The notes under the pieces: generated by a model
What the model was told of the DNA's origin: nothing
What the model saw: only the letters and a program-made list of their open reading frames with translations
Database searches by the model: none
Program-made: the position numbers and the translations under genes
Assembly: GCA_039619475.1 (NCBI GenBank)
Contig: CM077116.1
Span: 249,373,440 to 249,437,439, forward strand
Direction: 5' to 3'
From: Icerya purchasi
Taxonomy: Eukaryota > Arthropoda > Insecta > Hemiptera > Monophlebidae
Length of the DNA stretch: 64,000 nt
Shown here: positions 1-64,000 of the stretch, in pieces
Layout: the number at the start of each line of letters is the position of its first letter
Position numbering within the stretch: position 1 is the first letter of the stretch

Positions 1-1147
1 AACTGCTTTCGTCGCTGTTATACCCAAGTCCAAACTGCGTCAGTGTAAATGTACCTGCACGTTGAATGTGACATATACCTCAGATCGTGAAAGTTGTAGA
101 GTAGGAGGTTTTTTATTTTAATTAATAGAAAGTTGCAACTGTCTCTGGGCTCTTTTATCTACTTTACATCATATAATATTTAAATATAATAATGGAAATC
201 ATGATAATTTTATTTTTCATTTAAAACGTACAAATTACGAAGTAACAAAGTAATAAAAGAATAATGCCGAAATAAATTTGAAAATATTTACGATGGCAGT
301 AGTAATAGTAATAAATATAAATGAGAGGACTAAATCACCTGGCGGCGCCAAGTGTAAATGAACCGGTAGAGATTACATTTTTATATTTGGTTTTATATGC
401 GGAGACTTTTGCATGAATTTATATGCGCCCAACTCTCTGAAATGAGTACGTATATTTCTTCAAAATAAAATGGTAAAGGTAAAAAAGAAATGGCCTCGTA
501 TTACGGAATAGACGACCGGTTATATTTTTACGTCGTCATATTAGAAGAAAATAAATAAATAATGGCTGAAATTTTCTATTTCCATTTGTTGCTTTTTTTC
601 TTTTTTGACTTTACCTCTTCGACCGGTCTCTTGTTCCGGTTCATTGTTTTGGAACATTCAGCTGCTGAGGATGGAAAAAGCAACGGAGAAAAAAGAAAAA
701 AGTAGATGCCGCACGAAAACAGCATCGACTCCGTATTTTCTGGCACGATCGGCAAAAGGCATTTTCAATTTCCTTTTTAGTTAAACTTTAAATAATACAT
801 TATCGATGCACATCTTCTTCTCTTCCTTCTCGTCCACTCTTCTCTCTGTTCTCTAGCGCGTCGCTTGGTAATTTTTCTACTTCTGTCCGCTCTTCCTTTG
901 CTCTATTTTACATTTTCTCATTTTCTCACTAATATTGAAATTACCGTTAGCTTTGTAGCAACACAAAATTCAACCTTTATGCATGCGAAAAGAATAGAAC
1001 ATCTGCATAAAATTTTCTCTCATTCTTTTACCTGGTATTTTATTACTTCGAGCAAATACACATATAGGCAACGGCCTCTAATGTTTAGACAGAATATCCT
1101 AAATACGTACGCATTTATCATTAAATTAATAATAACAGCGGGACCTG

Positions 1148-1178
<31 letters not shown>

Positions 1179-1709
1179 TTAAATGAAGGCTAAAAACGAT
1201 AAAGAATAAGTAACCGTGACCGTGAGCGAAGTAATCTTTCAATTGTGCGATCATTAGTATTATAGAAACAAATTCGTTGACTGCGTGATTGTTTGACATG
1301 GAAAAATCTTACAGCCGAGGGTCTGTAGTAGCAACAATTCAAAATTCAGTTCGGAATACTATGGTATATTCAAAAGGTATTTTTCTTAAGGAAAAAGTCT
1401 AAATTACTGTTTCCAAGTGACGCTACGTTTCAAGAGGTATTACTACTAAGGGCGGAGTTGACTGTTATGATTTAAATTAATTCAGAATGCTAAGATAACA
1501 CTTTAAGAACTGCGTTACTGAGGGGATAGCTAACTGTTGGAATACATCGATTAATCTAGCTATCTTCAAACTAGGCGTTTTCAACTGCTCCGAAGATACT
1601 AGAACAAATTAATCCGGCACCGAAAAGCAAAAATCAAATTTACGAAACTCATCAAAAATTTATAAACTGAATTACAATCATCTCAATAAAAATAGGAAAA
1701 TGTAATAAA
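1..1709. other. AT-rich intergenic sequence, no gene recognised
   Basis: No reading frame here resembles a known protein on either strand. The only structure noted is an A-run at about 1148-1176, which may be the tail of an old retroposed sequence whose body I cannot identify. Confidence 0.5.
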
Positions 1710-3600
1710 TTAATGTCCTCCATGTACAACGATTTCATCTCATGGAATTGCAACGGCTGCTATCAACGACTCGAAGAACTTAAAGTTCTAATATTTCAAT
1801 ACAACCCTGTTGTGTTTTGTTTACAAGAAGCGCACTTGAAGAAAAATCGCTTTATACCTGAATAATTATGTCATGAAATAGCGCATGTAGGTTGCTTATT
1901 AGCGGTTAGATGTACGCTGCAAGCCAATTCCTATTCATAGTAATCTACAAATTCTGGCAGCTACCATCTGTTTTTTAAAAAATCCGATAAGCCTATGTAC
2001 AGCTTATTTCCCTCCTCGTGAATATAAAATATTCACCATTATCAGTGGCATACCGTCTCCATTTATTACGGCGGGAAATTTCAATGCGCACAGTCCCGCA
2101 TCGAGGGAAGTTCAAAATATAATAAGATACTAGAAAAAGTCATCGCTTCGCATAATTTATATCTCCTAATCATCAACACCTTGACTCATTATAATTTCTC
2201 CTACTCTATATTTTGATTATTTGCACACCGCAGTTCAGTAGCTCACTTCGGGCGGTCCATACTCATGTCGCGACCTAGCTGGTAGCGATCGTACACCAAT
2301 TATTGTTTGCAACAAAATTGCCCCGTTCAAAATCATTTAGAAGCTTCAGTTGTTAACGAAGTCGGTATTTAAAAAAAAAAAACCGACTGGGAAAAATATG
2401 CGGCTCTCGAGATTTTATTAGCATCATGGACGATGACATAAACATTTTCGAATCAATTAGTTTCATTCGCTGCAAATTGTGCGTCGTACTTAAACACAAA
2501 TTGTTCGACTAACAACACATAGGTTTTAAAATTCGTACCCCGGTGAACTGTAAAATCGCAATTAAAAATCGCCGTGGAGCTTTAAAAGCTTCGAAGTCGA
2601 ATCCATCCGAAGCGATAACCAGGTGGGGAATTTCGTAGATTACGTGCGAAAGCTAGAGATGGACGCTTAAACAGGCAAAACGAAACTCGTGAAGAAAATA
2701 TATATCATCGATAAATGCTTCCACGCCCATTAAATCCGTGCGGCAAACGATCAGATCCATCGAGAAAAATTCAAATTTTCCCGTCCGTCCAGTTTGTTAA
2801 TCAACGATAAAATGATTACGGGTGATAATCAGATCATTAACAACTTTGCTTCGCACTTCTCAGACACTTCTTCAGCGACAAAAATCTTTCCCTCAGATTC
2901 CGTCTAATTAAAGACAAATTGGACTTTGACGACGCTGATTTTTCTTCAGCAAACACTAAGGATTATAATGCGACTATAACTCTTTAAGAATTGCAATCTT
3001 CCATCGATAAAGTGACGCCTGTTGCAATTTTCCACATCATTCTGCTGCGAAAGGCACATCACGATATGTTGGATAATATATACTAGTGTTATTTTCAATA
3101 ACATTTGGCTCACTGGTCATTTCCCTTCTAAGTGGAGATTGGCTACAATTATTTCCCTGCTGAAGACAAATAAAAATCCTCTTCTCCTAGATGGCTATCA
3201 CTCTATGTTTCATTAACGTCGGTACTACCTGAAGTTTCGGAAAGAATTGTCAAAAATAGGCTCTCATGGAAATTTGAGAGTGAAAACCTTTTGAGTCAAC
3301 ACTCGATTAATTTTTATACTTACAAAGTGCTATCCATGACTGTTTCGCCAAGAAACGCCACCTGTTTGCTGTGTTCTTCGATTGCTCCATGGCATTTGAT
3401 GTTACATGGCGCTACAAAATTTTAAAAACTTCACATACTATCGGTTTCGGAGGTCGCCGATCTATATTCAACCGGGAATTCCTTAAAAATCGTCAATTCA
3501 TAATCCGACTGGGCAGTAAACTCTCAGACCGTGAAATAAAGCTAACAAAATCTTTTCCTTTTTCTTTTATTAAAAATTCGCGGTGTTAATCGTCCTTACG
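1710..3600 (+). pseudogene. Jockey-like non-LTR retrotransposon relic (endonuclease + reverse transcriptase)
   Basis: Degenerate LINE on the plus strand. Near 1735-1860 the reading SWNCNG...RLEELK...NPVVFCLQEAHLK matches the first motif block of an AP-type (EEP) endonuclease. Near 1990-2110 AYFPPREYKIF...PSPFITAGNFNAHSP matches its FNAHSP block. From about 3095, WLTGHFPSKWRLATIISLLK and, near 3371-3590, FFDCSMAFDVTWRYKIL...FLKNRQF match the start and motif A region of a Jockey-clade reverse transcriptase. The blocks lie in different frames separated by stops, and the region that should carry the YADD active site is missing. The order endonuclease then reverse transcriptase is normal for the family. 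It is clearly dead; the Jockey clade is inferred from the shape of the motifs. Confidence 0.8.
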
Positions 3601-3669
3601 GAGCGTCGTAACACCTGTTTATGTACGCTCTAGTTATATGAGAATGCAGGTGGTTTTTAAATTATTATA

Positions 3670-3905
3670 TTCAGAACGTTAGTGTACACACGCAAGACTA
3701 CACTTTGCACTGATTAGTAAATGTTTGATTTATCGATATACGAATTGTTTCGCTACGTACCAACCAGCGCACATACGATTGTGTACTTGTTGCCATTACC
3801 TTCCACGTGATTGTTAGTGGTTAGTTAAATTTTTATAATAATTTCTGTTGTGTCGCTCAAGACTTCCGTAACGGAAACTAAGCGCTCCAGCAATTGTGCT
3901 ATCGC
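3670..3905 (-). repeat. tRNA-derived SINE copy (minus strand)
   Basis: Read on the minus strand, the head (about 3905-3850) is a degraded tRNA-like sequence that contains GCGATAGCACAATTG and CTTCCGTTACGGAAGTC. The body then matches the copy at 52975-53165, including a shared GTGCGCTGGTTGGTA-type block. The B box is damaged in this copy. It represents a dispersed repeat, not a tRNA gene. Confidence 0.6.
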
Positions 3906-4046
3906 GACGACATTGAAGTCACATAGTCGATCAATTTTCAATAACTGTTCAAGCGTACAGTCGGTATCGAATAAAATTTCCATAGCTCAGAGAAATCTGA
4001 TCCTGATTATCAAAGGAAACTGCGTCAACGACTTCACGTCGGAATT

Positions 4047-4330
4047 TTGCCGCTGATTTATATAGCGTCGTGTGCCCGAATCATGATAAAATTTTTTGGA
4101 CACTTCATGAGAGGTGAAAAATACAAGTTACTGCTGACAATAATAAAGGGCATGATGATAGAAGAAAGAAGAAATCCGGGAAGAAGAAAGACCGCTTGGA
4201 TAGATAATATAAAAAATTGTACCGAAATTAAGAGAACAGAAAATCTAGTCAAAATAGCAAAAGATCGTAATCAATTTCAACAGATAATCCAATCCATTCA
4301 TGATGATTAAGCAACACCCGAATCGGGTGG
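4047..4330 (+). pseudogene. C-terminal fragment of a LINE reverse transcriptase ORF
   Basis: The frame at 4047-4310 reads FGHFMRGEKYKLLLTIIKG followed by EERRNPGRRKTAWIDNIKN. The pattern GH-x-MR...YxLLxxIxxG...GRRxxxWxxNI is the conserved C-terminal end of many insect endonuclease/reverse transcriptase ORFs of the RTE/CR1 type. Only this end remains: the polymerase domain is absent and the next sequence upstream is a SINE. The match rests on one motif, so the clade is uncertain. Confidence 0.6.
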
Positions 4331-4639
4331 CACGAGAAGAAGAATAAGACCGAATCATGCCGATGATTAGTTTTTAACAATATATTTTTCCCGATAAAGG
4401 TAAATCTGTTTAAATTCGAGTCATCGGAAAAAGTTATGGATGATCAAGAACATTGTAAACGTACCGAGTTGCTTCGTACTATTAGCAAAATTACAATCAG
4501 ATCTTCATCCCACTCGTAATAGAACGGTAGAAAACAATAGGAATTGTTTTCAAAAAAAAAAAAAAAAAAGCACATCATGTAGTCATAAATATTTGGCGTG
4601 AAAGGTGAAATAATCAGAGTTTAACTTATTAAACTAAAA

Positions 4640-4915
4640 AGTAAAATAAGTCCCATATATCTTTGATAAGGTGGATTGTGAAGTTAAGCTTTTCATAATG
4701 GTAGTAAGCCTAATGGACTTGATGAGAGTACTGGCGCCAGTTTCTTTCTACTTTTGGATTATACGCATTTACTTTCCCCCAGATAATTCTCTGGTACCGA
4801 ATTCTATTTCAGATTAGGTATAATAAACCTGGGAGCGATTTAGATTCGCAAACAAATCTCGAACCCGTAACCTATTATTACCATGTTCCTTAACCACTGG
4901 GCTATCGCACTGCCT
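4640..4915 (-). repeat. tRNA-derived SINE, second family
   Basis: On the minus strand, from about 4915, the sequence starts GGCAGTGCGATAGCCCAGTG, which resembles an A box. It is followed about 35 bp later by ACGGGTTCGAGATT, a good RNA polymerase III B box. The acceptor stem does not pair, so it is not a functional tRNA. The body downstream differs from the SINEs at 3.7 and 53 kb. Confidence 0.6.
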
Positions 4916-5284
4916 TTATTAAACTGAAGAAATCGTTAAATATAGAATTTTACGTCAATCAATCAACACCCCACCACGGTATAATATTTCCCAGAGAAAA
5001 AAAACAAAAAAACAAACAAGCTAGGAACCTCTTCAAAAATGATTTCATCTAATATCTGCGAATTTCTTGAACACTCGGTTTTCCTGACACAACCTGTCAT
5101 TTTTATTTTAAGCTCTACCTGTATACACTTATGAGAAACGTTCAAAGTATCAATAACGATACAATTACTATTCAAGTAAAGAAGAGACAAAAATTTCAGA
5201 CCATTATATAGTTAGTGGCGCACTTTGCTTAGATAGGGACGAGAGGACACGACGAATGTTAATTCACGTGAAATTTGTTTGAAT
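4916..5284. other. Intergenic, nothing recognised
   Basis: Short AT-rich spacer between a SINE and a LINE. The longest open frames have no recognisable similarity. Confidence 0.4.
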
Positions 5285-7800
5285 GTAAACTTGTTAAAAG
5301 ATAAAATAAATCCTTATAACTGGCAGGATCTGCTAGAGAAGAGAAGAGTTGAAGAAATAGTAACTAATCTAAAAGTAATATTTAATAAACTTTATGACGA
5401 TTGCAGATTTACAAGACAGACATAGAGGGAAAGGAGATGCAATCCTATTGCAGCTTGGATGAACAGAAAAATATTGAACTTCGTACATATTAGAGACCAA
5501 CACTACAAAAGATGTAAAGGGAATAATACTAATAGGAGATATAAAGAACTATATAAGAAATACAGGAAATTAGTAAAGCAAGAAATAAGGCAAGAAAAAG
5601 AAAAATATTACCAACAGGAATTACAAAAAGCGAAAAATAACATTAAAAAAACCTGGAAGATAATAGATCAAATAGTATGTAAAAAAAAAACTGCAATCAT
5701 AGATGAGGTTATAGGGGTGAACTTCGATGGATACCGGAATGCGGCTAATAAATTTCAAAATTACTATGTGGAGGATATAAAAAAAACGAAAACTGAAACA
5801 TAATTGTGGTATTAGCTTTATTAAGACCGACTATATTAATACAACGATTACGTCATTTTACATTCCACAAGCTACGAATGATGCGATAGAAACCATAATT
5901 AAAAAAATGAAGCCGAATAAAGCTCAATGGTACGGCGGTATCCGAGTGAAAGATGTAATTTCACACGTAAAAAAGCTTGCTCCATTGTTAACAAAAATAA
6001 TTAATGAATCGGTAAAAGAAGGTAAATTCCTCAAGGAGTTTTTAATAGGGATAATAAGACCAATATACAAAATCGGAGATAAAAACTCTGTGAAAACTAT
6101 AGAACAATTACATTAATTTCAATTATTGCGAAAGATTATGTAGGTCATCACCTTAAAATGTACCTGGAAGAGAACAATCTAATATTTCATAACCAATCTG
6201 GGTTTAGAAAGGGGAAATCTACGATAACACTGCTCGGGACATTTACATCTGATATAAATAAAGGGTTAGCATCCAGAAAACAATTTCTGGTAATTTTTTT
6301 AGTTCTTACTAAGGCTTTTGATTTAGTTGATAGGGAAATTTTGATAGAGTATTTAATTAAAATTTGCAATAACAGGGAAATTTCTCAATTGGTTTAGAGG
6401 TTATTTACATGAAATGGAATGCTTAGTGAAAGTTGGGAATGAATATAGCGATATAGGGAAAACGAAATATGGAGTAGGACAAGGAACTATATTAGCCCCG
6501 TTACTGTTTCTAATTAACCTGAACTCCGTCCAAAACTGTGTTACGAATGCCAAAATTTACCCATATGCCGACGATATTGCTCTGGTAATGGAACACCGAG
6601 ACGTAGAAATTGCGAAAAGAATGCTTCAAGAGGACTTGAATAAGGTCTGCAGATGGGTACACGGCAAAAAATTAGTAATAAATGCCACAAAAATCAAAAT
6701 TTATGTATGTAAGAGCATCAAGTAGATTTAGAAAGTTCATTCCCAAAATAGTATTGCGGAATGTAGATTGCCTTCATGGAGCGGAAGTTTGCTGTTGTGA
6801 CCCGATAGAAACGGTTGATAATTTTAAGTATCTTGGAATTACATTTGATAAGGAGTTAACATGGAGAGGTCACATTGAGAATATTGCGAGGAAAACCAGG
6901 CAGACACGATACCGGCTTTATACAAATTAAAACAGGTTATGAATTACAAAACCATGAGATTATATTTCGACTCATTAATAATGTATAGAATATCAGATAC
7001 GGAATTGAAATTTGTGGGGAGGCAAAAAAAAAAAAAAACAACGGAATTAAGGAAAATTAATAAGCTACAAAAAAGATGTTTAAAAATAATTTTATCGAAC
7101 TGGAGAAATACGAATCTCACAACGGATACTACTTTTGGTGGGATAATAATAAAGAAATGTCTCCAAAAATGTTTTTTTTTTTATTACAGTAAACTATTAA
7201 GATATAAAACAGAAAAAAGAATATTACCGACAAGGGAAAAGGTTTATGACAATAAAAACTATGACAAATTATCTATTATAAGACCTAAAGGGGTTAACAA
7301 TAAAATTGACAATGTTGAAGAGGAAATTTGAAGTCAAATTTTAGGTCACATACCAAAGGAAATTAAAGACGAAGACAATTTGAAAATATGAAAAGACAAA
7401 ATTAAAATTTGGTTGATAGCGTGGTGCAAAGATTGAGAAAATAATAGACGAAGGAAAGAAACAATGAGAATAATTATAAATAAGGTACATAAAAAATTAA
7501 ATAAGGTACATAAAAAAAAAAAAAAAAAATGCACGGTAGCTCCTTTCTTTAGCTGCATACCTTTTGGCTTAATATTGCTTTAGAATGTGTGTTGGGCATG
7601 AATGTATTTTTTTTTTAAATGAGATGTAATTCAGTGAAAATAAAAGCTAAAGTATAATTAAGTAATAGATATATAAGATCAATATAATAATGTGTTAGCA
7701 TTAAGATGTATCTATATTTGTGAATAAACGATATAATTATGTTGGGAACCCATAGACGGGCATTTGTCTTGTGGGACCCGCAAATTATTTAAAAAACAAA
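5285..7800 (+). pseudogene. Non-LTR retrotransposon relic with reverse transcriptase and 3' end
   Basis: A LINE broken into at least six frames. From about 5285 the linker region reads LLKDKINPYNWQDLLEKRR, then AWMNRKILNF and a Lys-rich helical stretch (5459-5803). Reverse transcriptase follows: GIIRPIYKIGDKNS (about 6045), NQSGFRKGKST (about 6190), a motif A relic LTKAFDLVD (about 6305), GVGQGTILAPLLFLIN (about 6470) and YADDIALV (about 6565). The post-polymerase thumb has FKYLGITFDKELTW and KLQKRCLKIIL (up to about 7330). The 3' region carries A-rich runs and a GACGGG...CTTGTGGG hairpin near 7752-7780. The endonuclease domain is missing, consistent with 5' truncation. The clade is probably CR1/Daphne-like, but I cannot be sure. 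It is not functional. Confidence 0.85.
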
Positions 7801-9949
7801 AAACTACATAAACACGATTTTACCACATAAATCGAATTTCTTTAATTTTAACCACGTTCCGAGGAAATGATCTGCGTAGTGTATCGACGTTGTACTTGTT
7901 TAGCAGCGCGATTAAATCGAGAAAAAATAAAAATAAATGAATCTCAAGATTATAATGCAAGACGAAAAAAGTTATTTTAGCTTTCGGATATCTTTTCAGG
8001 TCAGTGTTTTAGAGACAGTGCATAACATCGAGCGCTGATATTTTAAATTGCAGATTCTACGTAATGACGACAACACATTTTTATTGTCGGTCGAACTTCC
8101 CACTTTGCGGGTTTTTTTCGGAATTTCTGCTACGAACGTTGTCAATAATCGACTTTCCCCGCAAAAATTAATACAAATAATCTCACTGAAGTTTTTACAG
8201 GTGCGTAAACTCGGTATAATCAGTAATCTCTTGCTCCCCGAGTCGCTCATTTTTTTTTTTTTATTTTTATTTTTATTTTTTTTATTATTTTAACTCCGCT
8301 GTACCTTCGCTTATTACATCGATAAATACGGAGGAGCGAACACGATATTTTTTTCGATAAAAAGTTTCCTATTTAAGGCAGCATATATTTATTTCGGAAT
8401 GTTATTTGTTACAAATAAAGTGACGACTACGCGAAATTTCCAAATCGCGCATTTACACGTACCGATTAAAGTGACCTTCTTTTGAAATCAGCTTTCATCT
8501 GAATTTTGGGCGAAAAATAAATCTGAACGTTGAAACTTTTAAATGTTAACTGGGAAATTTTCAAAAACGGGAAAACATTTTTTATCAATACTTCTGCGTG
8601 TGCATGCGGTTGCTTATTTCTACGTTTAACGGGAAAAAATTGGAAAAAGTTTTTCCGCTTTCCTTCTAAAAGGCTAGTTTAGAAGATTAGAAAATTTGTG
8701 CCGACATTAGTAGGAAGACTGTTCTCCTTTTTTTACTTACTTAAATTCGGCTGCTGTTTGTTCTGAATTCTTTAAATTTTTATCAAATTTCTTTTAGTTT
8801 TGTTTTGGAAATGTTCGGTTGTTTTGCGTTTATTCTTACTCTTTAGGTTGTATAAAATTCGGAAGCGGCAAAAACTGTTGAAAAGTTAACCTTTTTCCGA
8901 TTCGGCTAAAAGTGTGTTCAAAAGGGTTATCGAAAATACTCAAAACTCGAACGTATGAGATTATTTTAAAGCGAAAAATCAAAATTATTACTACGCGGAT
9001 AATATATAATGGTGTTTTGCCTTTTTTTGAAATTACAAATAAAACGGCTATTTTTGTACGGAGTTATTATTTAATAGCGCTACACCGCGAAAAAACCGGA
9101 AAAGAAAGAGAAGATAAAAACGAACAAATGTGCATATTATTATTATTTTTCTTTTAATTTTTGCTCGGAGGCTTTTACCATTTGATATCCCGGCTCAGAA
9201 AATGTAAAACGAGAAAAATTACTTCGACATAAAATTATCTAATGTTGCAAAAGGGATTTATATATTTTTCATTATTGTACCTAATGCGCAGAACTAGTCA
9301 AGATCTTATTTCACTTATTTTGAAACAATTAACAATGTCGAGGGCCAAATTAAATGAAGAAGAAAAATATTTGTCGGAGGCCTAGAATGATGCAGTAAAA
9401 AAAAAAAGGTGGAGAGATGGTGTACGCGGATGTGTATCATCTCCCTGTTAATAAGGATACGATGTATCGAAGATGAACAGGTTTTTGCGAAGGAAGTCTT
9501 CCGAATTCACCGAAGAGGGTCGGTGTTTCTTAAATCGGTAGCAGGTGAAAAACGAATATTATAAAACCGTTACGTAACAATCACAAATAAGATTTTGCGT
9601 TTATTGCGATAAATACTTCTTAACAATATCAAAAAATCTTTTAAACTACCGAAAAATAATTCAGCGATCTCGCTTCGGTATATTAATAACGGATCTCGAA
9701 ACATCCGTAAAAAGTAACTGTTATTTTAGCAGCAGACCGTAATGCTGTTGTTAATTTTCTTTGAAGGTTTTAGAAACCGGTTGCCACGGTGATTGTATGC
9801 TGTAACGTATCAGGCAAAAATCTGGAATGTAATTTTAACAATTAATAGTTAATTTTTTTAATTATACAAAATTATATAAGAGAAAAAAAAAAAACAAAAA
9901 AAAAAAATTATCAGTCAGCATGGTTAAGGTACGGATAATTATGATTTAC
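7801..9949. other. AT-rich intergenic sequence, no gene recognised
   Basis: Open frames near 7996-8293 and 8912-9157 lie in T/A-rich sequence without protein-like composition or recognisable motifs. A T-rich low-complexity tract sits at about 8249-8290. Confidence 0.4.
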
Positions 9950-10653
9950 ATTTGCATAATACTAAATTCAAAACGAAGAAATCAGATTTTAAATTTGTAA
10001 CATTCTGTATTTTTCACTTAGCGCTCTCTATTCCTGTAACACGTTATGTTTCGCGCTTTTTTGAACTTTTTTTTTTAAAACATTGAAGCTTTCGGCGACC
10101 GAATTAATTTTTCTCTGAAGCGGTCCTTTTTATATGCATATATGTTTAAGGTACGTTTTGGCTTCCTCAGCTGTTTTACTCAGACTACTACGTGAATATC
10201 ATTTTTTTTTGCTGATTTCGACCCAAAAGAGCAGGGCGGTTATATCATTTTTTAGCTGTAACTTTTTGATTTTATGAAAGAATTTCAGCGTTTTGATATT
10301 TTAAATTTCATTTTTAAACGGTTCTTATTTATTTATTATTTTATTTTTTATTTTTTTTCTTCATCTATAGGTAATTCTTCCGTCTTTTTAAAGGGTTATC
10401 CGCGATTAGATGAATTTTTTCAGCGTGATTTTTGGGGTCGTTTTAAATTCCTTATTATATATTATATTCTTGATGAGTTTTTTTTTTTGCTTGTTTTTTT
10501 TGCCGCCCAGGGTAATCGGTTAGCTCGAATGTGTACATTGTCATGGATAGAAGTTTAATTATAATTTATAATTCAATTTTGAAGATCATAGTCAAACCGT
10601 TTGTAATTTATATTTTAATTGAATAATTGTATCGCCTCTAAACCATCTTGTTA
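9950..10653 (+). repeat. Diverged dispersed repeat, left part (partner at 46140-47200)
   Basis: Several blocks occur in the same order near 46.1-47.1 kb. They include an ATAATACTAAATTC-type block at about 9957, GATTTTATGAAAGA at about 10268, GTCGTTTTAAATTCCTTATT at about 10437, GGTAATCGGTTAG at about 10511 and AACCATCTTGTTA at 10641-10653. Indels between blocks show the two copies are old. The copy here is split by the MITE at 10654-11803 and resumes at 11807. Its nature is unknown; no coding potential is evident. Confidence 0.75.
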
Positions 10654-11803
10654 AGCCTAGTACACACCAGTGTAGACCATGTTGCGCGATTGTCTCTAGA
10701 CGGCTTCCTATAGACTGTCTAGAGACACCGTTCTTTGTCTTGTCTAGCGTCCACATTACGATGTGAATTTCTCAGTCTCATCTTCGCCGTCTACCATGTA
10801 GGAAATTGTTTTGTGTGGAATGAGTTCCTGCTTAGTACTAATTACTAGAGATTCGCAAATCAACTCCGCTAGAGGAGTTGGATATATATGTGTCCGTTCC
10901 GACTGCGGATATATATCCGCTTCTCAACTCCAACTCCGGCGGAGTTATCTCATATCCAGCGTATAATCACACTCTTCGTTACGTATTTAACTCCAACTCC
11001 GCGCAGCACTCCGAACGCACAAAGCAACAAAATGTCTTTGAACATGGTGCGCATTTTCTTCGCGCAGTTCCGATTTACCGACAGCGGATGAAAAACTCAC
11101 TCACACATACATACTGTTTTCTGCTAAATAGGATATTTCTTATCAATAAGCATAAAATAGCTAGTTAGAATCGCGTCAAATAACACATAGCATTAAATTC
11201 GTGGATCATATTACTCATTCCAATTTGAAAATTTTAAATCACACCGCGCTATTATCCCTCAATCCTGCTGTCTACGAACACGATATAATTCCGTGAAACA
11301 GTAATGATAAGGCAAATTTTGACAGTTGCACGCGCAGCTGTCGCCTTTCGGAGTGGAGATATATCAAATCACTTCGCCAGAAGTGAATTCAACTGTGTCC
11401 GGAATGACAATATTTGTTCGTTGTGCGACGTTTTTCGGAGTTGTGATATATGGTCGGAGATATATCCGACTGTTGCCGGAGATATATCCGACTGTGTCCG
11501 ACCACGGATATGTTTCCGAGGATATAACTGTGTCCGGAGTTACCCATGCCTACTAATTACAGCTAGAGACAGACTGGGACGTGTTTCGCCTCTAGACGCC
11601 GAGTGACGTCCACACTGTCAAAATGTTGCGCAACAAGTCTAAAGTTTCATGCAGTCTCCCATTCCGACCGGGAGACCTGAGACCTGCGATTTTTGGTTTC
11701 GCAACAGGCCCGTAGACGGGGATTGGTCTATAGACATGTCTATATAAAAACCAGAGACACGTCTTCAAAATCGCGCAACATGTCTACTAGTGTATACTAG
11801 TCA
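10654..11803. mobile_element. Nonautonomous DNA transposon (MITE), TTA target duplication, Harbinger-like
   Basis: Terminal inverted repeats of about 35 bp: the left end runs AGCCTAGTACACACCAGTGT and the right end, reverse-complemented, runs TGACTAGTATACACTAGT, with both continuing to CATGTTGCGCGATT. TTA flanks both ends (10651-10653 and 11804-11806). The related repeat at 47.1 kb has the uninterrupted sequence with a single TTA, which fixes both boundaries. The interior holds repeated GGAGATATATCCGACTG-type and CTCCAACTCCG-type motifs and no transposase. TTA duplications suggest the PIF/Harbinger superfamily, but no transposase supports it. Confidence 0.75.
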
Positions 11804-11806
11804 TTA

Positions 11807-12110
11807 GGATTCCGTACATTGTGCACATATGTGTATACGGCGAATTCTAAAAACGATCGTCCCGTTCTGAATTCAGGATTAAATAGAAATCGGATCGGGG
11901 TTTGTGCTAATAACGAATGCAAATTTTACTATCCGTACCAGCAACTATATAGTTGTTTGTTTTTTAACGGATTTTTCGTAACTGGCTTTAGAATCGCTTC
12001 TATTAATCCCGCTACGATACTACTAGATCCTATACCGGAGTGTGGGGAAATTCTCGCGTTCCTTACATCTGGTTCAGTAAAAACGTGATCTCTTCGATTC
12101 TACTAGATTT
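11807..12110 (+). repeat. Diverged dispersed repeat, right part
   Basis: Continuation of the repeat interrupted by the MITE. ATTCCGTACATT immediately follows the TTA, as it does at about 47112 in the partner. Similarity beyond the first 30 bp is weaker (a TCTGGTTCAGT block near 12070 against TCTGGTTCGGT near 47166), so the right boundary is approximate. Confidence 0.55.
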
Positions 12111-12930
12111 TCGGATAATCTGCTGTTAAGCTGCGAGGGATGGAAAGGTATACGCATTTTACATTATTCAATCACCGCGGACAGTTTTAACGATAAATGT
12201 TAGGCAAGCCTTACCGGTAAGCGCTGTTAGGCGCGGTCAAATTGCAAAAACTGACTTTGACACACGAATGCAGTTTATCTCAGTTAATAGTAGTTGCTGC
12301 GAAAGTATAGTTGTTCACAAGATGAAGCTCAAGATGAGCGCCTGGTGAAATTGTAAAAATAATGCTCAAGATGAGTAAATGATTGGTACTGATGCAGACC
12401 GCATACAGTGAAAAAATATTATAGTGCTTATAGCTCTCACTTTTTTTCTCGGGACCGAGGACGGAAATGCTTTTCCTGAGAGCTAATTCACTCTACCGAA
12501 AATTACTATTAATTTCATTTGCTAAAAGAAAAGAATGCACGACATAACTGCATTCAGATCAATATGACTAGTATATAAAGTGAACGAGACCATTAGCACA
12601 AATACAAGCAAATCTTTTAAAATTCACATAAATAAAATACGAGTACACATAAAACACCCCCACTGTAAACTATCTACTTATCCTGTTTTTTCCACTTTAC
12701 TCGCTCGATAATCGGATTGATATCAGGTTGGCGCTAATGGCTACATTAGAGTCTCTTTAAGATTTCTCATTGCTGCGCTTCCGTCTTTTTTAAATCTTTC
12801 CACCAGCTTATTTTTGTTTCCTTTGGTCCTGTTTTTATTTTCCGTACTTCTCGTTTCTCTTCTCATTACTTCTTGTCAACTTAAAATATTACAGTGCAAT
12901 TGTCGCAGCTTTAGGGCGAATAAAAATTAT
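12111..12930. other. Intergenic, nothing recognised
   Basis: No protein-like reading frame and no structural repeat apart from short AAGATGAG motifs near 12315-12375. Confidence 0.4.
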
Positions 12931-12932
12931 CT

Positions 12933-13002
12933 TATAATAAAATAAACTTTAATAACAAACAATATATCTATATTGTTTGTTATTAAAGTTTATTTTATTA
13001 TA
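12933..13002. repeat. Perfect 34 bp-arm hairpin with 2 bp loop
   Basis: The arm at 12933-12966 is exactly complementary to 12969-13002, with a TC loop. The arms are pure A/T apart from a few C/G positions. The words AAAAATTATCTT and GCAGCTTT occur on both sides just outside the hairpin, in the same orientation. It may be a small foldback element or a fold-over produced at a replication fork. Confidence 0.9.
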
Positions 13003-13059
13003 CCATTTTAACAAACAGGATGTATTCATCTACAAAAATTATCTTGCAGCTTTGCTGGA

Positions 13060-13785
13060 TTTATATAATATGAATATTACGCTACTCTCAGGAAAATTGG
13101 CTAAAACGTTCCTTTGACCTAAACTTTCGGGGCTTTTTTCTTAATTAGTTCCGATATGACGTTTCAGCTATTTTAATCGGAAATGATATCCATTTTCTAA
13201 CCCCTCGATATTTATCTTCCTGTTCCATTTAAATCCGTTTGATCCGGATCTCGTTCACATATCCATTCCGAATAACTCCTCTAAACCGTTTAAGTTTATT
13301 TCAGTTTACATTCCTCCTAACTATGATTTACGTAGCTTCCCTTTTTAGTCCTTCATTGATTCACTTCCTTCTCTTTTTATTATAGGCGGTGATTAGAACG
13401 CTCACTCTTTTTTTTCGGGCCGCGATGGTTACAATAGCAATAGTTCTCTCTGATGGAAAATATTATCCTACAGAATGATTTAATCCTTCTTAACGATGGT
13501 TCTCCCACCTAGGTTAAGAATGCTTCGTTTCTCCTCAGCTCCATCGACCTGTCATTTACCTAAAAAATCTTAGTCTTAAGTGTTCGCGGTCAACTCTAAA
13601 TGGTACCTTTGAAATCGATCATATTCCTGCCATTATTGCTTTCGATGATTTTCCTTCATCTAATTCTTATTAGCCTCTTCACCGCGTCCCGAATGGATGC
13701 TCCCTAAAGTAAACTGGGCCGTCTTTCGTGCTCTCATTGACTCTACGCTCCGTTCGACTCCTCTTATTTTAACTCTGTAGGCGGG
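13060..13785 (+). pseudogene. I-like LINE relic, endonuclease part (interrupted)
   Basis: Between about 13240 and 13400 the plus strand reads PFDPDLVHISIP...KFISVYIPPNYDLRSF...FIDSLPSLFIIGGD, stop, NAHS. This is the middle of an AP-type endonuclease ending at the GDFNAHS motif. Later, near 13690-13780, it reads PRPEWMLPKVNWAVFRALIDSTL, typical of the endonuclease/RT linker of the I/R1 group. Several stops interrupt it. The reverse transcriptase appears to resume near 16190, beyond the piggyBac-like insertion. The family matches the copies at 49.8-50.9 and 57-59.2 kb. Confidence 0.65.
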
Positions 13786-13790
13786 GCGCC

Positions 13791-13838
13791 CCAATTTGTA
13801 ACACGAACAAGGGCGCTGGGTCTCACAGACTTCTTATA
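13791..13838 (+). repeat. Direct repeat, left copy, edge of the piggyBac relic
   Basis: Shares ACACGAAC..AGGGCGCTGGG and TCACAGACTT with the copy at 15904-15955, in the same orientation. Confidence 0.6.
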
Positions 13839-14029
13839 AAAAATGCAAAATTTACGGTTTTTTAATGAATGTGACTTCTTTATACGAAATAAACATCCTT
13901 TATTTGTATTAAAAACGTTATAAAAAAATAATTGAATAAAACGACATAGAATATTAACAGTTAAGAAATACTACAAAAAAAAAAAAAAAAAAAAACAATC
14001 TAAAATTATATAAAAAAATAATAGACCAA

Positions 14030-15030
14030 AACAAAACATATTTTTTTCTTCAGTAATGGGATAATTTTTTTTTCTTTTTTTTTTATTATTAATTCATGTG
14101 CGATACCTTAGTCCCCACCAAGTCAGTTGACTTGTCGGCGGATTCCCAAAATAAATACATACGAGTAAATTTATTTAATAAGTTTAGATTACATGCTTAG
14201 TTCCTATAACATCCTTATTCATCTATAACTACTTTATAAATCATTTAAATATTCTCACAAATTAACAATGTCTATATATAACATACACACATATGTACAC
14301 CTGCACACCCATACACGCACACACACGTGCATCCACACACCTAAATATTTTATATAGTTTGGTATTATGCTCGTGTTTGTTATTATTCACTATTTTCTAG
14401 CAGCATTTCCTTTAATTTAGTTTTACTTATTTCATTTTCGTTTTGTTTTATAATATTATTTATCTGAGTATTATTAAGTAAGTTAAAACCAATTGTTGTA
14501 ATTTGTCTTCATGTTTATTAGCGTGTCTTCTATATATTGATATTCGTATTGTCTAACGTTACGAAATCTGTAATTACATTTATTTCTTGGTGTTACACAC
14601 TGATTTCTTTTTCTATATATTTAATTAGTATATTGTATTTAAGTGTATCATTTTTGGGGTAAGTATTAAATGTCTTTTCCTAATATTTGAAGAACTTATA
14701 TTTGAAAGAGTTTCATATTTTTTTCCTACACGGAGTTTCAAACATTTATCCTGTAAATAATTTAATTGCTTTAGTTTTGTATTATTCGCGTGCCCCCAAA
14801 CTATAATACCGTAATACAAGTGTGTTTGACATAATGCGTTGAAAACCATTATTTTTGTTGATGTGTTTATAACGGAGTTCTTCATTTGATAAAGACTGGG
14901 TAGCGTTTTCCTCAATTTATTTACTACATTATCTATATGTTCATTCCATCTAAACATGTTGTTCACTGTGACACCCAAATATTTATATTTATACACTTCC
15001 TCTAAAATTGATAACGTAGATTAGATTTTA
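14030..15030 (-). pseudogene. 5'-truncated LINE 3' end, inserted in the piggyBac relic
   Basis: From about 15015 down to 14625 the minus strand reads TLSILEEVYKYKYLGVTVNN, then NEHIDNVVNKLRKTLPSLY, HLYYGIIVWGHANN and KQLNYLQDKCLKL. This is the thumb region after the polymerase domain of a LINE reverse transcriptase, with the common YLGV and LQ-x-K/R-C-L motifs. A 3' untranslated tail follows to an A-rich end near 14040-14090. Close to it is a hairpin, CCGACAAG...CTTGGTGG (about 14118-14140), like those in the LINEs at 7.75 and 39.9 kb. The polymerase core is absent, so this is a truncated insertion. It splits the piggyBac coding remnant from its 3' flank. Confidence 0.75.
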
Positions 15031-15041
15031 TTGATTTTTGG

Positions 15042-15383
15042 CTATGTTGGAACGCGGAAGAAGGGTTCAAGGTGATTGGAGAGACAAACAAATTTTTTAC
15101 ATTTCTGGCAGTAATATCTTGTTATCAAGTTTTTTTGGCAAAAGAAACATCTTCTTCTCATTCCGGGTGGAATTTCCTGATTCGCTTGCATAGTTAGTGT
15201 TCTAGCAACGTCCTGTCTTCTTTCTCTCACAGATGCTGGCGCATTTGTTTTGAAAGACCGCCGCTGCATATGGTCTTTAGTTAGGGACAGACCGAGATCT
15301 TTGAGAAACAATCGCCTTTCAATTTTGTATATTTTATTATTACACGCACAGATAATTTGAGAGTTAACAGCTGCCATATTCAT
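15042..15383 (-). pseudogene. piggyBac transposase, C-terminal fragment
   Basis: The minus-strand frame contains RLFLKDLGLSLTKDHMQRR, which resembles the conserved helix at the end of the piggyBac catalytic region. It ends in a Cys-rich module CFFC...RYYCQKCKKFVCL...H, the C-terminal zinc-binding domain that piggyBac transposases use to bind DNA. The catalytic Asp triad and most of the protein are missing. The N-terminal part lies directly upstream (15390-15712), so the middle of the gene has been deleted in this copy. It is a nonautonomous relic. Confidence 0.7.
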
Positions 15384-15389
15384 CGTGGA

Positions 15390-15712
15390 ATAAAAAATTA
15401 CTATGTGATATTGGCTGCATCAACCTTAAAATTATATTACACGGATCGTTACGACATTCGTAAGGGCTTGAGGGTTGCTGTCCTACGTAAACCTCTAGAT
15501 TTGAAGCATATGATGTTGAAGAATCTACCAGTGCAAACATTTTTATTCCATATCGTAGCTATTTGGGGATGTACAACATCATCGTCCTGTCCGTCTTGCT
15601 CTGATTCACTGTCACTACTTTTTGTTTACAATAAATCCACCTCAGAAGCCGGCTTTCCTTCATCGTCATCGGGCTTTTCGGATAACGTAACTTGCTCTTC
15701 CTCGTAGCTCAT
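15390..15712 (-). pseudogene. piggyBac transposase, acidic N-terminal fragment
   Basis: From an ATG at about 15712 the minus strand reads MSYEEEQVTLSEKPDDDEG, then after one stop SSDSESEQDGQDDD. Acidic, Ser-rich N-termini are usual in piggyBac-type transposases. The stretch is broken by a stop and runs, after a large deletion, toward the C-terminal fragment at 15042-15383. Its identity rests on position and composition rather than on a catalytic motif. Confidence 0.45.
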
Positions 15713-15903
15713 TATCTAAAACATAATACATAAATAATTAAAAGTATGCAACGAATAAAACAGCTGATGTCAAGAGCGCTGCTCTAGCGTTTCGTTTTTT
15801 ACATTTGATGTAACATTTCTAATAATAAAGCTCATGACGTATTTTTCAAGAGACATTTTACAGAAATAAAACTCAGTTCATAATTATGAAGAATTCCAAC
15901 TTA

Positions 15904-15955
15904 CCAAAATTTCCCAAAACACAAACCAGGGCGCCGGGTTTCGCAGACTTTTCGT
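15904..15955 (+). repeat. Direct repeat, right copy, edge of the piggyBac relic
   Basis: Partner of 13791-13838; see the composite element. Confidence 0.6.
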
Positions 15956-16189
15956 GTCATAACTTCTAGACCTAAACACTTCCAAACTCGTCGCTTATGG
16001 AACTTATACTGCGGCCCGACCTGGGAAAGTATCTGGCGGCACCGCTTGCCGCTACATTTCGCCGAAATATGCCGAATATTATTCGGAACGCCGAGCCTCA
16101 GAGACCCGTCACCACTCCGCTTGCAGTGTTAAATCCGTCTTCCCAATATGACTTTTTTATTGAACCAATTTCTCTTCCTTAACTTATTC

Positions 16190-16975
16190 GTCTCCTCCTA
16201 TTCGACACCAACTTCTCACAAAAATCTCAGAACATCTTCCTCATTATGACGGAATGAGCACTGTAAGACGGCCTTTAATTTAAGTTGGCCTGCTTATAGA
16301 ACTCCTTCTCTTTTCAGCTTTCTGACTCATACGAATGCCACAATGTTGAAGTCAGATTCGTTACTCAAACAGCTAAGAAAAACTCATAGAAAAACGTCTG
16401 GCCCTCTATTTCTCAATCCACTCGTATTTTTCATGTACGAAGAATCGACTAAGGCCTTTAAATCCTCTCTCTCCTAACGTTCATCTGATCATAATTTTTT
16501 CCTCCTGAAAAACTGATAACGCTTATTGATGCTATAGCCCTAACTCTATATTCCTAGCTTCCAATGAATTCTATTCTTCCCCGTCTGCTCCTAGTTATCC
16601 GTACCTCTTCTTTTACTTTATCAGAACCTCGTTTATCTTTAAGCAATTTCTCTAATTCTTCTCCGGGCTTAGCACTTTTTACTGTTCTTAAAAATCTTTC
16701 TGATTTTTCTCCCCGGATACTTTTAAATATGTTCAATTACTTTCTTGGTTTCCGTTACACTCCTCTTTCTTAGAACCCTTGTTCCGAAAGCCGTATTCTT
16801 CTTCGTTGCGCCCTATTTTACTTATTTCGTATATTATTAGAAATCTTTTCGAAAGTTTTGGCTCGAGCATAGCAATCTGTTACCTCACAGTACGTTCGGT
16901 TTTCACCCTGAACGTCGGATTCACCAGATTGTATTAGCATGTTTCTTTCTTACGTTTATATATCGTTTATTGATA
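16190..16975 (+). pseudogene. I-like LINE relic, reverse transcriptase part
   Basis: Around 16660-16760 the frame reads NFSNSSPGLALFTVLKNLSDFSPRILLNMFNYFL. This aligns with SFNSTPGIDKFSFLVLKNLSNFS in the LINE at 57-59 kb. Around 16840-16970 a second frame reads NLFRKFWLEHSNLLPHSTFGFHPERR, aligning with that copy's KLFESMLNRRL...EHNNLVCYNMFGFRPS. These are the N-terminal palm and motif 2 region of the reverse transcriptase. The YADD region is absent. Multiple frameshifts and stops show it is dead. It is probably the downstream half of the relic that begins near 13060. Confidence 0.65.
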
Positions 16976-17029
16976 AAAAATATATCATTATCACTACCAG
17001 CATAGTTTCAGCCTAGCGGCTGGTTTTAT

Positions 17030-18130
17030 ACTAATCATCTTCAGGAAGGCTTGTCTAGCGCTCTCTTCTTCATCTTGTAATGCGAAGATATTCTGCACTT
17101 TCTTTCGGCAAAATATTCATAAAGGTGATTCGAGGATGACTGCGTATCCTTTTCGCCCCTTTATCTACCCTTCTATTAGGTTTTTTAATGTATTCTGGTC
17201 CCGCTGCAAAGTGTGCCCTAACCAGTGAAAAGCCCGGTTTTATAAATCCGTTGCAGATTATTTCTTCTTCCACCAATGCTTTCCGGTACTGCCTTATTGT
17301 TTAATTTGTCCGCTCAGCTGAACATTTCGAATGTTTCAAAATCTTGTTTTTCTCTGTTCGTTCCAGCGTTCCATATTTCGCGCCGTATAAAGCAGCCAAC
17401 CAAACAAATATTTTAATCAAATTTTTACGCAAAATTTGGCGGACAAAGGTTTTTGAGCGAGTAAGGAATACTCGTCTTTAAACGCGTTTTTACCTATTGT
17501 AATGCGACTGTCGATTTCCCGCGTGAAATCCGCGTTATATACGTTATCGTTTGACCGATTTTCTCGAATGCTGATATCGATGTGGTCTCATATTATTTCA
17601 CTCCTATTTGCTGACGAGTTTTACCAGTTATCGTGATCTTAGTCTTTGAGAACTTGATCTTCATTCCGTGTTTATTCCCATTTTACTTTTAACCTTTGAA
17701 TCATTCTTGATAATATTTCGGCACTATAGGCTAATAAGCCCTGATCGTCAGCAAATGTAACAGTGCCGGCAACCTTAATTCTACATTTAAAACTCTGCGG
17801 ATGTTTCTTCGAGGACCATTCCTGTGAACGCGTTAAACAATTCTCGCTTTCTGCCTTACCCTTTTCGTTAGACTTTTCCGACGCAGAACATCATTAAATT
17901 TTAACAATAACTTCTTGTCTCACTAATATAAATTGTAGACTGTCTTGATTCAATTTTTCGGGTACCCTACTACTTGTTAAAGAAGGAGCAGTAGATAACA
18001 TCAAGGCATTTTGTCAAAAGCGCCTTCACGACCGATAAAAGTTACATACGGACACGTATACCATTATTGATCACACTCTCTCTCTCTCTACATTGTAGTA
18101 AAGCGGTTTTTCCTGAAACTGCCCTATGTT
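17030..18130 (-). pseudogene. LINE reverse transcriptase relic (RTE/CR1-like)
   Basis: Read on the minus strand. Near 18040-17990 a motif A-like FIGREGAFDKMPLDVIY appears. At about 17755 comes VTFADDQGLLA, the FADD catalytic box. Then EIDSRITIGKNAFKDEYSLL and KILLKYLFGWLLY (about 17540-17380) match the conserved thumb pattern (EI-x-SRI-x-x-x-K-x-A-F) of many insect RTE/CR1-type elements. The terminal frame at 17276-17070 reads VRAHFAAGPEYIKKPNRR. There are frequent stops and frame changes and no endonuclease. It is a decayed 5'-truncated copy. Confidence 0.7.
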
Positions 18131-19935
18131 TCATCTAGACATCGGTCGTATGTATAAATTAAAAAGAAGCTTGTTACACTTACGACTAACGACTTCGCTG
18201 ATACGAGTTCTAATGCTCACCTGTTCTCACCTGTTTCAGATATTTCTGCTTTATTCTTCGTCGTCTGTCGAAATTACCGGCGAAAAGGATTGAAATCCAT
18301 CCTGTCTAGAATTTTTTTCACTAATACTAGTTGACCATTTTTTTTATTTACCACACTGTTTTCAGTTCCGTCTGAAGATCAGCGCACGAATACGTAAGTT
18401 CTTCGCTGTTGAATGAAGACTTCTTTTCAAATTCGACCGTAAAAATAATCACAAAAGTTACGCTAATTTTGTAAACGGAATTTATCGCGCAAGTACGTGA
18501 GTAATAGAGAGATATATGTATGTATGTGTATAACGGAAAAAAGAAAAAGCGACCGAAGATAGATCATAAGTGAGACGAGAAGATGCAGAAGGGAAACAGG
18601 TGATAAAAGGTGTAAGAGTGAAAATGATGAAGAGCAAAGTTAAAAAAGTTTTCTGTTTACTTTGTCGGAAACCGTGACTGAAATTTTAAAGCTGATTCTA
18701 GCTTATTTCGCAAAATTCAGTCGAACGCTGAAATTTCAGCACCGATAGCGTACCGTGCGCCATATCAACTTTCCGTTCAGCACGCGTCCCAGTAAATTCA
18801 ATTCACTTTTCGACAGGCCAGCTCTTTCATGTTGTTCCTTTGCACACCACTCTGACATGCTGTTGCTGCCGTTCGACAAACCGAAGGGAAACTAAATTTA
18901 CAACGGTCGCGCTGATTAGCGGAAAATTTATTCCAGCTAACTACTATTTTCCGCCGGAATATTATTTCCTCTGGACAACACTGGAACCGGGTAATGAGAA
19001 GGTTATCGCAACCAAACTGGAATTAGAGGAGCAGCATATTTGTCCATTTTCTTTTAAATGCCCCCCACGAAAATAGTACTTTGTTTGTTGAAATTTAAAT
19101 TAATTACAAAGCAGTTGTCAACAGTGGACCACCCTGTTGTTCCAGTTGTCCTCTAAACCGGTGAAAACTTTTCTTGTTTATCTCTCTCCCTCACCTTTTT
19201 GATTTTTTTTTTGTTTTTGCTTTCTTTCTATTCGCGCGTAATGTTTAATTTTCCGTTTAACTTTCATCCTACGTACAGTTATCGCAAATATGTGGTGTTC
19301 GCTTTTTCACTCTGTTCCGCACGAAGATTTACGGTTAAATAAAGTAAGTGACGCGAGTTTGATCATTTTCCCTTTTAAATAGTACGCGTTTCTATTGTAC
19401 CGCAACAATTTTAAGAGCGATATTTTGCTTTAAGAGCTTTTTCCGAGTTCTGAAAAGATACCGGATAAATCCATCGATCCGGTTTTCTGCCGGAAATTTC
19501 GAATATTTACCGTTTACGTTTAGAATTCGAACATGTTCGGAACGAACGGAAACGAAATTATTACAAGCGATATTGACAAACTTAAATAGTCTGTGAAATA
19601 AATGAATTCGCAGTAATTTAATGTACAAACAACCGTATGCAGTAATAAATAATACACGAAAATAGTTCAACATTAGTGTTAATTACGAAGTTAGAATAAA
19701 AGTATCATTTACACGTATTGATTCTAAATTTTTTCCCGGTACTTCTCTTAAATAAAAAAAAAAAAAACGGTTTTTCTAAATTGTTTTGTGATAACCTGAA
19801 CCAGCTGAACCATAAATTTTCATCGATTTCGTTAGATTTAGACAATAAGTAATTAACATGTTACGTTGACAACATAAGCAAAAAAGCAAGTGCGTACCTG
19901 TTGTTCCGTCCTGTACAAACTCTGATTTTTCATAT
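18131..19935. other. Intergenic, no gene recognised; left flank of the palindrome
   Basis: Several short open frames (for example 18840-19076 and 19392-19673) have no recognisable motif. The sequence looks unlike the palindrome's right flank at 37053 onward, which matters when judging whether the palindrome is an artefact. Confidence 0.45.
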
Positions 19936-19941
19936 AGCGAA
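19936..19941. repeat. Target-site duplication, left (AGCGAA)
   Basis: AGCGAA abuts the left terminus AGTAGATAG and recurs directly after the right terminus at 37047-37052. The repeat can also be read as 8 bp (TAGCGAAA), because the terminal A and T of the element coincide with flanking bases. Six bp is preferred because Polinton/Maverick elements make 6 bp duplications and begin with AG. Confidence 0.8.
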
Positions 19942-20277
19942 AGTAGATAGAAAATGTACGTTCTAGGAGAATAGCCAATCAGGAGCGAGTATTTAGTCCT
20001 GTGGCCCCGCCCCCTTTTACTCAGCTAATCAAGAGTCAAAAACATAATAAAATGACCACACCGTTTTTACATCAAACCCCCCCCCCATTAAGAGTTCAAC
20101 ACTGCAACGCCATGTTCTACTCCACTTGCTACATCTTCAACATTACAAACCAAAATCCATATATCTCAGCGTCCACCACACACAAATCAACCAACTGCAG
20201 TTTCTCCAAAATTCCTTCAAATTTTCCCTCGTTGTCCACCTCCTCCCCGTGCCGTTCCCCTTGTGCGCGTGTACAAT
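19942..20277 (+). repeat. Terminal segment of the left arm
   Basis: Non-repetitive outer end of the arm, the counterpart of 36713-37046. It contains the terminus, a GC-rich GGCCCCGCCCCC block near 20002-20013 and a 10-base C-run at about 20077-20086 (8 bases in the right arm). In a protein-primed element the replication origin and terminal-protein attachment site would lie at this end. That role is inferred. Confidence 0.6.
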
Positions 20278-21545
20278 CGATTAAATAATAATAATAATCT
20301 ACCAATTAATCGATTTTCCTTATTATATTTATTAGAAATAATTAAATATTCGCGATGTACCACACTTCTTCCCTACACAATCTTACATAGATCTTCGTTA
20401 TTATTATTACATGGTCCGCATTAAAATTTGAAAATTCACTATTTCGAGGGAAAAAAGGGGTAAAATCTCCGGAAACTGCTTAAAACGTTCGAATTTCGAT
20501 ACTTAGAACCCAAATTTTAAAAGATTTTTTTCTAGCACGTTCCCTTCTTACACTTTATTTTTAAAAAAAAATTGTAAAATCACATAATATTGCGATAGTA
20601 TTAACAGAGAAAGATGTGTGCGAGTGTACTGCAAGTTGTAATAAATCGAGAGGAACACGATGATGATGACGCGGTATCAATGAAGCTGTGCGAATACTAT
20701 CAACATTATTATTATTATTATTATTATACTTTGTTTTTACTTTACACAACATGGTGCACACGCACATTCCAGATCGCAATGAAAAGGAGGTCAGCGATGA
20801 ACTGTACGAATACTATCTACATTTGCTTTTACTTTACGCAACATTGTACACACACACACACACATTCGAGATCGTGATGAACAGGAGGTTAGCAGTGGAC
20901 CTGTACGAATACTATCAACATTATTATTATTACGCAATCGCATAAATCTTTTAAATTATTCCTCTAACGCGTATTGAAAATCAGGAACACCTCCTTGCTA
21001 ATCAATTAAATAATAATAATCTACCAATTAATCGATTTTCGTTATTATATTTATTAAAAATAATTAACTATTCGCAATGTACCGCGCTTTTCCCTCTACA
21101 TAATCTTACATAGATATTCGTTATTATTACATGGTTCACTGTCTTTAAAATTTGAAAATTCTTTATTCAGAGGGGAAAAAGGGGTAAAACCTACAGAAAC
21201 TGCTTAAAACGTTCGAATTTCGATACTTAGAACCCAAATTTTAAAGGAATTTTTTCTACCATGTTCCCTTCTTTCACTTTATTTTTAAAAAATTTTGTAA
21301 AATCGCATAATATTACGATAGTATTAATGGAGAAAGATGTGTTCGAGTGTACTGCAAGTTGTAATAAATCGAGAGGAACATGATGATGATGACGCGGTAT
21401 CAATGAAGCTATGCGAATACTATCTACATTATTATTATTATTATACTTTGTTTCTACCTTACGCAATATGAAATACTATCAATATTATTATTACGCAATC
21501 GCATAAATCTTTTAAATTAGTTCGTCTAACATCTATGGAAAATTG
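20278..21545 (+). repeat. Outer direct-repeat units, left arm (two copies, one hybrid)
   Basis: Two direct copies of a unit. Each includes a TTAAATAATAAT/ATCGATTTTC block, a conserved box of about 60 bp (20461-20520 and 21184-21245) with TTCGAATTTCGATACTTAGA, and tandem subrepeats of about 110 bp holding TTCGTACAGG, CATT and (AC)n/(ATT)n tracts. The boxes are 723 bp apart. The outer unit is a hybrid: outward of 20482 it matches the third right-arm unit, inward of 20521 the second. Confidence 0.85.
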
Positions 21546-21698
21546 CAATATTCCACTAATCAAATTAATAATTTATGAATAAATCGATTAATTGTTATTT
21601 TTTCTATTAAAAATAAATAATTAAATATACTAACTGCATCACACCTCCAAACGTTACCAAAAGGGATTAGATAAATGTAGTATCATAGAAAAAAGTGC

Positions 21699-21955
21699 TC
21701 AATTTAAACCAAAATCACTCTTTTCATACAAATTATACCATTTAGAGCTAAAATACACACATTTTAGTACAAAACATTGAATTTTAAAGGAAACAATCCA
21801 TTTTACATAAAAATATCCTCATTTTAGGTGTAAACCATCAATTTATGGTAAAATATCTCAATTTAATACAAATATCATCATTTTAGATAGAAAACGTCAA
21901 ATTTTAATGGAAAATAACCCATCCTGGGGATAAGCAGCAAATTTTACTACATACA
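21699..21955 (+). repeat. Degenerate array of about 20 bp period (left arm)
   Basis: ATTTTA-type words recur at 21740, 21761, 21781, 21800, 21821, 21841, 21861, 21880 and 21901, spaced 19-21 bp. Each is followed by a short AAAA/ATC element, so the loose consensus is ATTTTAnnTnnAAAnnATC. The array lies about 200 bp beyond the polymerase stop codon. The spacing is close to two DNA helical turns. Its function is unknown. Confidence 0.75.
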
Positions 21956-22081
21956 CACTCTTTAATTAAAATCAATATAATCTCTATACACTATAATTAA
22001 GTTTATAGAAACTATTTTAAACCCACACACATTCTTAAATCTAACAAATTAAAGAAATAAAAACAATTGTTAATAGAAAAT

Positions 22082-22087
22082 TTTATT
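22082..22087 (-). terminator. Polyadenylation signal of the left polymerase gene
   Basis: AATAAA on the minus strand, 66 bp past the stop codon. It is mirrored at 34071-34076. Confidence 0.55.
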
Positions 22088-22152
22088 ACATAGTAAAATT
22101 AAAAATATACATGTCTAAATTATACTTAATAATAATACACAGCTGCATGTAA

Positions 22153-25100
22153 TCATGCAATATACATATTTTTATCTAATATACACGCTCTTAGTTCGGC
22201 TAAAACATCATTAAACTTTTTACAGAATTTATTATACATAGAATTTCCATAAGCTATTGTATCTACATTATTACTACATATTATTCTTTTATCGTCATTA
22301 CCACTTAATACTACTTTATTATGTTCTAGGGTATACAGTATATGTTTATGACTTTGAATATTGTAATATGTCTTATAATTATCACATAATTTCCCACACA
22401 CACCATTCACACAATTATAATAATCTATGAAATTAAGTTCTTTCTTAATTATAGAAGATTGTACACCTTTACATTTTTTAATTTCTCTATCAATAATATT
22501 TATAGAATACATTTTTGGACGCAATCCAACAAATTCACTAATTGGAGTACTATTTAATTCATCCTTAAATACACCAAGCTTTTTTTTATTTTTTAGTGAA
22601 TAACATGGGTGACTTTTTGGATAATCACTTGTATCAAAATACTGAGCATTATCTTTAATATCTTTATAAAAATCAAGCGTTTTAAGTTCATAAATAAGTG
22701 AATCAGTATCACAGTATAAAAGATTAATATTCTTATACATTTTACTCATTATGTTGTAATGAAAATCAAACATTTTTAATTTGCTAATATCTAAAATAGA
22801 CATACCAATGTAAATAGGCTTATTAAATTTAATCGTTGAAGGATTTAAATGCACTGCAGCCAATAATGGTTGTTCACTAAATATTGTTCGATCCTTAAAA
22901 TTAATTTTTCCAACTAGTTTAGTAAATTTTACTTCGTTTATAATAAGCTGCATATTAATTCTATGCCTAACGTTTTCCATCATTTTACCAAAAACGCTGT
23001 TGTTCATAAGCTTCCAATAGTTCTTCTCAAACTCATTAGTAGCTTGTTGCCGCTGTAGAGTGTTTAAATCAATATAAGGCTTCAACCATGCTGACTGATT
23101 GAAACAAATGACTCGATGCACATGTTGTAGTTTTAGTCCTAATTCAATTGCCTGTTTAAGATTTCTGTAGTGAATAATATAATTGTACTTATTTTCTAAT
23201 GTATTAACTAATTTCACACATTTTCTAATTGATTTGGCTTCAGGGCATAGAGGTAAATCATTGTGTGCTAAATGTAAATCTACTGGATACTCCAAATCCA
23301 CATCGAGTACATAACCAATGGATCCATCATCAGCTATCTCCATAATATTTAATTCTATTATTTCTTTCTGACTAAGCCATCTGAAACCATTCATAGGAAG
23401 AGGTTCACTCATGGCCCAACCATAGAGGTTATTTGCATCCAAATATGCTATGAAAGTGTTATCTGTACCATTTCTTCCATCATTATCATCATTACTGTGA
23501 CTATTACTACAGCTGTTAGTGTATGAATTGTTCGCTCTGGCATAACGTTTCACACACTGACACATACCACCACGTATTCCAGCTTCAAAGAATAAAACCA
23601 TATCATAATCAGTTAGGAGCTCCAATTGAACCTTTGTCAACTTCAACATTGCTTGAAATGCCAATCCAGGAGCAGTAAAACTCCATGCAGGATCCAATTT
23701 GTAAATTTTATGGCAAACGCTTCTAAAGTTTTCAAAAACATCTGCTAATAGAAGCACATCTGTCTTTAGATATATATCACTATACTCCCCTAGTGTTTGA
23801 ACATTTAATGCATCCCACACATTTAATGCATGTGAGTAATCTTCTTCACTAATATTTGATTTTGTCAGGAAATTATAGAAATGCTCCTTTTCAGGCAAAC
23901 TTGTTTCTTCCAATTTTTCCAATGATGACACATATGAATAAGGGAAAACACCCTTTCTACGGAATAAAGGAAGTAAATCAGGCGATACAATGTTTCTAAT
24001 GGTATGATGAAGGGAACTATCGGGTAAATAACTAGCTAGCTTCTCAAGGCTTGATGCCATGAAACGGAATGTGTCAATGAATCGTATTTTCATTTTTTCT
24101 GAAATATGCTTTGAAAATGATATGTAGCGTTCTTCACTATTCGGTATCACCTCGATGTCCTGATCATCGTATGCCAAATCCTTGATAAATAAATGAGCGT
24201 CATATCCACTCAGATTATGAATAAATACAGGAACAAAGTTGGGAAGCTGGTATTCTAAATTACATTTTGAATGCGCTGCACCTCGAAATTTTCCGCTTAG
24301 ATGGTCATGATCTGCGACTTTATCATTATTTAGAGGTTCTTTACAAATGTGGCATAGCGATGAAGTATCATATTCTTCCAAATCCACAGGCGTCCACTGC
24401 AATGGAATGTTTTTCTGATAAATCTTTTCTATTTTTCGCACATCTTCTACTAACCAATCACAGAATATTTTAGTTGCATTATGGCCACGATACATTTTAG
24501 GCTCCAATGTAACATTAAAGCTGGAACTTTTTTCACATCTTGACACAATATAGTAGCAAAAGCTAAACGCTTCATGTTGCTGTATGGGGGTGGTACTACA
24601 TGTTTTTTCCGGCTTGTTTTGAATATCACAATATGAACCATCTTCCATGTGTTGCCGCTTACATGTCTGCATATTTCCATCCTGTTGCGGACTTTTTCGA
24701 CGCCTACCACCAATTTCTATACCATCATCACCATTATCACTAATAATTTCTCCATCATTAACATCATTATCACATGAGTCATCGTTTAGAGGCTTCAGGA
24801 TACACTCGATGTCAGCAAATATTACGAATGGTATAAATTCTTGCTGCTTATATTGTTGGAATTTCAATATTTTATTATTCTCCGTTGGCATAACAACTGT
24901 GGCAGGAGTATTGATGGAGCAATGTTGTATATGAGCCAGATACTTAGCATGGTCTTGAACATACCATAAGCAACGACGGCATATAAACATGCGATTATGA
25001 TTGTTGGTAATTTGACGTGATACTAGTTTACATAAGTTCTTTATCCAACAGTAATGTGATTTATCACCTTTGGTTATAAGCAGTAAATCAGTATGATCTT

Positions 25101-25860
25101 TTTGTTCAATCTTTGTGATTCGGAGGGGATATACATTATTTTTCTCATCCAAACCATATACATTAACAGATGTTTGGGGGTTATTCTTTTCAAATGTGGA
25201 CACATCGTCCAATGATGTAGGAAAAGATATACCACTCCAATTATATTTCTTTAACAATGATGTATTCCGCACATAATTGCTTGCATATTCTGGATGATTC
25301 ACCTTAATATATTTTGTCAACATTGAATATTTGAAACACATCTGATCATCGTTTTTCACATTAATAATAGCCTTTTTCGATGCAATACAGGATGGTAGTT
25401 GAATATACGATGATGCACGGCTTAGAACATTCCGATAGTTGAGACGAATTTCAAGATATTCGATTTTCTTTAATCTCCAACCAGATCCTGTTGCATGTTG
25501 AAGTCTATCAGCAAGACTAATAATTTTTCTGCAATCTTCCTTGTACCATGCAGAAATATCATCACCACGAATGAGTAACTGCGCATTGGTTGGGAAGTGA
25601 AATGGCATATCAATACAATTCACGAACCCAACTCCTCTGATGAATGAACATTGTAATGTTAGATTTACTTTTACTCCAACACCGATTCTTCTTTTAATTA
25701 TCTCGATCACTGTAGAAGTATTGTTAGACAAGTAATTTGCAATATCCATCTGACATTTATTATTGTTTATAATACGATATGTTGCAAAACGCTTGGAATA
25801 ACGCTTGCTGACATTTTGAATAGAAATATCATGTTGTACAGCTGCTGACGACATTTTCAT
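22153..25860 (-). CDS. polB: Family B DNA polymerase, protein-primed type (left copy)
   Basis: A single 1235-codon frame from the ATG at 25860; an in-frame upstream extension starts only at TTG (25878). The protein is identical to the right-arm copy. Numbered from the ATG: a C-x2-C...H-x3-C finger (about 294-314); exonuclease motifs FADIEC (D350, E352), HNLSGYD (D554) and Y697-xxx-D701; a treble-clef, endonuclease VII-like insert (CHIC at 503-506, DHDHLSGKFRG near 517-527, C533); polymerase motif A LDANNLYGWAM (D808), motif B NNSVFGKMMEN (about 953-963), motif C YCDTDS (1049-1054) and RPKMYS (1114-1119). An Asp/Asn/Ser-rich insert lies at about 360-430. The proofreading and polymerase catalytic residues are present, so it could be active, copying DNA from a protein primer in the nucleus. 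No terminal-protein gene is seen; in this family the primer domain may lie within the N-terminal region (inference). Confidence 0.95.
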   Translation of the reverse strand: MKMSSAAVQHDISIQNVSKRYSKRFATYRIINNNKCQMDIANYLSNNTSTVIEIIKRRIGVGVKVNLTLQCSFIRGVGFVNCIDMPFHFPTNAQLLIRGDDISAWYKEDCRKIISLADRLQHATGSGWRLKKIEYLEIRLNYRNVLSRASSYIQLPSCIASKKAIINVKNDDQMCFKYSMLTKYIKVNHPEYASNYVRNTSLLKKYNWSGISFPTSLDDVSTFEKNNPQTSVNVYGLDEKNNVYPLRITKIEQKDHTDLLLITKGDKSHYCWIKNLCKLVSRQITNNHNRMFICRRCLWYVQDHAKYLAHIQHCSINTPATVVMPTENNKILKFQQYKQQEFIPFVIFADIECILKPLNDDSCDNDVNDGEIISDNGDDGIEIGGRRRKSPQQDGNMQTCKRQHMEDGSYCDIQNKPEKTCSTTPIQQHEAFSFCYYIVSRCEKSSSFNVTLEPKMYRGHNATKIFCDWLVEDVRKIEKIYQKNIPLQWTPVDLEEYDTSSLCHICKEPLNNDKVADHDHLSGKFRGAAHSKCNLEYQLPNFVPVFIHNLSGYDAHLFIKDLAYDDQDIEVIPNSEERYISFSKHISEKMKIRFIDTFRFMASSLEKLASYLPDSSLHHTIRNIVSPDLLPLFRRKGVFPYSYVSSLEKLEETSLPEKEHFYNFLTKSNISEEDYSHALNVWDALNVQTLGEYSDIYLKTDVLLLADVFENFRSVCHKIYKLDPAWSFTAPGLAFQAMLKLTKVQLELLTDYDMVLFFEAGIRGGMCQCVKRYARANNSYTNSCSNSHSNDDNDGRNGTDNTFIAYLDANNLYGWAMSEPLPMNGFRWLSQKEIIELNIMEIADDGSIGYVLDVDLEYPVDLHLAHNDLPLCPEAKSIRKCVKLVNTLENKYNYIIHYRNLKQAIELGLKLQHVHRVICFNQSAWLKPYIDLNTLQRQQATNEFEKNYWKLMNNSVFGKMMENVRHRINMQLIINEVKFTKLVGKINFKDRTIFSEQPLLAAVHLNPSTIKFNKPIYIGMSILDISKLKMFDFHYNIMSKMYKNINLLYCDTDSLIYELKTLDFYKDIKDNAQYFDTSDYPKSHPCYSLKNKKKLGVFKDELNSTPISEFVGLRPKMYSINIIDREIKKCKGVQSSIIKKELNFIDYYNCVNGVCGKLCDNYKTYYNIQSHKHILYTLEHNKVVLSGNDDKRIICSNNVDTIAYGNSMYNKFCKKFNDVLAELRACILDKNMYIA

Positions 25861-25979
25861 AAATAATTTTAAATCCAATTACAAATTAAACACAAGACAA
25901 ACTTGAATGCAGGAGAAAACACGTCTGATCACTTCAATGGTCAGCACATAAATCAACAAATACCACCATTGACACATTG

Positions 25980-25986
25980 TTTTATA
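25980..25986 (-). promoter_or_regulatory. Candidate TATA box, left polymerase gene
   Basis: TATAAAA on the minus strand, about 120 bp upstream of the ATG, identical in position to 30172-30178. The two promoters face away from the loop. Confidence 0.4.
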
Positions 25987-26499
25987 CTAAATTAATACAA
26001 AGAGTTGATGCAAAATAACTAATATTAATTAAAATGAGTATAACTTAAGCATAGGAGAAAGACATCTATAATCACTTGTTCTGGCACAGTGGATGATGAT
26101 GATGATGATGCTGATGACGACGGTAATCTAGCACGTTCACCTTCATCTACCTTCACTTTTCCCTTCACCACTACCCCCATCCGCCATCGAGCAACATCGA
26201 TAGAAAATTCTAGAAAATGCTACCGCAATCTGTGTGTGCGCACACTCACGTCTCCGACTCCCGCTCTACATCAATGAACACAATGAGTACAAGCAGCTTG
26301 AGCGTACTATCCCCAGATAAAAAAACTGTTGCTGCTGTAGCTGGTGATGGAGGTGATGGTGTTGCTAGTGCTTGAGGAAGAGGAAAGGAGTTCTCAAATA
26401 CTAGTTGGAAAAAAAAAATTGCTTTACATTTTCTGTACGCACCCATGCATACATATTTGCTATTATTACACAGATCGCGTTAATTTTTTTTTAAATAAT

Positions 26500-27108
26500 T
26501 ATTTCCTCTAACGTGTATTGAAAATCAGGAACACCTCCTCGCTAATCGATTAAATAATAATAATCTACTAATAAATCGATTTTCATTATTATATTTATTA
26601 GAAATAATTAAATACTCGCTAATGTACCATGCTTCTTCCCTACACAATCCTACATAGATATTCGTCATTATTATTATCACACGATTCATGCTAAAATTTG
26701 AAAATTCGTTATTCCAAGGGGGAAAAGGGGTAAAATCTCCGGAAACTGCTTAAAACGTTCGAATTTCGATACTTAGAACCCAAATTTTAAAGGAATTTTT
26801 TCCAGCATGTTCCCTTCTTACACTTTATTTTTAAAAAAAAATTGTAAAATCGCGTAATATTACACTAGTATTAATACAGAAAGACGTGTGCGAGTGTACT
26901 GCAAGTCGTAATAAATCGAGAGGAACACGATTATGACGCAGTTATCAATGAAGCTGTGCGAATACTACCGATATTATTATTATTATTATACTTTGTTTTT
27001 ACTTTACACAACATAGTACACACGCACATTCCAGATCGCAATGAAAAGGAGGTTAGCGATGAACTTGTACGAATACTATCTACATTTGCTTTTACTTTAT
27101 GCAACATT

Positions 27109-27142
<34 letters not shown>

Positions 27143-27640
27143 GAAACTGCGATTAATAGGAGGTTAGCAGTGGACCTGTACGAATACTATCAACACTATT
27201 ATTATTACGCAATCGCATAAATCTTTTAAATTAGTTCCTCTAACGCGTATTGAAAATCAGGAACACCTCCTCGCTAATCAATTAAATAATAATAATCTAC
27301 TAATAAATCGATTTTCGTTATTATATTTATTAAAAATAATTAAATACTCGCGATGTACCGCGCTTTTTCCCTACACAATCTTACATAGATATTCGTTATT
27401 ATTACATGGTCCGCGTTAAAATTTGAAAATTCATTATTCTGGGGGATGGAAGGGGTAAAATCTCCAGAGACTGCTTAAAACGTTCGAATTTCGATACTTA
27501 GAACCCAAATTTTAAAGGAATTTTTTCTAACATGTTCCCGTCTTACACTTTATTTTTAAAAAATTTGTAAAAAGACGCGTGCGAGTGTACTGCAAGTTGT
27601 AATAAATCGAGAGGAATATGATTATGACGAGGTTATCAAT
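26500..27640 (+). repeat. Inner direct-repeat units, left arm
   Basis: Further copies of the same unit on the inner side of the polymerase gene, in the same orientation as 20278-21545, with conserved boxes at 26731-26790 and 27456-27515 (725 bp apart). The gene is therefore flanked by direct repeats within each arm. A (CA)n tract at about 27112-27140 generates a meaningless Thr/His open frame. Confidence 0.85.
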
Positions 27641-28034
27641 GATTCCAGTGCTCTGTTCTCATCTAATCTACAGAAAAAAAGAAAAAAGAAAATATAATAG
27701 GAAGGACTGTATGTGAAAATAGTGTCCAGCTCTAATGTCGTTACGTCTATGGTATAGCGATTGAGAATTCATAATTAACTCGATTGCAGTAAGAGTCGTT
27801 TTAAATTGATCTTCAATGAATTTCAGGAGGCAGCGAGTGAATGTTCTTTCCCAACATTAACAGCGGATTTATTAGTGGTGTTAAATCATTCAATTATTAT
27901 TGTATTTTACACTACTAATGGAACACATCGTAAATTTAAATCAATTAAAAATTTTAATAACAATAAGCAAAAATTTCGATCATACTTGTGTAGATCACCA
28001 GCTGACTGCTGCTTCTGCTCAGAATACATTTTTT

Positions 28035-28123
28035 CATTTCCCTACGATATCTCTCATATTACACTCGGAAATAATTTACAGCAGGAGTAATAATTTATTT
28101 TTATAAACTATATCGGAAAAAGA
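28035..28123. other. Loop of the giant palindrome (89 bp)
   Basis: The only stretch that is not symmetric. Exact pairing stops at 28034/28124. Just inside, TTTTTTCATTTCCCTACGATAT on the left still resembles the right side read in reverse complement (a T-run, TTTCC, GATAT), so about 20 bp more of decayed symmetry may exist. No gene. Confidence 0.8.
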
Positions 28124-28517
28124 AAAAAATGTATTCTGAGCAGAAGCAGCAGTCAGCTGGTGATCTACACAAGTATGATCGAAATTTTTGCTTATTGTTA
28201 TTAAAATTTTTAATTGATTTAAATTTACGATGTGTTCCATTAGTAGTGTAAAATACAATAATAATTGAATGATTTAACACCACTAATAAATCCGCTGTTA
28301 ATGTTGGGAAAGAACATTCACTCGCTGCCTCCTGAAATTCATTGAAGATCAATTTAAAACGACTCTTACTGCAATCGAGTTAATTATGAATTCTCAATCG
28401 CTATACCATAGACGTAACGACATTAGAGCTGGACACTATTTTCACATACAGTCCTTCCTATTATATTTTCTTTTTTCTTTTTTTCTGTAGATTAGATGAG
28501 AACAGAGCACTGGAATC

Positions 28518-29015
28518 ATTGATAACCTCGTCATAATCATATTCCTCTCGATTTATTACAACTTGCAGTACACTCGCACGCGTCTTTTTACAAATTTTTT
28601 AAAAATAAAGTGTAAGACGGGAACATGTTAGAAAAAATTCCTTTAAAATTTGGGTTCTAAGTATCGAAATTCGAACGTTTTAAGCAGTCTCTGGAGATTT
28701 TACCCCTTCCATCCCCCAGAATAATGAATTTTCAAATTTTAACGCGGACCATGTAATAATAACGAATATCTATGTAAGATTGTGTAGGGAAAAAGCGCGG
28801 TACATCGCGAGTATTTAATTATTTTTAATAAATATAATAACGAAAATCGATTTATTAGTAGATTATTATTATTTAATTGATTAGCGAGGAGGTGTTCCTG
28901 ATTTTCAATACGCGTTAGAGGAACTAATTTAAAAGATTTATGCGATTGCGTAATAATAATAGTGTTGATAGTATTCGTACAGGTCCACTGCTAACCTCCT
29001 ATTAATCGCAGTTTC

Positions 29016-29049
<34 letters not shown>

Positions 29050-29658
29050 AATGTTGCATAAAGTAAAAGCAAATGTAGATAGTATTCGTACAAGTTCATC
29101 GCTAACCTCCTTTTCATTGCGATCTGGAATGTGCGTGTGTACTATGTTGTGTAAAGTAAAAACAAAGTATAATAATAATAATAATATCGGTAGTATTCGC
29201 ACAGCTTCATTGATAACTGCGTCATAATCGTGTTCCTCTCGATTTATTACGACTTGCAGTACACTCGCACACGTCTTTCTGTATTAATACTAGTGTAATA
29301 TTACGCGATTTTACAATTTTTTTTTAAAAATAAAGTGTAAGAAGGGAACATGCTGGAAAAAATTCCTTTAAAATTTGGGTTCTAAGTATCGAAATTCGAA
29401 CGTTTTAAGCAGTTTCCGGAGATTTTACCCCTTTTCCCCCTTGGAATAACGAATTTTCAAATTTTAGCATGAATCGTGTGATAATAATAATGACGAATAT
29501 CTATGTAGGATTGTGTAGGGAAGAAGCATGGTACATTAGCGAGTATTTAATTATTTCTAATAAATATAATAATGAAAATCGATTTATTAGTAGATTATTA
29601 TTATTTAATCGATTAGCGAGGAGGTGTTCCTGATTTTCAATACACGTTAGAGGAAATA
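28518..29658 (-). repeat. Inner direct-repeat units, right arm
   Basis: Mirror of 26500-27640, with conserved boxes at 28643-28702 and 29368-29427. A (GT)n tract lies at about 29018-29046. Confidence 0.85.
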
Positions 29659-30171
29659 ATTATTTAAAAAAAAATTAACGCGATCTGTGTAATAATAGCA
29701 AATATGTATGCATGGGTGCGTACAGAAAATGTAAAGCAATTTTTTTTTTCCAACTAGTATTTGAGAACTCCTTTCCTCTTCCTCAAGCACTAGCAACACC
29801 ATCACCTCCATCACCAGCTACAGCAGCAACAGTTTTTTTATCTGGGGATAGTACGCTCAAGCTGCTTGTACTCATTGTGTTCATTGATGTAGAGCGGGAG
29901 TCGGAGACGTGAGTGTGCGCACACACAGATTGCGGTAGCATTTTCTAGAATTTTCTATCGATGTTGCTCGATGGCGGATGGGGGTAGTGGTGAAGGGAAA
30001 AGTGAAGGTAGATGAAGGTGAACGTGCTAGATTACCGTCGTCATCAGCATCATCATCATCATCATCCACTGTGCCAGAACAAGTGATTATAGATGTCTTT
30101 CTCCTATGCTTAAGTTATACTCATTTTAATTAATATTAGTTATTTTGCATCAACTCTTTGTATTAATTTAG

Positions 30172-30178
30172 TATAAAA
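30172..30178 (+). promoter_or_regulatory. Candidate TATA box, right polymerase gene
   Basis: TATAAAA 120 bp upstream of the ATG at 30298. No transcription start has been measured; the call rests on sequence and spacing only. Confidence 0.4.
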
Positions 30179-30297
30179 CAATGTGTCAATGGTGGTATTT
30201 GTTGATTTATGTGCTGACCATTGAAGTGATCAGACGTGTTTTCTCCTGCATTCAAGTTTGTCTTGTGTTTAATTTGTAATTGGATTTAAAATTATTT

Positions 30298-33200
30298 ATG
30301 AAAATGTCGTCAGCAGCTGTACAACATGATATTTCTATTCAAAATGTCAGCAAGCGTTATTCCAAGCGTTTTGCAACATATCGTATTATAAACAATAATA
30401 AATGTCAGATGGATATTGCAAATTACTTGTCTAACAATACTTCTACAGTGATCGAGATAATTAAAAGAAGAATCGGTGTTGGAGTAAAAGTAAATCTAAC
30501 ATTACAATGTTCATTCATCAGAGGAGTTGGGTTCGTGAATTGTATTGATATGCCATTTCACTTCCCAACCAATGCGCAGTTACTCATTCGTGGTGATGAT
30601 ATTTCTGCATGGTACAAGGAAGATTGCAGAAAAATTATTAGTCTTGCTGATAGACTTCAACATGCAACAGGATCTGGTTGGAGATTAAAGAAAATCGAAT
30701 ATCTTGAAATTCGTCTCAACTATCGGAATGTTCTAAGCCGTGCATCATCGTATATTCAACTACCATCCTGTATTGCATCGAAAAAGGCTATTATTAATGT
30801 GAAAAACGATGATCAGATGTGTTTCAAATATTCAATGTTGACAAAATATATTAAGGTGAATCATCCAGAATATGCAAGCAATTATGTGCGGAATACATCA
30901 TTGTTAAAGAAATATAATTGGAGTGGTATATCTTTTCCTACATCATTGGACGATGTGTCCACATTTGAAAAGAATAACCCCCAAACATCTGTTAATGTAT
31001 ATGGTTTGGATGAGAAAAATAATGTATATCCCCTCCGAATCACAAAGATTGAACAAAAAGATCATACTGATTTACTGCTTATAACCAAAGGTGATAAATC
31101 ACATTACTGTTGGATAAAGAACTTATGTAAACTAGTATCACGTCAAATTACCAACAATCATAATCGCATGTTTATATGCCGTCGTTGCTTATGGTATGTT
31201 CAAGACCATGCTAAGTATCTGGCTCATATACAACATTGCTCCATCAATACTCCTGCCACAGTTGTTATGCCAACGGAGAATAATAAAATATTGAAATTCC
31301 AACAATATAAGCAGCAAGAATTTATACCATTCGTAATATTTGCTGACATCGAGTGTATCCTGAAGCCTCTAAACGATGACTCATGTGATAATGATGTTAA
31401 TGATGGAGAAATTATTAGTGATAATGGTGATGATGGTATAGAAATTGGTGGTAGGCGTCGAAAAAGTCCGCAACAGGATGGAAATATGCAGACATGTAAG
31501 CGGCAACACATGGAAGATGGTTCATATTGTGATATTCAAAACAAGCCGGAAAAAACATGTAGTACCACCCCCATACAGCAACATGAAGCGTTTAGCTTTT
31601 GCTACTATATTGTGTCAAGATGTGAAAAAAGTTCCAGCTTTAATGTTACATTGGAGCCTAAAATGTATCGTGGCCATAATGCAACTAAAATATTCTGTGA
31701 TTGGTTAGTAGAAGATGTGCGAAAAATAGAAAAGATTTATCAGAAAAACATTCCATTGCAGTGGACGCCTGTGGATTTGGAAGAATATGATACTTCATCG
31801 CTATGCCACATTTGTAAAGAACCTCTAAATAATGATAAAGTCGCAGATCATGACCATCTAAGCGGAAAATTTCGAGGTGCAGCGCATTCAAAATGTAATT
31901 TAGAATACCAGCTTCCCAACTTTGTTCCTGTATTTATTCATAATCTGAGTGGATATGACGCTCATTTATTTATCAAGGATTTGGCATACGATGATCAGGA
32001 CATCGAGGTGATACCGAATAGTGAAGAACGCTACATATCATTTTCAAAGCATATTTCAGAAAAAATGAAAATACGATTCATTGACACATTCCGTTTCATG
32101 GCATCAAGCCTTGAGAAGCTAGCTAGTTATTTACCCGATAGTTCCCTTCATCATACCATTAGAAACATTGTATCGCCTGATTTACTTCCTTTATTCCGTA
32201 GAAAGGGTGTTTTCCCTTATTCATATGTGTCATCATTGGAAAAATTGGAAGAAACAAGTTTGCCTGAAAAGGAGCATTTCTATAATTTCCTGACAAAATC
32301 AAATATTAGTGAAGAAGATTACTCACATGCATTAAATGTGTGGGATGCATTAAATGTTCAAACACTAGGGGAGTATAGTGATATATATCTAAAGACAGAT
32401 GTGCTTCTATTAGCAGATGTTTTTGAAAACTTTAGAAGCGTTTGCCATAAAATTTACAAATTGGATCCTGCATGGAGTTTTACTGCTCCTGGATTGGCAT
32501 TTCAAGCAATGTTGAAGTTGACAAAGGTTCAATTGGAGCTCCTAACTGATTATGATATGGTTTTATTCTTTGAAGCTGGAATACGTGGTGGTATGTGTCA
32601 GTGTGTGAAACGTTATGCCAGAGCGAACAATTCATACACTAACAGCTGTAGTAATAGTCACAGTAATGATGATAATGATGGAAGAAATGGTACAGATAAC
32701 ACTTTCATAGCATATTTGGATGCAAATAACCTCTATGGTTGGGCCATGAGTGAACCTCTTCCTATGAATGGTTTCAGATGGCTTAGTCAGAAAGAAATAA
32801 TAGAATTAAATATTATGGAGATAGCTGATGATGGATCCATTGGTTATGTACTCGATGTGGATTTGGAGTATCCAGTAGATTTACATTTAGCACACAATGA
32901 TTTACCTCTATGCCCTGAAGCCAAATCAATTAGAAAATGTGTGAAATTAGTTAATACATTAGAAAATAAGTACAATTATATTATTCACTACAGAAATCTT
33001 AAACAGGCAATTGAATTAGGACTAAAACTACAACATGTGCATCGAGTCATTTGTTTCAATCAGTCAGCATGGTTGAAGCCTTATATTGATTTAAACACTC
33101 TACAGCGGCAACAAGCTACTAATGAGTTTGAGAAGAACTATTGGAAGCTTATGAACAACAGCGTTTTTGGTAAAATGATGGAAAACGTTAGGCATAGAAT

Positions 33201-34005
33201 TAATATGCAGCTTATTATAAACGAAGTAAAATTTACTAAACTAGTTGGAAAAATTAATTTTAAGGATCGAACAATATTTAGTGAACAACCATTATTGGCT
33301 GCAGTGCATTTAAATCCTTCAACGATTAAATTTAATAAGCCTATTTACATTGGTATGTCTATTTTAGATATTAGCAAATTAAAAATGTTTGATTTTCATT
33401 ACAACATAATGAGTAAAATGTATAAGAATATTAATCTTTTATACTGTGATACTGATTCACTTATTTATGAACTTAAAACGCTTGATTTTTATAAAGATAT
33501 TAAAGATAATGCTCAGTATTTTGATACAAGTGATTATCCAAAAAGTCACCCATGTTATTCACTAAAAAATAAAAAAAAGCTTGGTGTATTTAAGGATGAA
33601 TTAAATAGTACTCCAATTAGTGAATTTGTTGGATTGCGTCCAAAAATGTATTCTATAAATATTATTGATAGAGAAATTAAAAAATGTAAAGGTGTACAAT
33701 CTTCTATAATTAAGAAAGAACTTAATTTCATAGATTATTATAATTGTGTGAATGGTGTGTGTGGGAAATTATGTGATAATTATAAGACATATTACAATAT
33801 TCAAAGTCATAAACATATACTGTATACCCTAGAACATAATAAAGTAGTATTAAGTGGTAATGACGATAAAAGAATAATATGTAGTAATAATGTAGATACA
33901 ATAGCTTATGGAAATTCTATGTATAATAAATTCTGTAAAAAGTTTAATGATGTTTTAGCCGAACTAAGAGCGTGTATATTAGATAAAAATATGTATATTG
34001 CATGA
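30298..34005 (+). CDS. polB: Family B DNA polymerase, protein-primed type (right copy)
   Basis: Second complete copy, identical in protein sequence to the left one. The ATG at 30298 (MKMSS...) is chosen because the longer frame begins with TTG; a second ATG two codons on has a better Kozak context (A at -3). Exonuclease motifs I-III, the endonuclease VII-like treble clef between Exo I and Exo II, and polymerase motifs A, B and C are all intact. At 1235 residues it is at the long end for Polinton-type polymerases, partly because of the Asp/Asn-rich insert. It is transcribed away from the loop, divergently from the left copy. Complete identity over such a length means recent duplication, ongoing arm-to-arm conversion, or both. 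Read-through across the loop would give a self-complementary RNA. Confidence 0.95.
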   Translation: MKMSSAAVQHDISIQNVSKRYSKRFATYRIINNNKCQMDIANYLSNNTSTVIEIIKRRIGVGVKVNLTLQCSFIRGVGFVNCIDMPFHFPTNAQLLIRGDDISAWYKEDCRKIISLADRLQHATGSGWRLKKIEYLEIRLNYRNVLSRASSYIQLPSCIASKKAIINVKNDDQMCFKYSMLTKYIKVNHPEYASNYVRNTSLLKKYNWSGISFPTSLDDVSTFEKNNPQTSVNVYGLDEKNNVYPLRITKIEQKDHTDLLLITKGDKSHYCWIKNLCKLVSRQITNNHNRMFICRRCLWYVQDHAKYLAHIQHCSINTPATVVMPTENNKILKFQQYKQQEFIPFVIFADIECILKPLNDDSCDNDVNDGEIISDNGDDGIEIGGRRRKSPQQDGNMQTCKRQHMEDGSYCDIQNKPEKTCSTTPIQQHEAFSFCYYIVSRCEKSSSFNVTLEPKMYRGHNATKIFCDWLVEDVRKIEKIYQKNIPLQWTPVDLEEYDTSSLCHICKEPLNNDKVADHDHLSGKFRGAAHSKCNLEYQLPNFVPVFIHNLSGYDAHLFIKDLAYDDQDIEVIPNSEERYISFSKHISEKMKIRFIDTFRFMASSLEKLASYLPDSSLHHTIRNIVSPDLLPLFRRKGVFPYSYVSSLEKLEETSLPEKEHFYNFLTKSNISEEDYSHALNVWDALNVQTLGEYSDIYLKTDVLLLADVFENFRSVCHKIYKLDPAWSFTAPGLAFQAMLKLTKVQLELLTDYDMVLFFEAGIRGGMCQCVKRYARANNSYTNSCSNSHSNDDNDGRNGTDNTFIAYLDANNLYGWAMSEPLPMNGFRWLSQKEIIELNIMEIADDGSIGYVLDVDLEYPVDLHLAHNDLPLCPEAKSIRKCVKLVNTLENKYNYIIHYRNLKQAIELGLKLQHVHRVICFNQSAWLKPYIDLNTLQRQQATNEFEKNYWKLMNNSVFGKMMENVRHRINMQLIINEVKFTKLVGKINFKDRTIFSEQPLLAAVHLNPSTIKFNKPIYIGMSILDISKLKMFDFHYNIMSKMYKNINLLYCDTDSLIYELKTLDFYKDIKDNAQYFDTSDYPKSHPCYSLKNKKKLGVFKDELNSTPISEFVGLRPKMYSINIIDREIKKCKGVQSSIIKKELNFIDYYNCVNGVCGKLCDNYKTYYNIQSHKHILYTLEHNKVVLSGNDDKRIICSNNVDTIAYGNSMYNKFCKKFNDVLAELRACILDKNMYIA

Positions 34006-34070
34006 TTACATGCAGCTGTGTATTATTATTAAGTATAATTTAGACATGTATATTTTTAATTTTACTATGT

Positions 34071-34076
34071 AATAAA
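34071..34076 (+). terminator. Polyadenylation signal of the right polymerase gene
   Basis: AATAAA, 66 bp downstream of the TGA at 34003-34005. The stop codon itself lies in a small inverted repeat, TGCATG-ATTA-CATGCA. Confidence 0.55.
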
Positions 34077-34202
34077 ATTTTCTATTAACAATTGTTTTTA
34101 TTTCTTTAATTTGTTAGATTTAAGAATGTGTGTGGGTTTAAAATAGTTTCTATAAACTTAATTATAGTGTATAGAGATTATATTGATTTTAATTAAAGAG
34201 TG

Positions 34203-34459
34203 TGTATGTAGTAAAATTTGCTGCTTATCCCCAGGATGGGTTATTTTCCATTAAAATTTGACGTTTTCTATCTAAAATGATGATATTTGTATTAAATTGA
34301 GATATTTTACCATAAATTGATGGTTTACACCTAAAATGAGGATATTTTTATGTAAAATGGATTGTTTCCTTTAAAATTCAATGTTTTGTACTAAAATGTG
34401 TGTATTTTAGCTCTAAATGGTATAATTTGTATGAAAAGAGTGATTTTGGTTTAAATTGA
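34203..34459 (-). repeat. Degenerate array of about 20 bp period (right arm)
   Basis: Mirror image of 21699-21955, read as TAAAAT words every 19-21 bp downstream of the right polymerase gene. Confidence 0.75.
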
Positions 34460-34612
34460 GCACTTTTTTCTATGATACTACATTTATCTAATCCCTTTTG
34501 GTAACGTTTGGAGGTGTGATGCAGTTAGTATATTTAATTATTTATTTTTAATAGAAAAAATAACAATTAATCGATTTATTCATAAATTATTAATTTGATT
34601 AGTGGAATATTG

Positions 34613-36712
34613 CAATTTTCCATAGATGTTAGACGAACTAATTTAAAAGATTTATGCGATTGCGTAATAATAATATTGATAGTATTTCATATTGCGTAAG
34701 GTAGAAACAAAGTATAATAATAATAATAATGTAGATAGTATTCGCATAGCTTCATTGATACCGCGTCATCATCATCATGTTCCTCTCGATTTATTACAAC
34801 TTGCAGTACACTCGAACACATCTTTCTCCATTAATACTATCGTAATATTATGCGATTTTACAAAATTTTTTAAAAATAAAGTGAAAGAAGGGAACATGGT
34901 AGAAAAAATTCCTTTAAAATTTGGGTTCTAAGTATCGAAATTCGAACGTTTTAAGCAGTTTCTGTAGGTTTTACCCCTTTTTCCCCTCTGAATAAAGAAT
35001 TTTCAAATTTTAAAGACAGTGAACCATGTAATAATAACGAATATCTATGTAAGATTATGTAGAGGGAAAAGCGCGGTACATTGCGAATAGTTAATTATTT
35101 TTAATAAATATAATAACGAAAATCGATTAATTGGTAGATTATTATTATTTAATTGATTAGCAAGGAGGTGTTCCTGATTTTCAATACGCGTTAGAGGAAT
35201 AATTTAAAAGATTTATGCGATTGCGTAATAATAATAATGTTGATAGTATTCGTACAGGTCCACTGCTAACCTCCTGTTCATCACGATCTCGAATGTGTGT
35301 GTGTGTGTGTACAATGTTGCGTAAAGTAAAAGCAAATGTAGATAGTATTCGTACAGTTCATCGCTGACCTCCTTTTCATTGCGATCTGGAATGTGCGTGT
35401 GCACCATGTTGTGTAAAGTAAAAACAAAGTATAATAATAATAATAATAATAATGTTGATAGTATTCGCACAGCTTCATTGATACCGCGTCATCATCATCG
35501 TGTTCCTCTCGATTTATTACAACTTGCAGTACACTCGCACACATCTTTCTCTGTTAATACTATCGCAATATTATGTGATTTTACAGTTTTTTTTTAAAAA
35601 TAAAGTGTAAGAAGGGAACGTGCTAGAAAAAAATCTTTTAAAATTTGGGTTCTAAGTATCGAAATTCGAACGTTTTTAGCAGTTTCCAGAGATTTTACCC
35701 CTTTTACCCCTCTGAATAAGGAATTTTCAAATTTTAAAGACAGTGAACCATGTAATAATAGTGAATATCTATGTAAGATTGTATAGGGGGAAAAGCGCGG
35801 TACATTGCGAATAGTTAATTATTTTTTAATAAATATAATAACGAAAATTGATTAATTGGTAGATTATTATTATTATTATTATTATTTAATTGATTAGCGA
35901 GGAGGTGTTCCTGATTTTCACTACGCGTTAGAGGAACTAATTTAAAAGATTTAACCAATCTGTGTAATAATAATGTTGATAGTATTTCCCCGCTAGCATC
36001 CTGTTCATCATGATTAGAAATGTGCGTGCGTGCATGTGAGGTTACGTACAGAAAAACAATGTATAATAATGTAAATAGTATTTGAACAGGTCCACCGCTA
36101 GCCTCCTATTAATCGCAGTTTTGAATGTGCGTGTGTGTGTGTGTGTGTGTGTACAATGTTGCGTAAAGTAAAAGCAAATATAGATAGTATTCGTACAAGT
36201 TCATCGCTGACCTCCTTTTCATTGCGATCTGGAATGTGCATGCATACAATGTTGCGTAAGGTAGAAACAAAGTATAATAATAATAATGTAGATAGTATTC
36301 GTACTGGATCATTGATAACTGCGTCATAATCTTGTTCCTCTCGATTTATTATGACTTGCAGTACACTCGCACACGTCTTTCTCTGTTAATACTAGTGTAA
36401 TATTACGCGATTTTACAAATTTTTTTTAAAAATAAAGTGTAAGAAGGGAACATGCTAGAAAAAATTCCTTTAAAATTTGGGTTCTAAGTATCGAAATTCG
36501 AACGTTTTAAGCAGTTTCCGGAGATTTTACCCCTTTTTTCCCTCGAAATAGTGAATTTTCAAATTTTAATGCGGACCATGTAATAATAATAACGAAGATC
36601 TATGTAAGATTGTGTAGGGAAGAAGTGTGGTACATCGCGAATATTTAATTATTTCTAATAAATATAATAAGGAAAATCGATTAATTGGTAGATTATTATT
36701 ATTATTTAATCG
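34613..36712 (-). repeat. Outer direct-repeat units, right arm (three copies)
   Basis: Three direct units with conserved boxes at 34914-34974, 35639-35698 and 36471-36530 (spacings 725 and 832 bp). The middle-to-outer interval of 832 bp is missing from the left arm. Subrepeats of about 110 bp carrying ATAGTATTCGTACAG and a (GT)n or (ATA)n tract occur within each unit. Confidence 0.85.
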
Positions 36713-37046
36713 ATTGTACACGCGCACAAGGGGAACGGCACGGGGAGGAGGTGGACAACGAGGGAAAATTTGAAGGAATTTTGGAGAAACTGCAGTTGGT
36801 TGATTTGTGTGTGGTGGACGCTGAGATATATGGATTTTGGTTTGTAATGTTGAAGATGTAGCAAGTGGAGTAGAACATGGCGTTGCAGTGTTGAACTCTT
36901 AATGGGGGGGGTTTGATGTAAAAACGGTGTGGTCATTTTATTATGTTTTTGACTCTTGATTAGCTGAGTAAAAGGGGGCGGGGCCACAGGACTAAATACT
37001 CGCTCCTGATTGGCTATTCTCCTAGAACGTACATTTTCTATCTACT
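36713..37046 (-). repeat. Terminal segment of the right arm
   Basis: Counterpart of 19942-20277, ending in CTATCTACT. It contains an 8-base G-run at about 36904-36911 (10 in the left arm) and the GGGGGCGGGGCC block. Confidence 0.6.
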
Positions 37047-37052
37047 AGCGAA
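37047..37052. repeat. Target-site duplication, right (AGCGAA)
   Basis: Direct partner of 19936-19941. Confidence 0.8.
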
Positions 37053-39184
37053 ATCGAGAGAAGACTCTTTTTTTCTTAAATCCAACTGCAAACATCTTTT
37101 TTAAATTCTGTGCTGCCACTTCGTTTTCTCTCTAGACAAACCCTGTTTAGTCATAATAATTAATCTGTTGCTATAGGCAATGCCGTTTTCATCAATGGAC
37201 ATTTATAGAATTTTACCGGCTCCAGCAATAACTCATATTCCGCTTTAATCAACTTTCATCGGATTTTGTTTTCTGTTATTATTTGAAAACCGAACAAATA
37301 TAATTTAGAAATACGTATTCTATTAAAAAAGTTATGTTGTTTAAAATACGATTTGAATTTGTCCACTTGAATTATGTTTCCCTTATTCAGAGTTAATATT
37401 GGAGGCTTTTATCCCTTTATAGTTGTTAAAAGCTAATGAAGAACAATTAAATGTATAAATAAAAATTTTAATTAATAATTATATACGTTTTTATTTGATG
37501 TTCATCTAACACGCAAGCATGCCCGCGTGCACACACATACATATATACAAAGGCAAACTAAGTCATCCACAGTCCTCTAGAATCACAATGCCGGTAATAA
37601 ATAAGTGTTCATTAGGAATAGATAATTCTTCTATAAATTACGAAAAAACCAAAAATGCAAGAAAAACTTGCAAAACGAAAAATCACAGGCAAATGCGAAA
37701 TGTAGTGCAAATATTCTCCGTAGTTATTAGATGGTCGCTAAGATTTAACAAGTCCGTGTTTAATGTTAGAAATCGCAAAAAAAAAAAAAAAAAAAAAAAA
37801 AAAAGAAGGTAAAAAACTGAAACTTAAAAACATAAAAGACCAGAACCGCTATATACATTTGAAATTAGGTACTTAGGTCCGCATAGACTATTACGTGTGT
37901 TTACTCTGCAAGAGCGTTGAATAATTTCAAGGTTAACACATTGTAAATTGCAAGAAAATCAGAAGCGCAAAAAAACAAAATTTTGATCACATTTTAGATC
38001 CTTTAAGACGACAAAAAGACTGACGATTTTCCGAGTGACAATTTTAAAAGACAAAAGTAACGAAATATATACAATACACATAAATCAACAAATTTTCTGA
38101 TTGATTAGTTTCATAAGTTGTAATACTTAAACAGTTATATTATTACCAAGAATAAAGTTTTAAAATGGAAAAAAATATTTCTTCGTCGGTGTAATTAAAT
38201 AAGCGTACATATATGTTCAGTACATGATAAAAAGATAATTATGGTTTTAAAACATGAATTTGTCTTTTCAACGAGTTTAAATATTTAATCTCACATTGGC
38301 GAAACAATTTTTTTATACATTCTGAAACTTTATTTTTAATAATATGTTTAATTATTACAACTCATGGAATTAATAAATAAGAGATTATTTGTATATTATA
38401 TTGTTGTTTTTTTATGCCTTTTAAAACTATCACTTCGAAAATTATACTCGTATTCATTGGTTTGTACAGTAATAATGTCTGCATTACGTTTAATGTCTAC
38501 TATAGTTGGTCAGTTCAATTCAAATTATTCGTACATTAATATTTCGTAAGATATGATCATGTATTTGGTTGCGGTTTAACAGTGCATTACTTTATACACA
38601 CTGTAATTACTCCTGGTTTAACAAAAATATATTTCTGGAGTAGCAACGATCCAAGATGAAGTAAAATCAGACTTTTTTCATTTCATTGTAGTTGCTTTCA
38701 GTTATCGTCACATACAGTGAAATAATCGTAGTTAGTACGGAAAGGAAATTATTTTAATTCGGAAAGCAGAGATCAAAGCAGTTACTATATATCTGCCAGC
38801 GGCACGTACTTGTTCCCCTTAAATCTTATTTTGTGTACAATAGGGTCTTAGTGGCTGCTCAGATTCGAACTGATATTATGCGTTGGGTCCAATAATTGGA
38901 TTTACTTAGGCACCATGTTAAACATCAACACTTGAATGCCATGTCTTCATCTACCACACCTATAAGAAGCCACCTTGAAACTCGAGGCAACGGAAAAACT
39001 TTTTTTCTCAATAGTTCCAAGAGTGAAGCAGTGACTATATTATATACCAGCATTAAAATGTATTATGCGGCGCTTTGGACTGCTTAATTGCACGAGTGGT
39101 CATACTACTTCACTGTTTCAAATATAAATTCATACATTATTGCGTACAACACTGAAACAATCATCATCATAGTGTGCCATACTC
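37053..39184. other. Intergenic, no gene recognised; right flank of the palindrome
   Basis: AT-rich sequence with an A-run at about 37779-37803, possibly a retroposon tail with no recognisable body. A GCAGTTACTATATAT-type block near 38779 has a weak second copy near 39027. Confidence 0.4.
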
Positions 39185-39320
39185 AGCTTCCAAGCGTTGG
39201 CGACTGTTTATTTTCAACTGTACAGAATAGGTAGTGAACTAGGGGCAATTATTATATGCAACGCGAGTGTACAAACGCGCAAGACTACATTCGAAACTAG
39301 TGTTGAATCAGCAACAAAAT
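39185..39320 (-). repeat. Possible partial SINE copy
   Basis: A GAGTGTACAAACGCGCAAGACTACA block near 39265-39290 resembles the tail of the SINE at 3670-3905 (TAGTGTACACACGCAAGACTAC). No tRNA-like head is attached. Confidence 0.35.
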
Positions 39321-39539
39321 CGATTAAGGGCAGAAGATTAAATAAAATTTTATTTTTGCAAAGCATCGAAAAAAAATCTTGAGATTTTTGAAGACTATAT
39401 TTTTCTAATATCACTTCTAAAATTATCTGCACCCATTGATTTATGCGTGTAATTTGTTGTTTTCTTTGTTTAACACAATATTTTTTCCATCTGTTTCCTT
39501 TTATTTACAGTTGTAACCATAACGGTATTACTGAAGATA

Positions 39540-40012
39540 TGGGAGTACATATCAGCAGAAAATAAAATTGAGTTGGAGGAAAGAATTAACACAGGTACCA
39601 ACTGCCATTAGCAAGAACAAAGATGGGGGAGCAAACGGATAAATATATAACTCAGATGTTGAATAAAATACCCAAAGAAATAATAGAGAAGGAAAAAATA
39701 AGGGAAAGAAGAAGGAAAATAAAAGAATGGCTTCAGGAAGAAGAAAATATAAAAAAGAATAATAAACATAAAATAAAATGACAAGGCGCAACAAAAAAAA
39801 ACTCGGAAAAAAAACTTTAAATAAAGAAGATAGAAATTGATAAGTAAAAAGATAGATACTAGTAATAAATATTCACGATTATGTATATGTATAAATTTAA
39901 GATGGTAAAGTGTTCAATAGGATAATTCGTCGACAAGCGTTTTAGCTTGACGAAAGTTTTGTATGTAAAAAATAATAAAGACATATTTTTCAAAAAAAAA
40001 AAAAAAAAAAAA
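39540..40012 (+). pseudogene. LINE 3' end fragment with hairpin and poly(A)
   Basis: At about 39625-39780 the plus strand reads GEQTDKYITQMLNKIPKEII followed by RRRKIKEWLQEEE. This resembles the extreme C-terminus of the LINE at 5.3-7.8 kb (HIPKEIKDEDN...KIKIWL). An A-rich 3' untranslated region follows, then an inverted repeat, CGTCGACAAGC...GCTTGACG (about 39928-39955), and a terminal A-run at 39992-40012. It is a strongly 5'-truncated insertion. Confidence 0.55.
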
Positions 40013-40079
40013 AACTAAAAGAAAACAATCGATGTATTTCAAACATCTATGTATTTTTTAATATATAATTTCTATATCG

Positions 40080-40215
40080 ATGTCATCATGCGATATATGA
40101 CATCGTCGAAAAAACGTCGATGTTTTTTGTAAATTTCCATCGCTAGATCGAACCCGAGACTTCCAGAACGGAAGCCAAGCGCTCTAGCAACTAGGCTATC
40201 GCGACGACTATAGAA
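40080..40215 (-). repeat. tRNA-derived SINE (minus strand)
   Basis: On the minus strand, from about 40206: GTCGCGATAGCCTAGTTGC, then CTTGGCTTCCGTTCTGGAAG, then CTCGGGTTCGATCTAGC, giving recognisable A and B boxes. The head closely matches the SINE at 53 kb, but the body beyond the B box differs and contains a repeated ACATCGA motif. Confidence 0.7.
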
Positions 40216-43200
40216 ATATATTAAAAATAAAATATGGATTAACATATTATACATAGCTTTACTTTTTGTTTACCTAAAAATGTTAAAGAACCATACGAAA
40301 TTAAAAGTTACTTTGAAATTCTGAGAAAGCGGATTGGTAAGCAGATAGGCGATTTATAGAATAAGTGGATGGTATGGAAAAAAAAAAAAACATGGAATGG
40401 CGAAGAATAATTGAATAAAATTATAGTTTAAAAATACTAAAAAAGCACGTTTTTATAGTAATGTGAACTAAAAAGTAAAAAATAATTTTTAAATATAAAG
40501 ATAATATTCAACAGTGATGAAAATCTCCTAATGCAATATATTTTAAGTTTTTTTAATAAGCTTAAAATGAAAATAAAGTAGTTCACAGCAAATTAACTTT
40601 AATGTAAAAGAAAGCGTGGGGTGCTATTGATATCAATTGTTTATACTTTTTCTATTATTTTTTAACTATTTGTAGGTCGAGTTATTTTATAAAGCAATAT
40701 ATCGACCTTTCTCATGGAAATCTTTCATCCGCCGAACGGTTTTTATCTTTGTGGCCCAACTAAAATTCTTTGGCTTTATTATGTCGCCAAAGTCGTTATT
40801 TTCTATCATTAATTTTACCATTCTTATTAGCACTACCCTATTGCAAAGTAACACCCTCTGTTCATCGTGCCGACATACCTCCTATGAAGTCAACAACGCA
40901 TACAAATACTGGCTTGCACTATCCCAGGTAGGACTTGGGATTTTTCTTCTCAAATTATATTTCGTGCTTTACGTACACTATTTACATTTTCTGACTCGTT
41001 AGACGTAAGATTTAAGAATAATTTTTTTTCGTTGCTTAAAGTTCTGTTATTTAATTACTTTACCGCGGTTCGTAAAAAACAGAAGCATTAGACTGTGTAA
41101 TACATTTAACTTAAGGTAAACTTTAATGAAACAAAAAGCGCGTAAAGAAAATTACTTAGCGACATCTATGAAATCAGTTTCGAACCATATCAAGTTTTTG
41201 ATAAATAAAGGATACACTGCACTTACCGATGATGTTTGTAACTTGTAGAAGGGGACATTGTTCTTCTCCCTTTTTTCTGATGATCCTGGTCAGGACATTA
41301 GGACAAAATTATGAAATGATTGAATTGTCATCCAAAATGAATACGTATGTAAATTTTTAAATTATTCAGACGCCGGGATGTCAAAATTGATTTGTAAAAT
41401 TCCATTACACACTTACCTATTACTCATTTACATACAGGTCAAGCTAATAAAAAGCGCGTTAAAAAGAAGTAATTGTAACGATTAAAACGAAGTGATCTTC
41501 AGAAATAATGCTTAATTGATTTCAATAAATGTTTTGGCTAAGAGAGTACAAACTTTTGTGGAAGCCCGTTATTTTTGAAGACTTGCAAAATGGAAAAAAA
41601 ATAATTGAAATAAAATCTGCGGATGGCTCACTTGAATGATTCTTTATTATCATTTTAATACCAGATATTATTCGGAACTTTTGTGTATTTTCTTAATAAT
41701 TTCATAAACGGGGTACTGCATAATTTTCCATACTCTGTATGGTATAACGACTAGTTTCCTCAAGTATCATTTCAAGTACATCAATAGAAAACAAGTCCTT
41801 GAAAAATCAGTTTATTTGCCGTTTTTACCGGAACATTTAGTTATTTTAGATTTTGCATTCACTTCAGTGTTATTAAAATTGTTCGCCTCTTCAATCCATT
41901 CATTTTCATTAGCATACCCATTTACATTTTCTTCAATTTCTGCTGTAGAGAGATGATCCGGCAAAATTATTTCAGATAAATACGCTTTAGCGTTTATTTT
42001 GGATCAGTTGGAAGCGCTTAAAATTTTTCTAATTTTGTAATTCTTCGACAATTTCTTCGTCTTCATCGTTTTCCGGGTAAGCTAATAAACGAATGTGCGT
42101 CGTATTCATAGTCGATACTCTGTACTGCCTTTTCAACTTCGTTGTCACGGTACGGATGAAAACCATATTTTCGTCGTCTGTTTTATCGAGCGTAACTTGC
42201 TTTCATTAGGCACACTTTGCCAGTTGTCTGACTATTACGATTTATGAAGCCGGAGAAAATTATATTTTTCGAACTGGATAGTTCAGTTCCTCGAAGCTTC
42301 GCACGAAATACTCGCTGTTGTAATGTTCGAAAACCTCCGACTGCTATTCTCAGGACCGAATTTTGTAATTTTGTATTGAATTCAAAGATTTTAATACCTC
42401 GCAGTGGCATAAGTAAGTCAATCTTGTATCATGTGAGAGTTTGTCGTTAGTAAGTTATGTCTCATTTGTTGTGTATAATAAATTCCTTAACAAATTCCAT
42501 TTGACAGCTTTTCTTCAGAGAAATGACGTGTAGTTTCCAAGTGAGTATATTATCGAATATGATTTCTAAGTGTCGCTTTTCTTTTGCGAATGCAATCTTT
42601 ACCATCGGAAATATTTTATAATTACTATTGTTAAAAAAGCAGTACATAATTGAAACATAAAAGAAGAATTATTTTTAATTTAATTTTACGCATCAGCTTT
42701 TGAACTGAGGCATCTAATTACGTTAATTTTTAACACTAACGTACTGAAAGGATATAATTGATGAAGAGAAATAATTTGTTTTATATACAGGCCGGCTGTA
42801 GGTATTTTATTTTTCGTATTTTCCGTTTTCTTTTCTATACGCTTAAATTGAGTGACAGTTTGAAAAATAAAAGTGACATTGAAATGAGTAACAATAATTT
42901 CGCTGTCGAGAAACGGTCGAATTTGCGGACTTGAGGTTAAGTAGAGGTATTTTTTATTGTATACACATACATAAAATAACGGCAGTGCTCGTCTTCCCTT
43001 TTGCCGAGAATTAATTAAATCAAAAAAAAAAGATGGCCGTTCTCAAGCCTACTTTCGCTGTGATAGACACTAGAAATTTTATTCCTCTTATTTGCGGAGA
43101 ATTAAACATACTTAATTTTTTTTCTCGCTTTTATTATTAGTATTAATAGTAGTAACATTCGTATTATTATCACTCTTATTTGTAAAATTTAACCAATCGA

Positions 43201-43556
43201 AACAATATATTATTAAAAACAAAACGATATAAATTAATCGATAATACATATCTAAATTTACTCAAAAAATTTCTAATGCTTCAAAATTCATTTTATATAA
43301 TAAGTGCTATAGACAACTATTAGAAAAACAAAATATAAATTTTGGAATATTTATAAATTAATTATTCTGCAGTTTTATGATTAACTAGTTATCAGTGTGT
43401 ATATTTACATGTACATAAATAATAAAAATTACAATACGGAATTAAATACAATAAAAAAAAATTTCTACAAATAACAATTGTAATATTAATATAAATTCAT
43501 TAAATAATAAACAAGAAAAAGTATCTTATAAAAAAACATATGAAGAAAATACAAAC
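40216..43556. other. Intergenic, no supported gene
   Basis: No recognisable gene. On the minus strand around 42430-41820, frames in succession read EFNTKLQNSVLRIAVGGF, LLAYPENDEDEEIVEELQN and LPDHLSTAEIEENVNGYANE. This acidic, protein-like composition may be a decayed coding remnant that I cannot assign. A frame at 40751-41002 is hydrophobic and unassigned. Confidence 0.35.
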
Positions 43557-44010
43557 AATTTTTTTTTTTTTTTTCCTATTCCCGAAACGTTCGGTAGCGT
43601 ACATTTATTTATTGATTTATTATAATAACGGAATTCATATAACTCATCGAATTAAGTATTTGGTATTATATTAATTTCCATTTTACAGGTTTTTACAATA
43701 TATACTATATTTTTATTATTTACTTAATATAAATGTACATTATGTTTTCGGAATTTTATTTCTACAATTGCTAATTTGTTAAAATCATTAAAATAATTTT
43801 GTACAAATTGTTCTATATCATAATTACAAGGTTTATTATTATTATTATAATTGCAGCCTTGCAGTATATGAAAAACATCATCTCTAAAAGGACATATTAA
43901 ACAGTTTTCGGAACCAATGATCTTAAATTTATATAAATATACCTTAAATAAACCGTGACCTGTTATAAATTGGACATTAAAAAAATTTGGCGTATATTGA
44001 TTATTTTTAA
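43557..44010 (-). pseudogene. LINE C-terminal fragment with Cys/His motif (R1/LOA-like)
   Basis: The minus strand from about 44005 reads NFFNVQFITGHGLFKVYLYKF, then ENCLICPFRDDVFHILQGC. The G-H-G-x-F...Y-L lead and the C-x2-C...H-x4-C knuckle are typical of the C-terminal end of R1/LOA-type LINE ORFs. The 3' untranslated sequence runs to a T-run (poly(A) on the minus strand) at 43560-43574. The rest of the element is absent. Confidence 0.65.
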
Positions 44011-44049
44011 ATCTCTCTCAAACAATAAACGGTCAAAATATACATATTT

Positions 44050-44875
44050 GGATTGTAATTATTTATATTTCCTCCAATCGTAACTTGTCCCACTATCTGA
44101 TAATATCTGACTCCATGAGTGCCCTTCAGGCTACCAGTTTACCTCTTCCTCCTCCCTTATCAGACTTCATCATTCTTCGTATACGATCTCTCATACACAA
44201 TCTTTCCTTTCATCACTCTATCCACGTTGATCTGCTGTGGGTCCCTGGTCATAGAGGCATCGAGGGTAACGAAATGGTGGATGGTTTGGCTTAGGCTTCT
44301 GCCCGCTTCCGCTTTTACATTAAAAGGATCCCTAGTACTAATCTTTTGTCCTTAAGTAAGAAATTTCACTGTAAATTTTGGTCAGATGTGTACCCTTATT
44401 CTTTCACCAATGATAGTTCCTTCTACCTCTCAATTCAACTTAACCTTCCTACTAATTCTTGGTTCTCAGAATTCCCTTCTTTTCCACGTTCTGTTATTGT
44501 CCCTATTATTCGCCTACACTTCAATCACACTCTATTGCCCGCTTCCCGTTTTCGTCTCTCTTTGGTTTCCTCTCCTTATTGTCCTCTATATTCGAATGAG
44601 GAACTTATCTGTGAGGCTAATCACATTTGGTTTTAATTGTTCTGCTCTTTCTGCGGAACGCTCTTCCCCTTTTTTTTAAAATCAAGGCGTCCTGCTCCCT
44701 ACTGTGCTTCCTATATCCTGTCCATTCGGTCTTAGTCTGTTGTTCCTACCATTGGTTTCTTTATTTCTGCGATTTTCGATCGAATTAAATTTGATTTAGT
44801 AAACTCTTCTTCCTATTGTTTCTGGGTGAGGTCCCTGATTGATGAGCCCAAAAAAAAAACAAAACAAAAAATAAA
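44050..44875 (+). pseudogene. LINE fragment with RNase H domain and 3' end
   Basis: The frame at 44085-44294 reads LIISDSMSALQA, then VDLLWVPGHRGIEGNEMVDGLA and a stop. These are the second and third conserved blocks of the RNase H domain found after the reverse transcriptase in I-clade and related LINEs (SDS...A, and WVPGHxGIxGNExxD). The downstream sequence to about 44850 is C/T-rich coding relic and ends in an A-rich run. The reverse transcriptase is missing. It may be the same family as the LINE at 57-59 kb, whose RNase H is cut off after its first block. Confidence 0.75.
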
Positions 44876-46139
44876 ACATGTATTACCGATTAATTTGTTT
44901 CATTTTGCTATTAATAGTCGTTGTTTTCTTTAGTTTGATTTTACAGATGATTGTGAATTTTCAAAAAGTTTGAAACTAGTCGGAAATTTAATTAATTAAG
45001 TACACGTTAATGTTTTGAGTCTTTGTACGTTTGTATATTTTAATGTTTCACGTTTTACACGAAACAGTTTTGTTTATCTTCAATTGAAAAATATTGTTTT
45101 TCTTTTAATAATTTGAGAGAGGTGTTTTGTGGAAAAAGATAGTCATATTCGGACAATTAATTTCATTTATATTGATCAAAGACCACAGATGTAACTGCAA
45201 AAAGAAGAAACGAAAAAAGAAAAAAGAAAACCAACAGAAACAGCTTTTTCTTTGTTTTTAATCGTGTTTACTTCCGAGTTTTTAGACAATACTGATGTGA
45301 CTTAGAAGAAGGCGATGAAATCAAGAAAGATCCTTGCTTACTGAACTGCCTTTGGTTCGTACTTGACTTTGTTTTTCGTTTTATATTTTCTTTTAATAGC
45401 GCGATTTTCCACTAGATTGCCTTTCGAAGTCCTTCCCCATTAATTGACAAATGCCATTTTTTTAAATTGTGTATGTTTCAACTTTTTTTTTTTTTTTTCG
45501 TTTATTGTAGTTGTGTTAAAGATGTAAATCATAACGGGACATTGAGCTCTAAGGTAACGTGACATGCCTTTGAAAATAACCTTCCAGGCATCCAAAAGTT
45601 ATCAAAAAAACACCAAAGAAACCATAAGAAATGCTCTTTATTTTTCGATAGAATTTTCGAAAACATTGAGGAATTGGTCACACCGGCTTACGAGTTTTTC
45701 GATAGCGTCACCGTAAAACTATGCGCTATATTTAGCGACAAATTTCGTTACTGCCCGCACGATTTCCTGGTCTTTCTCAACCAGATCGAAAAAACGGGAA
45801 AACCCAGGGACGCCCCACGTCAGTGGAGTAGAGCGAATGTGAAAATTCGTCCGAATTCTGATTTTTGATCAATGTGCGGACGAGAACAGCAATATCCGGT
45901 CGCGCCTCATCGTACGTACAACCGTTTGATGGAAACAACTTCTTTCCTCATTTACGAGTAACCATTTTTTCTTTTCTCTTTCTAACGTCCGATTATTTTC
46001 GGTAGGAGGCACGTCAGATGGGAATTTACATTCAAAATAAAGAAAATAGAAGAAGAAACTACGTTCAGTCGAACATGATTTTTCATAGGCTCAGGGTTAC
46101 TCCGTATGTTACGTTGAAAATAACCGTAATATTTATGTT
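44876..46139. other. Intergenic, no gene recognised
   Basis: A homopolymer T tract lies at about 45484-45498. No protein-like frame is recognisable. Confidence 0.4.
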
Positions 46140-47200
46140 TACATAATATACTAAATTCCAAAAAACAAAGAAATCTGATTTTTCCAGCCGCAAAGAGAGA
46201 GATAAACACGTCATTTTTCGCGTTTTTCTGAATTTTTCGCCATCTTCGCACTCTTTCCATCGATATAACACATGGCTGAAAAAAAATTATTTCTTTAAAA
46301 AAAATTTTGAGCTTTCGGCGGTTCAAGGGCCTGGTTTCAAAGTTGAATCGGCGGATGCTCCAAACTGGAGAAATATACGGAGATGTGCGTATTTTTAACC
46401 TTGTTCAAAATTTTTAACTATAACATTTGCGGCGCAAAGGATAGGGAGACGCATCATTTTTCGAGCTTTTTTGAATTCTTCGGCAAGTTCGTAAGTTTCA
46501 CTAAGGAAATTATACGCGGTTTCGTTCCTGACAAATAGCGATTTTTCCATCGATATATCAGGTGCCCGGAAAAAAAATATTGTTTTCAAAAGTTTCGGCC
46601 TTATCAAGTTGTAAGCTCGGCTACAGTTATTCTATAAAGCGGTTCTTTATGCATACGTTTTATGTAGGTTTTGGTATGCTTAATTTTTTTTCTCGGACTA
46701 TTGCTTACATGAACATCCCTTTGTTTTGCTGTATTTGTCGCAAAAGGAAGGGGGAAAAGAAGTTTTTAACCGTCGATTTGATTTGAATATTTTGATTTTA
46801 TGAAAGAGTTTCTGCGATTTAATATTTCGAATTTCACTTTTAAAGAATTATTTCTGGTGATAAGTTATGAATTTGTTTAACGGGATGATTTTTGAGGTCG
46901 TTTTAAATTCCTTATTATGACATTCTTGACGGTCTTTTGCATTTTTTGCCGTCCGCGGTAATCGGTTAGTTTGAATTCATAGATTGTCTTAAAGATTAAT
47001 TTTAAGTTCGATTTATGATGTAATTTTGAAGTTGACAAGTTAAAAACCGTTCCGGAGTTATTTTGCGTATGTTAAATGAATATTTTTGTCGTTTCTGAAC
47101 CATCTTGTTAGTATTCCGTACATTAAATGTGCGCAGAATCCTAAACAGAACAGGCATTCAAATTCTGGTTCGGTCAGATAAACGTCGATTTTATGATTTT
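46140..47200 (+). repeat. Diverged dispersed repeat, uninterrupted copy
   Basis: Same block order as 9950-10653 plus 11807-12110. It carries an uninterrupted AACCATCTTGTTAGTATTCC at about 47099-47118, where the other copy holds the 1.15 kb MITE. It contains a partial internal duplication (CGTCATTTTTCG near 46210 and CGCATCATTTTTCG near 46451). The biological identity is unknown. Confidence 0.7.
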
Positions 47201-48382
47201 TTGTTCTTTTGATTCGCCGGCTATTTCTCGATAAATCGTCGCTAAAATTGGAAAATAAAAAGCATATTTTTTCAAATTTCGATCGGTTACGTTAAGTAGT
47301 TTATCAGTTTCTTCTAAACTTTAACCTAGGTTACAGTCAAGTACTGCGAGAGACGTTAGCCTCTCCAAAATTACATTCTCCATCGTTGACAATTAAAACA
47401 TAGACAGTAATTAATTAAGCCAATTGATTGCAAACATAGCGGCTAGAAATTCATAAATTACTGAGTTGAGCAGTGCGTACGATAACTTCTGCTGTCTGAC
47501 TTATCCTATCGTTCGAAGTGAGGAAAATGAAGAAAAGGAAAACAGGAAAAGGAGACAATTCTTTAAAAAGGTACGCGTTATTTTTTCAGCTGTTCGTCAC
47601 AGTTTGCGGGAAGAATTTTTTCATACAAACAGATCAGATTTCCTGAGGATTTTCATTTACTTCCTTTGCGCCGTACCGCGCTATTCTCGTTCCTATTATT
47701 TTCAAACGGAACTGCACTGTCGCTTTATGTTCAGATGAAAAATTAAGCGCATGAAGTACTCGCTGGATTCGAAGTTATCGTTGGTCACGTATGATAGTAA
47801 GACCGGCGTAAACTAAATAATCCCAGCTGCTTGCTGGAACTTTGTAAATATTTCTAAAATTTCGAAGAAACCGTTTTGTAGCAAAAAAAAAGTAAAGAGT
47901 TTGCAAACTCCTCTATCTACCGGCACTCTAAAGACTTCATCGTAAAACCAGCATCGGATCATCTAGAACCTTTTTCTATGTAAATATATACATGTCGCTA
48001 GAATACTGCGCAACACGCCTGTCTATGTTATTATTTTCTCGAATTTCCGCCATACAGGAAAACAAATTACAGATGGTTACATTACCTGGAATCCTCACAG
48101 TGATTAGCGAAATCGAATAGTTTAGATTTTGCTGAGATCTGATAAAATCATTAAAATTCTGTGTAAAACAACGCCGAATACACTGGCTTATTTTTTTTTT
48201 TTCTTTTTTAATAGAAGAAAACTAAGGCAAAACAAAAAATTGTTCCTGTATTAAAATAACGGAGGAACTTTTATTGTAAAATTTTCTATTTAACGTAGTT
48301 ATCAAAAACGAGTTTGTTAGAGCCTGTATAATTAAGTTTGCTACTCCTTCAAACTTGATTTATGATGACGTATTATTAATAC
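47201..48382. other. Intergenic, no gene recognised
   Basis: The frame at 47466-47738 is unassigned. Nothing else is recognised. Confidence 0.4.
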
Positions 48383-49015
48383 ATACAGGGGCGGATCCAG
48401 AAGGACATTCTGGGGAGGGAAATTATATAATTACGTAATATCTTATACGGTAGACAATAGATTTGAGAAATACTTTGATTCATAAAGAAAATCAAATAGC
48501 GACCTCTTTAGAAATTTAAAAATGTTTTAAAAATACATAATTATTACAATTTTTAATTTGAATTTTGTTTTACTTTTAGATGAAAAATAAAAAACTTACA
48601 AAATTGTAGCTAAAATGGTAGTTTAGAATTTGAATGGTAAATTACTAGAAAGAATAGAAAGAAAGATAGTATTTTTATTAGACTTTAATTCATTTTCATT
48701 TTTGTTAGTAATTCGATCCGAATTCTTGGTTCGTGAGCAAGTAAACAAATATATGTATTTCTCATTGAACTATTTTCATTTACATTACAAAATAAAAATT
48801 AAAAATAAATAAAAAAGGCAAAAGATCGACGACAGTTGCGTTTAAAATAAAAGAAAAACGTAACATTAATAGTTCTACTAAAAAACAGCATTAAATGTTA
48901 GTTATGAATTCATAGATAACATTTATATAAATCTTTTATAGGATAAATTAAGTTCTTCTTTTTTAATAAATTTTTTCCATCAAGGATTTTTGGTTCGTGG
49001 GGGGGGGGGGGGGAG
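48383..49015. mobile_element. Possible hAT-type element, left end only
   Basis: Starts CAGGGGCGGATCCAGAAGG, a terminal sequence typical of many insect hAT elements. No matching right terminus was found; the sequence runs into a G-run (about 48998-49013) and a GATA repeat. Confidence 0.35.
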
Positions 49016-49023
49016 GATGTCCC

Positions 49024-49052
<29 letters not shown>
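48998..49052. repeat. Poly-G run and (GATA)n microsatellite
   Basis: A run of about 15 G, followed after 12 bp by TAGATAGATAGATAGATAGA-type tandem repeats. Confidence 0.9.
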
Positions 49053-49054
<2 letters not shown>

Positions 49055-49799
49055 ACTCTGTCCTTTAAACCTCGGAAAGAGAAAAGCTCCTCGGATTGAT
49101 GCTTATTCTTCTATAATGCCTTTAGAAGAGTTGTTTTAATTGATTAGGCAATTACTCTTTTTTGTTTAGAATTTGTTTATAAAAATGAATAGGTTTCGTT
49201 TCAAAACGTAACGGGAAAATGTTAAAATACTTCGTAGCGATTTTTATATTTTACTCCCGGCGTAAAAATTACGTTATCGTTAACATAATGAACGTCTTTG
49301 ATGTATTAGAGGTAATAAGAAATTCTGTTTCGCTCTTGCATTATAAAGTTGCATTACGGAAATGCGTTATAGGTGACGTAGTAGAAATTTCTACACAAAC
49401 CGTAAATTTTAAACTAAATTTATCGGCTTTGAAAATAATTATCGATTACTATGAAAAAAATAAATACTGTTTTAAGAACAATAACTTAAGTCAACTGAAA
49501 CCGATTACTTTTTTAGGGGAAGGAAAATCTAACTAGGAGTAATAGTCCAATATCAATGAAGATATCATTGGATTGGACTAAAGTTAAAACATCGTATTAG
49601 ATTTTAATGTTGGGTGAAATAGTGAAGCCTGGGAACAAGAAACGAAAGAACGTTAGTAATCCAGAAGTTTAAGAATAACAGGGGAAACACATAATTGACA
49701 TCAAATGAAAAAATTTAATCGTTAGAAATGAAAAGAACACCGCAATTATGAAATGAGGAAATAACAAAGTAAGAGACTTATATAGTAAAGGAAGAGTGT
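49053..49799. other. Intergenic, with an unassigned 105-codon frame
   Basis: The frame at 49219-49536 has near-normal amino acid composition but no recognised motif, and may be chance. A small hairpin (AGTCCAAT...ATTGGACT) lies at about 49546-49580. Confidence 0.3.
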
Positions 49800-50860
49800 A
49801 AGGGGGTAACCACCCAAACTATAAGATGGGTTTCATTTTAAAAAGTTTATTCTTTTAAGACGAAGTATAAATATGGTTACCATTCTAACGGCCGTTCACA
49901 ATCACATCCAAGCAACAGGATTAATTAACAAGAGGGATAGGGTAATTGCTTAAGGCCAAATTGAGTAAGGAAGAACTGTTTGCGAGAAAACTGAGAACTT
50001 TGAAAGATGATTTAAAAGGAGAGACAAAAAGATGAATCCTGGAAAAAGCATTCTCACTAGTGATTAATGAACTACAAAGTTCAATAACGGCATCTAAAAT
50101 ATGCGAAAAAAAAGAGTAAATATAGAGGTCATCTGTGTAGAATAAACAAGTTGGGTTTAAGGAAAGTGAGCCAATATATGAATATAGATATTGAAGGGAG
50201 CAGGAGTAATACAGAAACCTCGAGGAAAAACACGAAAAATTTTCCTCGAAATTGAATAAAAAGGAATAGGCAGATGTACCGTGTAGTTATGAAAAAAAAC
50301 TGATAAACATCATGGACTGGAGGTGTATTAAAAGCATTATATGTTTGAAAGTAGGAGGGTGGGTCCCATCAAATGCACTGGAAACATCAATAAAGACTAC
50401 GGTGGTGAACATTTTGCTTACATAAGAATTACAAATAAAGAAAAATTCCTAAATAATTCGTTTATTCAACATACTTTCAAAGAGCTTCTTTAAACAAAGA
50501 ACTAGAAAAATTGGACCAAAAAAAGAAGGTGTTCTTTTTTTTAGTGTAGGTATAATGATAAAAGAGTTTCAATAAGGCGAAATGAAAGTAGAAAAAAAAA
50601 ACAATCAAATGTATTGAAAGGAGTTTCCAGAGACTGATCAGAATGATTTTTTAGAGTAAGACAAGATTTACCATCAATTACAGAAAATTTGGAGGAAGCA
50701 TTATTTAAAGAAGAAATAAGTTTGTTGTAAGATAAAATGTGTAGACAAGAGTTAAAAATAAAGAAGGAGAGAAGAGTGAAGCTCTACGTAACCGGGGGCG
50801 TAGGGTGGAATAACGAAGTCTGTGAATAAAATTAGTCTACTGTATTTATTATTTAGATTC
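49800..50860 (-). pseudogene. I-like LINE reverse transcriptase relic
   Basis: Minus-strand readings in several frames: CLKKLFESMLNKRI (about 50510-50470), VVFIDVSSAFDGTHPPTFKH (motif A, about 50400-50345), CLFYTDDLYIYSFF (catalytic YTDD box, about 50150-50110) and FKSSFKVLSFLANSSYLI near 49970. Each aligns with the LINE at 57-59 kb (KLFESMLNRR, AAFVDVVFAFDKVH). Frameshifts and stops are frequent, and both the endonuclease and the RNase H are missing. It is a dead 5'- and 3'-eroded copy of the same family. Confidence 0.7.
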
Positions 50861-51636
50861 ATCGTTAAATTTATTTTTGTCATCAAATTAGTCTAACTAG
50901 AGAGATATTGATATTGGAGGGGCGTTCCAATAAAATATTTCTAAAGGCTTTAGACATTTTCCAAATGTATGGTATTGTGATAAAGGAAGGGAGCCGGAGA
51001 AAGAACAGGAATTTAACAAGAAGCTTTTTGAACGTTTAAAAATAAACCTACTCTTAGGGTTAGCTTTTTTATTATGTTCAGAAGTTGGAAAAGAAAAGGT
51101 TCTAAATATGAATCAGGTCGAACGTAGATTTACGATCATTAATTATGTACTATATATATATATGTATTTTTAATGAAGAGTGGTGTAGAAGGGAGGATAA
51201 AGGAAGAGCAGAAAAAAAGATAAAGTAAATGACTACTGTAATCGACAATTAAGCAGAATTTGAAACAGTTGGTTTTGGAAGTATACCAGTGAGAAATATA
51301 AAGAAGCTAAGACTGTGCAGGAAGGGAAAAGTTTTATTAAGGGATATGATTATAAGAACGAGCTCGCTTTTAAACGTGCTGTTTAAAGTTCCGGAAAAAC
51401 ATTTAAGAATAAGATTTGTTAAGATGAAGGTGTTTAGAGGGATTCTTATAAAAATTAGGTATATTATTATTCAGCAAGTAAGTTTTTATAAAAGAAAGTA
51501 TCTTCAAGGAAAACACCATTATTATTACAATTAGTGCAACGGTAAAAGGCATTGTGCATTTCAGCCCCCCCTATAATAAAACAACCGAATTTTCCATAAG
51601 AATTATAGAAAAATATCATTTGGAAGTCTAGGAGGA

Positions 51637-51640
<4 letters not shown>
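50861..51640. other. Intergenic, no gene recognised
   Basis: A/G-rich sequence with an unassigned basic frame at 51289-51534. Confidence 0.35.

Positions 51641-51725
<85 letters not shown>
51637..51725. repeat. (TA)n microsatellite
   Basis: Nearly uninterrupted TA dinucleotides over about 85 bp. A second, shorter tract lies at about 52308-52332. Confidence 0.95.
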
Positions 51726-51731
<6 letters not shown>

Positions 51732-51929
51732 CATGTGGTTTGGAATCCGTTACTGAATTAAATAAATGAGAGCATATTTTATTATTCTAGTTTATATTCT
51801 TTCATAATTTTTATAAAATACATTTACTTTTACGCTTTCAATAGTATCGATATTTTATATGTTTAATCGACTTTTATGAATTTATTATTAACTTTTATTA
51901 TTGTTTGTAGATTTTTAACTTTAGCCCAT

Positions 51930-52260
51930 GCTTATCACGTGAATTTTTTACCGTAATTTCCAGTTTTCTTGCATCATGTTCTGGAGTTAGTTATTACATC
52001 GCTTGCAAAAACATACATAGTGTGGGTATGTTCTACTGACGTTTATAACCTTTCTGTCTGAGTTTAGTAATTTTATTGCACGTTCTAACGTTGTAAAGAA
52101 TTTTTCACAGAGTGTCTTTTACACCTTTTAATACTGGCAATGTTGGTGTTTCTTTGTACAGTCTAATGCTAATTGCGGTAGAGTTATGTATATTAGCCAA
52201 AATGTCATTTTGTAGTTTCTCCAAACCGCTTGCTTGAACTATTGACCATATATACATATA
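51930..52260 (-). pseudogene. Unassigned degraded coding remnant
   Basis: On the minus strand one frame reads GLEKLQNDILANIHNSTAIS and continues IRLYKETPTLPVLKGVKDTL; a shift of frame then reads FTTLERAIKLLNSDRKVI and HYVCFCKRC. The composition, and the continuation of sense across a frameshift, suggest an old coding sequence. The CxCxxC end hints at a zinc-binding module. I do not recognise the family. Confidence 0.3.
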
Positions 52261-52974
52261 AATTTATATACATATGTGTACCATATAAATGTATATGCAT
52301 ATGTGTACCATATATATATATATATATGTATATATTGAATTGAATGGCTTTTCGAAATTTACAAATCATAGCTATAGTGACAGATTCTTTTATTTTTGAA
52401 TTACAGTTAGTGTAAGTGATATATTGTACTATATTTACGGCGCAAACTTGCCTGTTCTATTGGGTTTTTGTTGGTGTAATGTTATTTCGAGTTTGTTTAT
52501 TGTTATTCTCGTAGCTTATAAATTCTGCAGTTTTTCAGATCTCTTTTGTCTTCCTTTTTTGTATAGCAAAATTATGAGTGCACTTTTCCGTGGTGATGGT
52601 ATATTGTTTCCTTTAATGCATCGAGATGAATGTGTACGTCAATTCCTCTTTTCAAAAGACTTAACATCTTCACCATTACTGGGGCTATTCTATTCTTTCT
52701 CTCATTTTATTTACCGAATAGTGTTTCAGTTTTCAATAATTCCCATATATTATTTTTACTAGCAAAGTGTACTGTAATGGAACAGGGGTCCGTACAAATA
52801 TTGATATCAGTACGCAATGGCTTATGAATGAATTACTTCATCCTTATCTTTAATTTCTTTTTGAAAAATCATTATAGACGGCTGTTACGACCTAATATTT
52901 TTGATCCTTTATTGGCTTCCATAAACTCCGGAATTTTTCAGTCGTTGTATTATATTCTTAAATTATCTTTCGTC
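52261..52974. other. Intergenic, no gene recognised
   Basis: The hydrophobic frame at 52424-52762 is not recognised and lies in T-rich sequence. Confidence 0.35.
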
Positions 52975-53165
52975 GCGATAGTTTAGTTGCTGGAGCTCTT
53001 GGCTCCCGTTACGGAAGTCTCGGGTTCGATCCTGGACGATGACAGAAAATATTACGAAAAATTAAAATTAAATACTCGCTAATATAATCATATGGAAGGC
53101 AGTGACAAACATGCATAGCATCATATGCGCGCTAGTTAGTATACGGCAAACTCGGTGTCTTTCTT
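52975..53165 (+). repeat. tRNA-derived SINE (plus strand)
   Basis: The head GTCGCGATAGTTTAGTTGC...TCTCGGGTTCGATCCTGG shows good A and B boxes for RNA polymerase III. The acceptor stem does not pair, which rules out a working tRNA. The body matches the minus-strand copy at 3670-3905 (TGGAAGG, GTGACAA, GCGCGCTAGTTAGTA-type blocks). Confidence 0.75.
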
Positions 53166-55024
53166 AGCTTTTGTTCAACGTGATCCTACAGCGTACAATT
53201 TGGTGTACTTGTGTAAACGGTATTTAAGGCGCTATCATTTTTTGACTGCAGCCGTGTTAGGTTGATTTGTATGAATTCCATTCGATCCAATCTGTGTTAA
53301 CTGCGAACCTTTTCCTAAATATTATTATACAATTTGTTATTCAAACATAACCAAACCGTTCCTATTTCCAAATCCTTGAGATATAATATAGCGGCTAATT
53401 CGTACTTCCGAGTCTTGCGTTAACTTTTGTATTCGTCGTTGTCGTTCCTGTTAATGCAACTATAAAATTGTGCAGTTTACCATAAACTTGTAAGATTTGT
53501 AAACTATATGAATATGAAATAGACTAATCGTTCTTTTGTATATTTGGCCATGTTTCTGGAATATTTTTATGTACTAGAAATCCTACTGCGCGTTGTTTTT
53601 AACCTACTGTGCATGTTCATATTCTTTAAGTATTAGTTTTTATTTTTAAAAAGAACGACTATTTTAATTCACAATTTTTATTGTAAAAATATTTCTGGAC
53701 TACAATAGGGCAACTTAAAATGTGCTACGTTCTGTAAATGCGCGAACAGAAATACTTCAGCGGTGTAATAACCGTACAATTCTGTTTCCGTCTAAGGAGT
53801 GCCTTTACCAAATTTCGCGGCCAACACTTTGACTAGCTCGTGAAATTATAATGAAATTATCTCACAATTTTCCATTGCAGTTTTATTAAAGGTGATCTGG
53901 CAACTCCTGAGAAGGTTACTGAAACGGCAGTTGGTTTATGTATTTGTTTTACAACCGAGTAATGTAAACGGAGGAGTGCTCACGACAGTAAATCGTAACT
54001 ATATCGTTGTTCCGTGCGCGATTGTTAGCGCAAGTCGCGTCTAAATGGAGTATTCCGGCATATCCGTTACGTAGCGGGGGGGAAATTGTTTACTGTTGGC
54101 CTGTGCCGATTTCTCCTTCATTTCTCCTTTACGGGCGGATAATAAAAACGGCGGAGGGGAGGTCTAATTCGATTTTATTAGCGAGCACGATTTTCATCGG
54201 AAAGTGGCGAAACGTTTTTTAAGCCAGAACGTCGAGATTACGATACGCCCTCAGCCGCCAGTTTAAGTGAAAACAAAAGGCGACAGTAGCCTGTTGAGGG
54301 TTTCAGCCGGCGAAAGCTGAATTTTATGAGTTTTGCGCGTAAATCTGGGCCGGCGATGTTACTTTGGCTGCAATGAAAGAGCGATTTTTACGATAACAGC
54401 GATTCCCGGTGCGGAAAAATAACAGTTTGCCATTCCGATTAAATGTCGGCGAAAGAACGATATTATCACGGAGCGCACTGTCAGTGATGACGACGTCGGC
54501 GGTGATGGTGATTGTTTCATGATGACGAAACTGAAAATGGTTACCGTCATCATCGCGTCGTAAAAGCGACGACGTGCCAGCAAGCTTGTCGTAATTTTGT
54601 CTAACCAAATTTGTTTTCCCTTTCAATTTTATTAGCCGATCCGGATCCGGTTTCCCGTAATGTTATTCTCCCCCCCCCTGCTCCACCATCTCATCATCCC
54701 CCCTTTTCGAAATCCCGCAATTTTCCGTCGCCGTCCTAAGAATTAATTTTTATTAAATATTCCGAATGGCGGAATTTCGTGTGCAGGTTAATACGCGCTG
54801 ATTAATATCTGCGCCGTCTGTGTTTCTTCACTTTGCTTCCTTCTGTGCGTTTAACTCAAGTTCGTTAACAATTCCCTTTCCAGAGCGGGGATACTCGATC
54901 GTTTAGCAGATTAACATATTACATATTATTCTTGCGCTCTAGCTGCTAGAGTTATTTTTTAAAGAAAAATTAACTTTTTTTTTTTAAATCTACATGTTTT
55001 AGGGGGAGATTTATTCAAAAAAAA
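53166..55024. other. Intergenic; relatively GC-rich stretch at 54000-54730
   Basis: No protein-like frame is recognised. The 54.0-54.7 kb stretch is richer in GC and in CGs than its surroundings, so it might be a regulatory or untranslated region of a host gene outside the window; this is inference only. Confidence 0.35.
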
Positions 55025-55240
55025 AGAAAAACATTAAAGAAATTGCTTCTAATTCTGTTCAACGAAATCACGGTGAGGGGAACATTCCCAAAACTCTTCA
55101 AAACCTCCTTGGTTATTACAATATTAAAGCTGCGTAAAAAGCTACAGGCGCAATCTCTTTATTGCGTGTTTGCTACAATTTATTATTGGAAAGGATACTT
55201 TCAAACCGACCAGCTCCGGTTATTGACGGATACTTAACTA
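55025..55240 (+). pseudogene. LINE reverse transcriptase fragment
   Basis: The frame reads LLLILFNEITVRGTFPKLFKTSLVITILKL, the conserved N-terminal palm entry (LFN...G-x-FP...WK-x-ALVIPILK) of non-LTR reverse transcriptases. It then continues as a worn version of the SYRPIALL block. About 70 codons survive and the clade cannot be judged. Confidence 0.55.
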
Positions 55241-56954
55241 TCGAACTGAAACTAAGGGTGCTTCACTGCCTACTTATTCTAAATTCTACACTAAGGACTC
55301 GAAGCGCGGCGCCACCCCTTAGAGAAACGTATACAAAAGTCTTCGAGTTATATGTTTATATATGTATGTACCGTCGTGTTTTGCATATCTCATAGATAGA
55401 AAACATATAATCAAAACAGGGAAGTTGCCGATAGACCGGATAAATGCCCTGAAGCATCGATCGACATAAAAGAAAGAAAATGGAGATATTTAGAACGTTT
55501 CACGAAAGGCCCAAAATACGAAAAACCGAGGTTAATTATATTAAAGGAAAGATTATATAATCAAAAAAAATCGGTCGGATATGCACAAAACCCGTGAATA
55601 GAGTTAGAACCGCTCGACTGCTCACTACTAGAAATATTCCGATGGGCCGTTTCAGAGGACAGTCTGTGTGAATCACAAAACATCCATAAAAGGGCAACGG
55701 AGAAGAAGTTGATTTAAAAATAATCAACGCGGTGAGAACTCACGCGGTACGCGTAAGATTCGCTGGTTATACAGTCCTTGTATAAGCTAAACTATTTTTT
55801 TTCCCCTCGTTTTTGTGTGATATTTGTGAGCTGATAAGCCGTGACAACAAAGATTTTATCGCGTGTAATTTCAAATTGTTTTGTTTTTCTTTTCGTATGG
55901 GGAATTTTATTAAAAAGAAGTACCTAACCGAAAACGCCTTGCTCCGAAATTGTAGCCGTACCTGCGAGTGATTTGAAGTTGTAATGGAGTGTAATTTTAA
56001 GTTTTCTTTTTTTTTTCCTACCCTGGGCGCGCCAGCGGTCTTCACCCAACAACATGAAAAATTAAGAAATAGAATTAAATAGCCAAGCGGTCAGAAATGG
56101 AAAGAACAAAGGACGGCAGCAACGGAATAACTGATGGCAATGGGAAGGAAAGAATATAGGTAGCGTTAAAGGGAGTAGGAAGACTCGTTTTACATGAAGC
56201 TGCCGGAAAAAAAAAAAGTAAAGACCTGAAAACCTCAACTTTATCCTTCTTTGTTTCCTAATCCCACCTCTCATTATCTTCAAATACAACTAGTTCCCTG
56301 TCTCAGCCGTGGTTTCGGTCCTCTTCTTATCAGCGCTCTGCGATCGTTCTTTAAAATCACTATCTCCTCCCCTCTACACGTTTTCGTTTTTCCCTGTCGT
56401 CCTCATCTCGCGGTTGTCCTCTTCACAGTTTTATCACTACTCCACTATATATTGCAAACCGCATCTTCTTTAAATGTTCCCTGAACTCCTTTGCACTCTG
56501 CGTCTTCCAGCTTCTTACAATTCTTGCTTTATCCTTTCCGTCCCATCTCCAGCTATAATACCTGTACTTCAATCTCTCCTTAGCTCTATCTCTAATCATC
56601 TCTTGATTTTACCGTTTATTTTAACTTTTGTAGTCGTTGGATGAAAGCCTCTGGCGCGTCCAAAAAATATAAAATAATATTATTGTTTTATAGGAAAAAA
56701 ACAAAAAAAACTTGACTTTTCCACTAATTAGCCGGGAGTTCAGCGATTAGAATTGCTCAAACAGTTATAACAATCTGTATTAGGCGTATATTGAAATTTA
56801 TCAATTACGAGATTGCAATCCTAGTTTAGCATATAATAAATCGGTCTACAACAAAGCGTTTTCAAGAAGTCATTTTTGATCGCGGACAACAGAACGTGTA
56901 AAATTAAACACTATTTACGATTAGTCTAGAATAAAAAATTGACAACACAATCAA
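55241..56954. other. Intergenic, no gene recognised
   Basis: Only short unassigned frames. The stretch at 55440-55720 could be further LINE debris but shows no diagnostic motif. Confidence 0.35.
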
Positions 56955-59225
56955 TTGGTTACTTTTTTTCTTTTTCTTCGCTTTTTTGGGAACGACAACC
57001 CAGGGCAATGACCCATCATCAGATTGGCAATTAGGGAACGAATGGAAGGGATAATGTAGTCGTTTGAAGAGTACGGAAAAGGAGAAGATATGACCTGCAA
57101 GAGTCGAAACATATAAGGTACTTATTATTATAGAAGAAAAGTGCCATGAAAAGAACTGCACGAAGTATGCATACGATTCTGCAGTAAAAATAGAACAGAA
57201 GAAAGGAAGTTCATAAAGTTCGTAGTGTGGAGGGGAAAAAACAAGAAAAGAGGCCCCGACACCTCCATCACCGTCGAAACCATTCGTAAAAAGGATAGAA
57301 GCATAAGGAAATAAGGACCTCAAAATCTCTCTGAACTCGCTTAGGGCGATTGGAGGTGAAATTTAGTGTGAGAAGGAAGGAAAAATAAATTAGAAGGATG
57401 CAAAAAATCTGAAAAGCTGAATGTATGGAACGGAAGTTTATAATACGTATAAATAAATGGCGAATAAGGAGAAAGACGTCGAGAAACATGAGAAACAACA
57501 GGAATCTTCAGGGAGGAAAACCACCAATTAGCCGAAATGTAGGAATAAGCAGAAACTAATTTAGAGGACTTAGTAGGAAGATGTTTTATGAGGAAGCGAT
57601 CCCCCAGGAAGGATCTACGAATGTGTGAAGGATGAATGTTAGCTTCTGAAAGTGCTGCAGGAATGGGAGAGGATTTCAAAACATCAAGGCAAAGACGAAG
57701 ACATGAATTCTGGATTCTATCGAGTTTGGAAAGAAAATGTTTAGGAGCATTGGTGTAAATGAAGGAACAATAGTCAACCTTGGAACGAATAATAAATTTA
57801 TACAGAATAAGAAAAACATTGAGGTCACCACCCCATTTGTGTGGAGAAAGAGACTTTGATAAATTAGTTCTCTCAAGACAGAAAGTATATAAATAAGAAA
57901 TATGCTCGCGGATGGATAATCGGTTGTCTAGAAAAGAGCCAAGATAGCAAAAGGACCTAACTAATGGAATAGATAAGTTGTTTAAAGAGATATTAATTAA
58001 GGAAGAATTATAAGGACGAAAGGAAAAAACCATACAAGAAGATTTAGAGGACAAAATGGTTAGATGGATGTTAGATAGAGCGGATTCAAGCATGTTTAAC
58101 GAATTATTGAGTTCATCATTAGCAGAGATAATGGAAGTTGAGAAGGAGTGCGGAGGCTGAAACGGGAAGAGAAGCTAATTCAAGCGAGTAGATATTAAAA
58201 ATCATAGGACTTAAACATGACCCTTGAGGAGGAACACGGAACACACATCTAGAGTCAGAAAAAGGAAGAAGCAGAAAGTAGATCTGCTTTGAAAGAGTCG
58301 AATTATTCGAGAGGAAAGTTAAACAGGAATGCCAGTTAATATCATTTTATTTTTAAGGGATGGAAAATGAACCTTATCGAAAGCAAAAACTACATCAACA
58401 AAGGCAGCGATCGTGTATTTTCTTTCGAGAAGAGCTTTATATATGGCAGAAAGAAAAAGGCTGATGCATTCAGAAGGACTAAGACTAGGACGAAAACCGA
58501 ACATATTGTAGCAAACGAGATTATTATGTTCCAGCCACCAAACAAGGCGCCGGTTTAGCATACTCTCGAATAATTTTCTTAAGCAAGGAACCAAAAAAAA
58601 TTGGTCGAAAAGAATTTATGATTTCCTTAGGAATAGGAATAATTATAAATCAGTTCCAAATAGGAGGTGGGAAGTCCAGAGAGAAGAAAAAAAGTTAAAA
58701 TTTCGAGGAGAATTTTGGATGAGAAATTAGAAAGATTTTTAAGAACAAGGAAAGAAAATTTATCGATTCCAGGAGTCGAATTGAAGGATTTTTGCAATGA
58801 AAAGAGGAGTTCATTAAAATGAAAATCAGAAGTGAGGAAGTGAGATGAACCTGCGAGAAAAAGAAAAGAAGAACTTACTTCATCGAAGGAACGAACATAA
58901 CTAGGAGCCATCGAAGTGTCAATAAAGGATTCAAGTATGCCAGAAAAGAAGAAGGGTGTTCGGATTTGGGAGATTTGAAGGCCTTGGCCATTAGACAAAT
59001 TTGGAAGATATTAGTGGTCCGGGAACAGGAGGAGCGAAAATTTCTCCAAGATTCCTCCTTGGCTTGTTGTTTAGGATGTATCTGGCTCTAGCGTTAGCTT
59101 ATTGGAAAAGGAAGAACAGTGACGCGGAAGGTTCTAAAAGTAGCGACGCTGGCCTCAAAAGCCACCCTGCAGTTGTCGTTCCACCACAAGGATGAAGCTG
59201 TATGACGGCGAGGGTTTGAATTGAT
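56955..59225 (-). pseudogene. I-like LINE relic (RT plus partial RNase H)
   Basis: Best-preserved copy of this family in the window, minus strand. From about 59200: SSLWWNDNCRVAFEASVATF, the endonuclease/RT linker. At 58998-58627: SFNSTPGIDKFSFLVLKNL. At 58594-58319: LRKLFESMLNRRLVWWLEHN, FGFRPS and motif A FVDVVFAFDKVHFPSLKNK. Near 58230: RVPPQGSCLSPMIFNIY. The YADD box is lost in a short deletion just before SANDELNNSLNML. The thumb domain at 58093-57341 includes CYLGSFLDNRLS and KLDRIQNSCLRLCL. The frame at 57323-57180 reads LFTNGFDGDGGVGASFLVF...SIFTAESYA, the first part of RNase H with the first catalytic Asp replaced by Asn. The 3' end is A-rich at about 56955-56985. The endonuclease is absent. 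It is inactive. Confidence 0.8.
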
Positions 59226-59944
59226 TACCATTAGAAAAGCGTTACTTTTTTCCCTTTCTTCTTCGCCCGTTTTTGTATTTATCGTTATAATTATTTTTTA
59301 CGTTTGAAAGTCTTTCCGAAGTAAAAGATAAAATCTGATAGATAAACTCTTTTCTTACGTTAACAACTTTTTCAATTCACCGACATTCGACATAGCAGTC
59401 GATAAACGTAACATACCGCGACCGCAGATCTTATCGTGGCAGGAAAATGTATTTATTACCGTGTTATTTGAGAAAAAACTTTACGTGTAAGAACGTCTTC
59501 AACTAGCTGTGGAATTTCAACGCTGCAGATTTTCGAATGCGTTCCTTATCGCTACGGTCAAAACGCTGGCGAATTCTTAAATAATGTCGTCATTTCAAAT
59601 ATAAATTCAATCTAGCCGCACGTGCGAAGAATAGTCGAAGTAAGTTTTATTAATTTTCGAAACTTGAACTCTTTCAAAAACACACCGCGAATAACATTTT
59701 GAAAAAATTAAAATTAAAATCAACCAAAAGCCCATCGTGATTTTCGTTTGCACGATTAAAGCCGATGATTATTCGAGTAATCGCTGATCGATTACGTGTC
59801 GCGAGATATTTTAGTAAGATTCACGAAAACCGTAGATGCTGATTAGAGACTAAACTCGTAATTGTAGAAATTTTCCTAAAACGAACAATTCTTTCAGTTT
59901 AATTGCACGTCCGTACATATACAAATAGTAGAAACAGATACAGA
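59226..59944. other. Intergenic, nothing recognised
   Basis: No gene or repeat seen. Confidence 0.4.
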
Positions 59945-60305
59945 CAGGGCCGTATCTAGTCCAAAATTTCGGGAGGGGTTACGAAAATATTTATATATAT
60001 ATATATATATATATGTATGCGTGTGTGTATTATCATGAAATATATTTATGTATAAATAGTACATTCAAGACTTGTAGTCAATTATTGTATATGCAATATT
60101 TGAACACTAGAATTAAGACAAATAAAAAATAGTCCTTTCTACAGAATTCATAAAAGTTTCAATTATGTTTTCCCCTTTTGTCAAAAATTGAAAAGAAATC
60201 TGAATTTATTCCAAATTTCGTTCCCTTTTAATTCAAGCAGTTATTATTTCGCAGACATTTCGGGGTGATTTGAACACTGAAAACCCTCCTTTTAATACGG
60301 CCCTG
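59945..60305. mobile_element. hAT-type MITE, 361 bp
   Basis: Left end CAGGGCCGTATCTAG; right end reverse-complemented CAGGGCCGTATTAAAAGG. The flanking octamers GATACAGA (59937-59944) and CGTACAGA (60306-60313) match at six of eight positions, as an aged 8 bp hAT duplication would. The interior is non-coding, with a (TA)n tract near 59991-60012. Confidence 0.65.
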
Positions 60306-60384
60306 CGTACAGACATTAGTAAATAGGAACTTTTAATCTAGAAGGTCAGGTACTGAAAGGTCACAGTCTACCGAAGATAGAGTA

Positions 60385-61346
60385 CAGTCAACTCGCGATT
60401 ATCCGGATTAATTAGGCGGCCAATCGGTCCAGATAGCAAAAAAATCTGGATACACCGGAGTTCAAGGTTAAATACCGTAAATTAAATGAAAAAATGAAAA
60501 TTGACGCCTAAAAAGGTAAACGTGAAAATTAATTTACGGTATACATTAACTAGTTTTTAAAGAAGTCTGTGATTAAGGGGTCTGTGTGTCTTTTGCTGCA
60601 TTCTCTTCCTTGCCGGTATATCACGCCACTTGCGTAAATAAATGATATCAGCCGATGATACTTCTTCGTGTTGACTAACGTACTCCGGCGCTACTTTGAT
60701 CGTCTTCAGTTCTTCATCATGCGGTATAACACTTTGAAGGTGTTCGTCATTCATATTTTCTTCAACTGGATCTTCGTTGAGTACCATGATCACAATATCT
60801 CCTCATCTGCTGTTTCGTCGATCTCGTCGCTCCTCATCCATTCTGTAACGTCACCCATATTACTACTACCCGTTTCACATCCTGGAATATTTTTTATTAG
60901 ATAAACAAGCTCCGCGTTGTCTTTTGAACTGTCCAAATCACATAGTTTGTCAATTTCATCCCATTGATCACTGACTTTATGATCTGATAATATTTTCCAT
61001 GACCGCACTAATGCTACAGAATTAATATCCCTAAGCAACAACGTCAAGCATATTGACTGATTTTAAAGCAACCTGACACAGTCCACAGCATTTTCAACAC
61101 GCTTGATATTAGTCTAGTGAGGAGGCGGCGTCGATATATTTTTTTTGAAGGCCTTTTAAAAATTTCACAGCATCTTAATTTGCAGCGAATGTAAACAAAT
61201 ATTCTGATACGTACTAGATATAGCTGTAGATTTTATAAAATCGCTTTGGCTTTTTCTTAATTTTTATTGATTTTTTTTCTTTTTTTTTCTGAAAGATCAA
61301 TCCTGATAATACGAAGACCGGATAACGGATAATCGCGAGTCGACCG
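60385..61346. mobile_element. pogo/Tigger-like element, 962 bp, internally deleted
   Basis: Terminal inverted repeats: left CAGTCAACTCGCGATTATCC, right reverse-complemented CGGTCGACTCGCGATTATCC. TA dinucleotides flank both ends (60383-60384 and 61347-61348), as expected of the Tc1/mariner/pogo superfamily. It contains the C-terminal part of a transposase on the minus strand. Too short to be autonomous. Confidence 0.75.
60557..61060 (-). pseudogene. pogo/Tigger-like transposase, C-terminal part, frameshifted
   Basis: The first frame (61047-60790) reads ALVRSWKILSDHKVSDQWDE and ends NMGDVTEWMRSDEIDETADE. The second frame, overlapping it by 4 bp (60793-60557), reads MVLNEDPVEENMNDEHLQSV, then EEVSSADIIYLRKWRDIPAR. 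The acidic DE-rich tail with V-x-x-DEP and a final RRWRDxAxR-like helix is typical of the C-termini of Tigger/jerky-type transposases. The catalytic DDE domain and the CENP-B-like DNA-binding N-terminus are missing, and the frameshift breaks the rest. It cannot act as a transposase. Confidence 0.6.
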
Positions 61347-61489
61347 TACACAGTTGCCGCATAACGACTCGAAGTTAAAACGCACCCAATCAATAAAACG
61401 TAAAAATTTAATATTCGTAGAATAATCGTTAACGGAAAATATAATTAAATGTAAATAAATCCATACCTGTTTGAAAATATTTTTATAAA

Positions 61490-61955
61490 TCTATATAAAT
61501 AAAATGATGGAGGTCTGCTGATGTTCCGGCATCACTCAAAAATTACTGGAAGGATTTCGATCTAATTTTTTTAGTTCTACTCTTTACACACTCAATCCTT
61601 ATAGAAAAAAAAAAAAAGAAGAAATATCACGATATCTTTATTTAATGTAAAGTTATTAAAATTTTAAGAAATTATTGTTTTTATCAGCGAGCAGTTCAGC
61701 AAATTGCATTGTTTATATAAATCGAATGATAGAGGTGTGCCGATGTTCGCGCATAACTCAAAACTACTGAATTTAAAATAATTAAATTACAAAAAATCTA
61801 ATTGAAGCAGAAATTTTAACAGGATGTGGCGCAGGGGAAATGGCATTTATACCACGTATACCACTTATTCCTAATAATTTTCCTTTTCAATTTAAACGAA
61901 TACAGTAATTTTTTAGAACCGTATTTCGTGCGGGCATCGCCGCCGGCACAGCTAA
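61490..61955 (+). mobile_element. Possible nonautonomous Helitron
   Basis: Begins TCTATATAAAT after an A and ends ...GGCACAGCTAA before a T, consistent with the TC...CTRR ends and A/T target of Helitrons. A near-perfect hairpin GTGCGGGC...GCCGGCAC lies just before the end. Two direct copies of an ATAACTCAAAACTACTG-type block (near 61530 and 61757) lie inside. The hairpin is unusually close to the 3' end, so confidence is limited. Confidence 0.4.
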
Positions 61956-63240
61956 TACAAAATAAAAATGAATAACCCTGATTAACGAACAGTGAATAAG
62001 TATAAATTTATACCTTAATAAATATTCAAATGAAAATGCCTTAATTTGAAGAAAAAAAATTCGGGCTATCTCTCTGTATCGTTAGCTGATGATCGGCTGT
62101 GTGCCTGAAAACGTTGATGGGTTTTAATCTAAATTATACTTATTTTCGTTTGTTAATCGGGGGTATTTATATTATTTTTTTTAAATATTATTATCAGTAA
62201 GGAAAAATTTGACGCTTTGAAACTGATAAGTTGACTTTCGAACTGTGATTCGATTCAAAATTTCTTACATTTTAAGCATATTTCCAAAATCAAATTCGAC
62301 CGGCGACCAGATTAATTTGATTCCCCGACAAATCGTTTTTTTTTTCCCTGTGTTAACAATATTCGATTCTTAACCGGAATTTTGAAAACGGCGAGTGACT
62401 TAGAGCGAGGAATGTGCAACTGGCAGTGATCAGAATGTTGTATATTAGGGCGTACCGGTTTTGCGAGACAAATTCTTTATTTTGACGTGATCGATGACTT
62501 TAAATGCCAAAAATGATTTTATGAACGAGAAGTAAATTTTTTTCTGGCAACAACGCATCTTATCTCTATAGGATATTGCTATGTCGATAACAAGTTAGGA
62601 GAACAACAGGTTCCTACGTTAGCTGTTATTTTTGTTTACTATCATGTTTGTTCTTTTTAACATTTTTCTATTATTTAAAATTTCACAACTTTACCCGTCT
62701 ATAAGTTTCAAGTATTTTTCATTGTTTGTTGTTATTGTTCTAAAGTTGTTTTTTCTGTTTTTAAAAAAAAAAATATTTGAAAATGAAATTTTTCAAATCC
62801 TAAACAACTTTATTGAAAATATAAATTCGTATTTATTCTTTATCGAAGGAGAACGTAATTTTCAAATTTTTAATAACTTCTTATTATCAAAAGGTTTTAC
62901 ATTTTTCATTAGGACTTCACGGAAAAATTAAAGTATGTTTTATTCTAGAAATGGTATTTTCTGTATCATATAATGGAAATGAAGTTTTATTAACAATTTC
63001 TGTAAATTTAAATATATATAGGCGATAAATTAGCATGGAGCAATAAGAATATTCTTATGTTTGGAGTGCCATTTATAAATCTTACCACAACATTAATGCA
63101 ATGTACTCATGGGCCACAATATATGTAGTAAGAGAAAATCACAAAAAAACTCTGAAAAATAATAAATTGTTTATTTTAAAATTATAAACAAACATTAGTT
63201 AAATAATAAAATATAAGTTTGTTACTTATATTTTAAAACA
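61956..63240. other. AT-rich intergenic, no gene recognised
   Basis: The frame at 62632-62931 is almost all Phe/Leu/Ile/Asn/Lys, as expected of AT-rich noncoding sequence. Confidence 0.4.
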
Positions 63241-63242
63241 TT

Positions 63243-63380
63243 TTGCAGAATGATCATTTAGTAAGGAAAAAAGGGTTTCGGATAAAGCCTACAAAAAAAG
63301 TTGGTTGTAATGCTGAAATGATAATTAAGCAAATTAAGTGCTTTCCTGATTACAATGTCCAGAATGTTTCAAAAAATATT
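63243..63380 (+). pseudogene. Possible FAR1/MULE-type zinc-binding fragment
   Basis: The frame reads KKGFRIKPTKKVGCNAEMII then KQIKCFPDYNV. The pattern K-x-GC-x-A-x-I-x-I-K-x-I...FP-x-Y resembles the FAR1-like DNA-binding module at the N-terminus of some insect MULE transposases. Only this short block is seen, with no catalytic domain, so the call is tentative. Confidence 0.3.
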
Positions 63381-63439
63381 CATGACAGGAAAACTGAGAC
63401 ATGCAGAATTATTTTGTTTGATTCGATAATTTTTTAATT

Positions 63440-64000
63440 GTACCATACATAAAGCGTACCCAGGATTTGTCCCGTGGGGCTGGGGGGGGGCTAAATGAAT
63501 AGCATATAGGGAAGTGTAAAGGCGGAGGTCGAACATGTTTGGTATATGTATATCTCTCTCTTCTCTCATTTATACATTTATTTTTGTATAAAATGTATTA
63601 TTTAAAAACATTATATTTTTATCAAATATTAATTTTTACTGTCAAAAATTTTGCCGGTAACAAATTTGGCCATTATTAACAGTGTCCCCGTTTAATGAAA
63701 ATGTAACAGCTAGGAATTAATTTAGAATTAGGAATGAATTCTTCATGATTAATCATATAAACTTTATCTCAGATGGATGTTGAATGTTTTTTCTAGATTT
63801 TACTGGGATTTACAAAAGCGGTACATCGCATACAATTCTAAATTGATACTTAGCGAAAGGGATTAACAATTTATCGGAAACGATGTGAAATTTCACATTA
63901 CGATAAAATTACTATAACATCCGTACATTTTTCAAAACAATATTTTAAATTTCCAACTTGAGTCTTTAAAATAAGGAAAATCAATTAGAAATATGTAAGT
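63440..64000. other. Intergenic; possible hAT-like end at about 63452-63495
   Basis: GCGTACCCAGGATTTGT followed by a G-run resembles the end of hAT-type MITEs (CAGGGGCGTACCCAGGATTT) with the first bases missing. Nothing else is recognised up to the window end. Confidence 0.3.

Follow-up and report, generated by a model that had tools for sequence, protein, structure and literature searches.

A palindromic, probably Polinton-derived family of mobile elements with homogenised arms in the genome of Icerya purchasi

The window, a 64,000-nucleotide stretch of contig CM077116.1 of the Icerya purchasi assembly, contains a 17.1-kb palindrome with AG...CT ends, which begins with AGTAGATAG, closes with CTATCTACT, loses its symmetry beyond both ends and is flanked by a 6-bp duplication (Table 1). 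The original prediction, made from the sequence, had described a near-perfect 17-kb palindrome with arms of 8.1 and 8.9 kb around an 89-bp loop, collinear at a coordinate sum of 56158 for more than 7.5 kb and bordered on each side by a direct AGCGAA, and all of these features are borne out: at that sum 7750 of the 8093 left-arm positions match, the exact run being 7462 bp. In a global alignment the arms are separated by a single substitution and two gaps, of 832 bp and 2 bp. Local BLAST returns 99.6% identity over 7757 columns and 93.4% over the outer 998, showing more differences because different units of the subterminal repeats get paired; it also puts the 832-bp segment peculiar to the right arm about 200 bp further out. 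The left arm is 0.83 kb shorter because it lacks a stretch of the subterminal direct repeats.

Table 1. Features of the palindromic element and its borders, in window coordinates
Feature	Position	Strand	Remark
Left target-site duplication AGCGAA	19936..19941		
Left arm, 8093 bp	19942..28034	+	starts AGTAGATAG
Terminal ~263 bp	19942..20204	+	83% alike in the single second-subfamily copy examined
Subterminal direct repeat, outer copy	20275..21302	+	90% to 26544-27572
PolB ORF, 1241 aa (predicted)	22153..25878	-	reads toward left terminus; motifs, homology; low-confidence phi29-like model
Subterminal direct repeat, inner copy	26544..27572	+	
12-bp overlap at central-deletion junction of window copy	28023..28034		
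89-bp loop	28035..28123		right-arm sequence, unpaired through asymmetric central deletion
Right arm, 8923 bp	28124..37046	-	ends CTATCTACT
Second, identical PolB ORF (predicted)	30280..34005	+	reads toward right terminus
832 bp of subterminal repeat, right arm only	35677..36508		boundaries uncertain within repeats
Right target-site duplication AGCGAA	37047..37052		

The ORFs of both arms encode the same 1241-aa protein, by prediction a PolB of the protein-primed type. It contains motifs, recognised by eye, which we take to be those of a polymerase and an exonuclease, it is homologous to PolBs in contigs that carry an integrase, and the first 9 PDB matches of its structural model, a model of low confidence (mean pLDDT 52.7), are all phi29 polymerase. 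Profile searches were less telling: DNA_pol_B_2 matches two of nine aligned sequences, the window protein not being one of them, and with the latter Pfam returned no polymerase family, the matches being a sub-threshold one to Endonuclease_7 and a weaker one to a zinc finger, PHROGs returned mainly endonuclease VII, NCBIfam gave no match and PDB sequence searches found no polymerase. IMG/VR returned nothing for the single protein or for one motif, and two relatives when searched with the PolB alignment. Judged by its substitutions (20 nonsynonymous, 2 synonymous and 1 stop, the neutral expectation being 73% nonsynonymous), PolB shows no purifying selection within the young family described below, a point against the explanation that we favour.

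The palindrome belongs to a family. At least ten copies of this family 1, the window copy included, are present in the genome, all palindromic and mostly about 19.6 kb long; their 200-bp flanks have no mutual similarity, and the 6-bp duplication is perfect in nine of ten and agrees in 5 of 6 letters in one. Each of the ten copies has the terminus AGTAGATAG at either end, as does the single copy of a second subfamily that was examined. The layout comprises two arms of about 9.8 kb, each with the terminus, a subterminal repeat block and an outward-reading PolB, around a spacer of about 53 bp; inverted repeats thus span everything except the spacer, whereas a Polinton has short repeats around a unique gene block. 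A symmetry scan recovered the common spacer in eight of ten copies (E2, E3, E5-E9 and, reversed, E10/E11), and E4 also retains it, reversed, as judged by eye, which leaves the window copy alone without it. This copy has lost its centre relative to its relatives, so that the 89-bp loop marks the scar of a deletion in a centrally deleted member and is not the loop of a strand switch. Past 28034, where the same arm elsewhere might have led into different genes in the absence of any palindromic copy, the arms of the relatives run on for about 0.8-0.9 kb to the common centre. Likewise, the full-length parent sharing the same arm that had been envisaged did not appear in non-palindromic form among the matches listed, the 20 family-1 PolB places being those of the ten palindromic copies. 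An array at C2:37.825-37.855 Mb, considered as a PolB-less derivative, was not counted as a clean insertion since mirroring is also seen in the sequence beyond its termini.

The arms of individual copies have been homogenised. Among seven copies tested, 76 private substitutions occur in both arms (45 of them from E9 alone) and 22 in one. In a tree of the arms, those of one copy are sisters in six of the seven, with bootstrap values of at least 95 in five and of 78 in E4; the arms of E3, with 6 arm-arm differences versus 5 to E4, are not resolved at the base. In E8 the arms differ from each other by 0 substitutions and from each of the other six copies by at least 30. Within a 4.8-kb core the two counts are equal for E3 (2 and 2), and E7 shows the opposite, 5 arm-arm differences versus 3 to E6R. 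As E1, E2, E4 and E6 carry arm-specific indels, homogenisation is not continuous.

Palindromic organisation extends further. A second subfamily, with a PolB 90% identical to that of family 1, is also palindromic, and the one copy examined has the duplication TATGTG; in this single copy the outer non-coding arm is largely unalignable to family 1 beyond the terminal ~263 bp, a segment that is likely to be the origin and the integrase-binding end. Close neighbours among at least 82 PolB places comprise 31 (-,+), 1 (+,+) and 1 (+,-), the 31 being outward-facing inverted pairs, second subfamily included. Eleven of the places are unpaired, which counts against our favoured explanation; two unpaired places, C1:169600812 (-) and C1:169652846 (+), lie 52 kb apart. 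The terminus itself, allowing up to 3 mismatches, occurs at 348 genome sites (177 forward, 171 reverse; control 0), and the first 100 sites listed form 36 (+,-) pairs and 2 others, with a median of 19.6 kb and a range of 5.7-39.3 kb. That relatives across the genome have the palindromic form in common points to a mirror shape that belongs to the element's own way of copying, and not to a one-off accident. The predicted inverted dimer survives as a description of the layout, whereas a single snap-back event at the window locus is rejected in view of the family of palindromic copies.

The likeness to Polinton/Maverick elements lies in the size of 15-20 kb, the ends starting AGT, the 6-bp duplication and the PolB of predicted protein-primed type, and the prediction of an integrated element of Polinton type was to this extent well founded. 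The differences are considerable. Inverted repeats of about 9.8 kb each make up nearly the whole element, whereas terminal inverted repeats of 46-1447 bp are given for 134 intact vertebrate Mavericks in the available part of PMC8097293; the end AGTAGA is one letter off the AGTAGT of these Mavericks; and there are two PolB copies, while ORFs for an integrase, a capsid protein, a protease or an ATPase were not seen. Besides PolB, the arms read contain no unspliced ORF longer than 113 aa (from 80 aa upward in the window, from 90 aa upward in the left arm of E3), and these arms thus offer no candidate of larger size for an integrase, a capsid protein, a protease, a packaging ATPase or a transposase of the element's own. 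Since the arm read holds no integrase ORF, the element's autonomy cannot be demonstrated. The genome has 134 rve-integrase matches, among them 8 close (-,+) inverted pairs; six matches share their strand with a PolB at a distance of 7-13.5 kb, and all 134 lie more than 25 kb from any palindromic PolB pair. At the ordinary places with both genes PolB points toward the integrase, and in the palindromes toward the terminus, an opposite orientation which makes a plain doubling of the PolB end of ordinary elements a poor fit.

How such copies come to have matching arms can be explained in more than one way. Arm gene conversion occurs in long palindromes of sex chromosomes, and the main rival, which we regard as rather unlikely, is that the same palindromic family replicates in the ordinary manner and has its arms kept alike by gene conversion in the chromosome after insertion. 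Both-arm private substitutions and near-identical arms fit this equally well, and a stop arising in one arm and then copied to the other would be expected to give like stops in both, as is found in four PolB pairs (C1:578151490, C2:353511123, C2:434791515 and C2:389059043) in which the stop codons of the two arms agree in the two properties compared, kind and number. However, arm-specific indels of about 0.1-0.8 kb persist, as does one arm-specific stop (E6), and gene conversion leaves the end-to-end palindromy of the subfamilies unaccounted for. The origin given in the original prediction could also be extended to a family: an inverted dimer would have formed once, long ago, from one end of a Polinton and would now move as ordinary duplex DNA with independently evolving arms. 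This would explain the common spacer and arms, but it predicts that arms group by side of the spacer, whereas they group by copy in six of the seven tested; the arm tree thus disfavours this reading, which we consider improbable.

The nature of the element might also be construed differently, as a cut-and-paste DNA transposon of the Foldback or Mutator type with very long inverted repeats and PolB as cargo. Mutator-like elements can indeed have long inverted repeats, according to the accessible part of PMC3310237, but the corresponding part of PMC8097293 gives the 6-bp duplication, the AGT... end and PolB as marks of Polintons, and the arm read has no transposase-sized ORF besides PolB, so that this, too, is very doubtful. 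An assembly or sequencing artefact of fold-over reads is scarcely credible, as had already been argued: although gaps or contig ends in two of ten copies (E8, E10/E11) indicate that the palindromes do trouble assembly, the symmetry ends at the same terminal sequence, the 6-bp duplications match across each copy, the flanks differ, and arms and spacer recur at unrelated loci.

We consider the window element to be, probably, a centrally deleted copy of a propagating Polinton-derived palindromic family, which is nearly all terminal inverted repeat, is copied via a long hairpin that homogenises the arms, and is inserted by an integrase acting in trans. A strand switch by the polymerase on a Polinton-like parent probably gave rise to the founding inverted dimer. 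PolB would start, protein-primed, at a terminus and displace one strand, which could fold on itself, pairing over about 9.8 kb and leaving the spacer as the loop, and so rebuild a double-stranded terminus; copying from this rebuilt end round the loop would restore the full palindrome. Pairing of the arms would be the stage at which mismatches between them are corrected, keeping them alike from copy to copy; the homogenisation itself is observed. An integrase acting in trans would then insert the product and generate the 6-bp duplication seen at the copies; its simplest source would be the ordinary Polintons of the same genome, where integrase genes are indeed present.

Individual elements of this scheme have counterparts elsewhere. 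A yeast linear killer plasmid reportedly yields hairpin or palindromic derivatives (Kikuchi, in 1985), so that a protein-primed linear replicon can exist as a perfect hairpin; these derivatives are said to be cytoplasmic, whereas the Icerya element is integrated, in many copies and more than one subfamily. Symmetric adenovirus recombinants (SYREC) have a protein-primed genome with the same end on both sides of a palindrome, but they are rare laboratory variants and the Icerya palindromes a propagating family. Parvoviruses, with their rolling hairpin, and self-complementary AAV have short terminal hairpins or are engineered vectors, and have no PolB of their own; the likeness lies in hairpin replication and a self-folding genome. 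The accessible part of PMC4061559 traces the PolB and the inverted repeats of bidnaviruses to a Polinton, and the description there of Teratorn and bidnaviruses includes no whole-length palindrome. Among the titles and abstract openings listed from the open-licence literature on palindromic or long-repeat Polintons and like elements, on protein-primed relatives and on the host, none describes a palindromic Polinton.

More tentatively, and with less assurance than for the window element itself, the family may represent a class of animal transposon that is palindromic by necessity, passing through a hairpin of about 10 kb in which the arms proofread each other and the genes are repaired at each round; several subfamilies, with their 348 terminus sites, would have spread with integrase borrowed from ordinary Polintons, and the 8 close inverted integrase pairs could be a second branch. 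Long palindromes are generally unstable in chromosomes, but in Icerya a successful element seems to have them as its usual state, and the family supplies a genome of two chromosomes with recurring long inverted repeats. Should the hairpin route be true, a single gene and two ends would be enough to sustain a protein-primed element, the family would offer a natural self-complementary genome with mutually correcting arms, and Polinton replication would become testable in a rearable insect.

The inverted architecture seen in the window is confirmed in detail. Globally aligned, the two arms of its palindrome (copy E1) are separated by a single substitution and two gaps, of 832 bp and 2 bp; along the coordinate sum 56158 they match at 7750 of the 8093 positions of the left arm, and 7462 bp of this is an uninterrupted identical run. 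The symmetry is limited by AGTAGATAG...CTATCTACT, AGCGAA borders it on each side and the flanks are unlike each other, so that the near-perfect, collinear palindrome with differing flanks described in the original prediction stands. Each arm carries, pointing outward, an identical 1241-aa polymerase ORF (PolB) that lies between direct repeats each ~1 kb long (90%). The centre of E1 is lost, the left arm extending to arm position 8920 and the right arm starting from 9021 with a 12-bp overlap, and the 89-bp loop is therefore right-arm sequence without a partner.

The genome comprises 1,103,370,081 bases in 41 contigs, notably the two chromosomes C1 (601,656,059 bases) and C2 (497,304,701 bases); for the published Icerya purchasi assembly, built from HiFi reads and Hi-C, a size of 1,103.38 Mb and a scaffold N50 of 601.66 Mb are given, two chromosomes holding 99.95% of the sequence (PMC11183206). 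A word search of the available main text of that paper gave zero occurrences of maverick, polinton, palindrom-, inverted and DNA transposon. The genome search for the element ends that had been proposed matched the terminal 1 kb of E1 at 20 places, each over 976 bp or more (best 40 of 1389 candidates scored). These are nine inverted pairs and two single places, of which one is on C1 and the other on a small contig. Because the latter two agree in duplication sequence, spacer orientation and arms (99.97% identical), we treat them as a single copy reached by two contigs (E10/E11), such that this first family has at least ten copies, E1 included, and the idea of a one-off snap-back accident at the E1 locus fails.

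The two halves of each further copy were retrieved as separate stretches, and assembly gaps or contig ends are involved in two of the ten copies (E8 and E10/E11). The 6-bp target-site duplications are perfect in nine copies and match at 5 of 6 positions in one, and comparison of the 200-bp flanks with each other shows no similarity. Among the nine copies measurable end to end, lengths are 17.1 kb (E1), 19.3-19.6 kb (six copies), 20.5 kb (E6) and 24.3 kb (E8, with a gap inside). A spacer of about 53 bp occupies the centre of E2, E3 and E5-E9 and is reversed in E10/E11; by eye, E4 retains it as well, in reversed orientation, and there one arm is missing about 0.3 kb next to the spacer. For 134 intact vertebrate Mavericks, inverted repeats of 46-1447 bp are reported (PMC8097293), and among the papers listed by literature searches on palindromic Polintons, long-repeat ones and similar elements, no title or abstract opening describes one.

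PolB itself is of the protein-primed Polinton type, on the grounds of relatives with integrase and of a low-confidence model (residues 337-1241) for which the first nine PDB matches are phi29 polymerase; its motifs, read by eye, fit family B polymerases. Pfam DNA_pol_B_2 left the window protein unmatched and matches 2 of 9 aligned PolB sequences; Endonuclease_7 matches 9/9 at E up to 1. Of 14 small public contigs that contain the motif, 13 encode relatives, with segment identities of 27-54%. One contig has an integrase ORF beside PolB, another has an integrase domain fused to a phospholipase-like one, and in a third an ATPase-like ORF appears only below Pfam cut-offs. An IMG/VR contig has a single PolB adjoining integrase, with no inverted repeats >37 bp found in the 14.7 of 17.4 kb examined. 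The relatives seen outside Icerya purchasi are thus not visibly palindromic, though most of these contigs are too short to show it. Short contigs with this PolB type occur in bacterial and archaeal bins (L044-L057, not L053), probably, at a guess, as eukaryotic or viral contamination. Within young family 1, PolB substitutions comprise 20 nonsynonymous, 2 synonymous and 1 stop (neutral expectation 73% nonsynonymous), with no purifying selection evident.

The arrangement extends beyond this family. The window PolB retrieves the 20 family-1 places and 17 others about 90% identical (best 37 of 4058 candidates), and a relative's PolB the best 55 places of 1711 candidates scored, together at least 82 distinct places. 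Close neighbours (<30 kb) among these form 31 outward-facing (-,+) pairs, one (+,+) and one (+,-). Both members of 19 (-,+) pairs were scored by the relative's PolB, identically in 14; in four pairs stops are equal across both arms, as compared by kind and number, and E6 has a stop in the left PolB only. The one second-subfamily copy examined (19437 bp, duplication TATGTG) shares the family-1 terminus; its outer arms are 100% identical over 2663 bp, and the outer arm fetched aligns to family 1 only at the first ~263 bp (83%) and in a stretch reaching into PolB (89%). The terminus pattern, at up to 3 mismatches, has 177 forward and 171 reverse sites in the genome (control 0). The 100 matches listed form 36 (+,-) pairs and two pairs of other orientation. 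Spacing is 17-21.5 kb in 23 of the (+,-) pairs and 5.7-39.3 kb in the rest, and at least 13 of the 36 hold two PolB genes.

Coordinates of features in the window, on C1 and on C2
Feature	Sequence	Position	Remark
Window	C2	249373440-249437439	
Palindrome E1	window	19942-37046	
PolB	window	30280-34005	endonuclease VII-like stretch at residues ~506-541, in 9/9 aligned sequences (E up to 1)
Reverse-transcriptase-like ORFs, broken	window	5426-7331; 57341-59010	in flanks; by eye only
AT repeat	window	51637-51728	46 units
Related array	window	52248-52335	
Second-subfamily centre (L060)	C1	60289900-60291600	non-palindromic ~0.56 kb, GC-rich run (by eye), versus ~53-bp spacer in family 1
Nested mirrored array (L039-L041)	C2	37825000-37854900	~1022-bp tandem repeat, equal number both sides; includes terminus; surroundings likewise mirrored
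Mirrored relative (L042)	C2	143290000-143299900	1.8-kb inverted repeat around 1.2-kb one
Integrase (-,+) pairs	C2	253537520/253550280; 18396166/18410018; 367629056/367644569; 115853065/115866688; 167080701/167093457; 107089191/107102112	
Integrase (-,+) pairs	C1	150372752/150396221; 322082478/322089803	

The arms read show no integrase ORF. A relative's integrase matches 134 places in the genome (E up to 0.001, about 30% identity, mostly open frames of ~330 aa), all of them more than 25 kb from palindromic PolB pairs. Together this suggests supply in trans; other element types may account for part of the 134. Close integrase pairs comprise eight (-,+), all with equal scores, and three (+,+). 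The eight, away from PolB pairs, are possibly integrase-bearing palindromes, equal scores being weak evidence as many single places share scores too. The 19 unpaired PolB places include the two E10/E11 halves, six with a same-strand integrase 7-13.5 kb away and 11 others. PolB reads toward the integrase in these six ordinary places and toward the terminus in the palindromes. Doubling the PolB end of such an ordinary element would therefore not by itself produce the palindromes.

The arms of one copy evolve together. Over a 4821-bp core including PolB, arm-arm differences are 0, 2, 2, 0, 1, 2, 5, 0, 2 and 0 (E1 to E9, then E10/E11) and between-copy differences 2-13; for E3 the nearest arm of another copy is as close (2) as the partner arm (2), and one E7 arm is closer to the right arm of E6 (3) than to its own partner (5). 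In a tree of the first 8590 bp from seven copies (E1, E2 and E6 being left out because their arms are rearranged) partner arms are sisters in six; ultrafast bootstrap is 95 or higher for five of these and 78 for the sixth, E4. At the base of the tree is E3, whose partners do not resolve as sisters and which has one arm nearer E4 (5) than its partner (6). Private substitutions occur 76 times in both arms and 22 times in one; E9 contributes 45 of the 76, leaving 31 against 17 without it. Over the same length the arms of E8 differ from each other by 0 substitutions and from any of the other six copies by at least 30; for E9 the corresponding values are 6 and at least 43.

The layout and this paired evolution are compatible with replication through a whole-length hairpin, a route with precedents in adenovirus panhandles, yeast hairpin plasmids and rolling-hairpin viruses. 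Gene conversion after insertion, by which the arms would be kept alike in place, accounts equally well for their likeness. A host-driven origin of the inverted dimer by single-strand annealing is also possible, by analogy with yeast, where inverted repeats are reported to yield inverted dimers and fold-backs in this way (PMC6103520). In replication through a hairpin, PolB would carry out strand displacement, the displaced strand would fold back, copying would proceed round the spacer with correction occurring while the arms are paired, and the product would then integrate.
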